Shown in pieces: positions 1-42,922 of a stretch of DNA of 42,922 bases (positions are counted from its first letter, which is position 1; every line of letters starts with the position of its first letter). A program made the translations under genes and the position numbers. The stretch covers positions 1-42,922 of IMG/VR virus record IMGVR_UViG_3300021067_000004. One strand, 5' to 3'. A model generated the notes under the pieces. The model was not told the origin of the DNA. It saw only the letters and a program-made list of their open reading frames with translations, and ran no database searches. This DNA comes from a virus.

Positions 1-127
1 ATGGGCATCCCAAGCCCGGCCGGTGAAAGCGTCCGTTCACAGAAGACGCGAGAGGACAAGGAGGCCGTGGCGCGCAAGGATCAGGAGCTGTCCGAGTCGG
101 AAGGCAAAGCCGAGGCAGCGTGGCAGA
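1..127. repeat. Terminal overlap copy A (circular contig join)
   Basis: Identical base for base to the last 127 bases of the window. A coding frame continues through the join without interruption. 127 is a common largest k-mer in short-read assembly, so this is most likely an assembly overlap of a circular sequence, not a biological terminal repeat. Confidence 0.95.
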
Positions 128-489
128 CGGTCATAGAGTTCGGGAAGTCCGTCGGTCTCCAGCGCGATCCGAAGACTGGAGCATTGATTGTTCCGGACGG
201 CTTCAAGGGCATGCAAGCGCCGGGGCTGCAAGAGGTGGTCCCTGGACTGCTGGGCAAAGGCAAGCCCATCGAGGCGGCCCGTCGCGTGGCGATGGATGGG
301 CTGGTCCGCCTCCAGACGGGCGCTGCGATATCCGAGTCGGAACTAAAGTTCTACACCGATGTACTCGGTGACGAGGACGCGACACGCGCTGAGATCGCGA
401 CCAACCTGAACGCGCTCGAAGCGCTCATTCAGTCCCGCCGCAAACAGAGCCGCGTCGGCGCCCCTGGCGCCCCGAGCTCGTGGAAGTGA
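1..489 (+). CDS. 3' part of virion protein with lysozyme-like domain (continues from 41263)
   Basis: This is the C-terminal 162 residues of the protein that begins at 41263; the ATG at base 1 is an internal Met of that frame, not a start. Joined across the circle the product is 673 aa. This part is charged and helical-looking with no recognised domain, and ends in a Ser/Pro/Gly/Ala tail. The stop is followed after one base by the ATG of the next, larger internal virion protein, so the two are surely cotranscribed. Function is inferred from the N-terminal part and from position among virion genes. Confidence 0.85.
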   Translation: MGIPSPAGESVRSQKTREDKEAVARKDQELSESEGKAEAAWQTVIEFGKSVGLQRDPKTGALIVPDGFKGMQAPGLQEVVPGLLGKGKPIEAARRVAMDGLVRLQTGAAISESELKFYTDVLGDEDATRAEIATNLNALEALIQSRRKQSRVGAPGAPSSWK

Positions 490-490
490 A

Positions 491-3400
491 ATGCCCGTAT
501 TCGTAGACCCACGGTCCGGAGAGGTTTACTCCAACGTCCCCGACGAAGAGGCGGACCGCGCGCGGCGCGAGTTCGGGCTGGTCTCGCAGGAAGAGTACGA
601 CCACCAGCAGGCGGTAGAGAGCTCCGATGAGGGCTTTGGCTCGGCCGTCGCTGGTGGCTTCCAGCGCGGGCTGGGCATGATCGGAGACGCGCTCGAGGGC
701 TTCACGCCCCCCGCGGTCGGCAGCGACGCATTCGGCGCGGGCGGCCCGGCTCCGATGGGAGCGCCAGCGGCCGCTGTCCAGAGCGGCGAAGAGACATTCC
801 CGGGCGCCTACGACGAGCAGGCGCGGCTTCAGCGCGAGGCGCGGCCATTCGCCGCCGGGCTCGGGACGAGCCTTGCTGCGGCTCCGCTCGCCGCCATGGC
901 GGGGGCTGGCGCGGTCGCCGCCGCACCGGGGTTCGGTGCCGTCCTCGGGACGACCGCAGGCGGAATCGTCGCGGAGGCCGGCGTAGAAGCGGTCGCTCAG
1001 GAATACGACGACGCCTGGTTCGAGCAGCGGCCGTACGAGCTGAAGAACGTCGCCGCCAACACGCTCGCTTTCTCCGGCGTTGACTTCATGTTCCGAGGCG
1101 CGCTCAAGGGCATCGGCTCCGTGTTCGCAAAGGACCCCGTCAAGCCCGCCGGCGCCATCGGTGGGCGCAACGTCGTCAGCGAGGCGCAAGGCGCGGCGCG
1201 AGAGATGGTCGACCCAGTCGGCGGCGGAAGCGTGGGCGCAGCGCGCGCGGCTGACCTCGAGGACGAATTCACGCCGGCCATCTCTCAGATGTCCGATAGC
1301 GAGGCGGCGACCCTCGCTCGGGACGCGGACGACCACATATTCCTCGTGGCTCAGGATGCGTCCGAATCGTTCACGCGCCTCAACAACGGGCTCTCCGATG
1401 ACCTCGGCAACCAGCTGAAATACGAGGATATTGGGACGTACGCCCAGGAGTGGGAGGCCCCTCTGCTGGAGCGCCAAGCGAAGTGGGCAACGACCGTGTC
1501 AGAGGGCGCCGAGGACGGCATCGCGGCGATCCAGCAGAGCAAGTACTCCCTCGGCAATTTCGGCAAGCGAGCCGAGGAGACGCTCGACACGTTCACCCGG
1601 CGCATCGCCGTCGAGCCCGACGCCGGCAATCGCATGGTCGCGCTCGACGAGTTCAAGCGGCGGCTCGACCGGCTCAGCAAGAGCATCGACGCGAGCGACC
1701 TGGACGCCATCGCGAAGGAAGAGCTGAAGTCTGCCATCATCCCGACGCGGGAGGGGCTACGGAAAGGGCTCACGGACCCCAAGCTATTCGGTGGCGCAGC
1801 TGACCTACAGCGCTCGCTCAACGTCCCCTGGACGACCATGCTCGAAAGCTGGAGCAAGGTTCAGAACACGCTCACCGAGGCGACCGGTCACATCAAGTTC
1901 GATACGACCGGCGCCGGGCGCATCACGCGCGAGTCGACCGTCGACCGCATGTTCGCGATGGCCCAAAAGGACCCGCGCCGCAACCAGGAATTCGGTAAGC
2001 ATCTTGGGCAGGTGTTCGACGGGCTGAACGGGCTCATCGAGGCTCGGCAGGCGCACGGCATCGCCCGCAAAGACGGTCTCGATGCGCTCGCTACCGACGT
2101 CCGCAATCTGATGGAGGATTGGAACCTCGCGACCACCATCGGTGTCGCAAAGAACCGGGTTGACGCCATGAAGCGCGACCCGCGCAAGTGGGCCACGCTG
2201 GCCGCCAACATCGGCGAGCGGTTGCCTATCGTCGGTCAGCCCATTCAGCTGGCGCGTGGGCTCAGCGCCGCTTTCACAGACCTGAACCTCCCAAAGAACA
2301 GCGCGCTCGGAAAGGTGTGGGACCGGGCCTATCGGCGCTATGCGATGAATCCCGTGTACAGCGACCCGGCCATCATTCGGAACTATCCCGACTGGATCGC
2401 CGAATCGCTCCGCTCGCGAGGTGGGCGCATTCCGCCGGGCGGCTCCGGCATGATGGGTGGCACGAGTGTGCCGTCGGCTCCCGTTGCCGCCGCCAACGAT
2501 GTCATGACCGGCGTGGCCCAACCTAGCCCCGCCTACCAGCGCGCTAAGGCCATCATTGAAAAGCGCGGCGAGGCCGGCTCGGTGCAGCTCAGCGGCAGCG
2601 TGCGCGGCAAGCCCGGCTTCGCTGACCTGCCAGAGGGCGCTCAGTCGTCCCTGTCGCACGCCGCCATGGGTGCGCCGCAGACGGCGTTCACCAAGGAGGC
2701 CAAGGATGAGGTCCGTGCCGGGCTCAAGGCCAACCGCATCATCTCCGAGTCGGACCGGAAGCTCGCTCTCGACTTCGTTGACTCGATTCCCGACGAGCTC
2801 CAGTGGAATGGCAAGCTCGCGCGCAAGTACGGTCGCCTCGTTGGGCGCCGCGGCGAGGGCGGCGAATTCCGCGACGAGTTGATGCGCCACGTCGAGGGAC
2901 GCCTGATACCCGACGATCCGATGATGCAGCGCCTCTACCACGACCGGAAGATGCGCGACGCATTCCTCCGCGGCGTCGACCAGGGCGCGAGCGAGCTGGA
3001 GAAGACAGGTAGGCCGCTCGACTCCAGCGCGTTCCGGTCGATCAAGGAGACGCTCGCCAAGCACGACTCTCAGAGCGGCTCCGTGAATATCGGTGTCGGC
3101 CCAAACTTCTCCCTCGCCGACGTGGCCAAGAGCCCGATGGGCGTGGTCGCTGGCGCAGGCGGCGCTGGGCTCGCCATCAATGCCGCCGTCCAGGCGCGCG
3201 CAGCCGAGCCGCCGCAGTCGCCAGAGGTGGCCTACCGTGACGCGCTCCTGGAGATCGACCGCGCCGGGCAACAGCAGGTCAAGACGCTGGCCTCGGAGGC
3301 GCTCCGAAAGAAGCCTTCGCGGGGCAAAGACCGGGACCCGCTCGTGCTGTTCGCTGGAAAGCGCAAGATCCAGGATGCCGTCGAGGAGGCTCGCGAGCGA

Positions 3401-4021
3401 CTGGACGAGATCGCCGCCGACCCGACCACGCTGCTCCAGCAGGTCGGTGGCAGCTCCGGCGAGCTCGGTCGCACCCATCCTTCCGTGTACATGGCCGTCA
3501 CCGAGAAAGCCGCACAGGTCGCGGCGTACCTCCAGGCGGTCATCCCGCAACGCACGGTCACGACACTGCTTGACCCCGTGGGAGCAGCTCCGTCATTCGA
3601 CCGGGCATGGGACTTCGCTGCACGGTTCGTCGGGGCCACCCAGCCGCGCGTCGCGCTCCGGGAGATCGTCCGCGGGGCGGCGCCGCCCGAGATGCTCGAG
3701 GCAGTTCAGCAGAACTGGCCCGAGCTATGGGACGGATTCCGCGCTGAAACACTCGGCCAGATCCAGCGCATGCACATGTCCGGCCGTCACATCCCGTCCG
3801 AAAAGCTCCGCCGACTGGATTCGCTGCTCGGTCTGCGAGGGCAACTCGACCCGACGGCGGCGCCCGAGTTCACGGCTCACATGCTCGCGGCTCAGGACGC
3901 AGAGCTGGCGCGTCGGCAGGAAGGCGGGCAAGCTAGTGGCGCGGTCCCCGGTGGCGGCTCGGGCGCGGCGTCGTTCAGGACGCGGCTCGACGCGATCAAC
4001 AACGAAAGGCAGATGGGATGA
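491..4021 (+). CDS. Large internal virion / DNA-ejection protein (predicted)
   Basis: 1176 aa. Begins one base after the preceding stop, with GGAAG just upstream as a weak ribosome site. A long Ala/Gly-rich hydrophobic stretch (about residues 120-160) and a second near 880-900 could enter or cross membrane; the remainder is largely charged and helical-looking. Size, two hydrophobic segments, and position at the end of the virion operon after a lysozyme-domain protein are what is expected of the big core/ejection protein of short-tailed phages, which leaves the head and helps the genome cross the envelope. I see no transglycosylase signature here. The role is inferred from size and context, not from a catalytic motif. 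A large structural protein of another kind is the alternative. Confidence 0.6.
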   Translation: MPVFVDPRSGEVYSNVPDEEADRARREFGLVSQEEYDHQQAVESSDEGFGSAVAGGFQRGLGMIGDALEGFTPPAVGSDAFGAGGPAPMGAPAAAVQSGEETFPGAYDEQARLQREARPFAAGLGTSLAAAPLAAMAGAGAVAAAPGFGAVLGTTAGGIVAEAGVEAVAQEYDDAWFEQRPYELKNVAANTLAFSGVDFMFRGALKGIGSVFAKDPVKPAGAIGGRNVVSEAQGAAREMVDPVGGGSVGAARAADLEDEFTPAISQMSDSEAATLARDADDHIFLVAQDASESFTRLNNGLSDDLGNQLKYEDIGTYAQEWEAPLLERQAKWATTVSEGAEDGIAAIQQSKYSLGNFGKRAEETLDTFTRRIAVEPDAGNRMVALDEFKRRLDRLSKSIDASDLDAIAKEELKSAIIPTREGLRKGLTDPKLFGGAADLQRSLNVPWTTMLESWSKVQNTLTEATGHIKFDTTGAGRITRESTVDRMFAMAQKDPRRNQEFGKHLGQVFDGLNGLIEARQAHGIARKDGLDALATDVRNLMEDWNLATTIGVAKNRVDAMKRDPRKWATLAANIGERLPIVGQPIQLARGLSAAFTDLNLPKNSALGKVWDRAYRRYAMNPVYSDPAIIRNYPDWIAESLRSRGGRIPPGGSGMMGGTSVPSAPVAAANDVMTGVAQPSPAYQRAKAIIEKRGEAGSVQLSGSVRGKPGFADLPEGAQSSLSHAAMGAPQTAFTKEAKDEVRAGLKANRIISESDRKLALDFVDSIPDELQWNGKLARKYGRLVGRRGEGGEFRDELMRHVEGRLIPDDPMMQRLYHDRKMRDAFLRGVDQGASELEKTGRPLDSSAFRSIKETLAKHDSQSGSVNIGVGPNFSLADVAKSPMGVVAGAGGAGLAINAAVQARAAEPPQSPEVAYRDALLEIDRAGQQQVKTLASEALRKKPSRGKDRDPLVLFAGKRKIQDAVEEARERLDEIAADPTTLLQQVGGSSGELGRTHPSVYMAVTEKAAQVAAYLQAVIPQRTVTTLLDPVGAAPSFDRAWDFAARFVGATQPRVALREIVRGAAPPEMLEAVQQNWPELWDGFRAETLGQIQRMHMSGRHIPSEKLRRLDSLLGLRGQLDPTAAPEFTAHMLAAQDAELARRQEGGQASGAVPGGGSGAASFRTRLDAINNERQMG

Positions 4022-4317
4022 GCGTTGCAGCAGGAGACGGGCGCATCAATGTGCGCAGGAACGTCACGGCAGGGTCACTGCTGGGCGTGGGTGGCGCGCC
4101 CAAGAGACGGGCGAGCACGCTGCTCATCATGAACGAGTCAATCGACACGCCAGGCACGGCGGTAGTGTCTGGAGATGACGGCGTCGAATACACGGTCGAT
4201 GTACCAGTGTCGTCCACGGTGGAGATGTGCGGCGACTTCGAAACGCTCGGCGCACTGACCGGCGTCTCGGTCATCGCAGGCTGGGTCGACGATGGGAGCG
4301 TGCAGCGCAATGGCTGA
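4018..4317 (+). CDS. Hypothetical small protein, end of virion operon
   Basis: 99 aa. Its ATG overlaps the previous stop (ATGA), implying translational coupling to the large internal virion protein. The sequence looks beta-rich (short Val/Thr/Gly-rich strands, for example TVEMCGDFETLGALTGVSVIAGWV) and has no signal peptide or membrane segment. Not recognised. It could be a small virion or assembly component given the operon. Confidence 0.6.
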   Translation: MSVAAGDGRINVRRNVTAGSLLGVGGAPKRRASTLLIMNESIDTPGTAVVSGDDGVEYTVDVPVSSTVEMCGDFETLGALTGVSVIAGWVDDGSVQRNG

Positions 4318-4855
4318 CCAGAAGAAGCCGGCGCAACCCGCGCCAGTCGAACAGCTCATCGCTCGGTTCCAACTCGAGACCGACCGCGCTCTGGCCGCAA
4401 TCCGCGAGGACATGGGCCGCGCAATCGGCGACCTGGCTCGCAAGGTGGCCACCTTGGACGACCGCTTCACCGAGATGCGGGACGCCGCGTCGCGCCAGGC
4501 CGTCGCGCTCGACTCCGGGTTGCACCACACCCGTAAGGCCGTCGAAGAGGTCAACGAGGCCATGAAGGTCGCCGCACGGAGCGCACAGGAGGCCCGCGAT
4601 TCGGCGCTGGTCTACGAGAAGCTGAAGGAGTCGCAACCCGACTTCACGCGGCAGGTTCAGGCGCTCGAGGTGCGACTTGCCGCCGTCGTCGACTCGAACG
4701 CGCATCTTCAGGAACAGGTCACCAGGCTCGTTGGGCAGGTCGAAGATTTCGAGGTCGTTGCCGACTCGTTCGACGAGGTCAGCGGCGAAGTGCGAGGGCT
4801 CGACCTGCAGGTCAAGAAGCTCGACACGCTGACCAGGACGAGCAGGTCGCTCTAG
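4310..4855 (+). CDS. Coiled-coil protein, end of virion operon
   Basis: 181 aa from the ATG at 4310, which overlaps the preceding gene by 8 bases; GGGAG 12-16 bases upstream is a possible ribosome site. An in-frame ATG at 4292 would add six residues but has no better ribosome site. Nearly the whole protein is heptad-like helix rich in Ala, Glu, Arg, Leu and Val, with no Cys and no membrane segment. It is the last plus-strand gene before the convergent terminase and the permuted tRNA-like element. Function is not recognised; fibrous virion component or assembly factor are both possible. Confidence 0.65.
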   Translation: MADQKKPAQPAPVEQLIARFQLETDRALAAIREDMGRAIGDLARKVATLDDRFTEMRDAASRQAVALDSGLHHTRKAVEEVNEAMKVAARSAQEARDSALVYEKLKESQPDFTRQVQALEVRLAAVVDSNAHLQEQVTRLVGQVEDFEVVADSFDEVSGEVRGLDLQVKKLDTLTRTSRSL

Positions 4856-4870
4856 GATCAGCGTTAGAAC

Positions 4871-4942
4871 GTCCGGTATGCTACCAAGCCGCACCCTACG
4901 CTGAGTGACAGCGTAGCTGGATTCGAACCAGCGCCTCCGGAC
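4871..4942 (-). tRNA. Circularly permuted tRNA-like cloverleaf, possible tRNA-Arg(UCU)
   Basis: Read on the minus strand from 4942 down. GTCCGG (4942-4937, 3' strand of the anticodon stem); AGGC (variable region, ends in the conserved C48); GCTGG / TTCGAAT / CCAGC (4932-4916), a perfect T arm with canonical loop; TACGCTG (4915-4909, 3' acceptor strand); linker TCACT; CAGCGTA (4903-4897, 5' acceptor strand, 7 of 7 pairs); GG; D arm GTGC / GGCTTGGTA / GCAT (4894-4878) with the conserved GG; then CCGGAC (4876-4871), pairing 6 of 6 with the first GTCCGG. The D stem has a G-T wobble that would be an A-C mismatch on the plus strand, and the T loop is canonical only on the minus strand, so minus is the RNA strand. 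Continuing past 4871 the loop can be read as GTTCTAA, which gives U33, anticodon UCU and A37 A38, as in bacterial tRNA-Arg(UCU). CCA is not encoded and U8 is not present. Pairing is seen directly; function as a tRNA is inference. Confidence 0.6.
4897..4915. terminator. Hairpin between convergent genes (acceptor arm of the tRNA-like element)
   Basis: TACGCTG, loop AGTGA, CAGCGTA: seven perfect pairs, eight counting the flanking C-G. It lies midway between the stop of the plus-strand gene (4855) and the stop of the minus-strand terminase (4962-4960), where a bidirectional terminator would be expected. There is no T-run on either side, so intrinsic termination is doubtful. The same hairpin is the closed acceptor stem of the cloverleaf. 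Confidence 0.3.
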
Positions 4943-4959
4943 ACGTCGACACAGATAGC

Positions 4960-6519
4960 TCAGTTACGCTTCCGCCGCAACATGCGCTTGCCGGCCCTGA
5001 CCGCGGCGGCCTTTTCCAGGCGCTCCTGATACTCCGCGAACCCCGCCTCTCCCGGCTTCGGGCGCGGCGGCTTGGCGGCGACGAAGAGCTGGCTCAGCTG
5101 GTTTACGGCGCCGAGCACGGCGTCCGCCACGTCATCCACGAAGCCTTCCCGGTGACTCTGTCGATCCTCGCTCCAGGGCAGGGCGCTCCACTCGCTCAGC
5201 ACGTCGGCGCAGTGCTCGGGTCGAATCTGAAGCGAGCCCGTCTTCATGAGCGCGCGCAGATACTCGATGCGCGGCTTCTTCCGCGGCTTGCCGAGCGCCT
5301 GCACGATGACGCCGCGATTCGCCATGTTCTGCACGAATCGGTCGCCTTCGCCTCCGCAGTCCGCGTAGATCTCGCCCGTGCGCCACGCCGCGCGCAGTGC
5401 GGCCAGCTCCACAGCGATCTCGTCATCGTCCAACTCGGGCACGTAGTAGGCGCGCAACAGGACAATCTCCCGGCCCCTGAGCGACTTGGCGGCCACCGCG
5501 AAGCCGTTCCCGTCGCCCCAGCCCGGGTCAACCACGACGACGATGCGCCACGGCTGGTCACGCGGTAGCTCCCATCCGGGCGGCAACATGTTGCGCTCCG
5601 CCGGAAGGTACACGAGCGAGTCTGTGTCCTTGACCCAGTCCGCCAGATACTCGCGGCGAAACTCAGCCGAGAGTTTCGACAGGATCGGTGCCCATGCCGG
5701 ATCGTCGATCGGCGTGTCCTTCAGCGCGACCAGCTGCTCGACGATGGCATCAGCCGGCGTGTCATCGAGGATGTAGTTGCCCTCGTTCAGCTCTTCACGC
5801 AGGTAGCCCGCTGCATCGATATACGGATTGTCGAGCGCGGTCCACCGGTGCGACGACCAAGCGTTCACCTCTCGCCCGGTGTGGTCGCGACCAGTGCACT
5901 TCTCGTAGTAGAAGCCGCGCGGGTCGAGACCTGGCGAGCCGCACAGAATGAGCTGGCCGCCGCCGAGATGGTGAGTATCCATGAACTGCGGCGTGATGAC
6001 GCTGGAGAGCAGATAGCGGAATTGCTGGTCGTGGCCCCCAAACGACCCGCACTCGTCGACCGCTGCCCGGCGCAGCCCGCCCGCGATGCCGCGAAGCTTT
6101 TCCACCTGGGCCCGGTCCTTCGCGGCCTTCAGCAGGATGCGGTAGCCGTTCGGCATCGTCGCAACCAGGTCGAGCCCGTTCATGTTCATTCCGAGCTGGT
6201 AGCGCTCATTGAACAGCGTCAGCGTCGGCCACAGGATGCTCTTGGCGTGCTCCTTCGTCAGCGCGACGAACAGCGACGAGTGCCCTGGCCACCGGTGATA
6301 CTCCTCGAGCAACCACGCCGCGAGCGCATGCGAACCGCCACCGCGGCGGCCTTTTGGCCAGGTTTTCCGCGGAGATGGGTCCTCAAGTGCCGCTCTCTGC
6401 TTCGCGTGCAACCCATCCAGAATCCGCCACCACGGCGAGTCGGGGTCGTCCTCTACCAGGCTCTCCTGGATCAGGTCCTCGAGCAGGGTCGAATCGTCAT
6501 CCGAGATGAGAGCGGGCAA
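4960..6519 (-). CDS. terL: Terminase large subunit (packaging ATPase-nuclease)
   Basis: 519 aa. Motor domain: deviant Walker A at residues 56-64 (KGRRGGGSH) in which the usual Lys before Ser is Gly; Walker B AAVDE (152-156); coupling motif CGSP (193-196). C-terminal RNase H-like nuclease with acidic residues at D331 (VVDPGWGD), D387 (YADCGGEGD) and D462/D463/D466 (VDDVADA). It cuts and pumps DNA into proheads through the portal. A TTG at 6519 is the only plausible start, since a TAG closes the frame five codons upstream; the ribosome site is weak. It is alone on the minus strand, divergent from portal, and about 18 kb from the probable small subunit. The missing Lys may be replaced by Lys56 at the front of the loop, as in some phage terminases. 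Confidence 0.93.
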   Translation of the reverse strand: MPALISDDDSTLLEDLIQESLVEDDPDSPWWRILDGLHAKQRAALEDPSPRKTWPKGRRGGGSHALAAWLLEEYHRWPGHSSLFVALTKEHAKSILWPTLTLFNERYQLGMNMNGLDLVATMPNGYRILLKAAKDRAQVEKLRGIAGGLRRAAVDECGSFGGHDQQFRYLLSSVITPQFMDTHHLGGGQLILCGSPGLDPRGFYYEKCTGRDHTGREVNAWSSHRWTALDNPYIDAAGYLREELNEGNYILDDTPADAIVEQLVALKDTPIDDPAWAPILSKLSAEFRREYLADWVKDTDSLVYLPAERNMLPPGWELPRDQPWRIVVVVDPGWGDGNGFAVAAKSLRGREIVLLRAYYVPELDDDEIAVELAALRAAWRTGEIYADCGGEGDRFVQNMANRGVIVQALGKPRKKPRIEYLRALMKTGSLQIRPEHCADVLSEWSALPWSEDRQSHREGFVDDVADAVLGAVNQLSQLFVAAKPPRPKPGEAGFAEYQERLEKAAAVRAGKRMLRRKRN

Positions 6520-6520
6520 G

Positions 6521-6576
6521 CCTACGTCTTTCTAGCAGTGTCCTGGTTTGACGTAGGTTCTAGCACGGGGCAGACT
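6521..6576 (+). promoter_or_regulatory. Late promoter/operator element 1 (portal operon)
   Basis: Inverted repeat CCTACGTC (6521-6528) and GACGTAGG (6550-6557) separated by 21 nt. The right arm overlaps a -35 box TTGACG (6548-6553); 17 nt later CAGACT (6571-6576) is a weak -10. Portal starts at 6585. Close copies occur at 25238 and 34653. The left arm abuts the terminase start codon. Confidence 0.6.
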
Positions 6577-6584
6577 GTCATGAC

Positions 6585-8534
6585 ATGCCACCGCGTCTGG
6601 ATCATTGGGGCGACATCGAGGACGAGACTCTCGCCGGGCAAGCGCTGACCGCTACAGCTCGGAAACGGCTGAGCGCCATCTCCAAGCGCAAACAGCGTGC
6701 ATGCGAATGGCTGAGTCAGTACGAGGGTCTCGGCCTGAACCGGTTCGACGCCGGGGCATACGATGGCGCCGAGGATTACGACTTCATCGACACAGATGCC
6801 CAGGGCAACAAGAGCGAAGCGTATCGCCAGACTCACAACTACGGCGCTCGCGTCATGGATGCCATCGACGCGAAGATCTTCTCGCTCGAGCGCACCAAGA
6901 CGCAATTCGTTGTGAGCGACGGCGGCTGGGCCGTGAAGGCGGCCGCTGTGAAAGCGGGCCGCTTCGTTGAGGGCCAGATGGCTGAGCCGAGCGGCATCTT
7001 CAAGGATCTCTGGGAGAGCTGGCGGCATGGCGCGCGGCTGAGCACCATCGCCACCGGCGCGAGCATGATGTGGTTCTGGAGCGACCCCACCCAGGGAAAG
7101 ATCGTCACCGAGCTGGACGACTCGCTGAACACGTGGGTTGAGACAGGCGGTATGCCGTACGACGGGTACTCGTCGATCGGGCGCATTACGTATTGGGACC
7201 CGCGCAAGCTCGCGGCACGCTTCCCGAAGCATCGCGCGGATATCATGGCCGCCGCATCGGACCCGAAGCAGCTCACCCGATGGCGCGAGCTCTACTCCGA
7301 GGACGACGACGAAGAGGACAACGACGACTCGCTGCGTGTTCCGTTCATCCAGGGCTGGCGCATGCAGTGGGGCGACCCCGATAAGGGCGGCGTGCCCGGC
7401 GTCCAGATGTGTTGCATCCCGGGTCTCGTGCTCGACCGGCGCGACTACGAGAGTAGCGAACCGCCGTGTGTTCGCTTCTGCCCGATGCCGCAATTGGCTG
7501 GCGTGTGGGGCAGGACCATCTTCGAGCGATGCGTCGCGGCTGACCGTCGCTACAACGAAATCCTGAACAGCGTCGACAACGCCGAGCGGATCACGCCGAA
7601 GGGCGCGCTCGTGTTCGATCCCACATCCAGTGACGAGGAGCAACTGAAGGCCGTCAAGGATGTGATCCTGATTCCGCACACGGGACCGATGGATCGCGCG
7701 CCGCAATACACGGCGCCGCCGCCGTTTCACCCCGTCGTGCTCGACCTGCTGAAGCTCCACAAGGATGCCGTCTTTGACCTGCCGGGCATGAACGAGGCGC
7801 ATGCGACCATGGCTCTCGGAAAGGGTCTGAGCGGCGTCGCGATTCGCCTGCTGAAGCAGGAGGTCTACGAGATCTTCGCTCCGCTCGAAGACGAATTCAC
7901 CCGCTGCGTCGGGCCCGAGACCGCCAAGCAGATCATCCGTTGCGCCCGCGAGCTTCAGAAGGAAGGTGGATTCACTTCGCTCTGGAAAGGTGGCGGCGAA
8001 AAGGGCTGGCTTCAGGAGATTGGCGCGGACGTGTTCGACGTGCTGGAGAAGCACAAGTACCGCGTCGAGCCGCAAGCCGTGAGCGGGAGCGTCAACACGC
8101 TCGCGGACAACGTCGAGCTAGCCAAAGAGCTGGTGCAGATGGGCATCATCAGCGGCGAGGCGTACGCCAAGATTCTCCAGACGGGCTACGTCTTCGGTGC
8201 GACTGGCACACCGCTGAGCCAAGCTGAGGAGCAGTTCATCGAGCGGCAGATCGACGACTGGATGTATGCCGACCTGGAGACCGCGCGCCGCCGCTACATG
8301 GCGCCCGAGATCTGGATGGATAAGGACTACTCGCTGACCCTGAAGGTCGGGGCCGCGTATCTACAGGCTCGCCTCGAGATGATCGACGATATGGATGACC
8401 CAGAGGTCACCGCGCGTCTCGGGCTATTCAAGACGTTCCTCTCTCAGCTCACGGCCAACGCCAAAGAGCGAGAGATGATGGCCGCGCAGGCGCAGGCAGC
8501 TGCTCAGGGACAGCAGCCGATGCCTACCGCTTAA
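6585..8534 (+). CDS. Portal protein
   Basis: 649 aa. Forms the dodecameric ring at one head vertex through which DNA is packaged and ejected, and nucleates head assembly. Assignment rests on size, an all-helical C-terminal half, the Gln/Ala-rich C-terminal tail, and order: divergent from terminase, directly followed by scaffold. Portal-like segments include the N-terminal helical region with NYGARVMDAIDAKIF (about residues 85-100) and the region around residues 390-420 (LLKLHKDAVFDLPGMNEA), resembling the crown/stem helices of podoviral portals. An acidic loop (EDDDEEDNDD) lies near residue 240. The ATG at 6585 has only a weak GGGG 14 bases upstream; the leader from the predicted promoter would be very short. 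Confidence 0.85.
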   Translation: MPPRLDHWGDIEDETLAGQALTATARKRLSAISKRKQRACEWLSQYEGLGLNRFDAGAYDGAEDYDFIDTDAQGNKSEAYRQTHNYGARVMDAIDAKIFSLERTKTQFVVSDGGWAVKAAAVKAGRFVEGQMAEPSGIFKDLWESWRHGARLSTIATGASMMWFWSDPTQGKIVTELDDSLNTWVETGGMPYDGYSSIGRITYWDPRKLAARFPKHRADIMAAASDPKQLTRWRELYSEDDDEEDNDDSLRVPFIQGWRMQWGDPDKGGVPGVQMCCIPGLVLDRRDYESSEPPCVRFCPMPQLAGVWGRTIFERCVAADRRYNEILNSVDNAERITPKGALVFDPTSSDEEQLKAVKDVILIPHTGPMDRAPQYTAPPPFHPVVLDLLKLHKDAVFDLPGMNEAHATMALGKGLSGVAIRLLKQEVYEIFAPLEDEFTRCVGPETAKQIIRCARELQKEGGFTSLWKGGGEKGWLQEIGADVFDVLEKHKYRVEPQAVSGSVNTLADNVELAKELVQMGIISGEAYAKILQTGYVFGATGTPLSQAEEQFIERQIDDWMYADLETARRRYMAPEIWMDKDYSLTLKVGAAYLQARLEMIDDMDDPEVTARLGLFKTFLSQLTANAKEREMMAAQAQAAAQGQQPMPTA

Positions 8535-8544
8535 CAGGAGACCC

Positions 8545-9699
8545 ATGGCAGACGAACAGACCGCGGCGCCGCCTCAATCGAGCGCGACGCCGTCAGACTC
8601 CGATGACTCAATCATCGGCGACATCCTCAAGGGCGCACCCGAAGAATCGCGCGGCGATGCCGACGGTGGCGATGACGCTGAAGGAGAGCAGACTGAGGAT
8701 CAGGCTGACGATGAGCACGAGTCGGATGATAGCACATCCGATGACGACGATGCTCCAGCCGATGAAACACCGGCGGAGGATGACGATTCTGCCCCCGACA
8801 ATGAGTCAGACTCCGCCGCGCTGAAGGCGGCACGTAAAGCGGCGGACGATGGTGACCTGGACACTGCGTTCAAGCTCGCGTTCGGCAAGAAGCCCGAGGA
8901 GCTGTTTCCGAACGACAAGCGCTGGACGCAGTGGCGCGCGGCCAACAACAAGCGCGATCGTGCGTTTCAGGCTCGCGAGCAGGAGCTGAATGCGCGAGAC
9001 CAGCAGGGTCAGCAGTGGGTCACGACACAGCGCCAGCAGATCTCGGGCATCATCGACCAGCTGCGCCCGTACGAGGAGATTCACCAGGCGCGTGTAGCCT
9101 TCAAACAATCGGGCGACCCTGAGTTGCTCAAGGCCATCATCGAGAAGACGGCGGAGATGCCGTACGACGAGGCGCAGAAGATCATCCTCACGAAGAGCCG
9201 CCGGAGCCCGGGCGAGCGCGCGCTGGCTCAGCAAGTCCAGACTCTGATGCAGAAGCTGGAGGAAGCTGAGCGAAAGAAGACAGAAGAGGCTCAGCAGCTC
9301 ACCCAGCATCAGCAATACCAGGCCGACCTGGGACTCATCACGAGCACGCTCAGGGGCGAAGTGACGAAGGTCCCGCGCTTCGCGGAGCGAGTCTACCAGG
9401 TGCTGGTCAAGACTCGGACCCCGACTGGGCTCAGCATGAGCGTCGAAGAGGCTGGGCAGCGCGTGCTCGCGTCCGAGCGTCGAAAGCTCGCCAAGCATCC
9501 GCTCATCAAAAAGCCGGCGCCAAAGCCCGATGTCAGCGAGGCTGCGCGCAAGCTAGCATCTGCCAAGAAGGCCAAGCAGTCGCCGCCGGTGCTCCGACGT
9601 GACAGCCGCGGCAACGGCGCAGTCGACGAGAGAAACGAAAGCACAGACGACATCCTGGCCGACATGTTCAAGAACAGCAATCGCCGGAGGGCGCAATGA
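8545..9699 (+). CDS. Capsid scaffolding protein
   Basis: 384 aa, with AGGAG before the ATG. The first 90 residues are extremely acidic and disordered (runs of Asp, Glu, Ser); the middle is long charged helix with coiled-coil character (about 130-270); the C-terminus is basic (KKAKQSPPVLRRDSRG), as expected for a scaffold that binds capsid protein electrostatically. It sits between portal and the co-chaperonin, the usual place for a scaffold. Unusually, the major capsid protein does not follow; it lies about 16 kb away, beyond the early region. Identification is by composition and gene order. Confidence 0.8.
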   Translation: MADEQTAAPPQSSATPSDSDDSIIGDILKGAPEESRGDADGGDDAEGEQTEDQADDEHESDDSTSDDDDAPADETPAEDDDSAPDNESDSAALKAARKAADDGDLDTAFKLAFGKKPEELFPNDKRWTQWRAANNKRDRAFQAREQELNARDQQGQQWVTTQRQQISGIIDQLRPYEEIHQARVAFKQSGDPELLKAIIEKTAEMPYDEAQKIILTKSRRSPGERALAQQVQTLMQKLEEAERKKTEEAQQLTQHQQYQADLGLITSTLRGEVTKVPRFAERVYQVLVKTRTPTGLSMSVEEAGQRVLASERRKLAKHPLIKKPAPKPDVSEAARKLASAKKAKQSPPVLRRDSRGNGAVDERNESTDDILADMFKNSNRRRAQ

Positions 9700-10409
9700 G
9701 CAATCTGCTGGAGCTGGTTACCCGCGACACTCCGGAGCGCGCGCCCGAGGCGCTGGAGGGGCTCCGTGACCGCAACGTGTTCGACTTCGTGCAGTGCGTC
9801 CCGTGGAAGCAGGAGCGCCGCGCGATCGCCCTGAACGGCATCCTGGCGCCAACGATGTACGAGATCACGGGCAGCGACTCGAGCCGCGATAAGCCATTCA
9901 TTGGCGAAGTGCTGAGCACTGGCCCCGGGCTGGCCCCGGAGCGCATATGCGTTCTGCCGGGCGACGTGTTCCTGTGCACGCTCCACAACATCAGCTACCG
10001 GCTCACGGAGCGCGGTCGCAAAACCTACATGGTTCGCAACGGCGTCATCTACGCCAAGCTCGACAAGGGGACGATGAACTTGAAACCGCTTCAGGACCTG
10101 ATTCTGGTGAAACGAAACGAGGAGCGCGCGCTCGCCCACCAGAGCGGCGGCCCTATCTGGCTCCCGACCGACGACGTGACCACCGACGACGTGCGCTCTC
10201 CAGCCATCACGGCGGCCTACGGCGAAGTGGTCTCCGTTGGCCCTGGGCGCTACCGTGACGGCAAGTGGAGCGAGCCGCCGTGCCGCGTCGGTGACCTGGT
10301 ACTCTACGATGCCAGCTACTCGACGTTGCCTGTCACCATCCGCGGCGAGAATTTCACACTCGTGCCCACGCCGCAGATCGTGAAGATAGCGGACGAGGCG
10401 GCGCCCTAA
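9696..10409 (+). CDS. Tandem GroES/Cpn10-like co-chaperonin (two domains in one chain)
   Basis: 237 aa, overlapping the scaffold stop by 4 bases. The C-terminal half is plainly Cpn10-like: LKPLQDLILVKR (129-140), mobile-loop motif SGGPIWLP (150-157), GEVVSVGPGR (176-185), CRVGDLVLY (196-204). The N-terminal half repeats the pattern: mobile-loop-like NGILAP (47-52), GEVLSTGPG (70-78), VLPGDVFL (86-93). Co-chaperonins cap GroEL, and phages such as T4 encode one to fold their capsid protein. Placement beside scaffold suggests capsid folding with host GroEL. A fused double Cpn10 is known from chloroplast Cpn20-type proteins and is unusual for a phage. That both mobile loops contact the same GroEL ring is inference. 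Confidence 0.85.
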   Translation: MSNLLELVTRDTPERAPEALEGLRDRNVFDFVQCVPWKQERRAIALNGILAPTMYEITGSDSSRDKPFIGEVLSTGPGLAPERICVLPGDVFLCTLHNISYRLTERGRKTYMVRNGVIYAKLDKGTMNLKPLQDLILVKRNEERALAHQSGGPIWLPTDDVTTDDVRSPAITAAYGEVVSVGPGRYRDGKWSEPPCRVGDLVLYDASYSTLPVTIRGENFTLVPTPQIVKIADEAAP

Positions 10410-10702
10410 AACCGCGGAGGCTTGCGCCAGTCGAACCGGGTCAACAGCATCGAGTCGCGCCAGCCGCGGTCGGTGACGATGCTGGTGAGCCGATCCTGGC
10501 GCAGGCTGAGCTTGCGCTGCTCGTCGGCGAGCGCCCCGAATTGGTCGACGACAGCGTCATCCCGGCGCGCCAGGGAGACCAGGTGTCGCTGCACGGTACG
10601 CATCGTCCGTCGCTGGCTCACGGCGTCCCATACCAGTCCGATAACCGCTACCCCTAGCGACGCCAGGGCCACTGCTTCAGGCGACATACTGAAGCGTACC
10701 AC
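10406..10702 (-). CDS. Small membrane-anchored coiled-coil protein
   Basis: 98 aa, convergent with and overlapping the co-chaperonin by 4 bases. One N-terminal membrane segment (about residues 9-28, AVALASLGVAVIGLVWDAV) followed by a charged helix (30-80) likely to lie in the cytoplasm. No catalytic residues seen. It lies next to the ribbon-helix-helix regulator on the same strand, so it may be expressed in the lysogen. Superinfection exclusion, holin or spanin-like roles are all possible; nothing in the sequence decides. Confidence 0.6.
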   Translation of the reverse strand: MVRFSMSPEAVALASLGVAVIGLVWDAVSQRRTMRTVQRHLVSLARRDDAVVDQFGALADEQRKLSLRQDRLTSIVTDRGWRDSMLLTRFDWRKPPRF

Positions 10703-10711
10703 ATCGGCCGC

Positions 10712-10942
10712 CTAAGCGCTGCTCGCTTTCGGGGCAGTGCGCGACTTGCGTGGCTTGCGTGGCGGTCGGAGTCCAGCATCGACCAGCCGTTGCCGGTCCT
10801 CCGTGATGAGCCGCCGCACGTAGTCGCTGAAGCTCTCAGCGTGATACTCGGCGAGCGCCTTGGCGCAGTCGTCCTCTTCCTCTGTCACCCGTATCTGCCA
10901 GAGGACGGTGCTCGCCTGCGTGGTGCCTGGTCTGCGGTTCAT
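10712..10942 (-). CDS. Ribbon-helix-helix transcriptional regulator
   Basis: 76 aa. WQIRVTEEEDD (about 15-25) fits the DNA-contacting strand, followed by two helices (CAKALAEYHAES and FSDYVRRLITED), the layout of Arc/CopG-type repressors; the tail is basic (RPPRKPRKSR). It is divergent from the integrase operon and is the only obvious DNA-binding regulator near int, with no CI-like repressor in sight. The motif GTCATTACAAT lies 9 bases before its start codon, suggesting autoregulation. AAGGCG just before the ATG is a fair ribosome site. It likely governs the lysogeny choice (inference). Confidence 0.7.
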   Translation of the reverse strand: MNRRPGTTQASTVLWQIRVTEEEDDCAKALAEYHAESFSDYVRRLITEDRQRLVDAGLRPPRKPRKSRTAPKASSA

Positions 10943-11090
10943 CGCCTTGCGTCATTACAATGGCAGGACGTTTGAGTCCAGCGAGCCATCCCACAGCGGC
11001 CTACTGTATTTACAGATTGTGTCGAAACTGTGTTGCACATGTGCATCATGGGCGCATAATCGTAATTACAATCACAGGGAGGGTGGTACT
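10943..11090. promoter_or_regulatory. Divergent control region between regulator and integrase operon
   Basis: About 148 bases, more AT-rich than the surroundings. Contains GTCATTACAAT (10951-10961), the palindrome CTGTATTTACAG with arms CTGTA/TACAG (11004-11015), the perfect 12-bp palindrome TGCACATGTGCA (11034-11045) over the predicted -35, and the variant GTAATTACAAT (11062-11072). Several operators packed between divergent regulator and integrase genes are typical of a lysis-lysogeny switch. Confidence 0.6.
11033..11060 (+). promoter_or_regulatory. Predicted early promoter for the integrase/replication operon
   Basis: TTGCAC (11033-11038), 16 nt, CATAAT (11055-11060; 5 of 6 to consensus). 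The -35 is embedded in a 12-bp palindrome, so a repressor could block it. A second candidate -10, TACAAT (11067-11072), lies just downstream within the regulator-like motif. Confidence 0.45.
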
Positions 11091-11246
11091 GTGGCGGACG
11101 ATAGCCTGATCAGAGAGGCTCTCGCGGAGTCGGAGCGTCAGCGGCGGAGGCGCCGTGCGCGCCGGGTGCGCTGGACGGATTTGGACAAGGAGCTTGCGGC
11201 TCAAGCCCTGGCTGAGATCGCGGGTGAAAAGGGGTCTGATGAGTAG
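11091..11246 (+). CDS. Small basic protein at head of integrase operon
   Basis: 51 aa from GTG at 11091, preceded by a strong GGGAGG. Contains a run rich in Arg (RQRRRRRARRVRW, about residues 17-29) followed by an acidic helix. It overlaps the integrase start by 8 bases. Size, charge and position suit an excisionase or small DNA-binding accessory factor, but no family signature is visible. Confidence 0.55.
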   Translation: MADDSLIREALAESERQRRRRRARRVRWTDLDKELAAQALAEIAGEKGSDE

Positions 11247-12525
11247 ATGGGAATTGCCGGCCGAGCTTACATTGAGTCGCCTCGCGGAAAAGTGGCTTGA
11301 GGACATCGCCTCGGTGATCGACCCGGAAACGGCGTCGCTGTACCGGCTGCACATGAGGACGCACCTGTGCCCCCACTTTGGCGACGATCCGCATGCCGTC
11401 CGGACGGCTTCGATTGCCGAGTATGGACGGTCACGGCTGAGAACGGTTAAGCGCGCGACACTGCAAAAGGAACGGTCGACGCTGCGTGGCTTTTTGGCAT
11501 GGTGCGAAGAGCAGGGGTACCTGGTCGACGCGCCCGAATTCCCGAAGCTCCCGCGCAAGGCTATCGGGACGGCGTTCGCTGTGCGCCGCCGGGGCCAAGC
11601 TACCGACATCTCCCTGGAGGAATGCGAGGCGCTCATTGCGGCGCTCCCGCGCTGGACGCGCCCGCGCACCGACCAGCCATCGTTCCCGGTCCGGGCCCGG
11701 TTCGTGGTCGCATTCGAGACCGCTCTGCGCCCGGCTACCCTCGACGCGCTCTCGGTCCCGGAGCACTACTCCCGCGGCTCGAGCACGCTGACCATCACGG
11801 ACGACATCGACAAGGCTCGGTTCGGCCGAGTCCTGCCGCTGACGCCCGCGGCGCGCGCCGCGCTCGAGAGCGTCTGTCGGCCCGGGATCACCGGCCTGAT
11901 CTTCGGGAGCCATGACTATCGGTGGCAGCTCAGGAAGGCCGCCAAAGCGGTTGGGCTCCCGGCGGCGAAGCTCCGTACCTTCTGCGCCTACGACCTCCGC
12001 CACGCCCGGCTGACTGAGCTCGCCGAGGGTGGGAACCTGACCGGGACGGCCTACGTGGCAGGGCACCGCCGGGTCACTACCACGGCGCTGTACGTCAAGC
12101 CGGGGCTCCGCGCCGGCGAGCGCGCGCTCGAACAGGCCGAGCGGTCGCGCGCTAGCAGCGGGTCTTTTCCAGTGGGATTGCTTAAGTCTCCGAAAGTTCA
12201 AGGATTGTGCGAAGGAGAGGACTCGAACCTCCACGGCCTTTCGGCCGCTAGCACCTCAATCCACCGGAAGGCTGCGCACAACCTAGACGCGCATGCGCTG
12301 CGCAGCGAGGCCGTAGCCATCCTCGCGGCCGCCGCCTCTGGAGAGAGCGTCGATGAAGACCGCGTCAGGGCATTGGCGCTCGGCGCCATCGCGATGACGC
12401 CCGTCGGCAGGCTCTCGCTGGCTGTCCTCGAGGGCGGCGACTTCGCTCCGCGCCGCACCATCGAGCTTGCCCGGTTGCTCGCCGAGTCCGCGCCTCGCGC
12501 GCGCCGCGAGGAGGGTCCTCGATGA
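11239..12525 (+). CDS. int: Tyrosine-recombinase integrase
   Basis: 428 aa. Start ATG 11239 follows GGGG and overlaps the upstream gene. N-terminal SAM-like core-binding domain (about 10-100), catalytic domain from about 125 with R164 (FETALRPATLD), Y251/R254 (YDLRHAR), H276 (VAGHRRV) and nucleophile Y285 (TTALYVK). It recombines attP with a host tRNA gene. The frame then runs through the tRNA-derived attP core (residues about 324-341, including EGEDSNLHG, the familiar antisense-tRNA translation) and continues about 87 residues more, ending in an ATGA overlap with the replication gene. That tail would be lost on integration. Whether it has a function is unknown. Confidence 0.93.
   Translation: MSRWELPAELTLSRLAEKWLEDIASVIDPETASLYRLHMRTHLCPHFGDDPHAVRTASIAEYGRSRLRTVKRATLQKERSTLRGFLAWCEEQGYLVDAPEFPKLPRKAIGTAFAVRRRGQATDISLEECEALIAALPRWTRPRTDQPSFPVRARFVVAFETALRPATLDALSVPEHYSRGSSTLTITDDIDKARFGRVLPLTPAARAALESVCRPGITGLIFGSHDYRWQLRKAAKAVGLPAAKLRTFCAYDLRHARLTELAEGGNLTGTAYVAGHRRVTTTALYVKPGLRAGERALEQAERSRASSGSFPVGLLKSPKVQGLCEGEDSNLHGLSAASTSIHRKAAHNLDAHALRSEAVAILAAAASGESVDEDRVRALALGAIAMTPVGRLSLAVLEGGDFAPRRTIELARLLAESAPRARREEGPR
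12208..12259 (-). other. attP: attP core: 3' half of a host tRNA-Leu(GAG)
   Basis: On the minus strand from 12259: anticodon loop TTGAGGT (GAG), GCTAG (3' anticodon strand), long variable arm with stem CGGCC/GGCCG and GAAA loop, T arm GGAGG / TTCGAGT / CCTCT, acceptor 3' strand CCTTCGC, discriminator A. Upstream of the loop the sequence does not pair with GCTAG, so only the half from the anticodon loop onward is present, as expected for a tyrosine-integrase attachment core copied from a tRNA. It lies inside the 3' part of the integrase gene. Confidence 0.85.
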
Positions 12526-13427
12526 GGGGGAGGATCCGGACCGTCAAGCCGGAATTGTTCAAGAGCGAGAAGCTCTGGGACCTGCAGGTGCAGACCGGGC
12601 TTCCCCTCACTCAGGCGTTCATCGGCCTGTTCTGTTACGCCGATCGGGAGGGTCGATTCGAGTGGCGCCCCCGCGCGCTGAAGAGCGACGTGCTCCCGTA
12701 CTGGGATGGCGACTTTGAGGAGGTGCTCAAGGCACTTGCATCGAAGATGTACATCGTACGCTACACAGTCGCCGGTAAGGACTACGGATTTATCCGTGAC
12801 TGGCGCCTGCACCAGGCCATCGGGAACAAGGAGGTTCCGAGCGAGATACCTTCTCCCTCGGACCACGCCAAGGCTTCCTTGGAAGCTTCCGAGGAAAACT
12901 TGGAAGCTCCCGAGCGGAAGGGAAGGGAAGGGAAGGGAAGGGAAGGGGAATGGGAAGGGGGTATGGGGGACTTCGCTCCGCCTTCGGCTCCGCTCGACTC
13001 CCACGATGCAACGCCGTTGCACCGTGACGAGGATGGTGATTGCCGGACCGCAGTAGGGGCTAGAATCGCCCCGGAGCCATCGGTGGCACCCAAGCCACGT
13101 CCAAAGAGCAAGCGGCCCTCCACGAGCCTGCCAGACGACTTCGTCCCGAACGACAGCGCCCGCTACCTGGCGCGTACACTGTCAGTGGATTTGGAGCTGG
13201 AGTTACCAGCGTTCGTCGATCACCACCGAGCGCGGGGTTCGACCTTCAGCGACTGGCAGGCGGCGATGCGCACCTGGATCCGGAACAGCGCCAAGTGGGC
13301 CGTGCCGAAGAGCGGGCGGCGCGCGTCGGAGCAGGACGAGCGTCTGAGCGAGCAGGCGAAGCGCGTAGCCATGCTGCGCGCGCAAGAGGCTGAGGACGAG
13401 CGGCGAGCCTCAGGAGGTGGGACGTGA
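12522..13427 (+). CDS. Replication initiator / replisome organiser
   Basis: 301 aa, ATGA overlap with integrase. The N-terminal domain matches phage replisome organisers (RIRTVKPELFKSEKLWDL, then FIGLFCYADREGRFEW and YGFIRDWRLHQ, residues 3-100). A low-complexity linker (about 105-190) is encoded by a repeat-rich, probably origin, segment. The C-terminal domain (about 200-265; LPAFVDHHRARGSTFSDW, AAMRTWIRNSAKW) resembles the DnaT/primosomal C-terminal fold that recruits helicase. It is followed by a helicase-loader gene, the lambda O-P arrangement. It likely binds the origin inside its own gene and starts replication. Confidence 0.82.
   Translation: MRGRIRTVKPELFKSEKLWDLQVQTGLPLTQAFIGLFCYADREGRFEWRPRALKSDVLPYWDGDFEEVLKALASKMYIVRYTVAGKDYGFIRDWRLHQAIGNKEVPSEIPSPSDHAKASLEASEENLEAPERKGREGKGREGEWEGGMGDFAPPSAPLDSHDATPLHRDEDGDCRTAVGARIAPEPSVAPKPRPKSKRPSTSLPDDFVPNDSARYLARTLSVDLELELPAFVDHHRARGSTFSDWQAAMRTWIRNSAKWAVPKSGRRASEQDERLSEQAKRVAMLRAQEAEDERRASGGGT
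12878..12915 (+). repeat. Iteron-like direct repeats (probable origin part)
   Basis: Two near-identical 17-mers: CTTGGAAGCTTCCGAGG (12878-12894) and CTTGGAAGCTCCCGAGC (12899-12915), starts 21 bases apart (two helical turns). The first contains the palindrome GGAAGCTTCC. They encode the initiator's linker, as iterons do in lambda O. Confidence 0.5.
12916..12973 (+). repeat. GGGAA-rich polypurine tract, G-quadruplex-capable (probable origin part)
   Basis: After the iterons comes a tract of repeated GGGAA/GGAAG units ending in longer G-runs: essentially all purine on the plus strand, with at least seven runs of three or more G. In protein it is the Lys/Arg/Gly/Glu-rich linker (ERKGREGKGREGEWEGG). 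Such asymmetric purine tracts can unwind, form triplex or G-quadruplex; an origin role is inferred. Confidence 0.5.
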
Positions 13428-13918
13428 AGAAGTCCGACGCAGCCGAGCTCGTGATGCTCCTGCTCGGCGCCTACCCGCACGCCAAGGTGCATTCGCGCAC
13501 GAGCCAGGTCTACGAGACGATGCTGGCCGACCTGGACGTGGAGAGCGCTCGCGCTGCCGTGCAGCGTCTCATCACGACGAGCAAGTTCATGCCGACGGTC
13601 GCTGAGGTTCGAGCCGCGGCGGCTGATCTGGAGCGCGGCCCGGTGCGGAGCGGCGCCGATGCGTGGCTCGATGTGCTGGCGCAGATTCGGAGCGAGGGCT
13701 ACTGCGGCGCTCCGCGGTTCGATGATGCGATCGTGACGGCGCTGGTCGAGCGGTGGGGCTGGAGCAGGCTATGCCTAGAGGGCTCTCTCGAGGCGGACCG
13801 CGCGCGTTTCATCGAGGCATACGACTCGCTCGCTAAGCAGGCACGTGACCGTGAAGTGAGCGGGCTCGCATTGCCATCGGCGCCAGCGAGCAAGCGTCTC
13901 ACGAAGGGGGCAGCGTGA
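13424..13918 (+). CDS. Helicase loader-like replication protein
   Basis: 164 aa, GTG start at 13424 with AGGAGG seven bases upstream, overlapping the initiator stop. The N-terminal half has the pattern of the loader/inhibitor family first described for phage SPP1 G39P: LLLGAYPHAK, YETMLADLD, AVQRLITTSKFMPTVAEVR (residues 8-65). The C-terminal half contains a Trp-rich helix region (ALVERWGWSRLC). It should deliver the host replicative helicase to the origin opened by the upstream initiator. No ATPase motif is present, so it is not a DnaC-type AAA+ loader. Confidence 0.72.
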   Translation: MKKSDAAELVMLLLGAYPHAKVHSRTSQVYETMLADLDVESARAAVQRLITTSKFMPTVAEVRAAAADLERGPVRSGADAWLDVLAQIRSEGYCGAPRFDDAIVTALVERWGWSRLCLEGSLEADRARFIEAYDSLAKQARDREVSGLALPSAPASKRLTKGAA

Positions 13919-14199
13919 CTTTCGCGAATCGACTGATGGCAGACCCGGATGCACTTGCGCGGTCTCTCGCGAGACGTCACAACTTGGTCTGTAATGACGG
14001 TTCAGTCGTCTGCTGGAATTGCAGGCGTGAATCAGCGCTGATGCCGTCTCTGCATTGCGGCGCGTGCCTCGGGGAAACATGGCGCAGGCTCGGAATCATC
14101 GAGCCACGATGCGAGCAGCGAGAGCAGACGGAAGACGACAAGCGCCTGATGGCGCCATTAACAGGAGCAGCAGAAGAACATGAGCAAAGCAACGAATAA
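13915..14199 (+). CDS. Small zinc-ribbon protein
   Basis: 94 aa from GTG 13915 (GTGA overlap with the loader gene). Four Cys in two pairs, CWNC (residues 33-36) and CGAC (48-51), should hold one zinc. The rest is charged; the C-terminus is acidic. Not assigned to a family. A TGTAATGAC half-site (13990-13998) lies inside it, in frame with coding, and may be coincidental. Confidence 0.65.
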   Translation: MTFANRLMADPDALARSLARRHNLVCNDGSVVCWNCRRESALMPSLHCGACLGETWRRLGIIEPRCEQREQTEDDKRLMAPLTGAAEEHEQSNE

Positions 14200-14461
14200 G
14201 ACGGTTCTGGTCACCACCGCGCATCGCGGAGTCTTCTGGGGGCGTATCGAATCTAAGCGCGACAAGGGCCGGACCTTGGTTCTGTCGGGCGCACGAAATG
14301 CCATCTACTGGGCCACGACCAAAGGATTTGTCGAGCTGGCGCAGGTGGGCCCGAACAAGTCGAGCAAGATTGGCATGGCAGCTACGCGCATCACGTTGCA
14401 CGACGTGACGAGCGTCACCGAGTGCACCGAAGCCGCTGCGAGGGCTTGGGAGGCCGCGTGA
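14180..14461 (+). CDS. Conserved phage hypothetical protein (DUF6948-like)
   Basis: 93 aa, start ATG overlapping the previous gene by 20 bases. The pattern VLVTTAHRGVFWG, then ARNAIYWATTKGF and GPNKSSKIGMAA, ending in TLHDVTSVTECTEAAARAWE, is a beta-rich domain I recall as common in phage early operons and of unknown function. No catalytic residues are evident. The TGA overlaps the GTG of the next gene. Confidence 0.65.
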   Translation: MSKATNKTVLVTTAHRGVFWGRIESKRDKGRTLVLSGARNAIYWATTKGFVELAQVGPNKSSKIGMAATRITLHDVTSVTECTEAAARAWEAA

Positions 14462-14859
14462 AGCCAAGAACGCTTCGTGTGGTCACTGTCGATGACATCG
14501 TACGCGGTGGAGCGTGCCTGGAAGGAACCTTAGCCTGGAGGGACGCAAAGGCGCCGCTATGCACCGCGATCAGTGTGGATGAAGCACTGGGCCTGGCGAG
14601 CGCGGAAGAGGCGCAGTATGTCGCCATGGCCTCGGGGCGAGCAGGCAACGGCGACGGCGACGGCAACGGCGACGGCAACGGCTACGGCTACGGCAACGGC
14701 TACGGCTACGGCTGCGGCTACGGCGACGGCTACGGCGACGGCGACGGCAACGGCTACGGCTACGGCTGCGGCAACGGCGACGGCAACGGCGACGGCGACG
14801 GCAACGGCGACGGCTACGGCTACGGCAACGGCTACGGCAACGGCTACGGCTACGGCTGA
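14458..14859 (+). CDS. Protein with long Gly-(Asn/Asp/Tyr) repeat tail
   Basis: 133 aa from GTG 14458 (GTGA overlap). The N-terminal 62 residues form a compact-looking domain (TLRVVTVDDIV, WRDAKAPLCTAISVDEALGLA) of unknown function. The remaining 71 residues are 35 Gly-X dipeptides plus a final Gly, where X is Asn, Asp or Tyr and twice Cys. It is uniformly coded GGC-NAC (TGC for Cys). The tail is probably disordered or stacking, glycine-rich, able to bind nucleic acid or phase-separate; these are guesses. The same operon carries a second low-complexity repeat gene at 21493. Confidence 0.7.
   Translation: MKPRTLRVVTVDDIVRGGACLEGTLAWRDAKAPLCTAISVDEALGLASAEEAQYVAMASGRAGNGDGDGNGDGNGYGYGNGYGYGCGYGDGYGDGDGNGYGYGCGNGDGNGDGDGNGDGYGYGNGYGNGYGYG
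14644..14856 (+). repeat. Hexanucleotide GGC-NAC tandem repeat
   Basis: 35 six-base units GGC-NAC with N = A, G or T (never C), two units GGC-TGC, then a final GGC. Only one base per unit varies. It is in frame and ends at the stop codon. Expansion by slippage would keep the frame. Confidence 0.9.
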
Positions 14860-14913
14860 ACATCGAACATGCGGGCGTCGCTCGAGCCGCGCGGCGCCCG
14901 CCGAAAGGAACCA

Positions 14914-15111
14914 ATGTCAGAACTGAAACCAGGATGGGCCGACAAGATGCCCAAGACGATTCAAGAGGAGCAACAGCAGCGCGAGGAGATGGGCTGGAAG
15001 CCGCGCAAGGCGTGGAGATTGAATGGCGACCTGCAACAGGCATCGAGGTTACGCGGCGCGCATGCGCCAAAGCGACCCCTGCCCAAGCTTGAGTTTCCGG
15101 AGGACGAATGA
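14914..15111 (+). CDS. Small hydrophilic hypothetical protein
   Basis: 65 aa from ATG 14914, preceded by GAAAGGA at good spacing. Rich in Lys, Glu, Gln, Arg and Trp; no domain recognised. Its stop overlaps the MazG-like gene start (ATGA). An upstream ATG at 14869 in frame is less likely because it lacks a ribosome site. Confidence 0.55.
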   Translation: MSELKPGWADKMPKTIQEEQQQREEMGWKPRKAWRLNGDLQQASRLRGAHAPKRPLPKLEFPEDE

Positions 15112-15455
15112 GCGCAAACCTAAACGAGTGGCGCGACCGTGCGCACACGCTGGCACTGGACAAGGGCTGGTACGATGACCGCAACGTGCGTGACCCGCAG
15201 TCGCTCGGCGCGGCGCTGGCGCTAATTCACAGCGAGGTGAGCGAGGCGCTCGAAGACGTGCGGCGCGGCAAGATGGCGCTGGAGTACGAAGCCGTGACCG
15301 GAAAGCCCACGGGTCTTCCGAGCGAGCTCGCCGACGTGCTGATTCGCGTGTTCGACCTGTGCGGCGCGCTGGGTGTCGACATCGACATGGCAGTTCGGAT
15401 GAAACATGCATTCAACCAGACGCGGCCACAGCGTCACGGAGGGAAGGCGCTGTGA
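15108..15455 (+). CDS. MazG-like nucleotide pyrophosphohydrolase
   Basis: 115 aa. All-alpha NTP-PPase signature: IHSEVSEALEDVRRG (about 40-54; the E-x-x-E metal site) and PSELADVLIRVFDLCG (about 69-84; E-x-x-D). Such enzymes hydrolyse (d)NTPs to monophosphates and pyrophosphate and, in phages, may clean up non-canonical nucleotides or lower ppGpp. It sits between a tiny gene and the DnaA-like gene, all overlapping. The substrate cannot be told from sequence. Confidence 0.85.
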   Translation: MSANLNEWRDRAHTLALDKGWYDDRNVRDPQSLGAALALIHSEVSEALEDVRRGKMALEYEAVTGKPTGLPSELADVLIRVFDLCGALGVDIDMAVRMKHAFNQTRPQRHGGKAL

Positions 15456-15778
15456 ACCACGACGAGATCATCAATGCAGCGGCGGAGCACTTCAACGTGA
15501 GACCGTGCGACATCCTGGGCCCGGGGCGCGAGAAGAGCAGGATTCGCATGAGATTCATCACGGCGGCGCTGGTCCGAGAGCGACTCGACGTGAGCTACAC
15601 GGAGCTGGCTCGAATCCTGGGTTACCGCGATCACACGTCGGCCATGCATGCCGTGCGTCACGCTCGTCTGAAGCGCGAGGCCAACCAGCGATGGTCGGAT
15701 GACTTCAGCGCCATTGAGCGAGCGCTGCTGACGTGGCGTGAAGAGGCCGAGATTGAAAAGCTGGAGATTGGTGCGTGA
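15452..15778 (+). CDS. Stand-alone DnaA domain IV protein (DnaA-box binding)
   Basis: 108 aa from GTG 15452 (GTGA overlap). It corresponds to the C-terminal DNA-binding domain of DnaA alone: AEHFNVRPCDILGPGREKS (11-29), RFITAALVRERLDVSYTELA, and the DnaA signature GYRDHTSAMHAVRHAR (57-72), whose helix-turn-helix reads DnaA boxes. The AAA+ domain is absent. It may bind boxes on host or phage DNA to block or redirect host initiation. It lies in the replication operon. Family assignment is firm, effect on the host is inferred. Confidence 0.88.
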   Translation: MNHDEIINAAAEHFNVRPCDILGPGREKSRIRMRFITAALVRERLDVSYTELARILGYRDHTSAMHAVRHARLKREANQRWSDDFSAIERALLTWREEAEIEKLEIGA

Positions 15779-17097
15779 TCCCATACTCCGAGTTTCTGTC
15801 CAGGAAGGCACTCACGCATCAGCCGAGCGGTCTCGCTGATGATGTGGTTCTGAGCGACAAGCTAAAGCCGTTTCAGGGCCACGTCACGCGCTGGGCGCTG
15901 CAACAGGGACGCGCAGCCGTCTTCGCTGATTGTGGGCTTGGCAAGAGCTGGATGGCGCTGGAGTGGGCGCGATCCGTTGTCGAGCACACTGGACGACCGG
16001 TGCTGATTCTGACTCCGCTCGCGGTGGCGGCGCAGTTCATCCGAGAGGGTCAGAAGCTCGGCGTCGATGTGGCGTCGGCGTTCTTAGGAACGAGCGATCG
16101 GGAATGGTGGTGCCCCGGAGTATGGGTCGCGAATTACGAGAGCCTCCACAAGCTCGACCGACTCATCCCGCAACTCGGAGGCGTGGTGCTGGACGAATCG
16201 TCGATTCTTAAAAACTTCACTGGCAAGACACGCAACGCGCTCATAGAGACGTTCAAGCCGGTTCCGTATCGGCTAGCGTGCACAGCGACTCCGAGCCCGA
16301 ATGACCCGGTGGAGCTGGGCAACCACGCGGAGTTTCTCGGCGTCATGCGGCACGTCGACATGCTCAATCGATTCTTTGAGCACGACGCCGGTGACACGGG
16401 TTCATGGGTACTCAAGGGGCACGGGCGCCGTCCGTTTTGGCGATGGGTTAGTAGCTGGGCGATGTGCCTACGCAAGCCGAGCGACATAGGCTTCAGCGAC
16501 GAGGGATACGACCTGCCGCCACTCGAGATGCGCGAGCATGTCGTGGATGTGGACCAGCATATGGCGCGCCAGGCAGGGATGTTGTTCGCATTCGAGGCCT
16601 CGACGCTGAGCGAGCAGCGCGAGGTGCGGAGAGCATCAATCGAGGAGCGCGTGGCGAAGGCGGCGCAGCTGACGCGCGACGATGAGCAGTGGCTGGTGTG
16701 GGCTGGGTTGAACGACGAGAGCACGGCGCTGGTGAAGGCCATCCCGGGAGCGGTGGAGGTCACTGGCTCTGACACGGCGGAAGCGAAGGAACAGCGAGTG
16801 CTCGACTTCATCGACGGCAGGATTCGCGTTCTGGTGTCCAAGGTGTCAATCGTGGGCTTCGGGGTGAACCTGCAATGCTGCGCGCGGCAGGCGTTCGTCG
16901 GCGCCGACCATAGCTTCGAGGCGCTGTACCAGGCCGTGCGCAGGAGCTGGCGATTCGGTCAGACGCGGCCGGTGCATGCGCACCTGATACGCACGAGCGC
17001 AGACGGTGCCATCGTGGAGAACATGCGCCGCAAGAAGGATGAATTCGAGCGGCTGCATCGAGAGTTGGCGGAAGCGGTTAACGGGAGGACGACATGA
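15775..17097 (+). CDS. SF2 DEAD-like/SNF2-type helicase
   Basis: 440 aa from GTG 15775 (GTGA overlap). Walker A GLGKS (54-58), motif Ia VLILTPLAVAAQF, motif II DESS (140-143), motif III TATP (170-173), motif V region GVNLQCC, motif VI QAVRRSWRFGQ (386-396). This is the compact SNF2/DEAD-type ATPase found in phage operons just before a DNA methyltransferase, here overlapping it by 4 bases. It could remodel or translocate on DNA to help methylation, or aid recombination. No nuclease domain is fused, so it is not a type III restriction subunit. Confidence 0.85.
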   Translation: MIPYSEFLSRKALTHQPSGLADDVVLSDKLKPFQGHVTRWALQQGRAAVFADCGLGKSWMALEWARSVVEHTGRPVLILTPLAVAAQFIREGQKLGVDVASAFLGTSDREWWCPGVWVANYESLHKLDRLIPQLGGVVLDESSILKNFTGKTRNALIETFKPVPYRLACTATPSPNDPVELGNHAEFLGVMRHVDMLNRFFEHDAGDTGSWVLKGHGRRPFWRWVSSWAMCLRKPSDIGFSDEGYDLPPLEMREHVVDVDQHMARQAGMLFAFEASTLSEQREVRRASIEERVAKAAQLTRDDEQWLVWAGLNDESTALVKAIPGAVEVTGSDTAEAKEQRVLDFIDGRIRVLVSKVSIVGFGVNLQCCARQAFVGADHSFEALYQAVRRSWRFGQTRPVHAHLIRTSADGAIVENMRRKKDEFERLHRELAEAVNGRTT

Positions 17098-18002
17098 AAG
17101 ATCAGGGACGTGGATGGGAGCTGACCAACGGAGATTCGTGTGAATGGCTGCCGTCGTTGCCAGAGAATTCGGTGGACTTGGCGGTCTTCTCGCCGCCATT
17201 CGCGTCACTGTTTGCCTACTCGGACTCACCGAGGGACCTGAGCAACAACGACACTTACGAACAATTCGGCGAGCACTACGGCTTCATCGCACGCGGGCTA
17301 GCTCGGGTCATGAAGCCAGGGCGCATCGTCGCCGTGCATTGTATGGTCCTTCCGACGAGCAAGGCGCGGGACGGGTACATCGGCTTGCGCGACTTGCCCG
17401 GTGACCTGGTCCGGTGGCATCAGGAAGCCGGCTTCATCTTCCACTCCAAGACGGTCATCTGGAAGAATCCTGTGGTCGCGATGCAGCGCACGAAGGCGCT
17501 TGGGTTGCTCTGGAAGCAGCTGAAAAAAGACAGCGCCATGAGCCGGCAGGGCCTGCCCGACGAGGTCCTGATGTTCCGCGCGCCAGGTGACAACCCGGAC
17601 CCGGTGACGCACACGGCTGAAGAGTTCCCAGTCGACCAGTGGCAGCGCTGGGCCAGTCCCGTGTGGAGCGACATCGACCAGAGCGATGTGTTGCCGTGCC
17701 GAGCCGCGAAGGACGAGGACGACCAGAAGCATCTGTGCCCGCTACAGCTCGAGGTCATCCGGCGCTGCGTGAGGCTCTGGAGCAACCCGGGCGACTTGGT
17801 GCTTAGCCCGTTCGCTGGCATCGGCTCGGAGGGCTACGTGGCAGTGCAGGAGCGGCGGCGGTTCACCGGATGCGAGCTGAAGGCGAGCTACTACCGGCAG
17901 GCAGTCGGGAACCTGCGCTCTGCGGAATCCGCGCCTCTCGATCTGTTCCATTCTGTCGCTGCACAAGAGCCCATGTACGACAAAACTGAATCTCCCACGT
18001 GA
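17094..18002 (+). CDS. DNA methyltransferase (N4-cytosine/N6-adenine class)
   Basis: 302 aa; GGGAGG precedes the ATG. Catalytic motif IV SPPF (33-36) lies before the AdoMet motif I FAGIG (240-244), the beta-class permuted order; SPP[FYW] often marks N4-cytosine enzymes, but N6-adenine is possible. No restriction enzyme is nearby, so it is an orphan phage methylase probably protecting phage DNA from host restriction. It is paired with the overlapping SF2 helicase. A promoter/operator follows its stop. Confidence 0.88.
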   Translation: MKDQGRGWELTNGDSCEWLPSLPENSVDLAVFSPPFASLFAYSDSPRDLSNNDTYEQFGEHYGFIARGLARVMKPGRIVAVHCMVLPTSKARDGYIGLRDLPGDLVRWHQEAGFIFHSKTVIWKNPVVAMQRTKALGLLWKQLKKDSAMSRQGLPDEVLMFRAPGDNPDPVTHTAEEFPVDQWQRWASPVWSDIDQSDVLPCRAAKDEDDQKHLCPLQLEVIRRCVRLWSNPGDLVLSPFAGIGSEGYVAVQERRRFTGCELKASYYRQAVGNLRSAESAPLDLFHSVAAQEPMYDKTESPT

Positions 18003-18014
18003 GAAGTTCTGGAC

Positions 18015-18035
18015 TGTAATGACGTTGTCATTACA
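18015..18035. promoter_or_regulatory. Palindromic operator overlapping a -10 box
   Basis: Perfect inverted repeat: TGTAATGAC (18015-18023), GTT, GTCATTACA (18027-18035). The right arm extends to GTCATTACAAT, so TACAAT (18032-18037) can serve as a -10; no good -35 is seen. The next gene starts at 18058. It is the only complete palindrome of this motif and the best candidate binding site for the ribbon-helix-helix regulator. Confidence 0.6.
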
Positions 18036-18057
18036 ATCATGAGTGGAGGCAGGGACG

Positions 18058-18258
18058 ATGCACACTTTCATCATACTGGGCGACGAGATTCTTACGCTGG
18101 ATACGGCAGAAGAGCGTGATCTTGCGGCGCGCTGGATGCGCGAGGCCCATGTCGAGCGATGCAGCGTCTACCGTGGTGGTCCCGAGGGAAACGAGTCGCC
18201 AGAGGGGCGCGATTTCGGGTCAGACGGGTGCTTTCACTATGACGGTATGACTGGCTGA
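18058..18258 (+). CDS. Small hypothetical protein, first gene after internal promoter
   Basis: 66 aa from ATG 18058, with GGAGG eight bases upstream. Begins MHTFIILGDEILTLDTAEERD and carries an acidic, Gly-rich C-terminus. No domain recognised. It is first in a chain of small genes under a likely separately regulated promoter. Confidence 0.6.
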   Translation: MHTFIILGDEILTLDTAEERDLAARWMREAHVERCSVYRGGPEGNESPEGRDFGSDGCFHYDGMTG

Positions 18259-18270
18259 ACTGGAGTGGAG

Positions 18271-18486
18271 ATGACCAAGGCAGACATTCTCAGAGTATTG
18301 GACCGGGTTCCGATGAACGCGCACGTGGTGTTCGTGGCGCCGCCGACGGACAGTATCTGGGTGACCGACTCAGAGCTGGAGCACGAGATCAAGGGCGCGT
18401 TCACGGTGAGCGGTATGCGCGGGCTGACCGTGGTTCTGACGGACGGCATGGTCCCGAGCGACTACGATGACCTGGAGACGGTGTGA
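18271..18486 (+). CDS. Small hypothetical protein
   Basis: 71 aa from ATG 18271 with GGAG at 18262-18265. The fold appears alpha/beta: helix ADILRVLDRV, strand HVVFVAP, strand LTVVLTDG, acidic end (DYDDLETV). A GTG at 18265 could add two residues. Function unknown. Confidence 0.55.
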   Translation: MTKADILRVLDRVPMNAHVVFVAPPTDSIWVTDSELEHEIKGAFTVSGMRGLTVVLTDGMVPSDYDDLETV

Positions 18487-18653
18487 TGGCGACGAGGGGA
18501 AGGAACGTGGCGACGACGCCTCCTCCGCCTCCAGAGCGCCACGCGACTGAGGTCCGGGTGCAGGCGGACAAGCTGGAAGAGTTTGCGCAGCGCATCCTGG
18601 CTCGCGTCAGTGAGCTGCGGGAGTCAGCGAGCAGGTTGGAGGGCGGGCGATGA
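18486..18653 (+). CDS. Short coiled-coil hypothetical protein
   Basis: 55 aa. ATG 18486 shares a base with the preceding TGA and the stop overlaps the next ATG (ATGA). After a Pro-rich start (TTPPPPPER) it is a single charged helix (VRVQADKLEEFAQRILARV, then SELRESASRLE). Overlaps on both sides support it being translated. Confidence 0.5.
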   Translation: MATRGRNVATTPPPPPERHATEVRVQADKLEEFAQRILARVSELRESASRLEGGR

Positions 18654-18955
18654 GCAGCAAGAGCATCCGGTTGCGCCAGCAAGAAACGGCGCAGCGTTCG
18701 TTTGAGCACCACCTGTGTGAGCTGCAGGTGGATATCTCGCGCGGCGTCCCAGTCCGGCATCTCTGGGTCCGTGTCGAGTTGCTCGAAGAGCTGGTTGGGA
18801 AAACTGGCGGGACGCTGGTGACCGAGATCTACCGCGAGAAACTTGGCGCCATGGTTGACGTGGTTGGCCGGCGCGACATCGACCATCGGGCTCGTATTCA
18901 GGCATCCCCATTGCGGCTGCTGCGTAGCCACTGTGAGGCCAGCCGTGGCCAATGA
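18650..18955 (+). CDS. Hypothetical protein
   Basis: 101 aa, ATGA overlap with the upstream gene. Contains an Arg/Gln-rich N-terminus and a helical middle (LWVRVELLEELVGKTGG). Rich in Arg and His, probably nucleic-acid binding or a small soluble factor. Not recognised. Confidence 0.5.
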   Translation: MSSKSIRLRQQETAQRSFEHHLCELQVDISRGVPVRHLWVRVELLEELVGKTGGTLVTEIYREKLGAMVDVVGRRDIDHRARIQASPLRLLRSHCEASRGQ

Positions 18956-19313
18956 GAGTTGCCCAGTGTGCGGCGCGCCGCCGAGCGTGACGAGCCTGGG
19001 GGCATTCGGGTGGCTGGCGTGTTGCAGCGCCTGTTACGACGAGGACCCAGAGGCGCCATCCTGGACACACATGCAGGGCATCGGTGAGACGCACGAACGT
19101 GCGGTCGAGAGCTGGCTGGTCACCGCGCGCGAGTTCTGCGCCATCGACGAGATACCGCCACTGCGCATCAACTACGCGCTGAACTTCATGTGGCGCGATC
19201 TGGCGATTCAGATCATCGACGAGTCGGAGCGGCAGGAGAGCTGGGTCGACGAGTGGGCACTGGAGGGCGGACGAATCACCGAGCACCGCTACGGACCGGA
19301 GCAGTCATGCTGA
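18945..19313 (+). CDS. Lar-like zinc-ribbon protein
   Basis: 122 aa from GTG 18945, overlapping the preceding gene by 11 bases. The N-terminus has CPVCG (residues 6-10) and CCSAC (25-29), followed by GETHERAVESW: the layout of Lar-type restriction-alleviation zinc ribbons (CPxCG, CxxC, then a helix ending in AW or SW). The C-terminal 60 residues are helical and not recognised. Anti-restriction is possible given the methyltransferase upstream, but this short ribbon is shared by many phage proteins of unknown role. Confidence 0.55.
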   Translation: MANESCPVCGAPPSVTSLGAFGWLACCSACYDEDPEAPSWTHMQGIGETHERAVESWLVTAREFCAIDEIPPLRINYALNFMWRDLAIQIIDESERQESWVDEWALEGGRITEHRYGPEQSC

Positions 19314-19495
19314 CCCGGTACGTCGACCACGAGGAGCCGACGGCGCTGAACCTGGAGCCGTACCTCGATACCGAGGAGCCGACGCTGGAGATGGCGCTGA
19401 GCAAGAGCGACGCCGTGTACGAGGCGCACGAGGGGATACGGGCAGGGAACCTGGAGGCGGCCGGAGCGTGGCTCTGGATCGCAGGGAGCTTGTGA
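19307..19495 (+). CDS. Small acidic hypothetical protein
   Basis: 62 aa from ATG 19307, overlapping the previous gene. It contains an internal repeat (HEEPTALNLEPYLD / TEEPTLEMALSK) and a C-terminal helix (NLEAAGAWLWIAGSL). Function unknown; overlap at both ends supports expression. Confidence 0.5.
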   Translation: MLTRYVDHEEPTALNLEPYLDTEEPTLEMALSKSDAVYEAHEGIRAGNLEAAGAWLWIAGSL

Positions 19496-20010
19496 TGGCA
19501 GCGGAGCAGCAATCGGGTCGCGTGTGCCAGTGTGGGTGTGGTCGCCCGATCGAGAGGAAGCGAAAGAACGCGGTGCTACGGATCGACTGTCGAGCCCGCC
19601 GCGATTCGCAGTTGCACGCCGCTCGACATGCCGTGCGACGGAAGAAGCAAAACGAAGAGCGGCTCGCGTTGAACCAGTGTCAGCGACGGTCGATTAGTCG
19701 CGTGTCCTGGCGCGATGATCCAAATCGGCGGCAGGCACTGTGCCGGATGTGCTTCGGGATGCCATGGGCTCGGGCGCCGTACCGGTACAACGAATCGACG
19801 GCGTACGCATTGATTCCGGTGTCAGACGAGTCGATGCGGTGTTCGGGATGCGGAGAGCCGTGGGCTCCGGAGCCGCCGGTGGCGCTTCAGGACACGCTGT
19901 CGTCTAGCGCCGGAATGGTGGCGCGACACGGCGACTTGCACAGCATCAACTTCAACACGGACTGGGGCACGAAGGGCAAGCAGGGAGGCAAGTCGAAGTA
20001 TGGTCGCTGA
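19495..20010 (+). CDS. Cysteine-rich putative zinc-binding protein
   Basis: 171 aa from ATG 19495, which shares a base with the previous stop. Cys clusters: CQCGCG (11-16), CRMC (86-89) and CSGCG (about 115-119), with a strongly basic middle (RKRKNAVLRIDCRARRD). Likely binds one or two zinc ions and nucleic acid. It resembles phage HNH-neighbour or recombination accessory proteins only in a general way. Overlaps the exonuclease-annealase gene by 11 bases. Confidence 0.55.
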   Translation: MAAEQQSGRVCQCGCGRPIERKRKNAVLRIDCRARRDSQLHAARHAVRRKKQNEERLALNQCQRRSISRVSWRDDPNRRQALCRMCFGMPWARAPYRYNESTAYALIPVSDESMRCSGCGEPWAPEPPVALQDTLSSSAGMVARHGDLHSINFNTDWGTKGKQGGKSKYGR

Positions 20011-21496
20011 GCAAGCTATCGGAGATGGGTACGCTAGCATTGCGCTGGTCGACCTGAGTTACCTGTTCAAGAAGAATTGGCACGGCATGCCGCGCGACTC
20101 GGCGCCGGGCGCCGCTGCTCAGCAGACACTCGAGCAGCTCGCTGGCATCCGGGAATCGGTGGAGCACGTCATCGTTTGCCTCGATTCTCCGCCGTACAAT
20201 CGCAAGCAACTCGACCCGCAATACAAGGCGCAGCGCGAGAAGCCGGCGGACGAGGAGGTGAGCCAGAAGCGTTGGCTGCTCGATCGCATCGAGAGAGATG
20301 GGTTCCGAGTCGCCAGGGCGAAAGGCTACGAAGCAGACGACGTCATCGCGACGCTGTGCAAAACGTACTGGTGGTGCCCGGACGTGCGCATCATCGGAGC
20401 TGACAAGGATTGCGCGCAGTGCGTCACCGAGAACGTGCGCATGTTCGTACCTGCCGTAGGCCAGCGCCCGGCAGAGGTGCGCGGCCCGGCGGAGATCAAG
20501 GCAAAGTTCGGCGTCGAGCCGAAGGACATGGGCTTGTGGCTCGCGCTGGTCGGAGACTCGTCGGACAACATCCGCGGCGTGCCCGGAATCGGACCAAAAA
20601 AGGCAGCCGAGCTGATTCAGAACTGCGTCAACCTCATCGGCATTGGCGAAGCGATGGCAGACGCGGCGAGCGAAGAGAAGCCCAGCGCGATGTGGAAGAG
20701 CCTGGCGGCGCATTGGGAAGCTCTCCAGCTCGGGGTGAAGCTGACGGCGCTAGACACGGCGGTCCCGCTGGATGGGGTTGAGCTGCTGGAGAAACGACAA
20801 CCGCAAAAGCTGGTGGAGGATGACATGCTGGAAGAGGACGTGGGCGAGGAGACTGAGGCGTCGGGCAAGGGCGTGGCTGAGGCTGAGTTTGACCCGATAT
20901 CGCGCGCGCCGGAGGGCTACGTTGTGCCACCGGTGACTGATTCGGCGAAGGCTCCAAGCGAGCCACCAAAGGCCCCAACGACGGCACTGGCCAAGTCGGG
21001 CTCGGTCACTGAAGATCTGCAGCCGCTCGACTTGGAGGCGGGGTATCGGCTCGCCAAGGCGATCCACAATGGGCGCATGTACGGCAAATTCCCGAGCGAC
21101 ATGGCCATCTTTACAATCATCGTGAAGGCTCGCGAGCTAGGGCTGAAGATCACCACGGCGCTGGACGGCTTCCACGTCATCGATGGTAAGCCCAGCCCGA
21201 GCGCGGATATGATGCGAGCCCTGGCCGAGCGACACCCTGAATGCGAGTACTTCCGCATCATCGAATCCAGTGATGAGAGCGCAACGTGGGAGACGAAGCA
21301 TCGTCGGTATCCTGAGCCGACTCGCTATACTTACACGATAGCAGAGGCGAAGCGCGCCGGTCTTACGAGCGGCAATTGGGCGAAGCGTCCGCGCGATATG
21401 CTGACAAAAACAGCTGCCTCAAAGCTTGCGCGGCTCGTGTATCCTGGTGCGACTGTCGGGCTTTACTGTCCCGAGGAAATGGGGGACGCGGCGTGA
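20000..21496 (+). CDS. 5'-3' exonuclease fused to a single-strand annealing protein
   Basis: 498 aa, one uninterrupted frame. Residues 1-230 are a FEN/PIN exonuclease: D18 (VDLS), D62 (CLDSPPYNR), KAQREK (76-81), YEADDVIATL (110-119), ADKDCAQC (134-141), GDSSDN (185-190) and helix-3-turn-helix RGVPGIGPKKAAEL (192-205). An acidic, Pro-rich linker (about 265-330) follows. Residues 335-498 match a RecT-like annealing family: FTIIVKARELGL, ALDGFHVIDGKPSPSADMMR, AKRAGL, NWAKRPRDMLTKTAASKLAR, LYCPEEM. In lambda Red these two jobs are separate proteins (Exo, Bet). Here resection and annealing are covalently linked. It probably serves phage recombination and concatemer formation. Confidence 0.87.
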   Translation: MVAEQAIGDGYASIALVDLSYLFKKNWHGMPRDSAPGAAAQQTLEQLAGIRESVEHVIVCLDSPPYNRKQLDPQYKAQREKPADEEVSQKRWLLDRIERDGFRVARAKGYEADDVIATLCKTYWWCPDVRIIGADKDCAQCVTENVRMFVPAVGQRPAEVRGPAEIKAKFGVEPKDMGLWLALVGDSSDNIRGVPGIGPKKAAELIQNCVNLIGIGEAMADAASEEKPSAMWKSLAAHWEALQLGVKLTALDTAVPLDGVELLEKRQPQKLVEDDMLEEDVGEETEASGKGVAEAEFDPISRAPEGYVVPPVTDSAKAPSEPPKAPTTALAKSGSVTEDLQPLDLEAGYRLAKAIHNGRMYGKFPSDMAIFTIIVKARELGLKITTALDGFHVIDGKPSPSADMMRALAERHPECEYFRIIESSDESATWETKHRRYPEPTRYTYTIAEAKRAGLTSGNWAKRPRDMLTKTAASKLARLVYPGATVGLYCPEEMGDAA

Positions 21497-21996
21497 CCAG
21501 TCCACCACACGGAGGGACGGTTCCCCGCCCAACGACCACCGATGAACTGCGCAAGATGTGCGTGCTGTCCATCTGCGACGACTACGACGATGATCGTCTG
21601 GCGGAGTTGCTTGCTGAACCGGATGCGCTGACTGCACTGTTATCTATCCCCCGGCGTGACGCAGTTCACGTCCTGGCGGGTGTGTTGCCGCAACAACAGC
21701 GCATTGAGTGGGCGCAGGCCAGCGCGCGACGTGCCGCGGAATATGCAGCCTACGCCGCCGACGCCGCCGACGCCGCCTACGCCGCCGACGCCGCTGTCCA
21801 CGCCGACGCCGACGCCGCCGCCTACTCCGCCGCCGCCGCCGCTGTCCACGCCGCCTACTCCGCCGCCGCCGCCGCTGTCCACGCCGCCGGGGCGGCCGCC
21901 ACCGCCGCCACCGCCGACTACTGCTCTGCCGACGATGCCCGAGACGCCGAATACGAAACCGCAATCCGCCACGCCGTGCAACTGCTCGGGTGGTGA
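21493..21996 (+). CDS. Alanine-rich repeat protein
   Basis: 167 aa from GTG 21493 (GTGA overlap). An N-terminal domain (about 1-75; LRKMCVLSICDDYDDDRLAE) precedes a long Ala-rich helix of AAD, AAY and AAVH units (about 78-145) and a short acidic end. The helix may form a rod or coiled coil. The DNA is built from GCC repeats and NAC codons, including a perfect 33-bp tandem duplication. Phage proteins with such Ala/Asp/Tyr tracts are seen elsewhere, but no role is known to me. Confidence 0.6.
   Translation: MTSPPHGGTVPRPTTTDELRKMCVLSICDDYDDDRLAELLAEPDALTALLSIPRRDAVHVLAGVLPQQQRIEWAQASARRAAEYAAYAADAADAAYAADAAVHADADAAAYSAAAAAVHAAYSAAAAAVHAAGAAATAATADYCSADDARDAEYETAIRHAVQLLGW
21820..21885 (+). repeat. 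Perfect 33-bp tandem duplication inside Ala-rich gene
   Basis: Two identical 33-base copies, 21820-21852 and 21853-21885, each encoding AYSAAAAAVHA. In frame; indicates recent slippage or unequal exchange. Confidence 0.9.
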
Positions 21997-22010
21997 GGAG
22001 ATCTGCCAAC

Positions 22011-23081
22011 ATGAACACGCAAGAGAAATTGGAAGCGGACGACCCCGGCCACGGTGTGAAGCGGTATGCATTCGACGCGACAAGAGGAGAGATGTTCGAA
22101 GTTGCCAGCGGTGCTTACGTCTCGGTTGATGACCTCGCCGCCGCCAATGCCCGAGCCGAGAAGGCGGAACGGGACTGCGAATTTGTGACCGAACGCTGTT
22201 GGCAGGAGCGCAAGAAGCTGCGGGAGCGAGCTGAGGATGCAGAGCAGGAACTGGCAGCCCGCAAAGAAGCGTGGGCCGCCACGAGACGGGAAGCCGCGGA
22301 GCGAGTCGGCAATGCCGAATCCGAAGCCGCTGAACTACGGTCCCGGTTGGAGGCGGCGGAGCGGGAGCGGGACGAATGGCGCAGCGCACGAGACGACCAT
22401 GAGCAGAGGTGGTTGAGTGCAACCACCAGGGCCGAGCGCGCCGAATCCGAAGCCGCGGAGCTACGGGCGCGGTTGGAGGCGGCGGAGCGGGCGTATCAGG
22501 TAGCCGAGGATAATCGTTATGTCGCCCTACTGCGCGCCGAGAAAGCCGAGAATGCGCTGAAGGAGGCGCCCCTAAAGAGACTACAGCGAGCCGAATCCGA
22601 GGCCACGGCCCTGCGCGCGGAACTCGCCGCAGCCAACGCCCGAGCCGAGGCGGCGGAGCGGGAGATGGTCGTGGTTTACGAGCGTCTCTCTGCGTCTCAG
22701 TCCGAAGCCGCAGCCCTGCGCGCGGAGGTTAAAGCGCTCACCGCGCAAAACCACCGACTCGTGGGTCGCATAGACGAGCTGAAGGCGGACGAATGCACCG
22801 AATCCGAATCCGAAGCCGGGGACCTGCGCTTGTTGTGGCACCGGGCATTCAGGGCGTGGCGTCGCGCGGAGAAGGAGAACGATGAGCTGCGCGCGGAGGT
22901 GGAGCGGTTGCGGGCGCTCGTTAAGACCCGCACCGAGGCCGAGCAGGCCGTGCTCGATGCGATGGCAGCGATTCCGGACGAAGACCTGGAGTGGACAATC
23001 GAGCTGCACGCCGACGCGCCATCAACCCCCGTGGTCGGCGCATGTCGAGCCGAGCTCACGCTCCGGGATCTGAAGCCATGA
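22011..23081 (+). CDS. Long coiled-coil protein
   Basis: 356 aa from ATG 22011, with GAGGAG ten bases upstream. After a 35-residue head (RYAFDATRGEMFEVASGAYV) almost the whole chain is heptad helix built on a repeated motif AESEAAELRARLEAAERE (at least five imperfect copies between about 95 and 275). Ends in a small beta-like segment. Could be a spacer, scaffold or DNA-associated rod; SbcC-like function is unlikely because no ATPase motifs exist. Overlaps the VRR-NUC-like gene by 4 bases. Confidence 0.65.
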   Translation: MNTQEKLEADDPGHGVKRYAFDATRGEMFEVASGAYVSVDDLAAANARAEKAERDCEFVTERCWQERKKLRERAEDAEQELAARKEAWAATRREAAERVGNAESEAAELRSRLEAAERERDEWRSARDDHEQRWLSATTRAERAESEAAELRARLEAAERAYQVAEDNRYVALLRAEKAENALKEAPLKRLQRAESEATALRAELAAANARAEAAEREMVVVYERLSASQSEAAALRAEVKALTAQNHRLVGRIDELKADECTESESEAGDLRLLWHRAFRAWRRAEKENDELRAEVERLRALVKTRTEAEQAVLDAMAAIPDEDLEWTIELHADAPSTPVVGACRAELTLRDLKP

Positions 23082-23428
23082 GAGCCCGCCGCACAGACCA
23101 GCGACACGCGGCCGTGCTCGATGCAATTCGAGCGCTGGGCTTCCCTTGCATGAGCCTTCACGCCCACGGCAAGGGGTTGGAGGATATCCTCGTAGGAGTG
23201 CGCAAACCAATCGGCTTGGTCATGGATCTGAAGACCGGCATAGAGCGTCTGGAGCACGCAAAGCGATGGGTGCTCGTCGAGGTAAAGACCATCCTCACCG
23301 AGTCGACCGGGCGAGTGAAGTTCACGCCGGCTCAGAAGGAATGGTACGCGCAGACCGAGGGCTTCCCGCGGCTCATCGTGACGGGCCCGCAGGATGCTGT
23401 GGACAAGCTCAGGAGGTTGACGGGATGA
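23078..23428 (+). CDS. VRR-NUC-like PD-(D/E)XK nuclease
   Basis: 116 aa from ATG 23078. Pattern of small phage VRR-NUC enzymes: DAIRALGFPCMSLHAHGKGLEDILVG (about 12-37, aromatic/Gly then acidic residue), VLVEVKT (about 64-70, the E-x-K motif), and FTPAQKEWYAQTEGFP (about 81-96). Probably a structure-specific nuclease, such as a Holliday junction or flap resolver, working with the exonuclease-annealase upstream. Confidence 0.72.
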   Translation: MRARRTDQRHAAVLDAIRALGFPCMSLHAHGKGLEDILVGVRKPIGLVMDLKTGIERLEHAKRWVLVEVKTILTESTGRVKFTPAQKEWYAQTEGFPRLIVTGPQDAVDKLRRLTG

Positions 23429-23580
23429 GCGCGCCAGGTCTTACACCAGAGATGCTCGATCGCATTCGGCGCATCGCCAAGACGCAAAACCGTAGCCTCG
23501 CTCAGGTTCTCAGTGACGCGGTGCAGGAATACTGGATTCGCTTCGCCACGCGCGAGAGGCTGAAGCCGGAAGAATGGTAG
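23425..23580 (+). CDS. Small ribbon-helix-helix/CopG-like protein
   Basis: 51 aa, ATGA overlap. LTPEMLDRIRRIAKTQNRSL, then AQVLSDAVQEYWIRFA, resembles the two helices of CopG-type proteins, but the N-terminal strand is short. May be a DNA-binding regulator of the end of the early operon. After its stop come about 90 bases with no convincing gene. Confidence 0.5.
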   Translation: MSAPGLTPEMLDRIRRIAKTQNRSLAQVLSDAVQEYWIRFATRERLKPEEW

Positions 23581-23673
23581 TTTTCTCGACCAGGGCCATG
23601 GTGCGCAGGGAGATCCTGCGACGGGTCACGATTGCCTCATGAAACAGCCCGGGTCGAGCTTTAGGAGGACGTG

Positions 23674-23988
23674 ATGACGATGTGGGAACGGATGCTGGAG
23701 CTGACACGCCGCGTGAGCGCGCTTGAGGAGCGCCTCGAGCGATTCATCGACGAGACGGAGAGCAAGTTCGAGCCTGATGACGTTGTTGACACGCTGCTCC
23801 GAGAGGTCAACTCCCTCGATAGGCTGGTTTGTGGCCGGTCAGAGGACGAGCTGGGCATCTTGGACCGCCTCGCAGCGCTGGAGGCGGACGCCAAGAAAGC
23901 GCGGCCACCAGTGGTCAATCCCGTGGTGCGGATGCCGAGCGAAGATGACTCCCTCGCGCGCGCGCGCGTTGCACCGGAGAAGCCGTAA
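23674..23988 (+). CDS. Coiled-coil hypothetical protein before small terminase
   Basis: 104 aa. AGGAGG (23663-23668) precedes GTG 23671 and ATG 23674; ATG preferred. The N-terminal half is heptad helix (LELTRRVSALEERLERFIDE), the C-terminal part is Pro-rich and disordered. Adjacent to the terminase small-subunit gene, so an assembly or packaging role is possible but not shown. Confidence 0.6.
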   Translation: MTMWERMLELTRRVSALEERLERFIDETESKFEPDDVVDTLLREVNSLDRLVCGRSEDELGILDRLAALEADAKKARPPVVNPVVRMPSEDDSLARARVAPEKP

Positions 23989-24528
23989 GTGTCCGGCCAA
24001 TCGATTGTCGTCAAGCGGGCGGTCGATGACCTGGGCAACTTCACGGCGCTGACACCTGAGGTCAAAGAGCGGTTCCTGTTCGAGTTGGGCAAAGGAGACT
24101 GGCCCATCTACGCGGCGTTTCGCGCGGGGATTTCGCCCAAGAGCGTGAAGCGCTGGCTCGACAAGGGGCTCGAGACGGCGGCGATTGAGCCCTACGCGAG
24201 CTTCGCGGCGGACGTCATCAAATGCGAGGCGGAGCTCGCGGGCAAGCTCATTCAGGTTGTGATGGATGACGCGCTCGGGCTCGCGAAGGTTCCCGATGAG
24301 GGCATGCGCAGGCCCAACGCTGACCGTGCCATCTGGATGCTGCAGAGCCGCTTCAAGAACCTGTGGGGCAAGGACGGCGCTCCAGGTGCGGCAGTGGGCA
24401 TTGCGGAGTACGCTGAGCGGCAGCTCAACATGATCGACGAGTCGAAGCGGGAGAAGGCGAAACGGATTCTGGCGGCGCTACCGAGCGACGCGAGGGCACA
24501 AGCGAGAAAGGACGGGTTCTTACTGTGA
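23989..24528 (+). CDS. terS: Terminase small subunit (predicted)
   Basis: 179 aa from GTG 23989, directly after the previous stop. The N-terminal helix-turn-helix (FELGKGDWPIYAAFRAG, then ISPKSVKRWLDKG, about 34-63), central helical oligomerisation region (KCEAELAGKLIQVVMDDAL) and ADRAIWMLQSRFKNLWGKD (about 112-130) follow the usual TerS pattern (HTH, helices, W-x-L-x-R-R/F-x-x-x-WG). TerS recognises pac/cos DNA and regulates the large subunit. It lies just before the capsid operon and far from terL. Confidence 0.78.
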   Translation: MSGQSIVVKRAVDDLGNFTALTPEVKERFLFELGKGDWPIYAAFRAGISPKSVKRWLDKGLETAAIEPYASFAADVIKCEAELAGKLIQVVMDDALGLAKVPDEGMRRPNADRAIWMLQSRFKNLWGKDGAPGAAVGIAEYAERQLNMIDESKREKAKRILAALPSDARAQARKDGFLL

Positions 24529-24734
24529 GCGACGAGATGATGATGGTGGCGTTGGTCGGGACCATTACTGGCTGGGCGATGGTCGCGAGCGTGCTGTGGC
24601 TACGCGAGCGGCGCGAGTCACGCGAGTGGCAGGTTGTTTGCCAGTGCCTCGGTGACCAGTACGACCGGCTGCAGGCTGAATGCGTGAGCCCTCAGCGGCG
24701 TGTCGAGCAAAGGGGACAGCGATGGGTGAATTGA
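24525..24734 (+). CDS. Small single-pass membrane protein
   Basis: 69 aa from GTG 24525 (GTGA overlap with terS). A membrane segment (about residues 5-26, MMMVALVGTITGWAMVASVL) near the N-terminus, then a charged helix. Topology like an inner-membrane spanin or a small holin, but it is not beside the endolysin. Function open. Confidence 0.55.
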   Translation: MSDEMMMVALVGTITGWAMVASVLWLRERRESREWQVVCQCLGDQYDRLQAECVSPQRRVEQRGQRWVN

Positions 24735-24961
24735 GCGACGAAGAAAGGATTGGTCTGGGAGCGAGGAGGTTTCTCGCTCTGCGAGAGCGCATAGGCGAGA
24801 GACGAGCCGGTATGATGCTCACAGAGATAGCAGATCGACTGGAGTTGCGTGGCTTCTCGCCCGACACGCGAACAGTGATGCGCGTTGCAGGTAATGTAAC
24901 CCAAGAAGAATGGGACCTCGCATGCTCGCGCATACCCGCCGAGCCGACGGGTGCCAATTGA
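24722..24961 (+). CDS. Small hypothetical protein
   Basis: 79 aa from ATG 24722, overlapping the membrane protein. Helical (RRFLALRERIGERRAGMML), with a segment RTVMRVAGNVTQEEWDLACS that could be a degenerate helix-turn-helix. Stop overlaps the next start. Confidence 0.5.
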   Translation: MGELSDEERIGLGARRFLALRERIGERRAGMMLTEIADRLELRGFSPDTRTVMRVAGNVTQEEWDLACSRIPAEPTGAN

Positions 24962-25167
24962 AAACCACGGTCTCGGCCGTGCTCGACGCCATCACGCTCG
25001 TCGGGTCCAAGTGGGTGCCGACGGGTAGCGAGGGCCCGCGGCGCATTGGGCACTGCGCCTACTGCAAGGGCGCATGCTGTGGCGTGACCGCCAATTGCGA
25101 TCTACGAGTCTGGAATGAGTCCCCGTACGGTTTGAGCCAGTATCTCAAGCTACGTGGCCAGAAGTGA
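24958..25167 (+). CDS. Small Cys-rich hypothetical protein, last gene of early operon
   Basis: 69 aa if TTG 24958, which overlaps the previous stop (TTGA), is used; ATG 24922 in the same frame would add 12 residues. Contains CAYCKGACCGVTANC (about 36-50), a likely zinc or metal cluster. Role unknown. After it the long leader of the capsid operon begins. Confidence 0.5.
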   Translation: MKTTVSAVLDAITLVGSKWVPTGSEGPRRIGHCAYCKGACCGVTANCDLRVWNESPYGLSQYLKLRGQK

Positions 25168-25179
25168 CCGTCCCGCCTC

Positions 25180-25198
25180 GACGCCGCGTCTCGGCGTC
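25180..25198 (+). terminator. Hairpin after the early operon
   Basis: GACGCCG, loop CGTCT, CGGCGTC, 13 bases after the last early stop codon. No T-run follows, so it may be a weak or factor-dependent terminator. Confidence 0.4.
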
Positions 25199-25237
25199 CT
25201 GAAGGCGCCTGGTATCGAGTCTGCCCGTCGACCCTGG

Positions 25238-25292
25238 CCTACGTCAAATGGGGACACCTCGACTTGACGTAGGCCGGCGGGCAGCGCAGGAT
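25238..25292 (+). promoter_or_regulatory. Late promoter/operator element 3 (capsid operon)
   Basis: CCTACGTC (25238-25245), 20 nt, GACGTAGG (25266-25273). TTGACG (25264-25269), 17 nt, CAGGAT (25287-25292). Its interior (CAAATGGGGACAC) matches the reverse complement of the interiors of the other two copies, so this copy is inverted; a -35 also faces left, but no leftward gene is present. Confidence 0.6.
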
Positions 25293-25453
25293 TGACCCAC
25301 GCCCTTACCGGAGGGCGGCTCTAAACACCGGGACGGCGGCCGACGGCCAGGAATGTCGGTGGGCGACCGTGAGCCCCTAAACCCCACGACCGCCAGGCGG
25401 AGAGAAGCGCGAGCGCGAGCTCGCTTGACCCTTCATCCACCTGGAGGTTTCCC

Positions 25454-26782
25454 GTGGGAAACACCTATACAGAGCAGTTCTTCAAGCGCAAGTACGCGAC
25501 GGGCGAGAAAACTTCGAACCTCGCCCTGATGGATACCGTCTTCCTCGACGCGGTGTCCCGCTCCACGTCTCCGGACGGCGAGAGTTTCAACTCCTTCGTG
25601 CAGATCTCGGGCGGCGTTGGCTGGTCCGGCACGCGCAGCGGCGCTCGAGCAGTGGCCAACCAGGGTGGCCGCCGCGGCAACGGCTCGTTCCAACAGATTC
25701 GGAACGCGCAGGGCTGCGTCAAGGGCGAGGTCACGGTCGACGAACGCGAGGTCAAGCGGGGCAACAGCGGCGACGCGGCTGCTCTCCGGGCCATGGCGGC
25801 GCACGTGGATGGCCACCTGGCGCAGTTCGGCCAGACCCTGGAGTGGTGGGTTACCTGCGGCAGCGCGGGACTCTCGCTCTGCACCGGTACCATCTCGAGC
25901 GGCGTGGTGACCATCACCAGCAACGCCGAGCACATCAACCGCATCCGCCCGGACATGATCCTGGTCGCGAGCGCGACGGAAGGAACCTCGGGCTCGCTAC
26001 TTGGTGGCGATAGCCAAGGCTTCGTCAAGAAGGTTGGGCGCAGCGGCTCGGCTCCAACGTTCAGCGTGTCACCTGCCAGCGGTGGCAGCATCGGCACCCC
26101 GAGCGGGTGGACCGGGACGATGTACTTCTTCCAGCTCGGCGTGTACGCGCCCAGCAACGGCGGCGCCGGCACCGACGCGGGCGTGGACGGTGCATCGAGC
26201 GGCTTCGTCATCGACACGCTGACCAGCTGGTGCCCCCCGACGGCGCCCAGCTCGACCCTGTTCAAGAACATGGATCGCACGGTCGATGAGTTGCTCGGAG
26301 GCATCCGGCTGCTCGCGGCCGAGGTCGTGAATCTGAACATCCTCCAGCGCTTGGAAAAGCTCGCCGTCGTGGCGCGCAGCAGGTTCGGGTGGAAGCGCGG
26401 GACCAAGACGGTCGCCTACGTGCACACGAGCCGATTCAACGAGGCGAGCCAATTGCTGCAGCGCACCGACGTGCGGCAGGCGGGCTTCAACGTCTCCGAG
26501 ACCGGCAAGGGGAAGACGGGCTACAACTTCATCGTCATCACCACGACGGCCATCGAGATTCGCCTCGAGGAAGGGCCGATGTTCGATCCGGACATCGCCT
26601 GGATGACGAACACGGACGACTGGAACCTCCACTCGGCGCACGGGCTGCCGGCGATCATGGATGACGACGGTCTGAAGTGGGTCCGCGACCCCAACACCGA
26701 CAGCTACGCGCTCCAGTACACGGGCTACGGCTCGCTCCGGACGCAAAACCCCAAGTGCCTCGCGCGCTGCCCGCTGAACTGA
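25454..26782 (+). CDS. Major capsid protein
   Basis: 442 aa from GTG 25454, with GGAGG ten bases upstream. The N-terminal arm (YTEQFFKRKYATGEKTSNL), long spine-helix-like segment (DELLGGIRLLAAEVVNLNIL, then QRLEKLAVVARSRFG, about 276-315) and a final beta-rich part with an insertion rich in Gly/Ser/Ala (about 170-265) are consistent with an HK97-fold coat protein of the kind found in podoviruses. It is the first gene of the operon with the strongest leader, as expected for the most abundant protein. Identification by length, position and fold pattern; an encapsulated protease domain is absent. Confidence 0.8.
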   Translation: MGNTYTEQFFKRKYATGEKTSNLALMDTVFLDAVSRSTSPDGESFNSFVQISGGVGWSGTRSGARAVANQGGRRGNGSFQQIRNAQGCVKGEVTVDEREVKRGNSGDAAALRAMAAHVDGHLAQFGQTLEWWVTCGSAGLSLCTGTISSGVVTITSNAEHINRIRPDMILVASATEGTSGSLLGGDSQGFVKKVGRSGSAPTFSVSPASGGSIGTPSGWTGTMYFFQLGVYAPSNGGAGTDAGVDGASSGFVIDTLTSWCPPTAPSSTLFKNMDRTVDELLGGIRLLAAEVVNLNILQRLEKLAVVARSRFGWKRGTKTVAYVHTSRFNEASQLLQRTDVRQAGFNVSETGKGKTGYNFIVITTTAIEIRLEEGPMFDPDIAWMTNTDDWNLHSAHGLPAIMDDDGLKWVRDPNTDSYALQYTGYGSLRTQNPKCLARCPLN

Positions 26783-26789
26783 GGTCATC

Positions 26790-27227
26790 GTGGCAGACGA
26801 CTTCGCGATAAACTACCACTTCGTACCGGCGGGCGACATGTTCGCTCGCCCGCTGCGATGCCGGGTGCAGGCGACGTTCAGCGCGAGCGGCGCTACGGTC
26901 ACCGTGTCCACCGACGGGCGCAAGAGCCATGTGGGCGCGCAAATCACGGGAAGCGCGGGCTCCTACGCCGTGACGGGCCTGCCGCGGGGCAGCGCCTATC
27001 ACGTCGTGGGCGTGCACATGGTCGGAGTTGCGGACGCTGGGACGGTCTTCATCCCGACCGTGACATCGTTCGACGCTGAGCAAGGCACGCTCGCGTTCCT
27101 CACGCGCGCGTCGCTCTACGACGGCGATGCTACCGGCGATCCCGTCGCCGCCACGGGCACCGCGGCTGCACCTGCCAACAGCAGCCAGATCCACCTGACC
27201 CTCGACATCGAAACCGGAGTTTACTGA
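26790..27227 (+). CDS. Probable head decoration/minor head protein
   Basis: 145 aa from GTG 26790, seven bases after the capsid stop. All-beta composition (Thr, Val, Ser, Gly), Ig-like pattern: RCRVQATFSASGATVTVST, GLPRGSAYHVVGVHMVG, IHLTLDIETGVY. Its place right behind the capsid gene suggests a decoration or cement protein. Confidence 0.55.
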   Translation: MADDFAINYHFVPAGDMFARPLRCRVQATFSASGATVTVSTDGRKSHVGAQITGSAGSYAVTGLPRGSAYHVVGVHMVGVADAGTVFIPTVTSFDAEQGTLAFLTRASLYDGDATGDPVAATGTAAAPANSSQIHLTLDIETGVY

Positions 27228-27709
27228 TGGCCGTCCCAGTTGTTGTTGCTACCCAGAATCCAGCCGGCGGTTTGCCTACTCGGTTCTACGAGTTCCTCGC
27301 TCAGAACACCCAGCGAGTTGCGCACGCGCTCGGGGGCGCTCAGGTTCGCGTTATCGCCACGACCGACGCGACCACCAGCGGCCCGGTCGCGAACCTGAAT
27401 GACCTCGGGTTCACGTTCCCAGACGACACGCTCACGGTCCTTCGCATGCGGGCGTATGGCCGCGGTGCGGACGCAACCGAGGCTCAGTACATCGAGACTC
27501 TGGCGCTCGTGCTCGGCCAACCCACGACTCCGGTGGTCGACAACGCGACGAGCGTGACCTGTGACATCGGGACCGTCGCCGGCACGCTGTTGGCCGCCGT
27601 ATCGAGCGACGAGGTGGTCATCAACCTGGTGGGCCAGGCCTCCCAAGTCATGAACTGGATCGTCGAATTCACCGTCGACCCGCCCGTGGGCGTGCTGGCA
27701 GGTAGCTGA
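27227..27709 (+). CDS. Hypothetical head/structural protein
   Basis: 160 aa, start overlapping the previous stop. Beta-rich with Thr/Val/Ala (VRVIATTDATTSGPVANLND, TCDIGTVAGTLLAAVSSDEV). No family recognised. In the capsid operon, so likely virion associated. Confidence 0.55.
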   Translation: MAVPVVVATQNPAGGLPTRFYEFLAQNTQRVAHALGGAQVRVIATTDATTSGPVANLNDLGFTFPDDTLTVLRMRAYGRGADATEAQYIETLALVLGQPTTPVVDNATSVTCDIGTVAGTLLAAVSSDEVVINLVGQASQVMNWIVEFTVDPPVGVLAGS

Positions 27710-27933
27710 TGGCAAAGGGTGGCCTGTTTGCAGAGATGGGTCCTCCCGAGGAGGACGATGACGACTACTCCGACGATGCGCTGCCGGCGCTGGACGAGGA
27801 GGAGGAAGAGCTTGCGCCTGGCGCGGGGCCGTTCGAGGCCTACTGCGAGATCGCGCTCGACGCGAATGCGGACTATCAGGCCCGGTGCGACGCTCTGCGA
27901 CAGGCCATCCTGACCGTCCTGGAGGAGCAGTGA
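27709..27933 (+). CDS. Small acidic protein
   Basis: 74 aa, one-base overlap with neighbours on both sides. Two acidic runs (EEDDDDYSDD and DEEEEELAPG) and a C-terminal helix (AYCEIALDANADYQARCDAL). It may be an assembly chaperone or a DNA mimic; only composition can be stated. Confidence 0.55.
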   Translation: MAKGGLFAEMGPPEEDDDDYSDDALPALDEEEEELAPGAGPFEAYCEIALDANADYQARCDALRQAILTVLEEQ

Positions 27934-28667
27934 TGGTGCGCCTGCTGGCTCTTCTACTGCTCGCGCTCGCGTGCGGCGCGCCCTCGGAGGCTGGGCAGGA
28001 CATCATCCCGCTCGGCACGCTGGAGCAGCCCATCTACCTGCCCTTCCGCTACGGCATCGAGGGCATCACGAACGTCCAGGGCCATCCCGACTTCGGGCGC
28101 GAGTGTGAAGGCACCACGCCCGCGGAATGGGCTGACAACAACTGCGTCGTGCCCAACTCCCGCACCGTGCGGTTCAAGTTCTACGCGAGCACCTGCAACG
28201 GGACGTGGATGGGCGCCGTGGCGGACGCCTATTGGGACTGGAAGGCGGAGCTGGAGTACTGGGGCTGGAGCGTCATCGACGGCTCCAATTACCAGTTGCG
28301 CTGCAACGACGGGGACGGCGGCGGCGCGCTCGGGCGCTTCGTCCCTGGGCCCTCGTGGGACACGATTGGCGTCCCGCAAGGCACGCTGCGCCAGCACAAG
28401 GACGGGCGCATTACGATGTACAGCTCTTCGATCGATCAGGTGATCGCCAACCGGTCGACGGAAGAGCAGCGCATCGTGCGGATGAACCTCATCCGTCACG
28501 AGCTGTATCATCTGGTTGGCTTCGGCCACACCACGAACGGACCCGGCAACGACCTGATGGCGGTCGCGCCAAACAGCAACTGGTACACGTACCGCGAGCT
28601 GGGCGACCGACGGCGGATCATGCTGGACTGCTACAACGAGGGCTCCAGCACGAGCCCGAGGTGCTAA
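27933..28667 (+). CDS. Exported metzincin-like zinc metalloprotease
   Basis: 244 aa from ATG 27933. An N-terminal signal (VRLLALLLLALACGA) is Sec-like; the Cys at 14 could be lipidated, but the lipobox (ALAC) is not ideal. The zinc motif HELYHLVGFGH (189-199: H189, E190, H193, G196, H199) is a complete HExxHxxGxxH, and M209 (NDLMA) fits the Met-turn of metzincins. Seven Cys suggest disulphides, so it acts outside the cytoplasm. A secreted protease between head and adaptor genes is odd: it could be virion-borne for envelope or S-layer penetration, or cargo. Catalytic class is seen, target is unknown. Confidence 0.8.
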   Translation: MVRLLALLLLALACGAPSEAGQDIIPLGTLEQPIYLPFRYGIEGITNVQGHPDFGRECEGTTPAEWADNNCVVPNSRTVRFKFYASTCNGTWMGAVADAYWDWKAELEYWGWSVIDGSNYQLRCNDGDGGGALGRFVPGPSWDTIGVPQGTLRQHKDGRITMYSSSIDQVIANRSTEEQRIVRMNLIRHELYHLVGFGHTTNGPGNDLMAVAPNSNWYTYRELGDRRRIMLDCYNEGSSTSPRC

Positions 28668-29426
28668 TTGACGACGCGCACCGTCACCGATCTGATCGCT
28701 GACCTCCGAGACCGGGCCGACATCGAGGAGATGGCGGTCCGGCACACGGACGCGCGCCTGTGCCGATACCTGACGCAATCGTGCCGCGCGCTCCGCGCTG
28801 AGCTTACCGCGGCGGGCTTCAGTGGTCTCCTGGACTGGAGCACGCCCGCGGCCCTTCCCACGTCGCCGCCCATCACGGGGGAGAACTTCCTCGAGGTGGA
28901 CTGGCCCTCGGGAGCCGTCGAGATCCTGGGCTTCGATGTGAACCTCGGGAGCGGCGCTGGCTCGCGCTGGTACCCGCTCCGGCGCATGAGCATCGGAGAG
29001 CGGCGGGACTATTACGGGACCAACGGGCATCCGCAGGGATTCCTGATTCGCACCCTGCCGAAGGAAGACACGCCCGCTGATGCGAGCCTGAGCGCAGGCG
29101 CCATCCAGGTCTACCCAGCGAGCACGCTCGGGCTGGAGTACCGCATCCAGTACCTGCCCGAGTTCCCGGAGCTCGCCGCGTCGCCCGGTACGCAGGTCGT
29201 TGGCGGCTTCGACGGGGACTGGCTCGAGTGGGTCCTGTGGGATGCCACGGTCAAGGTGGCGTTCAAGGACGACGAGGACGACGGCGGCGGGCTTTACGCC
29301 AAGGCCGCGGCAGAGCGCGACCGGGTCAAGGCGCGCATCGTGACGAACATCAACCGCGTCAACCGCGCGGGACCCATCGTGCCGCGACGCTCGGGCGGCG
29401 GCGGTTCATTCATGAGGACGAGGTAA
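28668..29426 (+). CDS. Head-tail adaptor (tail tubular protein A-like)
   Basis: 252 aa from TTG 28668, directly after the protease stop; the alternative ATG at 28731 would remove the first helix typical of this family. Helical N-terminus (RTVTDLIADLRDRADI), DARLCRYLTQSCRALRAEL, then a beta domain (GAIQVYPASTLGLEYRIQYL) and a C-terminal helical return (AKAAAERDRVKARIVTNI): the pattern of podoviral gatekeeper/adaptors that bind below the portal. Assignment from pattern and order. Confidence 0.65.
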   Translation: MTTRTVTDLIADLRDRADIEEMAVRHTDARLCRYLTQSCRALRAELTAAGFSGLLDWSTPAALPTSPPITGENFLEVDWPSGAVEILGFDVNLGSGAGSRWYPLRRMSIGERRDYYGTNGHPQGFLIRTLPKEDTPADASLSAGAIQVYPASTLGLEYRIQYLPEFPELAASPGTQVVGGFDGDWLEWVLWDATVKVAFKDDEDDGGGLYAKAAAERDRVKARIVTNINRVNRAGPIVPRRSGGGGSFMRTR

Positions 29427-29430
29427 CGAG

Positions 29431-29817
29431 ATGGCTGTAACCCATAGCTCTGCTGCACGGAACGACATGGCCGACGCGGTAGCCGCGCTCGCCAACGCTG
29501 GCTCGGGCTCCACCACCCTGATCATCGGAACCAGCTCGCTCGCAACCAGCGGGACGACGGGCGTCCTGTGTTCAATCAACATCCCGGACTTCACGGTCTC
29601 GGGCGCAGTCGCAACCAGCGCGGCAGACACGGACTCCGGGGTCGCGTCGGCGAGCGGAACGGCGGCCATCGGCGCCGTGCGAGACGGTAACGGGACCGAG
29701 GTGTTCCGCGGCTCGGTCGGTGTCGGCTCGGGCGACATCCAGATTTCGAGCACGACTATCGCCAGCGGCGACACCGTGACGCTGACCTCCGACATCACCT
29801 GGACCGCGCCAAGCTGA
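29431..29817 (+). CDS. Small beta-rich tail/structural protein
   Basis: 128 aa, starting four bases after the adaptor stop. Ser/Thr/Gly/Ala-rich strands (TTLIIGTSSLATSGTTGVL, VFRGSVGVGSGDIQIS, SGDTVTLTSDITWTAPS). Resembles short collar or fibre-network proteins next to large fibres. Not assigned. Confidence 0.55.
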   Translation: MAVTHSSAARNDMADAVAALANAGSGSTTLIIGTSSLATSGTTGVLCSINIPDFTVSGAVATSAADTDSGVASASGTAAIGAVRDGNGTEVFRGSVGVGSGDIQISSTTIASGDTVTLTSDITWTAPS

Positions 29818-29824
29818 GGCCCAC

Positions 29825-32800
29825 GTGGCCATCACCGTCCTAGACAGCGGGTCGTCTGCCGTCGTGGCAGCGGCCGAGCTGACCATCAACGTCACGGTCA
29901 GCGCGGGCAGCGGCAATCGCAAGCTGCTCGTCGCGCTTGCGTGCGAAGGCGACATCGAGTTCAGCGCCGTCACGTTCAACGGCCAGAACCTCGTGTCGCT
30001 CGGGCTTGAGGTGCCAGATTCGCACGGGCTGAGCGATGACGGGCTCGGCCAAGGCATCTTCTGGGAGCAGTTCGAGGGCGGCATGCCCGCGCCCGGGACG
30101 CATGCGATCACTACGACGGTTACGGGGGGCACTGGAGGCGAGGGGCGGCTCTTCTACTGGCTCATTGACGGGGCGCGTCAGGACCAGATTGCCGAGGGCG
30201 CCAACGCCGCGCAGGGCAACAGCGGGACGACCCAGGCGACCACCTCAACGACCATCTCGAGCGCGAGCGCCGACGGCTTCCTGGCCTCGGTCTTCTACCG
30301 CAACGACAACGCTACCAGCATCAACCTGACCTCGCCGACGCCAACCGCGCAGACCACGGACCTCACGTGCTCGGGCGGCGGCCGGCTCCGTGGCGCCCAC
30401 AAGCTTGAGGGGCTGACCGCGGGGAGCAACACGGTCACCTGGACGACTCAGGCCTCCGGCCAGCAGCGGCGCGCGCTCAGCGCCGTCACCGTCCAGCCGA
30501 TCTCGGGCGCGAGTCTGACCATCGGGACCGCGGCGTTCGCTTCCGGCGCCGCTACGGTATCCTCCACGGCGTCCCGCGGGCGCGCAGCATCGGTGGTCGC
30601 ATTCGTCGCCGGAGCCGCTACGGTGGCCGCTACGGCCTCGCACGGGCTACCGGTCCCTGTGGCCGCATTCGCTGCCGGCTCGGCGACAATGGCCGTCACG
30701 GCCGAGAGCGCGCACCCCATCTCGGTGGCCGCATTCACCGCGGGACCAGCCAGCCTCTCGGCCACCCTGCTCGCGGCCAACACCATCGGGACCGCGGCAT
30801 TCGTTGCCGGGAGTGCCTCGCTCGAGACGAGCGCGACGGTGACCGGGAACCGGTCGGTCGACAGCGCCGCCTTCGCCGCCGGGAGCGCTAGCCTGGCCGC
30901 TTCCGTGTCCCGAGGCCGAGCTGTGTCGAGCGCGAGCTTCGCCGCCGGTGCGGCCACCTTCTCCGCCGAGACCGACATCACGGTCGAGCGGCTCGTCTCG
31001 GTCGCCGCTTTCGAGGCGAGCGCCGCGAGCATGTCGGTCACGGCCTCGTCTCCGCGCCGGATGCTCTGCAACCACCCGCGGCCCAAGCTGAACCTGCCCG
31101 GCTACACGCCTCCGCGCCTGCCGTGGCAGCCTCCGACGTTCCTGCCCACGGCCACTGTCTCTGATCTGGCTCGGGCGCTCACAGAGCAGTTCCGGGGTGT
31201 CTACGCCGTGCTCCAACAGCTCGGGCAGCGCCGCGCCGTCGTCCCGCTCCTCGAGGACATCGACGCGCGTGCTGGCCAGGTCATCGTCGGCGTCGGGGCA
31301 GGCCAGACCATCCTGCTACCCGAGGGCATCGACGGCGAGCTCGGCCAGGTCAGCATCGTCCTGACCGACGTGTCCGAGCCGGTGAACGTCGTCAACCCGG
31401 ATGGGACTTTCCTCACGCTCGGCCAGGCCGGCGCCTACGACTTCATCACGGGCACTCCCGAGGTCTACCAGACGAGCCCGGGCGGCAGCGTCGTGGCGGG
31501 CGGAGTGCCCACGGACAGGCTGCTCGGGCGCGACTCGGCAGGAACCGGACCGGTCGAATTCATCGCGGCCGGTACGGGTCTCGAGTTCAGCGGTGTCGGC
31601 GCGATCCGCATCTCTGCGGCGGCAGCTGGAGCGGGCCTCACAGGCGGCGCAGGAAGCGCTCTGGCAGTCGGCGCGGGTGACGGCATCGACATCTCCGCCG
31701 ACGCGATAGCGGTAGACGTGGGCGACCTGGCAGGCGCGGGCCTGGAAAACGACGGCTCCAACAATCTCCGGATCGCGTCGAGTGCCGCCGGAGCTGGCCT
31801 GACAGGGGGCAGCGGTGCCGCTCTGGCCGTGGGGGCTGGTGATGGCATCGATGTAGCCGCCGATTCCGTGTCCGTCGACATCAGCGACGTGATCGACAAC
31901 GTCACTATCGAGTCGTCATCCAATAACGCTCGTCGCGCGGCCCTGACCGGATTCGCTGCCGCCAACGCGGGCAGCAATCAGACGACCAGTGCCGAGCCCA
32001 TCGTGACCTTCAGCGCCAGCTCGAACATGAGCAACGAGCGGGTGCTGAGCGATGGCACGAACACGACGATCAGTACGGCTGTAGCCGGCCAGATCAGCGT
32101 AACGGTCGACGACTATCCGCTCTCAGGGCTCGCTGACCAACCGGCGGAGACATTCGTCGGAAACTTCACAGCCAGCAGCGCGGCGCCCACCGCACGCGCC
32201 GGCAGCTCGGTCGCTGGAGCAGGCCTGACTTACGCAGCCGGTGGAACGCTGGCCGTCGGTGCCGGTACGGGAGTGACCGTCAATGCCAACGACGTACAGC
32301 TGAGCACCGTCACCGCGGAGACGTTCTTTGGGAATTTCACCGCGTCCACGGCGGCCCCGAGCGCTCGCGCGGGCTCGAGCGTGGCTGGTGCTGGGCTCAC
32401 GTACACGGCTGGCGGCACTCTCGCTGTGGGAGCTGGCACCGGCGTCACGGTAAACGCCAACGACATCGCGGTAACCACCCCGCTCTCAGATGGTGACAAG
32501 GGGCACATCACCGTCTCCAACAACGGGGCCACGTTCACCATCGACGCGGGCGCTGTGGGCACGGTGGAGCTGTCTGCGACCGTAGCCGGCGCGGGTCTTA
32601 CGGGCGGCGGAGGGACAGCGCTTGCGGTCGGAGCAGGCACGGGAATCACCGTGAATGCCAACGATGTCGAGGTGACGACGCCGCTGACCGACGGCGGCAA
32701 GGGACACATCACAGTCTCGGGCAACGGCACCTCCTGGACCATCGATGCCAACGCCGTCGGCAACGTCGAGTTGAACGACATGGCCGAGGCGACTCTGAAG

Positions 32801-34018
32801 GGGCGCGACGCCAACGCCGGCACTGGCAACCCGCAAGACCTATCAGGCTCGCAGGTTGGAGACATCATCCGATTCTCGACCATCGAGGATGGTCCGACGT
32901 CGGTTGGCACCTATGAGCCCACGCTCAACAGCGAGACGACCATCTACCGCATCAACCCGAACAGCGTGGACATCACGTTCACCGGCTTCGCGTTCTCTGG
33001 CGGCAACACGGGCAAGGTCTTCTTGCTCATCAAGCAGGGCGGAGACGGGCGCTGCATCGTCCAACACAACTCGGGAAGCACGACGGCGAATGGTGCATTC
33101 ACGCCTTACGAACAGGACTTCATCCTGTCCGGCGCCAACACATGCGCCATACTCTGGTACCAAAGCAGCTCTAGCCGTTGGAACATCACGGGCGCCAAGA
33201 TTGCTGATCGCGATTACGGAGACATCACCGTTAGCGACAACGGCGATACGTGGACCATAGACACAGGCGTCGCAGGCTCCGGGCTCACCGGCGGCGGCGG
33301 CAGCGCGCTAGCAGTCGGCGCGGGGACACACATCACGGTCAACGCCAACGACGTTGCCGTGAACGTCTCCACGCTGGTTCCGGCCATCGACAGCACCAGC
33401 GTCATCGCCAGCGGCAGCGTGCTTCACCGCGCGGCGCTGACCGGCGCCGTTACCGCGTCTCAGAACAGCAACGCGACAGTGTTCGGCGCGTCCGCGAGCG
33501 GAGCCGGGCTCACCGGTGGCGGCACCGCCGTGCTCGCCGTGGGCGCGGGAACGGGAATCACTGTCTCGGCCGATGCCGTGGCAGTCAACACCGCAACGGA
33601 CTTCACTTTCACCGGGAGCAACAGCTTCGACGGGAACACCGCATTTCAGGGCGGCGTGTTCCTCGGAAGCTTCCTTCGGTACGCCGGGATCCTGAGCGTC
33701 ACCATCAGCTCGGACCAGAACAATTGGTCGCCTACCGGAATAGACGAGGTCTCGGTCATCCGAGTCACCGCCAGCGGCGGCAATCGGACGATCACTGGCA
33801 TCGTGCCGCCGCTCCACAGCACCGTGCTCGTGATCATCAACGTCGGCACGAATCTAGTGACGCTCGCGAGCCAGAGCGGGCTCAGTACCTCGACGAACAG
33901 ATTCGTTCACAACATGGATTCGCCGGCTCTCGCGGAGAACGAGACGGTTACGATCTGGTACGACAATACCACCCAGCGATGGCGGTTCATCGCCTTCTGC
34001 GGCTCGCTGAACGTGTGA
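29825..34018 (+). CDS. Giant repetitive tail fibre protein
   Basis: 1397 aa from GTG 29825. The N-terminal domain (1-235) is beta-rich and probably attaches to the virion. Next are eight 22-24-residue repeats starting AAF-x-AG (236-412), a region near 420-560 with LARALTEQFRGVYAVLQQLGQR and beta-helix-like sequence, then many copies of a fibre motif AGAGLTGG-x-GTALAVGAGTG (about 600-1260) alternating with TVSNNGATFTIDA-type segments. A final domain (1265-1397) resembles a receptor-binding head (FLRYAGILSVTISSDQN). Such Gly-rich beta-helical repeats are typical of trimeric host-recognition fibres. The repeats could vary in number between relatives. Confidence 0.8.
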   Translation: MAITVLDSGSSAVVAAAELTINVTVSAGSGNRKLLVALACEGDIEFSAVTFNGQNLVSLGLEVPDSHGLSDDGLGQGIFWEQFEGGMPAPGTHAITTTVTGGTGGEGRLFYWLIDGARQDQIAEGANAAQGNSGTTQATTSTTISSASADGFLASVFYRNDNATSINLTSPTPTAQTTDLTCSGGGRLRGAHKLEGLTAGSNTVTWTTQASGQQRRALSAVTVQPISGASLTIGTAAFASGAATVSSTASRGRAASVVAFVAGAATVAATASHGLPVPVAAFAAGSATMAVTAESAHPISVAAFTAGPASLSATLLAANTIGTAAFVAGSASLETSATVTGNRSVDSAAFAAGSASLAASVSRGRAVSSASFAAGAATFSAETDITVERLVSVAAFEASAASMSVTASSPRRMLCNHPRPKLNLPGYTPPRLPWQPPTFLPTATVSDLARALTEQFRGVYAVLQQLGQRRAVVPLLEDIDARAGQVIVGVGAGQTILLPEGIDGELGQVSIVLTDVSEPVNVVNPDGTFLTLGQAGAYDFITGTPEVYQTSPGGSVVAGGVPTDRLLGRDSAGTGPVEFIAAGTGLEFSGVGAIRISAAAAGAGLTGGAGSALAVGAGDGIDISADAIAVDVGDLAGAGLENDGSNNLRIASSAAGAGLTGGSGAALAVGAGDGIDVAADSVSVDISDVIDNVTIESSSNNARRAALTGFAAANAGSNQTTSAEPIVTFSASSNMSNERVLSDGTNTTISTAVAGQISVTVDDYPLSGLADQPAETFVGNFTASSAAPTARAGSSVAGAGLTYAAGGTLAVGAGTGVTVNANDVQLSTVTAETFFGNFTASTAAPSARAGSSVAGAGLTYTAGGTLAVGAGTGVTVNANDIAVTTPLSDGDKGHITVSNNGATFTIDAGAVGTVELSATVAGAGLTGGGGTALAVGAGTGITVNANDVEVTTPLTDGGKGHITVSGNGTSWTIDANAVGNVELNDMAEATLKGRDANAGTGNPQDLSGSQVGDIIRFSTIEDGPTSVGTYEPTLNSETTIYRINPNSVDITFTGFAFSGGNTGKVFLLIKQGGDGRCIVQHNSGSTTANGAFTPYEQDFILSGANTCAILWYQSSSSRWNITGAKIADRDYGDITVSDNGDTWTIDTGVAGSGLTGGGGSALAVGAGTHITVNANDVAVNVSTLVPAIDSTSVIASGSVLHRAALTGAVTASQNSNATVFGASASGAGLTGGGTAVLAVGAGTGITVSADAVAVNTATDFTFTGSNSFDGNTAFQGGVFLGSFLRYAGILSVTISSDQNNWSPTGIDEVSVIRVTASGGNRTITGIVPPLHSTVLVIINVGTNLVTLASQSGLSTSTNRFVHNMDSPALAENETVTIWYDNTTQRWRFIAFCGSLNV
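30530..31060 (+). repeat. Eight 22-24-residue AAF-x-AG repeats in fibre gene
   Basis: Consecutive in-frame units beginning AAFASG, VAFVAG, AAFAAG, AAFTAG, AAFVAG, AAFAAG, ASFAAG and AAFEAS, each followed by Ala/Thr/Ser strands. DNA copies are diverged, so old or under purifying selection. Confidence 0.8.
31620..33580 (+). repeat. LTGG-LAVGAG cassette repeats in fibre gene
   Basis: Repeated coding cassettes for GAGLT(G/Y), three to six residues, LAVGAG(T/D)G(I/V), then a short strand; about eight copies, some paired with near-identical SAAPTARAGSSVAGAGLTYA-type modules (32160-32460). Confidence 0.75.
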
Positions 34019-34020
34019 GG

Positions 34021-34350
34021 TCAGATTGCGCTACAGGGCCCCCACGACGTGCAGTAACCCGTTACGCGATCATAGATCGTGGTCTGGCAAACGCGCTCGT
34101 CCGGGTAAGACACGAGCGCTTCCTCGAACGTCAACCCGCACCAGTTGTCGTCCTCGGGCTCCGGCGCGCTCTCGCCTTCGGTCCCGCACTCCTCTGAAGG
34201 TGCATCCTCCTCGAGGCATGCGCCGTAATCGGCTGACCCTGGCGATGAGTAATCACCATACGCCGGGGGGGATGCGCATGCAGGCAGCATCGCCAGGGCC
34301 AACAGGAAGATACTCTGTAGGACAACCGAGGTCTTGGCAACGTGTTTCAT
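34021..34350 (-). CDS. Small lipoprotein (possible lysogenic-conversion factor)
   Basis: 109 aa. Signal peptide with n-region Lys/His, hydrophobic core (VVLQSIFLLALAML) and lipobox LPAC (Cys26), so likely lipid-anchored. The mature part is acidic and has five further Cys (YGACLEED, SEECGTE, DNWCGLTFEEAL, VCQTT, YCTSWGPC). Its start overlaps the stop of the upstream minus-strand gene. Convergent with the fibre gene, two bases from its stop. Resembles host-type lipoproteins more than virion proteins. Could alter the cell surface of lysogens or act in lysis as an outer spanin, though the latter are usually Pro-rich and beside endolysin. Confidence 0.65.
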   Translation of the reverse strand: MKHVAKTSVVLQSIFLLALAMLPACASPPAYGDYSSPGSADYGACLEEDAPSEECGTEGESAPEPEDDNWCGLTFEEALVSYPDERVCQTTIYDRVTGYCTSWGPCSAI

Positions 34351-34616
34351 GGCTCACACACCTGTTCGTTGGCGCGGTTCAGCCAGCATTTGCGGCCATC
34401 CCACGCGATATAGGTCTCGTAACGCAAAAGACGGCGCGGCTCTTTAACGTCGCGCAGAGACTCGACTTTGGGTGGCTCAGGCAGCGCCGGTGTCGGTGCA
34501 ACGGCGGCCACGGTTGGCACGGGTCGAACACCATCGGCGCGTACCGCTGTGCGGCAGATCACGCGCCCACCGAACAGTAGGGCACCCATCGCGAGAGTCA
34601 GCGCCAGTCGCTTCAT
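34347..34616 (-). CDS. Small exported protein paired with the lipoprotein
   Basis: 89 aa from ATG 34616 (MKRLALTLAMGALLFGG, a Sec signal or anchor). The mature region is Pro/Ala-rich then RLLRYETYIAWDGRKCWLN with two Cys. An upstream in-frame ATG at 34640 lies within the TGTAATGAC motif and is less likely the start. Overlaps the lipoprotein by 4 bases, forming a two-gene operon against the surrounding late genes. Confidence 0.6.
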   Translation of the reverse strand: MKRLALTLAMGALLFGGRVICRTAVRADGVRPVPTVAAVAPTPALPEPPKVESLRDVKEPRRLLRYETYIAWDGRKCWLNRANEQVCEP

Positions 34617-34635
34617 GCCCAGAGCATGGCCGACT

Positions 34636-34646
34636 GTCATTACAAT
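34636..34646. promoter_or_regulatory. GTCATTACAAT operator motif before the exported-protein operon
   Basis: Exact match to the 11-mer at 10951 and 18027. Lies 19 bases upstream of the minus-strand gene start and seven bases from late promoter element 2, so binding could influence both directions. Confidence 0.5.
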
Positions 34647-34652
34647 GCAAGG

Positions 34653-34708
34653 CCTACGTCTTTCATGCAGTGTCCTCGTTTGACGTAGGCGTTCCGCGCA
34701 GGTACGCT
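34653..34708 (+). promoter_or_regulatory. Late promoter/operator element 2 (lysis and nozzle operon)
   Basis: CCTACGTC (34653-34660), 21 nt, GACGTAGG (34682-34689). TTGACG (34680-34685), 17 nt, TACGCT (34703-34708), the best -10 of the three copies. About 33 of 37 bases agree with element 1. Confidence 0.65.
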
Positions 34709-34732
34709 TCAGTAAAGGAGTCCTCCACAGCC

Positions 34733-34984
34733 ATGCTCTTCCCGCAAACCCCCAGTCCCGCTCGACAAATCACCCTTGGTGCGGCGCTCAGCCTGCTCGT
34801 GTTTGGCGCTCTTCTGTTCACCTTTGGCGCATGCAGTCAAAGCATCAACAGGGCGGTGGTCGAGTGCAAGCTTAACGCTCTGCGCGCGCTCCCGGACGAC
34901 CCGATGATGGTCACGCCGTACGATGCGGTCGACCTGATTCACCGGATCAAGGCGTGCCACGCGCCGGACGGCGGCTCGCAATGA
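34733..34984 (+). CDS. Small membrane/lipoprotein in lysis cassette
   Basis: 83 aa from ATG 34733; AAAGGAG 12 bases upstream. A hydrophobic segment (about 14-33, GAALSLLVFGALLFTFGAC) ends in a Cys that could be lipidated (FGAC), followed by a helical soluble part. First gene after late promoter element 2 and two genes before the endolysin. Holin or spanin component are the likeliest roles; neither is proven. Confidence 0.6.
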   Translation: MLFPQTPSPARQITLGAALSLLVFGALLFTFGACSQSINRAVVECKLNALRALPDDPMMVTPYDAVDLIHRIKACHAPDGGSQ

Positions 34985-35352
34985 GCGGCCAGCAGCCGGC
35001 AACGCGGGAGCCGTTTCGCTACGCCGAGGATTACGAGCCGTACAGCGAGCAGACGGTCAACGAGGCCATCCCGCTCATCACTCCAGTCCAGCGCTACATG
35101 CTGGAGGGGCTCGACAAGATCTCAAAGGCGCAGGGCGTAACGAACGAAAGGCTCAACGGAGTTGAGGCCACGCTTACCGCGATTGTGCCGCGTCTGGAGC
35201 AGCTCGAGAAGCATGCGGCGTGGTGGCAGAAGGGCGTGGCCGTGTTCAAGTACGCCGCCTTTGGACTCGCGACTCGTTACTTCCCCGAGCTCGCGGCGAG
35301 CGTCGCGAAGTACGCGCCAGCCATCCTCGACGCGGCGGGCAAGGCGCCATGA
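34981..35352 (+). CDS. Holin candidate
   Basis: 123 aa, ATGA overlap. The N-terminal 80 residues are a soluble helix (LEGLDKISKAQGVTNERLNG); residues about 84-115 (WWQKGVAVFKYAAFGLATRY, then FPELAASVAKYAPAIL) form a moderately hydrophobic, aromatic helix pair. Directly before the endolysin, so holin or pinholin is reasonable, though hydrophobicity is weak for a true membrane protein. Confidence 0.45.
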   Translation: MSGQQPATREPFRYAEDYEPYSEQTVNEAIPLITPVQRYMLEGLDKISKAQGVTNERLNGVEATLTAIVPRLEQLEKHAAWWQKGVAVFKYAAFGLATRYFPELAASVAKYAPAILDAAGKAP

Positions 35353-35762
35353 TCAAGCTCGGTAAGGTCAGCCAAAACAACCTGGAAACCTGTCACCCGA
35401 AGCTTCGCCAGCTGGTGACCGAGTTGGCGCGTCGAGTCCCCAAGGCGCTCGATTTCTCGGTCACATGCGGGCATCGGGGCGAGAGGGAGCAGAACGAAGC
35501 GCTCGAGTCGGGATGGTCCACGAAAGCATGGCCAGACTCGCTCCACAACAAGGAGCCGAGCCTGGCCGTCGACCTGGCCCCGTATCCCGTCGACTGGAAG
35601 GACAGGGCGCAATTTGCGCGACTAGCGGGCTACGTCCAAGCGGTTGCGGATGATCTTGGCATCAAGATCAGATGGGGTGGCGACTGGGACCAGGATGGTC
35701 GCACCGCAGACGAGCGATTCGTCGACATGCCTCACTTCGAGCTCGCCAAGGGGGAGTGGTGA
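35349..35762 (+). CDS. Endolysin, M15/VanY-type peptidase
   Basis: 137 aa, start overlapping the preceding gene. Zinc ligands of the M15 (L-Ala-D-Glu or D-Ala-D-Ala) family: H66 and D75 in LHNKEPSLAVDLAP, H129 in DMPHFEL with catalytic Glu before it likely D126/E122 region. TCGHRGEREQNEALESG (39-55) matches the family's substrate-binding loop. A compact globular endolysin without a cell-wall binding domain or signal peptide, as in T5-like enzymes of Gram-negative phages; release needs a holin. Confidence 0.85.
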   Translation: MIKLGKVSQNNLETCHPKLRQLVTELARRVPKALDFSVTCGHRGEREQNEALESGWSTKAWPDSLHNKEPSLAVDLAPYPVDWKDRAQFARLAGYVQAVADDLGIKIRWGGDWDQDGRTADERFVDMPHFELAKGEW

Positions 35763-35992
35763 ACTGGTCCCCGCTGTTCCTCAAGGCCGCGCCGGTTGCG
35801 CTCAAGGTCATCGACTTCGGATTCGCTGTGGCGCAGAAGGCCGTCGACTGGAACGACGCGCGGCTCGCGCGCAAGCGCAAGGCGAAGCAGTGGGCCGAGA
35901 CGCCCAGCGTCATTCGCGGCTGCGCGCGCTGCAACGAGATCGCCTACACGCCGGGCCAAGTGGCGTGCTCCAAGTGCGGAGGCCTGCTCTGA
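35759..35992 (+). CDS. Small zinc-ribbon protein of lysis cassette
   Basis: 77 aa from GTG 35759 (GTGA overlap with endolysin). An N-terminal amphipathic or membrane-associating helix (FLKAAPVALKVIDFGFAVAQ), basic middle (RLARKRKAKQW) and C-terminal ribbon CARC...CSKCG (about 55-74). Unknown role; tight coupling to the endolysin suggests lysis control or simply co-expression. Confidence 0.55.
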   Translation: MNWSPLFLKAAPVALKVIDFGFAVAQKAVDWNDARLARKRKAKQWAETPSVIRGCARCNEIAYTPGQVACSKCGGLL

Positions 35993-35995
35993 GCC

Positions 35996-38980
35996 ATGCC
36001 CGTTGAGCTGCTGAACATCCCGCTGAACAGCGGCGCTCGTGAGGACCTGGACAGCAAGCTCTTGCCCGAGGGCTTGCTGAGGTCACTCACCAATGGCCGG
36101 CTGCGCAAGGGGGGCGAGATTGGCGTGCGGCACGGCTACCGCGCGCTGGGCTCCGCCTGCTTTGGCGGCGGCGTGCTCAAAGCGTTCGATCTGGTGAGCC
36201 ACAACGAGACGCTGCTGGCACTCGGCAGCGAGCGCAGCGCCGCGGGCGGCCCGGAGAAGGTGTTCACCTGGAACGAGAATACGAGCCAGTGGAAGGGCGA
36301 GGAGACGGGCTCGCGCCCGAGGGCGTTCAGCGCTATCAGCGAGCTCGAGCAGGTGTTCCGTCCGCCGTTCGTGAAAGTCGACGAGGATCAGTTCTATGAC
36401 ATCGCCTACGCAAACAACCACGTGGCGCTCGTGTACGAAGATCACGGCGACAGCGGCAACGTCATCGTCCACATCTTCGACCCAGACAACGGAAGCGTAC
36501 TGTTCTCGACCACGGTCGCATCACGCACCCATCCGCGGGTGGTGGGTGTGGGATCCGTGTTCGTCTTTGCTTGGCAAGACAGTTCCGACGACGTGCGCGC
36601 CGCGACGTTCACGGTGGGAAGCAGCACAGCCCTTTCCGCCGAGACCGTGCTGCACAGCACCGGAACGGTGGGAGACGGTATTGACCTTGCCCCCGTGGCT
36701 GGTGCCTCCGAGTTCATCCTTCTCGTTGTCCGTTCAGACACATCCGTCTGCACCATTCGACGGTGCACTACCGCTCTATCGGTGTCAGCAACGGGCACGC
36801 TGACCTCCACGGACGTGAGCCTGGCGAGCGTCGCGAGCGCGACGGGCACCGCCGGAACCGTCGTCGCCTACGTCGACACGAGCGGCAACTACGAGGTTGA
36901 GAGCTTCAACACGTCAACGCTTGCGAGCACGGTTGGGCCGACGACGCTGTTCGGTGGCGCGACCGGCACGCGCGTCCCGGCGATAGTCCTCAAGAGCTCG
37001 ACGGAGTTCGTCGCCGCGGCAGCGATTCCCGACACCGTAGACCAGCAGGTCAAAGTTGACGTCCGGAACCTCTCCGATCATGTCGCGAGTGCCACGAATA
37101 CCTTCCGGGAGGTGTCCCTCCAGTCGAAGCCGTTCGTAAGCCCGGACGGTCTCTTCGTCGGGGCGCTGAGCCCATACGCCGGCGAAACACTCCTCGCGTT
37201 CACCGGCATCTTCGACCTGGAGCACGGGCGGGGGTATGAATGCGCGCACCATCGCGGCATTGCGCTCGATGCGCTTCCCTCGTGGCTCGGCAGCGTCGCC
37301 ACCGACGGGACCCGCTACTGGGGCGTGTTCCCGGTCACAGACCTGAATTGCCAGCACACGCCTGTCGTCATGCAATGGCGGTGCATGAGCCCGGAGCGTC
37401 GGCAGACAGCGAGCCTCGGTGGGCTCCTGTTCGTAGCTGGCGGATTCGTAGGATGCTGGGACGGGACTCGGTTCGTCGAGGCCGGGTACTTCGACACGCC
37501 CATCATCGAGTCGGCCACACCGAGCGACGGCAACGGCTCTCTCACATCGGGCTCGCTCTACGTCTATGCCGTCGCGTATGAATGGTACGACGCGCAGGGT
37601 AACCGGCATCTCTCGCCGGTCAGCGACGATGTGAACGTGGTCACCGGCGCGAGCGATGACATGGTCACGCTCGTCGTCTCGACGCCGCACTCGCTGCGCG
37701 TTAGCCAGAGCGCGGACACGGGCGGCAAGGTCATCGTATACCGAACTAAGGTGGCGCCAGATCGCTCCAAGCGGAGAACGACTTTCGCGTTCAGCACATC
37801 GAGCTTTGCTCAATCGATCACCATCGAAGATTCGTCGTCCGATGCCGAGATATCTACGCAGGAAGTGATCTACACGCAAGGCTCGCGCGGCACGCTATCG
37901 GTTCCGCGGCAACACGAGGCGCCGTACCCGGCCCAGTACCTTTGCCCTGGCTCAGCGCGCATCTCCAGCGCTGGATTGCCGAACCAGAGCGAGTGGCAGC
38001 GCAGCAAACGGTTTTTCCCGAGTGAGCCTATTGAGTGGTCATCCACTCCTGGGCATTTCGGGACCATCACAGGCCGAACCACGGCCGTTTTCTCACAGGA
38101 CGATGTTGATTATGTCGCGAGCCGCTCGGAGGTATTCGTCGTTGGTGGAGTGGGTCCAGACGACAACGGAAATGGCGAATTCGATGCCCCGCGCGCCATC
38201 CCTGGAGACGCAGTTGGCGTCATTGACTGGCGCAGTATCCTGCGAACTGCCAGCGGTACTTGGTTCCAAGCCTATCCCGATCGTCTGTATCTTCTGCCCC
38301 GTGGAGGAGGCGCAGCTCAATGGCTTAGCCAAGCAGTCCGAGATACTCTCTCGGCTCACCCGGTCATCGTCGGAGCCGCCATCTCCGGAGTCGATGACAC
38401 CGCTGTTTGGGCTTGCAACGATGCCGCAGGGACCTCTCGCCGACTCGTCTGCACCGATCTGCGAAACGGCGCCTGGTACGTTGACGATCTGAGCGAGCTA
38501 CCGAGCGGCGTCATCCAGAGCATCTGCGAACACCAGGGCCGTATCCACCTGGTCATCGATGGGCTCGTCTATCGGCAGGACACGACATTCCCGGCCACCT
38601 CGTTCATCCCGATGACGCTCATCACGGGCAGCGTCGCCCCAAGCGGAACCGAGGGATACTGCAAGCTGAAAGGCTTCATCTCGACCGGCAAGCATAGGGC
38701 TCGCCACAAGCTGGAGGGAGATGTGAGCTTCGATGACGGCGTGACGTTCGGCACGGCCGGGCAATGCGTCACGGCGCCGGTGACCATCGACACGGGATAC
38801 TCGGCGGACGACACCGTGAGCAAGTCGTGGCGGCCTAAGCGGCGTAAAGGTGACCGCTTCGTGCTACGATTGCGCACCACCGAGGACTCTGGCGCGAGCG
38901 AGGGCGAGACGCTCTCCAGCATCACGCTGGAGGTCATCCGGAAGCGCAAGAGCCGCCGCAGCGCGGCGAAGGGAACGTGA
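35996..38980 (+). CDS. Tail nozzle / tubular protein B-like
   Basis: 994 aa. The opening PLNSGAREDLDSKLLPEG, LLRSLTNGRLRKGGEIGVRHGYRAL matches the conserved start of podoviral nozzle proteins (T7 gp12 type: G-x-D, LP-x-G, L-x-N-x-R, KGG-x-x-x-R-x-GY). The rest is almost entirely beta with repeated strands of Thr/Val/Ser, consistent with beta-propeller-like blades, and a basic C-terminus (RKRKSRRSAAKG). It should extend the adaptor ring as the tail tube. Strong by its N-terminal motif, less sure over the remainder. Confidence 0.72.
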   Translation: MPVELLNIPLNSGAREDLDSKLLPEGLLRSLTNGRLRKGGEIGVRHGYRALGSACFGGGVLKAFDLVSHNETLLALGSERSAAGGPEKVFTWNENTSQWKGEETGSRPRAFSAISELEQVFRPPFVKVDEDQFYDIAYANNHVALVYEDHGDSGNVIVHIFDPDNGSVLFSTTVASRTHPRVVGVGSVFVFAWQDSSDDVRAATFTVGSSTALSAETVLHSTGTVGDGIDLAPVAGASEFILLVVRSDTSVCTIRRCTTALSVSATGTLTSTDVSLASVASATGTAGTVVAYVDTSGNYEVESFNTSTLASTVGPTTLFGGATGTRVPAIVLKSSTEFVAAAAIPDTVDQQVKVDVRNLSDHVASATNTFREVSLQSKPFVSPDGLFVGALSPYAGETLLAFTGIFDLEHGRGYECAHHRGIALDALPSWLGSVATDGTRYWGVFPVTDLNCQHTPVVMQWRCMSPERRQTASLGGLLFVAGGFVGCWDGTRFVEAGYFDTPIIESATPSDGNGSLTSGSLYVYAVAYEWYDAQGNRHLSPVSDDVNVVTGASDDMVTLVVSTPHSLRVSQSADTGGKVIVYRTKVAPDRSKRRTTFAFSTSSFAQSITIEDSSSDAEISTQEVIYTQGSRGTLSVPRQHEAPYPAQYLCPGSARISSAGLPNQSEWQRSKRFFPSEPIEWSSTPGHFGTITGRTTAVFSQDDVDYVASRSEVFVVGGVGPDDNGNGEFDAPRAIPGDAVGVIDWRSILRTASGTWFQAYPDRLYLLPRGGGAAQWLSQAVRDTLSAHPVIVGAAISGVDDTAVWACNDAAGTSRRLVCTDLRNGAWYVDDLSELPSGVIQSICEHQGRIHLVIDGLVYRQDTTFPATSFIPMTLITGSVAPSGTEGYCKLKGFISTGKHRARHKLEGDVSFDDGVTFGTAGQCVTAPVTIDTGYSADDTVSKSWRPKRRKGDRFVLRLRTTEDSGASEGETLSSITLEVIRKRKSRRSAAKGT

Positions 38981-41263
38981 ATGGCCTCAATCTTCGACAA
39001 CATCGTGGCTCCCGGGCAGCGCGCCAATGTTCCGCAGGTCAGCACGCGATCGGCGGGGCTATCCGGGCAAGTCACCGCTCCCGCGTTCCGACAGGACCCG
39101 GTGTCTCAGCAACGCGGCAACGTCCTATCGGGTCAGGTCGGTAATCTCGGGGCATCGGCGCCCACGAGCAACCCGTTTGCGCCCAGGCCAGCGGCGCAAG
39201 GCCCCGCGCAGTCGGCCGCTCCTGCGACGCCGATGATTGCCAGCGCCGCGCCCGTCGTCGACCAGGGCGTTTTTGGCGGGCCGCTCGCGCAGGGCATGTA
39301 CACGCAGAGCGAGCAGATGCAGAGCCAGCACTGGCAGGCGAAGCCGCTGGTACAAGCATCTCAGGCGCTCGGAGCCAACATCCAGAATCAGGGCTCGGCG
39401 GTCGCGAACCAGCAGCAAGCTCAGGCCGGCGCATTCAACGCAGCGGGTCAGAACTTCAAGGCCGGCGCCCAATCGGTGGCCCCGCGCTTCGACATCGGCG
39501 CGAGCGTCCCGACGTACGGCGGCACGGCGGCCCCGCGCGCGCTGAGCACGAGCCAGCTGGGAGGCACGCCGCAAGCGGCGAGCGTCGGCAATGTCAACCC
39601 GGGCTCGCTCGGAGCAATCTCCAACGTCGCGGGGCAGCTGGGCGGCGGCTACCAAGTGGGTAACGTCGGTGGCATCGCGGGGCAGCTGGGCGCCGCGCCG
39701 ACGGTCGGTCAGGTCGGGAACATCCAGATGCAGGCGGGCCCGGGCGCGATCGCGGGGCAGCTCGGCAACCAGGGCGCATTCAACGCGGACCAGGCCGGCA
39801 TGCTCCAGCGCTTGAACGGCTTCCTCGACGCTCCCGACGGGCCGAGCGTCGCGGAGGCTCAGCTCCAGCAGGCGCAATCCGACAACATGGCCAACCTCAT
39901 TGGCGCGGCGCGGTCGGGGCGCGGCGGCGCCGGCTCTCAAGCTCAGGCGCTCCGCGGCGCGATGAGCGAGGGTAGCGCGATCATGAGCGACACCGCCGGC
40001 CAGCTTGCGACGCTCCGCGCGCAAGAGGCCGACATGCTCAAAAACCGCCAGCTCTCTGCCATCGGTCTCGGTGGACAGATGAGCGAGGCGCAGCGCGCGC
40101 AGGACCTCGGATTCCGCGGCCAGAATCTGAGCGCGCTCCAGGGTGACCAGAGCGTCGCCCTAGGCTCGCGCGGCCAGGACCTTCAGGCGGCAATGGCCAA
40201 CCAGGGCACCCAGACGGCGCTCGAGCAGCTCCAGGCCCAGACGGCGCTCGGCGCCAGGGGCCAGAACCTCTCGGCGCTCCAGGGTGACCAGAGCACGGCG
40301 CTCGGGCTCGAGGGACTCCGCGCGCAGACGGCGGTCAACCAGCGCGGCCAGGACCTCGGGGCGCTCACCGCCGACCAGCAGGCGTCCGTTGCCGCTCGCG
40401 GGCAGAACCTCTCGGCGCTCCAGGGCAATCAGTCGACGGCGGCTCAGATGGGCCTCGGTAACCTCCAGGCGCAGCTCGGGGCGCGCGGTCAGGACCTGTC
40501 GCTGCTCCAGGGCAATCAGCAGACGGCGCTCGGCGCGCGTGGCCAGGACGTGTCGCGTGAGCTCGGGATCGCCAACGTCAACATGGGCATGCGCGGCCAG
40601 GACGCGGGCGTGTTGATGGCGGACGCTGACCGCAATCTTGCGGGACAACGGCTGGGTCTGGACGCAGGGCTCGGTTACGGCGGGCTCGCGAATCAGGCCA
40701 ATGCGACCGGCTTGAACTTCCTCAGCCAGGCGAATCAGCAGGGCCTGGCGGGCCAGGGACTCGCCAACGACCTGACGCAGTCGCTGCTGGCGAATCAGAC
40801 GAGCCTGATCAACACGGACGTTGGCGGCCGGTACGGCGTTCGCTCGGCTGATGCCGGTTCACCTGACCAGATGGGATTCGGCGAGCAGCTGGCGCTGAAC
40901 ACTATCGGTGGGCTAGCTGGCGGCGCCGGGCAAGCGCTAGGCAAGGTCGCGCTCAGCGACGAGCGCGCGAAGGAAAGCATCCAGGGCCTGGATAGCATCA
41001 AGGCAAAACTGGACGAGCACCTTCGTGCCGCGCCAGCCCACGGCTACCGTTACCGCCCTGGATTCGGCGAGGATACCGAGACGGAGCGCGCCGGTCCCAT
41101 GGCGCAGGACCTCGAGCGCTCGCCATTCGGGCGCGACATAGTCAAGGTCGGCGCAGACGGCTACCGGCGAGTCGACACCGGGCGGCTCGCGCTGGTCAAC
41201 CACGCCGCGCTCAGCAGCATGCGCAGCGAGCTCGACGCGCTCAAGAAGCAGCTGGAGGCCTGA
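38981..41263 (+). CDS. Repetitive virion protein with C-terminal S74-like chaperone domain
   Basis: 760 aa. The N-terminal half is Gln/Gly/Ala-rich (GQLGGGYQVGNVGGIAGQLG). Residues about 370-560 contain seven or more 18-20-residue repeats of the form ARGQNLSALQGDQSTALG, probably a helical stack or coiled coil. From about 665: SDERAKESIQGLDSIKAKL, GYRYRPG, GPMAQDLERSPFG, RRVDTGRLALVNHAALSSM, then a final coiled coil. This is the intramolecular-chaperone (endosialidase S74) layout, where the Ser of SDER is the usual autocleavage residue. Such domains trimerise fibres, so this may be a needle or internal core protein that matures by self-cleavage. Confidence 0.65.
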   Translation: MASIFDNIVAPGQRANVPQVSTRSAGLSGQVTAPAFRQDPVSQQRGNVLSGQVGNLGASAPTSNPFAPRPAAQGPAQSAAPATPMIASAAPVVDQGVFGGPLAQGMYTQSEQMQSQHWQAKPLVQASQALGANIQNQGSAVANQQQAQAGAFNAAGQNFKAGAQSVAPRFDIGASVPTYGGTAAPRALSTSQLGGTPQAASVGNVNPGSLGAISNVAGQLGGGYQVGNVGGIAGQLGAAPTVGQVGNIQMQAGPGAIAGQLGNQGAFNADQAGMLQRLNGFLDAPDGPSVAEAQLQQAQSDNMANLIGAARSGRGGAGSQAQALRGAMSEGSAIMSDTAGQLATLRAQEADMLKNRQLSAIGLGGQMSEAQRAQDLGFRGQNLSALQGDQSVALGSRGQDLQAAMANQGTQTALEQLQAQTALGARGQNLSALQGDQSTALGLEGLRAQTAVNQRGQDLGALTADQQASVAARGQNLSALQGNQSTAAQMGLGNLQAQLGARGQDLSLLQGNQQTALGARGQDVSRELGIANVNMGMRGQDAGVLMADADRNLAGQRLGLDAGLGYGGLANQANATGLNFLSQANQQGLAGQGLANDLTQSLLANQTSLINTDVGGRYGVRSADAGSPDQMGFGEQLALNTIGGLAGGAGQALGKVALSDERAKESIQGLDSIKAKLDEHLRAAPAHGYRYRPGFGEDTETERAGPMAQDLERSPFGRDIVKVGADGYRRVDTGRLALVNHAALSSMRSELDALKKQLEA
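40111..40660 (+). repeat. RGQNL-ALQG repeat array
   Basis: In-frame units coding for (A/F/S)RGQ(N/D)L-x-(A/L)LQG-(D/N)Q-type motifs, 18-20 residues each, at least seven copies, with DNA identity high enough to indicate tandem duplication. Confidence 0.75.
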
Positions 41264-42922
41264 TGTTCCGAGGATTCGAGCCAGACCCCGAGATTTCAGA
41301 TCCAACCGACCCGGATTTCGGGACCGGCATCTGGCAGTACGAGGACGGCACGAGCATGTACGGCCAAGGCGACCCGGAGGAAGCTCGGCGCTTGTACAAG
41401 CCACCGGCGCCCCCGCCCGCGCGCGAAGCGCCCGAGCCGCCACCGATGCTCGCCAGGCCCGAGACTGCGCCGGTCGATCAGCAGACACAGCGTCCCGCCG
41501 CGGCCCCAGCTCCCGCCGAGCCCGAATCCAGCATCCGCATCCCGAAGGCGAGCCGCATCGCCTACGTGCACAACAATCCGGGCAACCTCAAATACGTGGG
41601 CCAGGCCGGGGCGTCGCGTGGAGAGCCAGCGGAGGATGGTGGGCACTGGGCCGCGTTCGAGTCGCCCGAGGATGGTATCGCTGCGCTGAACCGGCAGGTG
41701 GAGATCGACGCCGCGCGCGGCAAGACCGTGGGTGAGTTCATCACCAAGTACGCGCCACCCTCGAGCAACGACACGAGCCTGTACATCCAGCAGGCCAGCG
41801 CCTCGCTCGGCGCGGACCCGAGCGTGAAGCTCGCCGACCTGCCACGGGACCGCGTGGTCGCGTTCATGGCGCAAAAGGAGAGCGGGACGGAGCTGGGAGG
41901 CTCGGGCCTGCCTGAGCAGAGCGCCGCGCGGCGCGCCCCGGGCGCCGGCTTGCCCGGCTCCTTTCAGGGGATGCCCGCCGCCACAGCGGAGATTCGCGGG
42001 ACTCCGCTCTCTCCCGAGCAGCTCCAGGCGAATCAGCAGGGCGTATACGACCGCACCATGAGCGCGGCCGGCGCCGTCCAGGCAGCGACCCAGGCGCGAC
42101 TGGAGGGCCGCGAGGAGGCGCTCGCCGTCGTCCAGGCCAACCACCAGTCATTCATGGGCGACCAGCAGCGCCAGCTCCAGGCGCGCACGGCAGCGAAGCT
42201 AGAGGCCGAGCAAAACATCAAGACAGCCATGGCTACCCAGCTCGACCCGGGCCGACTCATCAAGCAGATGAGCACGGGAGATGTGATTCTCGGAGCCGTC
42301 GCGCTCGCGCTCGGCGGGCTCGGCCAGACGCTCCAGCAGCGCGGCGGGCAGCGCGGCGCCACGAACGGCGCGCTCGACATGATGCAGAAGGCGATCGACA
42401 ACGACATCGAGCAGCAGAAGGAAGACAAGAAGAGCCGCGTTGCACACTGGACGCGCGTGTTCGGTGACGAGGAGATGGGTATCAAGGCCGCGCGCGCGGA
42501 GATGTACAACGCGGCGGGCCAGTTCGCTCAGTTCCAGGCGCAGCAAAAGGCAACCAACGCGGATATCCAGGCGCAGATGCTGCAGGATTCAGCGGCGCTC
42601 ATGGCCAAGGGCCAGGCTGAGGTTCAGGGGCTCGTGGACAAGGAGAACGAGCGAGTCAGCATCCGGTACGCGCCTCCGCCGCCGCCTCCGGCTGGTGCCG
42701 GAGCAATCGACGCCTTCGCCAAGCAGCTCGCTGCGCGCAAGGCATACGAGGATGCGGGCGCGACGCCCGAACAGCTCTCGGCCTTCGACAAGGCCATGGG
42801 CATCCCAAGCCCGGCCGGTGAAAGCGTCCGTTCACAGAAGACGCGAGAGGACAAGGAGGCCGTGGCGCGCAAGGATCAGGAGCTGTCCGAGTCGGAAGGC
42901 AAAGCCGAGGCAGCGTGGCAGA
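41263..42922 (+). CDS. Virion protein with lysozyme-like domain (5' part; continues at 1-489)
   Basis: Starts ATG 41263 (TGATG overlap); 553 codons here, and in the circle it ends at 489 (673 aa). Pro-rich N-terminus (YKPPAPPPAREAPEPP), then a domain at about 95-213: YVHNNPGNLKYVGQAGA, FESPEDGIAALNRQV, FITKYAPPSSNDTSLYI, FMAQKESGTE. This pattern, NNPGN...KYAPP...Y, recurs in phage virion proteins related to PRD1-type P5/lysozyme-like annotation and is thought to act on peptidoglycan; I see no certain catalytic Glu. A hydrophobic helix (about 340-358, DVILGAVALALGGLGQTL) and long helices follow. Likely an internal virion protein that helps the genome cross the cell wall. Confidence 0.7.
   Translation, partial: MFRGFEPDPEISDPTDPDFGTGIWQYEDGTSMYGQGDPEEARRLYKPPAPPPAREAPEPPPMLARPETAPVDQQTQRPAAAPAPAEPESSIRIPKASRIAYVHNNPGNLKYVGQAGASRGEPAEDGGHWAAFESPEDGIAALNRQVEIDAARGKTVGEFITKYAPPSSNDTSLYIQQASASLGADPSVKLADLPRDRVVAFMAQKESGTELGGSGLPEQSAARRAPGAGLPGSFQGMPAATAEIRGTPLSPEQLQANQQGVYDRTMSAAGAVQAATQARLEGREEALAVVQANHQSFMGDQQRQLQARTAAKLEAEQNIKTAMATQLDPGRLIKQMSTGDVILGAVALALGGLGQTLQQRGGQRGATNGALDMMQKAIDNDIEQQKEDKKSRVAHWTRVFGDEEMGIKAARAEMYNAAGQFAQFQAQQKATNADIQAQMLQDSAALMAKGQAEVQGLVDKENERVSIRYAPPPPPPAGAGAIDAFAKQLAARKAYEDAGATPEQLSAFDKAMGIPSPAGESVRSQKTREDKEAVARKDQELSESEGKAEAAWQ
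42796..42922. repeat. Terminal overlap copy B (circular contig join)
   Basis: Exact copy of bases 1-127. Removing one copy leaves a circle of 42,795 bp. It falls inside the gene that starts at 41263 and finishes at 489 after wrapping. Confidence 0.95.

Follow-up and report, generated by a model that had tools for sequence, protein, structure and literature searches.

Y RNAs are defined by Ro60, and their bacterial form, YrlA (RF02553), combines a tRNA-like domain with a basal stem. In YrlA, DusA and TruB modify the tRNA-like domain, to which PNPase also binds, and Ro60 binds the basal stem (PMC8394870); the domain has also been suggested to be a competitive inhibitor of an anticodon nuclease (PMC7790460). 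Homologues of Ro60 occur in ca. 5% of bacterial genomes (PMC4726728), and Y RNAs in mycobacteriophages have been reported before (Chen 2014, as cited in PMC12282133). What we state on YrlA is based on the cited reviews and papers together with the Rfam model. A permuted order, in which the 3' half is encoded before the 5' half, is likewise seen in the circularly permuted tRNA genes of Cyanidioschyzon and some archaea, which are spliced to real tRNAs with an anticodon, and permuted (two-piece) tmRNAs also carry a permuted tRNA-like part.

Here we describe an element of this layout in the IMG/VR virus record IMGVR_UViG_3300021067_000004, all 42,922 nucleotides of which were analysed (hereafter the window). 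The genome is complete: its ends share an exact repeat of 127 bp, and a second contig spans the junction. The element (72 nt, minus strand) is located between the stop codon of the terminase large subunit gene at 4960 and a convergent gene ending at 4855, a gap of 104 nt. It lies within the 3' UTR of the terminase gene, which is directly upstream on the same strand. Its order in the RNA is 3' half, UCACU linker and 5' half, which together make a complete permuted cloverleaf (Table 1). The first-pass annotation had described such inverted halves and a missing U8, and the minus-strand sequence bears out both, along with its pair counts for all four helices; tRNA positions 8 and 14 are G and G in the element, not U and A. 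Two outer G-U pairs extend the anticodon stem to 8 consecutive pairs, as opposed to 5 in tRNA, and thus no normal anticodon loop remains.

Table 1 Parts of the permuted tRNA-like element and its flanking genes in the window, in the 5' to 3' order of the RNA where applicable
Feature	Position	Strand	Basis
Permuted tRNA-like domain, most likely YrlA-type	4871..4942	-	R1 55.6 bits; Rfam YrlA 21.9 bits
Anticodon-stem 3' strand GTCCGG, first in RNA	4942-4937	-	sequence
Variable AGGC	4936-4933	-	sequence
T arm GCTGG-TTCGAAT-CCAGC, 5/5 pairs	4932-4916	-	sequence
Acceptor 3' strand TACGCTG	4915-4909	-	sequence
Linker TCACT, 5 nt, caps acceptor hairpin	4908-4904	-	sequence
Acceptor 5' strand CAGCGTA, 7/7 with 3' strand	4903-4897	-	sequence
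Acceptor hairpin TACGCTG-TCACT-CAGCGTA	4897..4915	-	sequence; same hairpin in computed fold
GG between acceptor 5' strand and D arm	4896-4895	-	sequence
D arm GTGC-GGCTTGGTA-GCAT, 4/4 pairs (one G-U), GG for elbow	4894-4878	-	sequence
A between D arm and anticodon-stem 5' strand	4877	-	sequence
Anticodon-stem 5' strand CCGGAC, last in RNA	4876-4871	-	sequence; 6/6 with 4942-4937
Terminase large subunit	4960..6519	-	PHROG phrog_2, E 1e-28
Convergent coiled-coil gene, ends at other edge of element gap	4292..4855	+	ORF list; Pfam

Conventional searches pass over this element, as had been anticipated: over the whole window, ARAGORN in normal order calls neither a tRNA nor a tmRNA, and Rfam at gathering thresholds gives no match. 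ARAGORN does call a tRNA once the halves are put back into conventional order and joined through many different trial loops. A scan with strict criteria (consensus T loop, GG in the D loop, and 5 + 7 + at least 3 + at least 5 pairs) found a single match in the window and none in 300 simulated windows (first-order Markov, with the dinucleotide statistics of the window). When the loop sequences were left out, a structure-only scan gave 65 hits across the 300 simulated windows (approximately one per five), so pairing by itself is frequent by chance and it is the loop sequences that matter. The wider region is of ordinary stability (Vienna MFE, z -0.88), and its minimum free energy fold still includes the acceptor, T and D helices and part of the anticodon helix.

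With permissive settings, the best Rfam family for the stretch is YrlA (21.9 bits, local match at 4870-4940), and in this sub-threshold alignment each of the four helices finds its counterpart, with the permuted order retained. The YrlA gathering score is 69 bits, and every phage locus that we scanned scores below it, including Ro60-linked phage elements scanned likewise (27.7 and 36.6 bits). In the YrlA domain a T arm is followed by a capped acceptor stem and then by a D arm, and the element shows the same succession; it resembles YrlA also in having no anticodon loop. It differs from YrlA in its Rfam score below threshold, in that neither a basal stem nor a motif for Ro60 binding can be recognised, and in belonging to a genome without a Ro60 gene. 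Compared with a permuted tmRNA, the element has no reading frame or tag, occupies a gap of only 104 nt and is not called as tmRNA by ARAGORN. We consider it most likely that the element is the tRNA-imitating domain of a bacterial Y RNA rather than a tRNA gene. This was in essence the fallback of the first-pass annotation (a structured RNA mimicking tRNA), which the YrlA helix order, the capped acceptor and the lack of an anticodon loop support.

A covariance model (R1), made from eight other phage elements with the window excluded and with some rows hand-trimmed or padded, matches the window element from end to end (55.6 bits, E 2.5e-17). R1 also gives 30-58 bits at the junctions between ordinary tRNAs in tandem, so the score alone is no proof, and we rejected it as such; the window element has no neighbouring tRNAs. 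Covariation in the permuted structure across the eight rows of R1 is strong (0.968, compared with 0.248 for shuffles and 0.13-0.20 for slid pairings), a value inflated for rows selected by pairing, from which L137, L131 and L157 are exempt, having been found by sequence. A search in permuted order, as had been proposed for this and related phages, finds the element in the window but not in its terminase relatives G003 (68% identical terminase) and G032 (66%). Their lack of it implies that the element was probably gained in the window lineage, as judged from these genomes; it is identical in two near-identical contigs. A host search for a related terminase in GTDB genomes found none, nor did GenBank phages yield a near DNA match to window positions 1-20000 or a tblastn match to the window terminase. 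Elsewhere in the window, there are genes for a Cpn10 (GroES-like) protein (9696-10409), an N6/N4 DNA methylase (17094-18002) and an exonuclease and RecT protein (20000-21496), the last being one protein that matches both families.

The same layout was recovered at ca. 30 loci in other viral records, gathered by sequence patterns and a pairing scan and selected for having no overlapping ARAGORN tRNA call. Across this class, many acceptor stems end in a GNRA or UUCG tetraloop. One member, L131, is a complete 74-kb IMG/VR genome (90-bp end repeat) without Ro60, in which two tandem permuted units (663-803, minus strand) lie beside an HNH endonuclease gene and are only 3 nt apart, leaving no space for anticodon loops. 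Mycobacterium phage Rey (NC_041971.1) is another complete genome without Ro60 and carries a perfect permuted cloverleaf at 57990-58063 (73.4 bits); it parallels the window in this respect, but its element lies 3 nt behind tRNA-Asn within a tRNA array. The Erythrobacter phages R6L (L305) and ZS04 (L306) were considered as a second terminase-linked case and rejected, as they hold an ordinary tRNA-Met; in both, this unannotated normal-order gene, read by eye, occupies the terminase-portal interval at 1500-1575. In two further loci, L084 (6006-6217) and L010 (4000-4235), a region that bears tRNAs contains two permuted units each, the linkers being of the kind ACUCGC; if any of the elements are real permuted tRNAs, these would be the most likely ones.

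Ro60 (TROVE) is encoded in 12 checked records with related elements, counting G024, which is under the Pfam cut-off, and the mycobacteriophages Sparky and Farewell, which are near-identical; the remaining Ro60-less records may be fragments. In Sparky and Farewell, an unannotated element (28912-28967 in Sparky) precedes the gene of an annotated Ro-like RNA-binding protein (gene 36 in Sparky), i.e., the domain of the window again occurs in a phage, with the difference that here a Ro60 gene follows. Nearly all Ro60-linked elements have an upstream GTTACTTCG-like motif in common (leave-one-out 6 to 19), and several have significant basal stems. Sparky (L157), although Ro60-linked, fails the leave-one-out motif test, which is hence not absolute. 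At ca. 1120-1190 of L157, the same phage also has flanks resembling a Ro60 site; they enclose no tRNA-like domain and probably belong to a second Y RNA. A second upstream flank, TACAGCAA with a GGATAC/GTATCC-type stem, is common to L061, L117, L112 and L032, where it surrounds permuted elements and possibly marks another Y RNA subclass.

The complete window genome has no TROVE domain by Pfam, and a profile built from Ro60 proteins of phages, which recovers a held-out positive with 252.6 bits, finds no Ro60 in it. The Ro60-linked cases raise the question of whether the window element is a divergent but otherwise ordinary Y RNA that tethers Ro60 to PNPase, with Ro60 supplied by the host. The YrlA domain itself, the 12 records with related elements that encode Ro60 and the share of bacteria with Ro60 homologues are all consistent with it. 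Against it, the motif common to nearly all of the Ro60-linked elements is no stronger than random at the window element (p 0.16), and the duplex between its flanks, where a basal stem would be expected, is no better than that of shuffled flanks (z +0.89). We hold a host-dependent Y RNA to be unlikely, at perhaps one chance in five.

Other explanations fare worse. Tandem copies of one tRNA would yield complementary halves if the 3' half of the first copy came to stand beside the 5' half of the second, and a decayed, functionless remnant of such a duplication would suit both the relatives without the element, which make its gain probably recent, and the fact that neither a promoter nor a terminator was found at the element. 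Yet every stem is intact, the halves end symmetrically at the anticodon stem, and unrelated phages have the same truncated layout, often with tetraloop caps for which tRNA junctions have no need, so that we regard decay as improbable. Several features speak against a true circularly permuted tRNA gene with its acceptor linker cut and its anticodon loop sealed by a host ligase such as RtcB, as the first-pass annotation had entertained. Permuted tRNA genes are known in algae and archaea (PMC3978253, PMC3218864) and the rejoined halves pass ARAGORN, but the window element gives no sign of being spliced to a tRNA with an anticodon. Its anticodon stem has 8 pairs, U8 and A14 are missing, the sequence does not fix an anticodon (reconstruction of the loop gave no 5-bp stem with a defined anticodon, and the loop letters are undefined), and members of the class have tetraloop caps or, in L131, no room for the loop. 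The phage genome, as the annotation had correctly noted, encodes no RtcB or other RNA-ligase family. We thus rejected a tRNA joined by ligation, which appears highly improbable.

An attachment site derived from the 3' half of a host tRNA was a further suggestion, and the genome does encode a tyrosine integrase. Such a site would carry no matching 5' half, however, and the 27-nt 3' half has an exact match in none of 84,980 species genomes, a set from which the true host may be absent. In relative G032, a separate tRNA-Lys-like 3' end adjoins the integrase, and the window holds a better candidate at ca. 12232 (minus strand), within the integrase gene, which leaves the element with hardly any claim to be an attP. 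This tRNA-Ser-like 3' end (GGAGGTTCGAGTCCTCTCCTTCGCA, ca. 12199-12262, minus strand, in the integrase gene 11155-12525) is probably the real attP and could identify the host. It is just as hard to credit that the structured 3' end of the terminase mRNA, acting as a terminator or stabiliser, resembles a tRNA by chance: the position right after the terminase stop codon would fit, but canonical T-loop and D-loop sequences are not required for such a role and the U-tract expected of a terminator between convergent genes was not found. A group I intron would find no space in the 104-nt gap.

Without a basal stem and without Ro60, the element is most readily accounted for as a free tRNA mimic whose targets would be host proteins that recognise tRNA. 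We postulate, with a probability of roughly 0.62, an orphan YrlA-type tRNA mimic that would bind such proteins as a tether or decoy. The RNA would either form the 3' end of the terminase transcript or be processed from it, and in the cell its T and D arms are predicted to form a tRNA elbow. As the acceptor stem is shut by a 5-nt loop, there is no CCA end and no charging, and as the 5' and 3' ends of the RNA exit via the anticodon stem, there is no anticodon. Host proteins that recognise the elbow, such as TruB, DusA or PNPase, could then bind and perhaps modify the mimic, and the phage might benefit from a tether or decoy for these elbow-binding proteins or for defence nucleases that target tRNA.

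More tentatively, and at odds clearly short of even, several phage lineages may carry Ro60-independent permuted mimics of this kind, missed by standard searches, that serve as decoys or tethers, also towards tRNA-cutting defences. ARAGORN in normal order and the Rfam gathering score for YrlA both miss permuted phage elements, which amounts to a blind spot in annotation. Since Rey grows on a laboratory host, a mimic without Ro60 can be put to the test. If the tRNA-like domain of Y RNAs persists in complete phage genomes that lack Ro60, this suggests that the mimic would have a use of its own.
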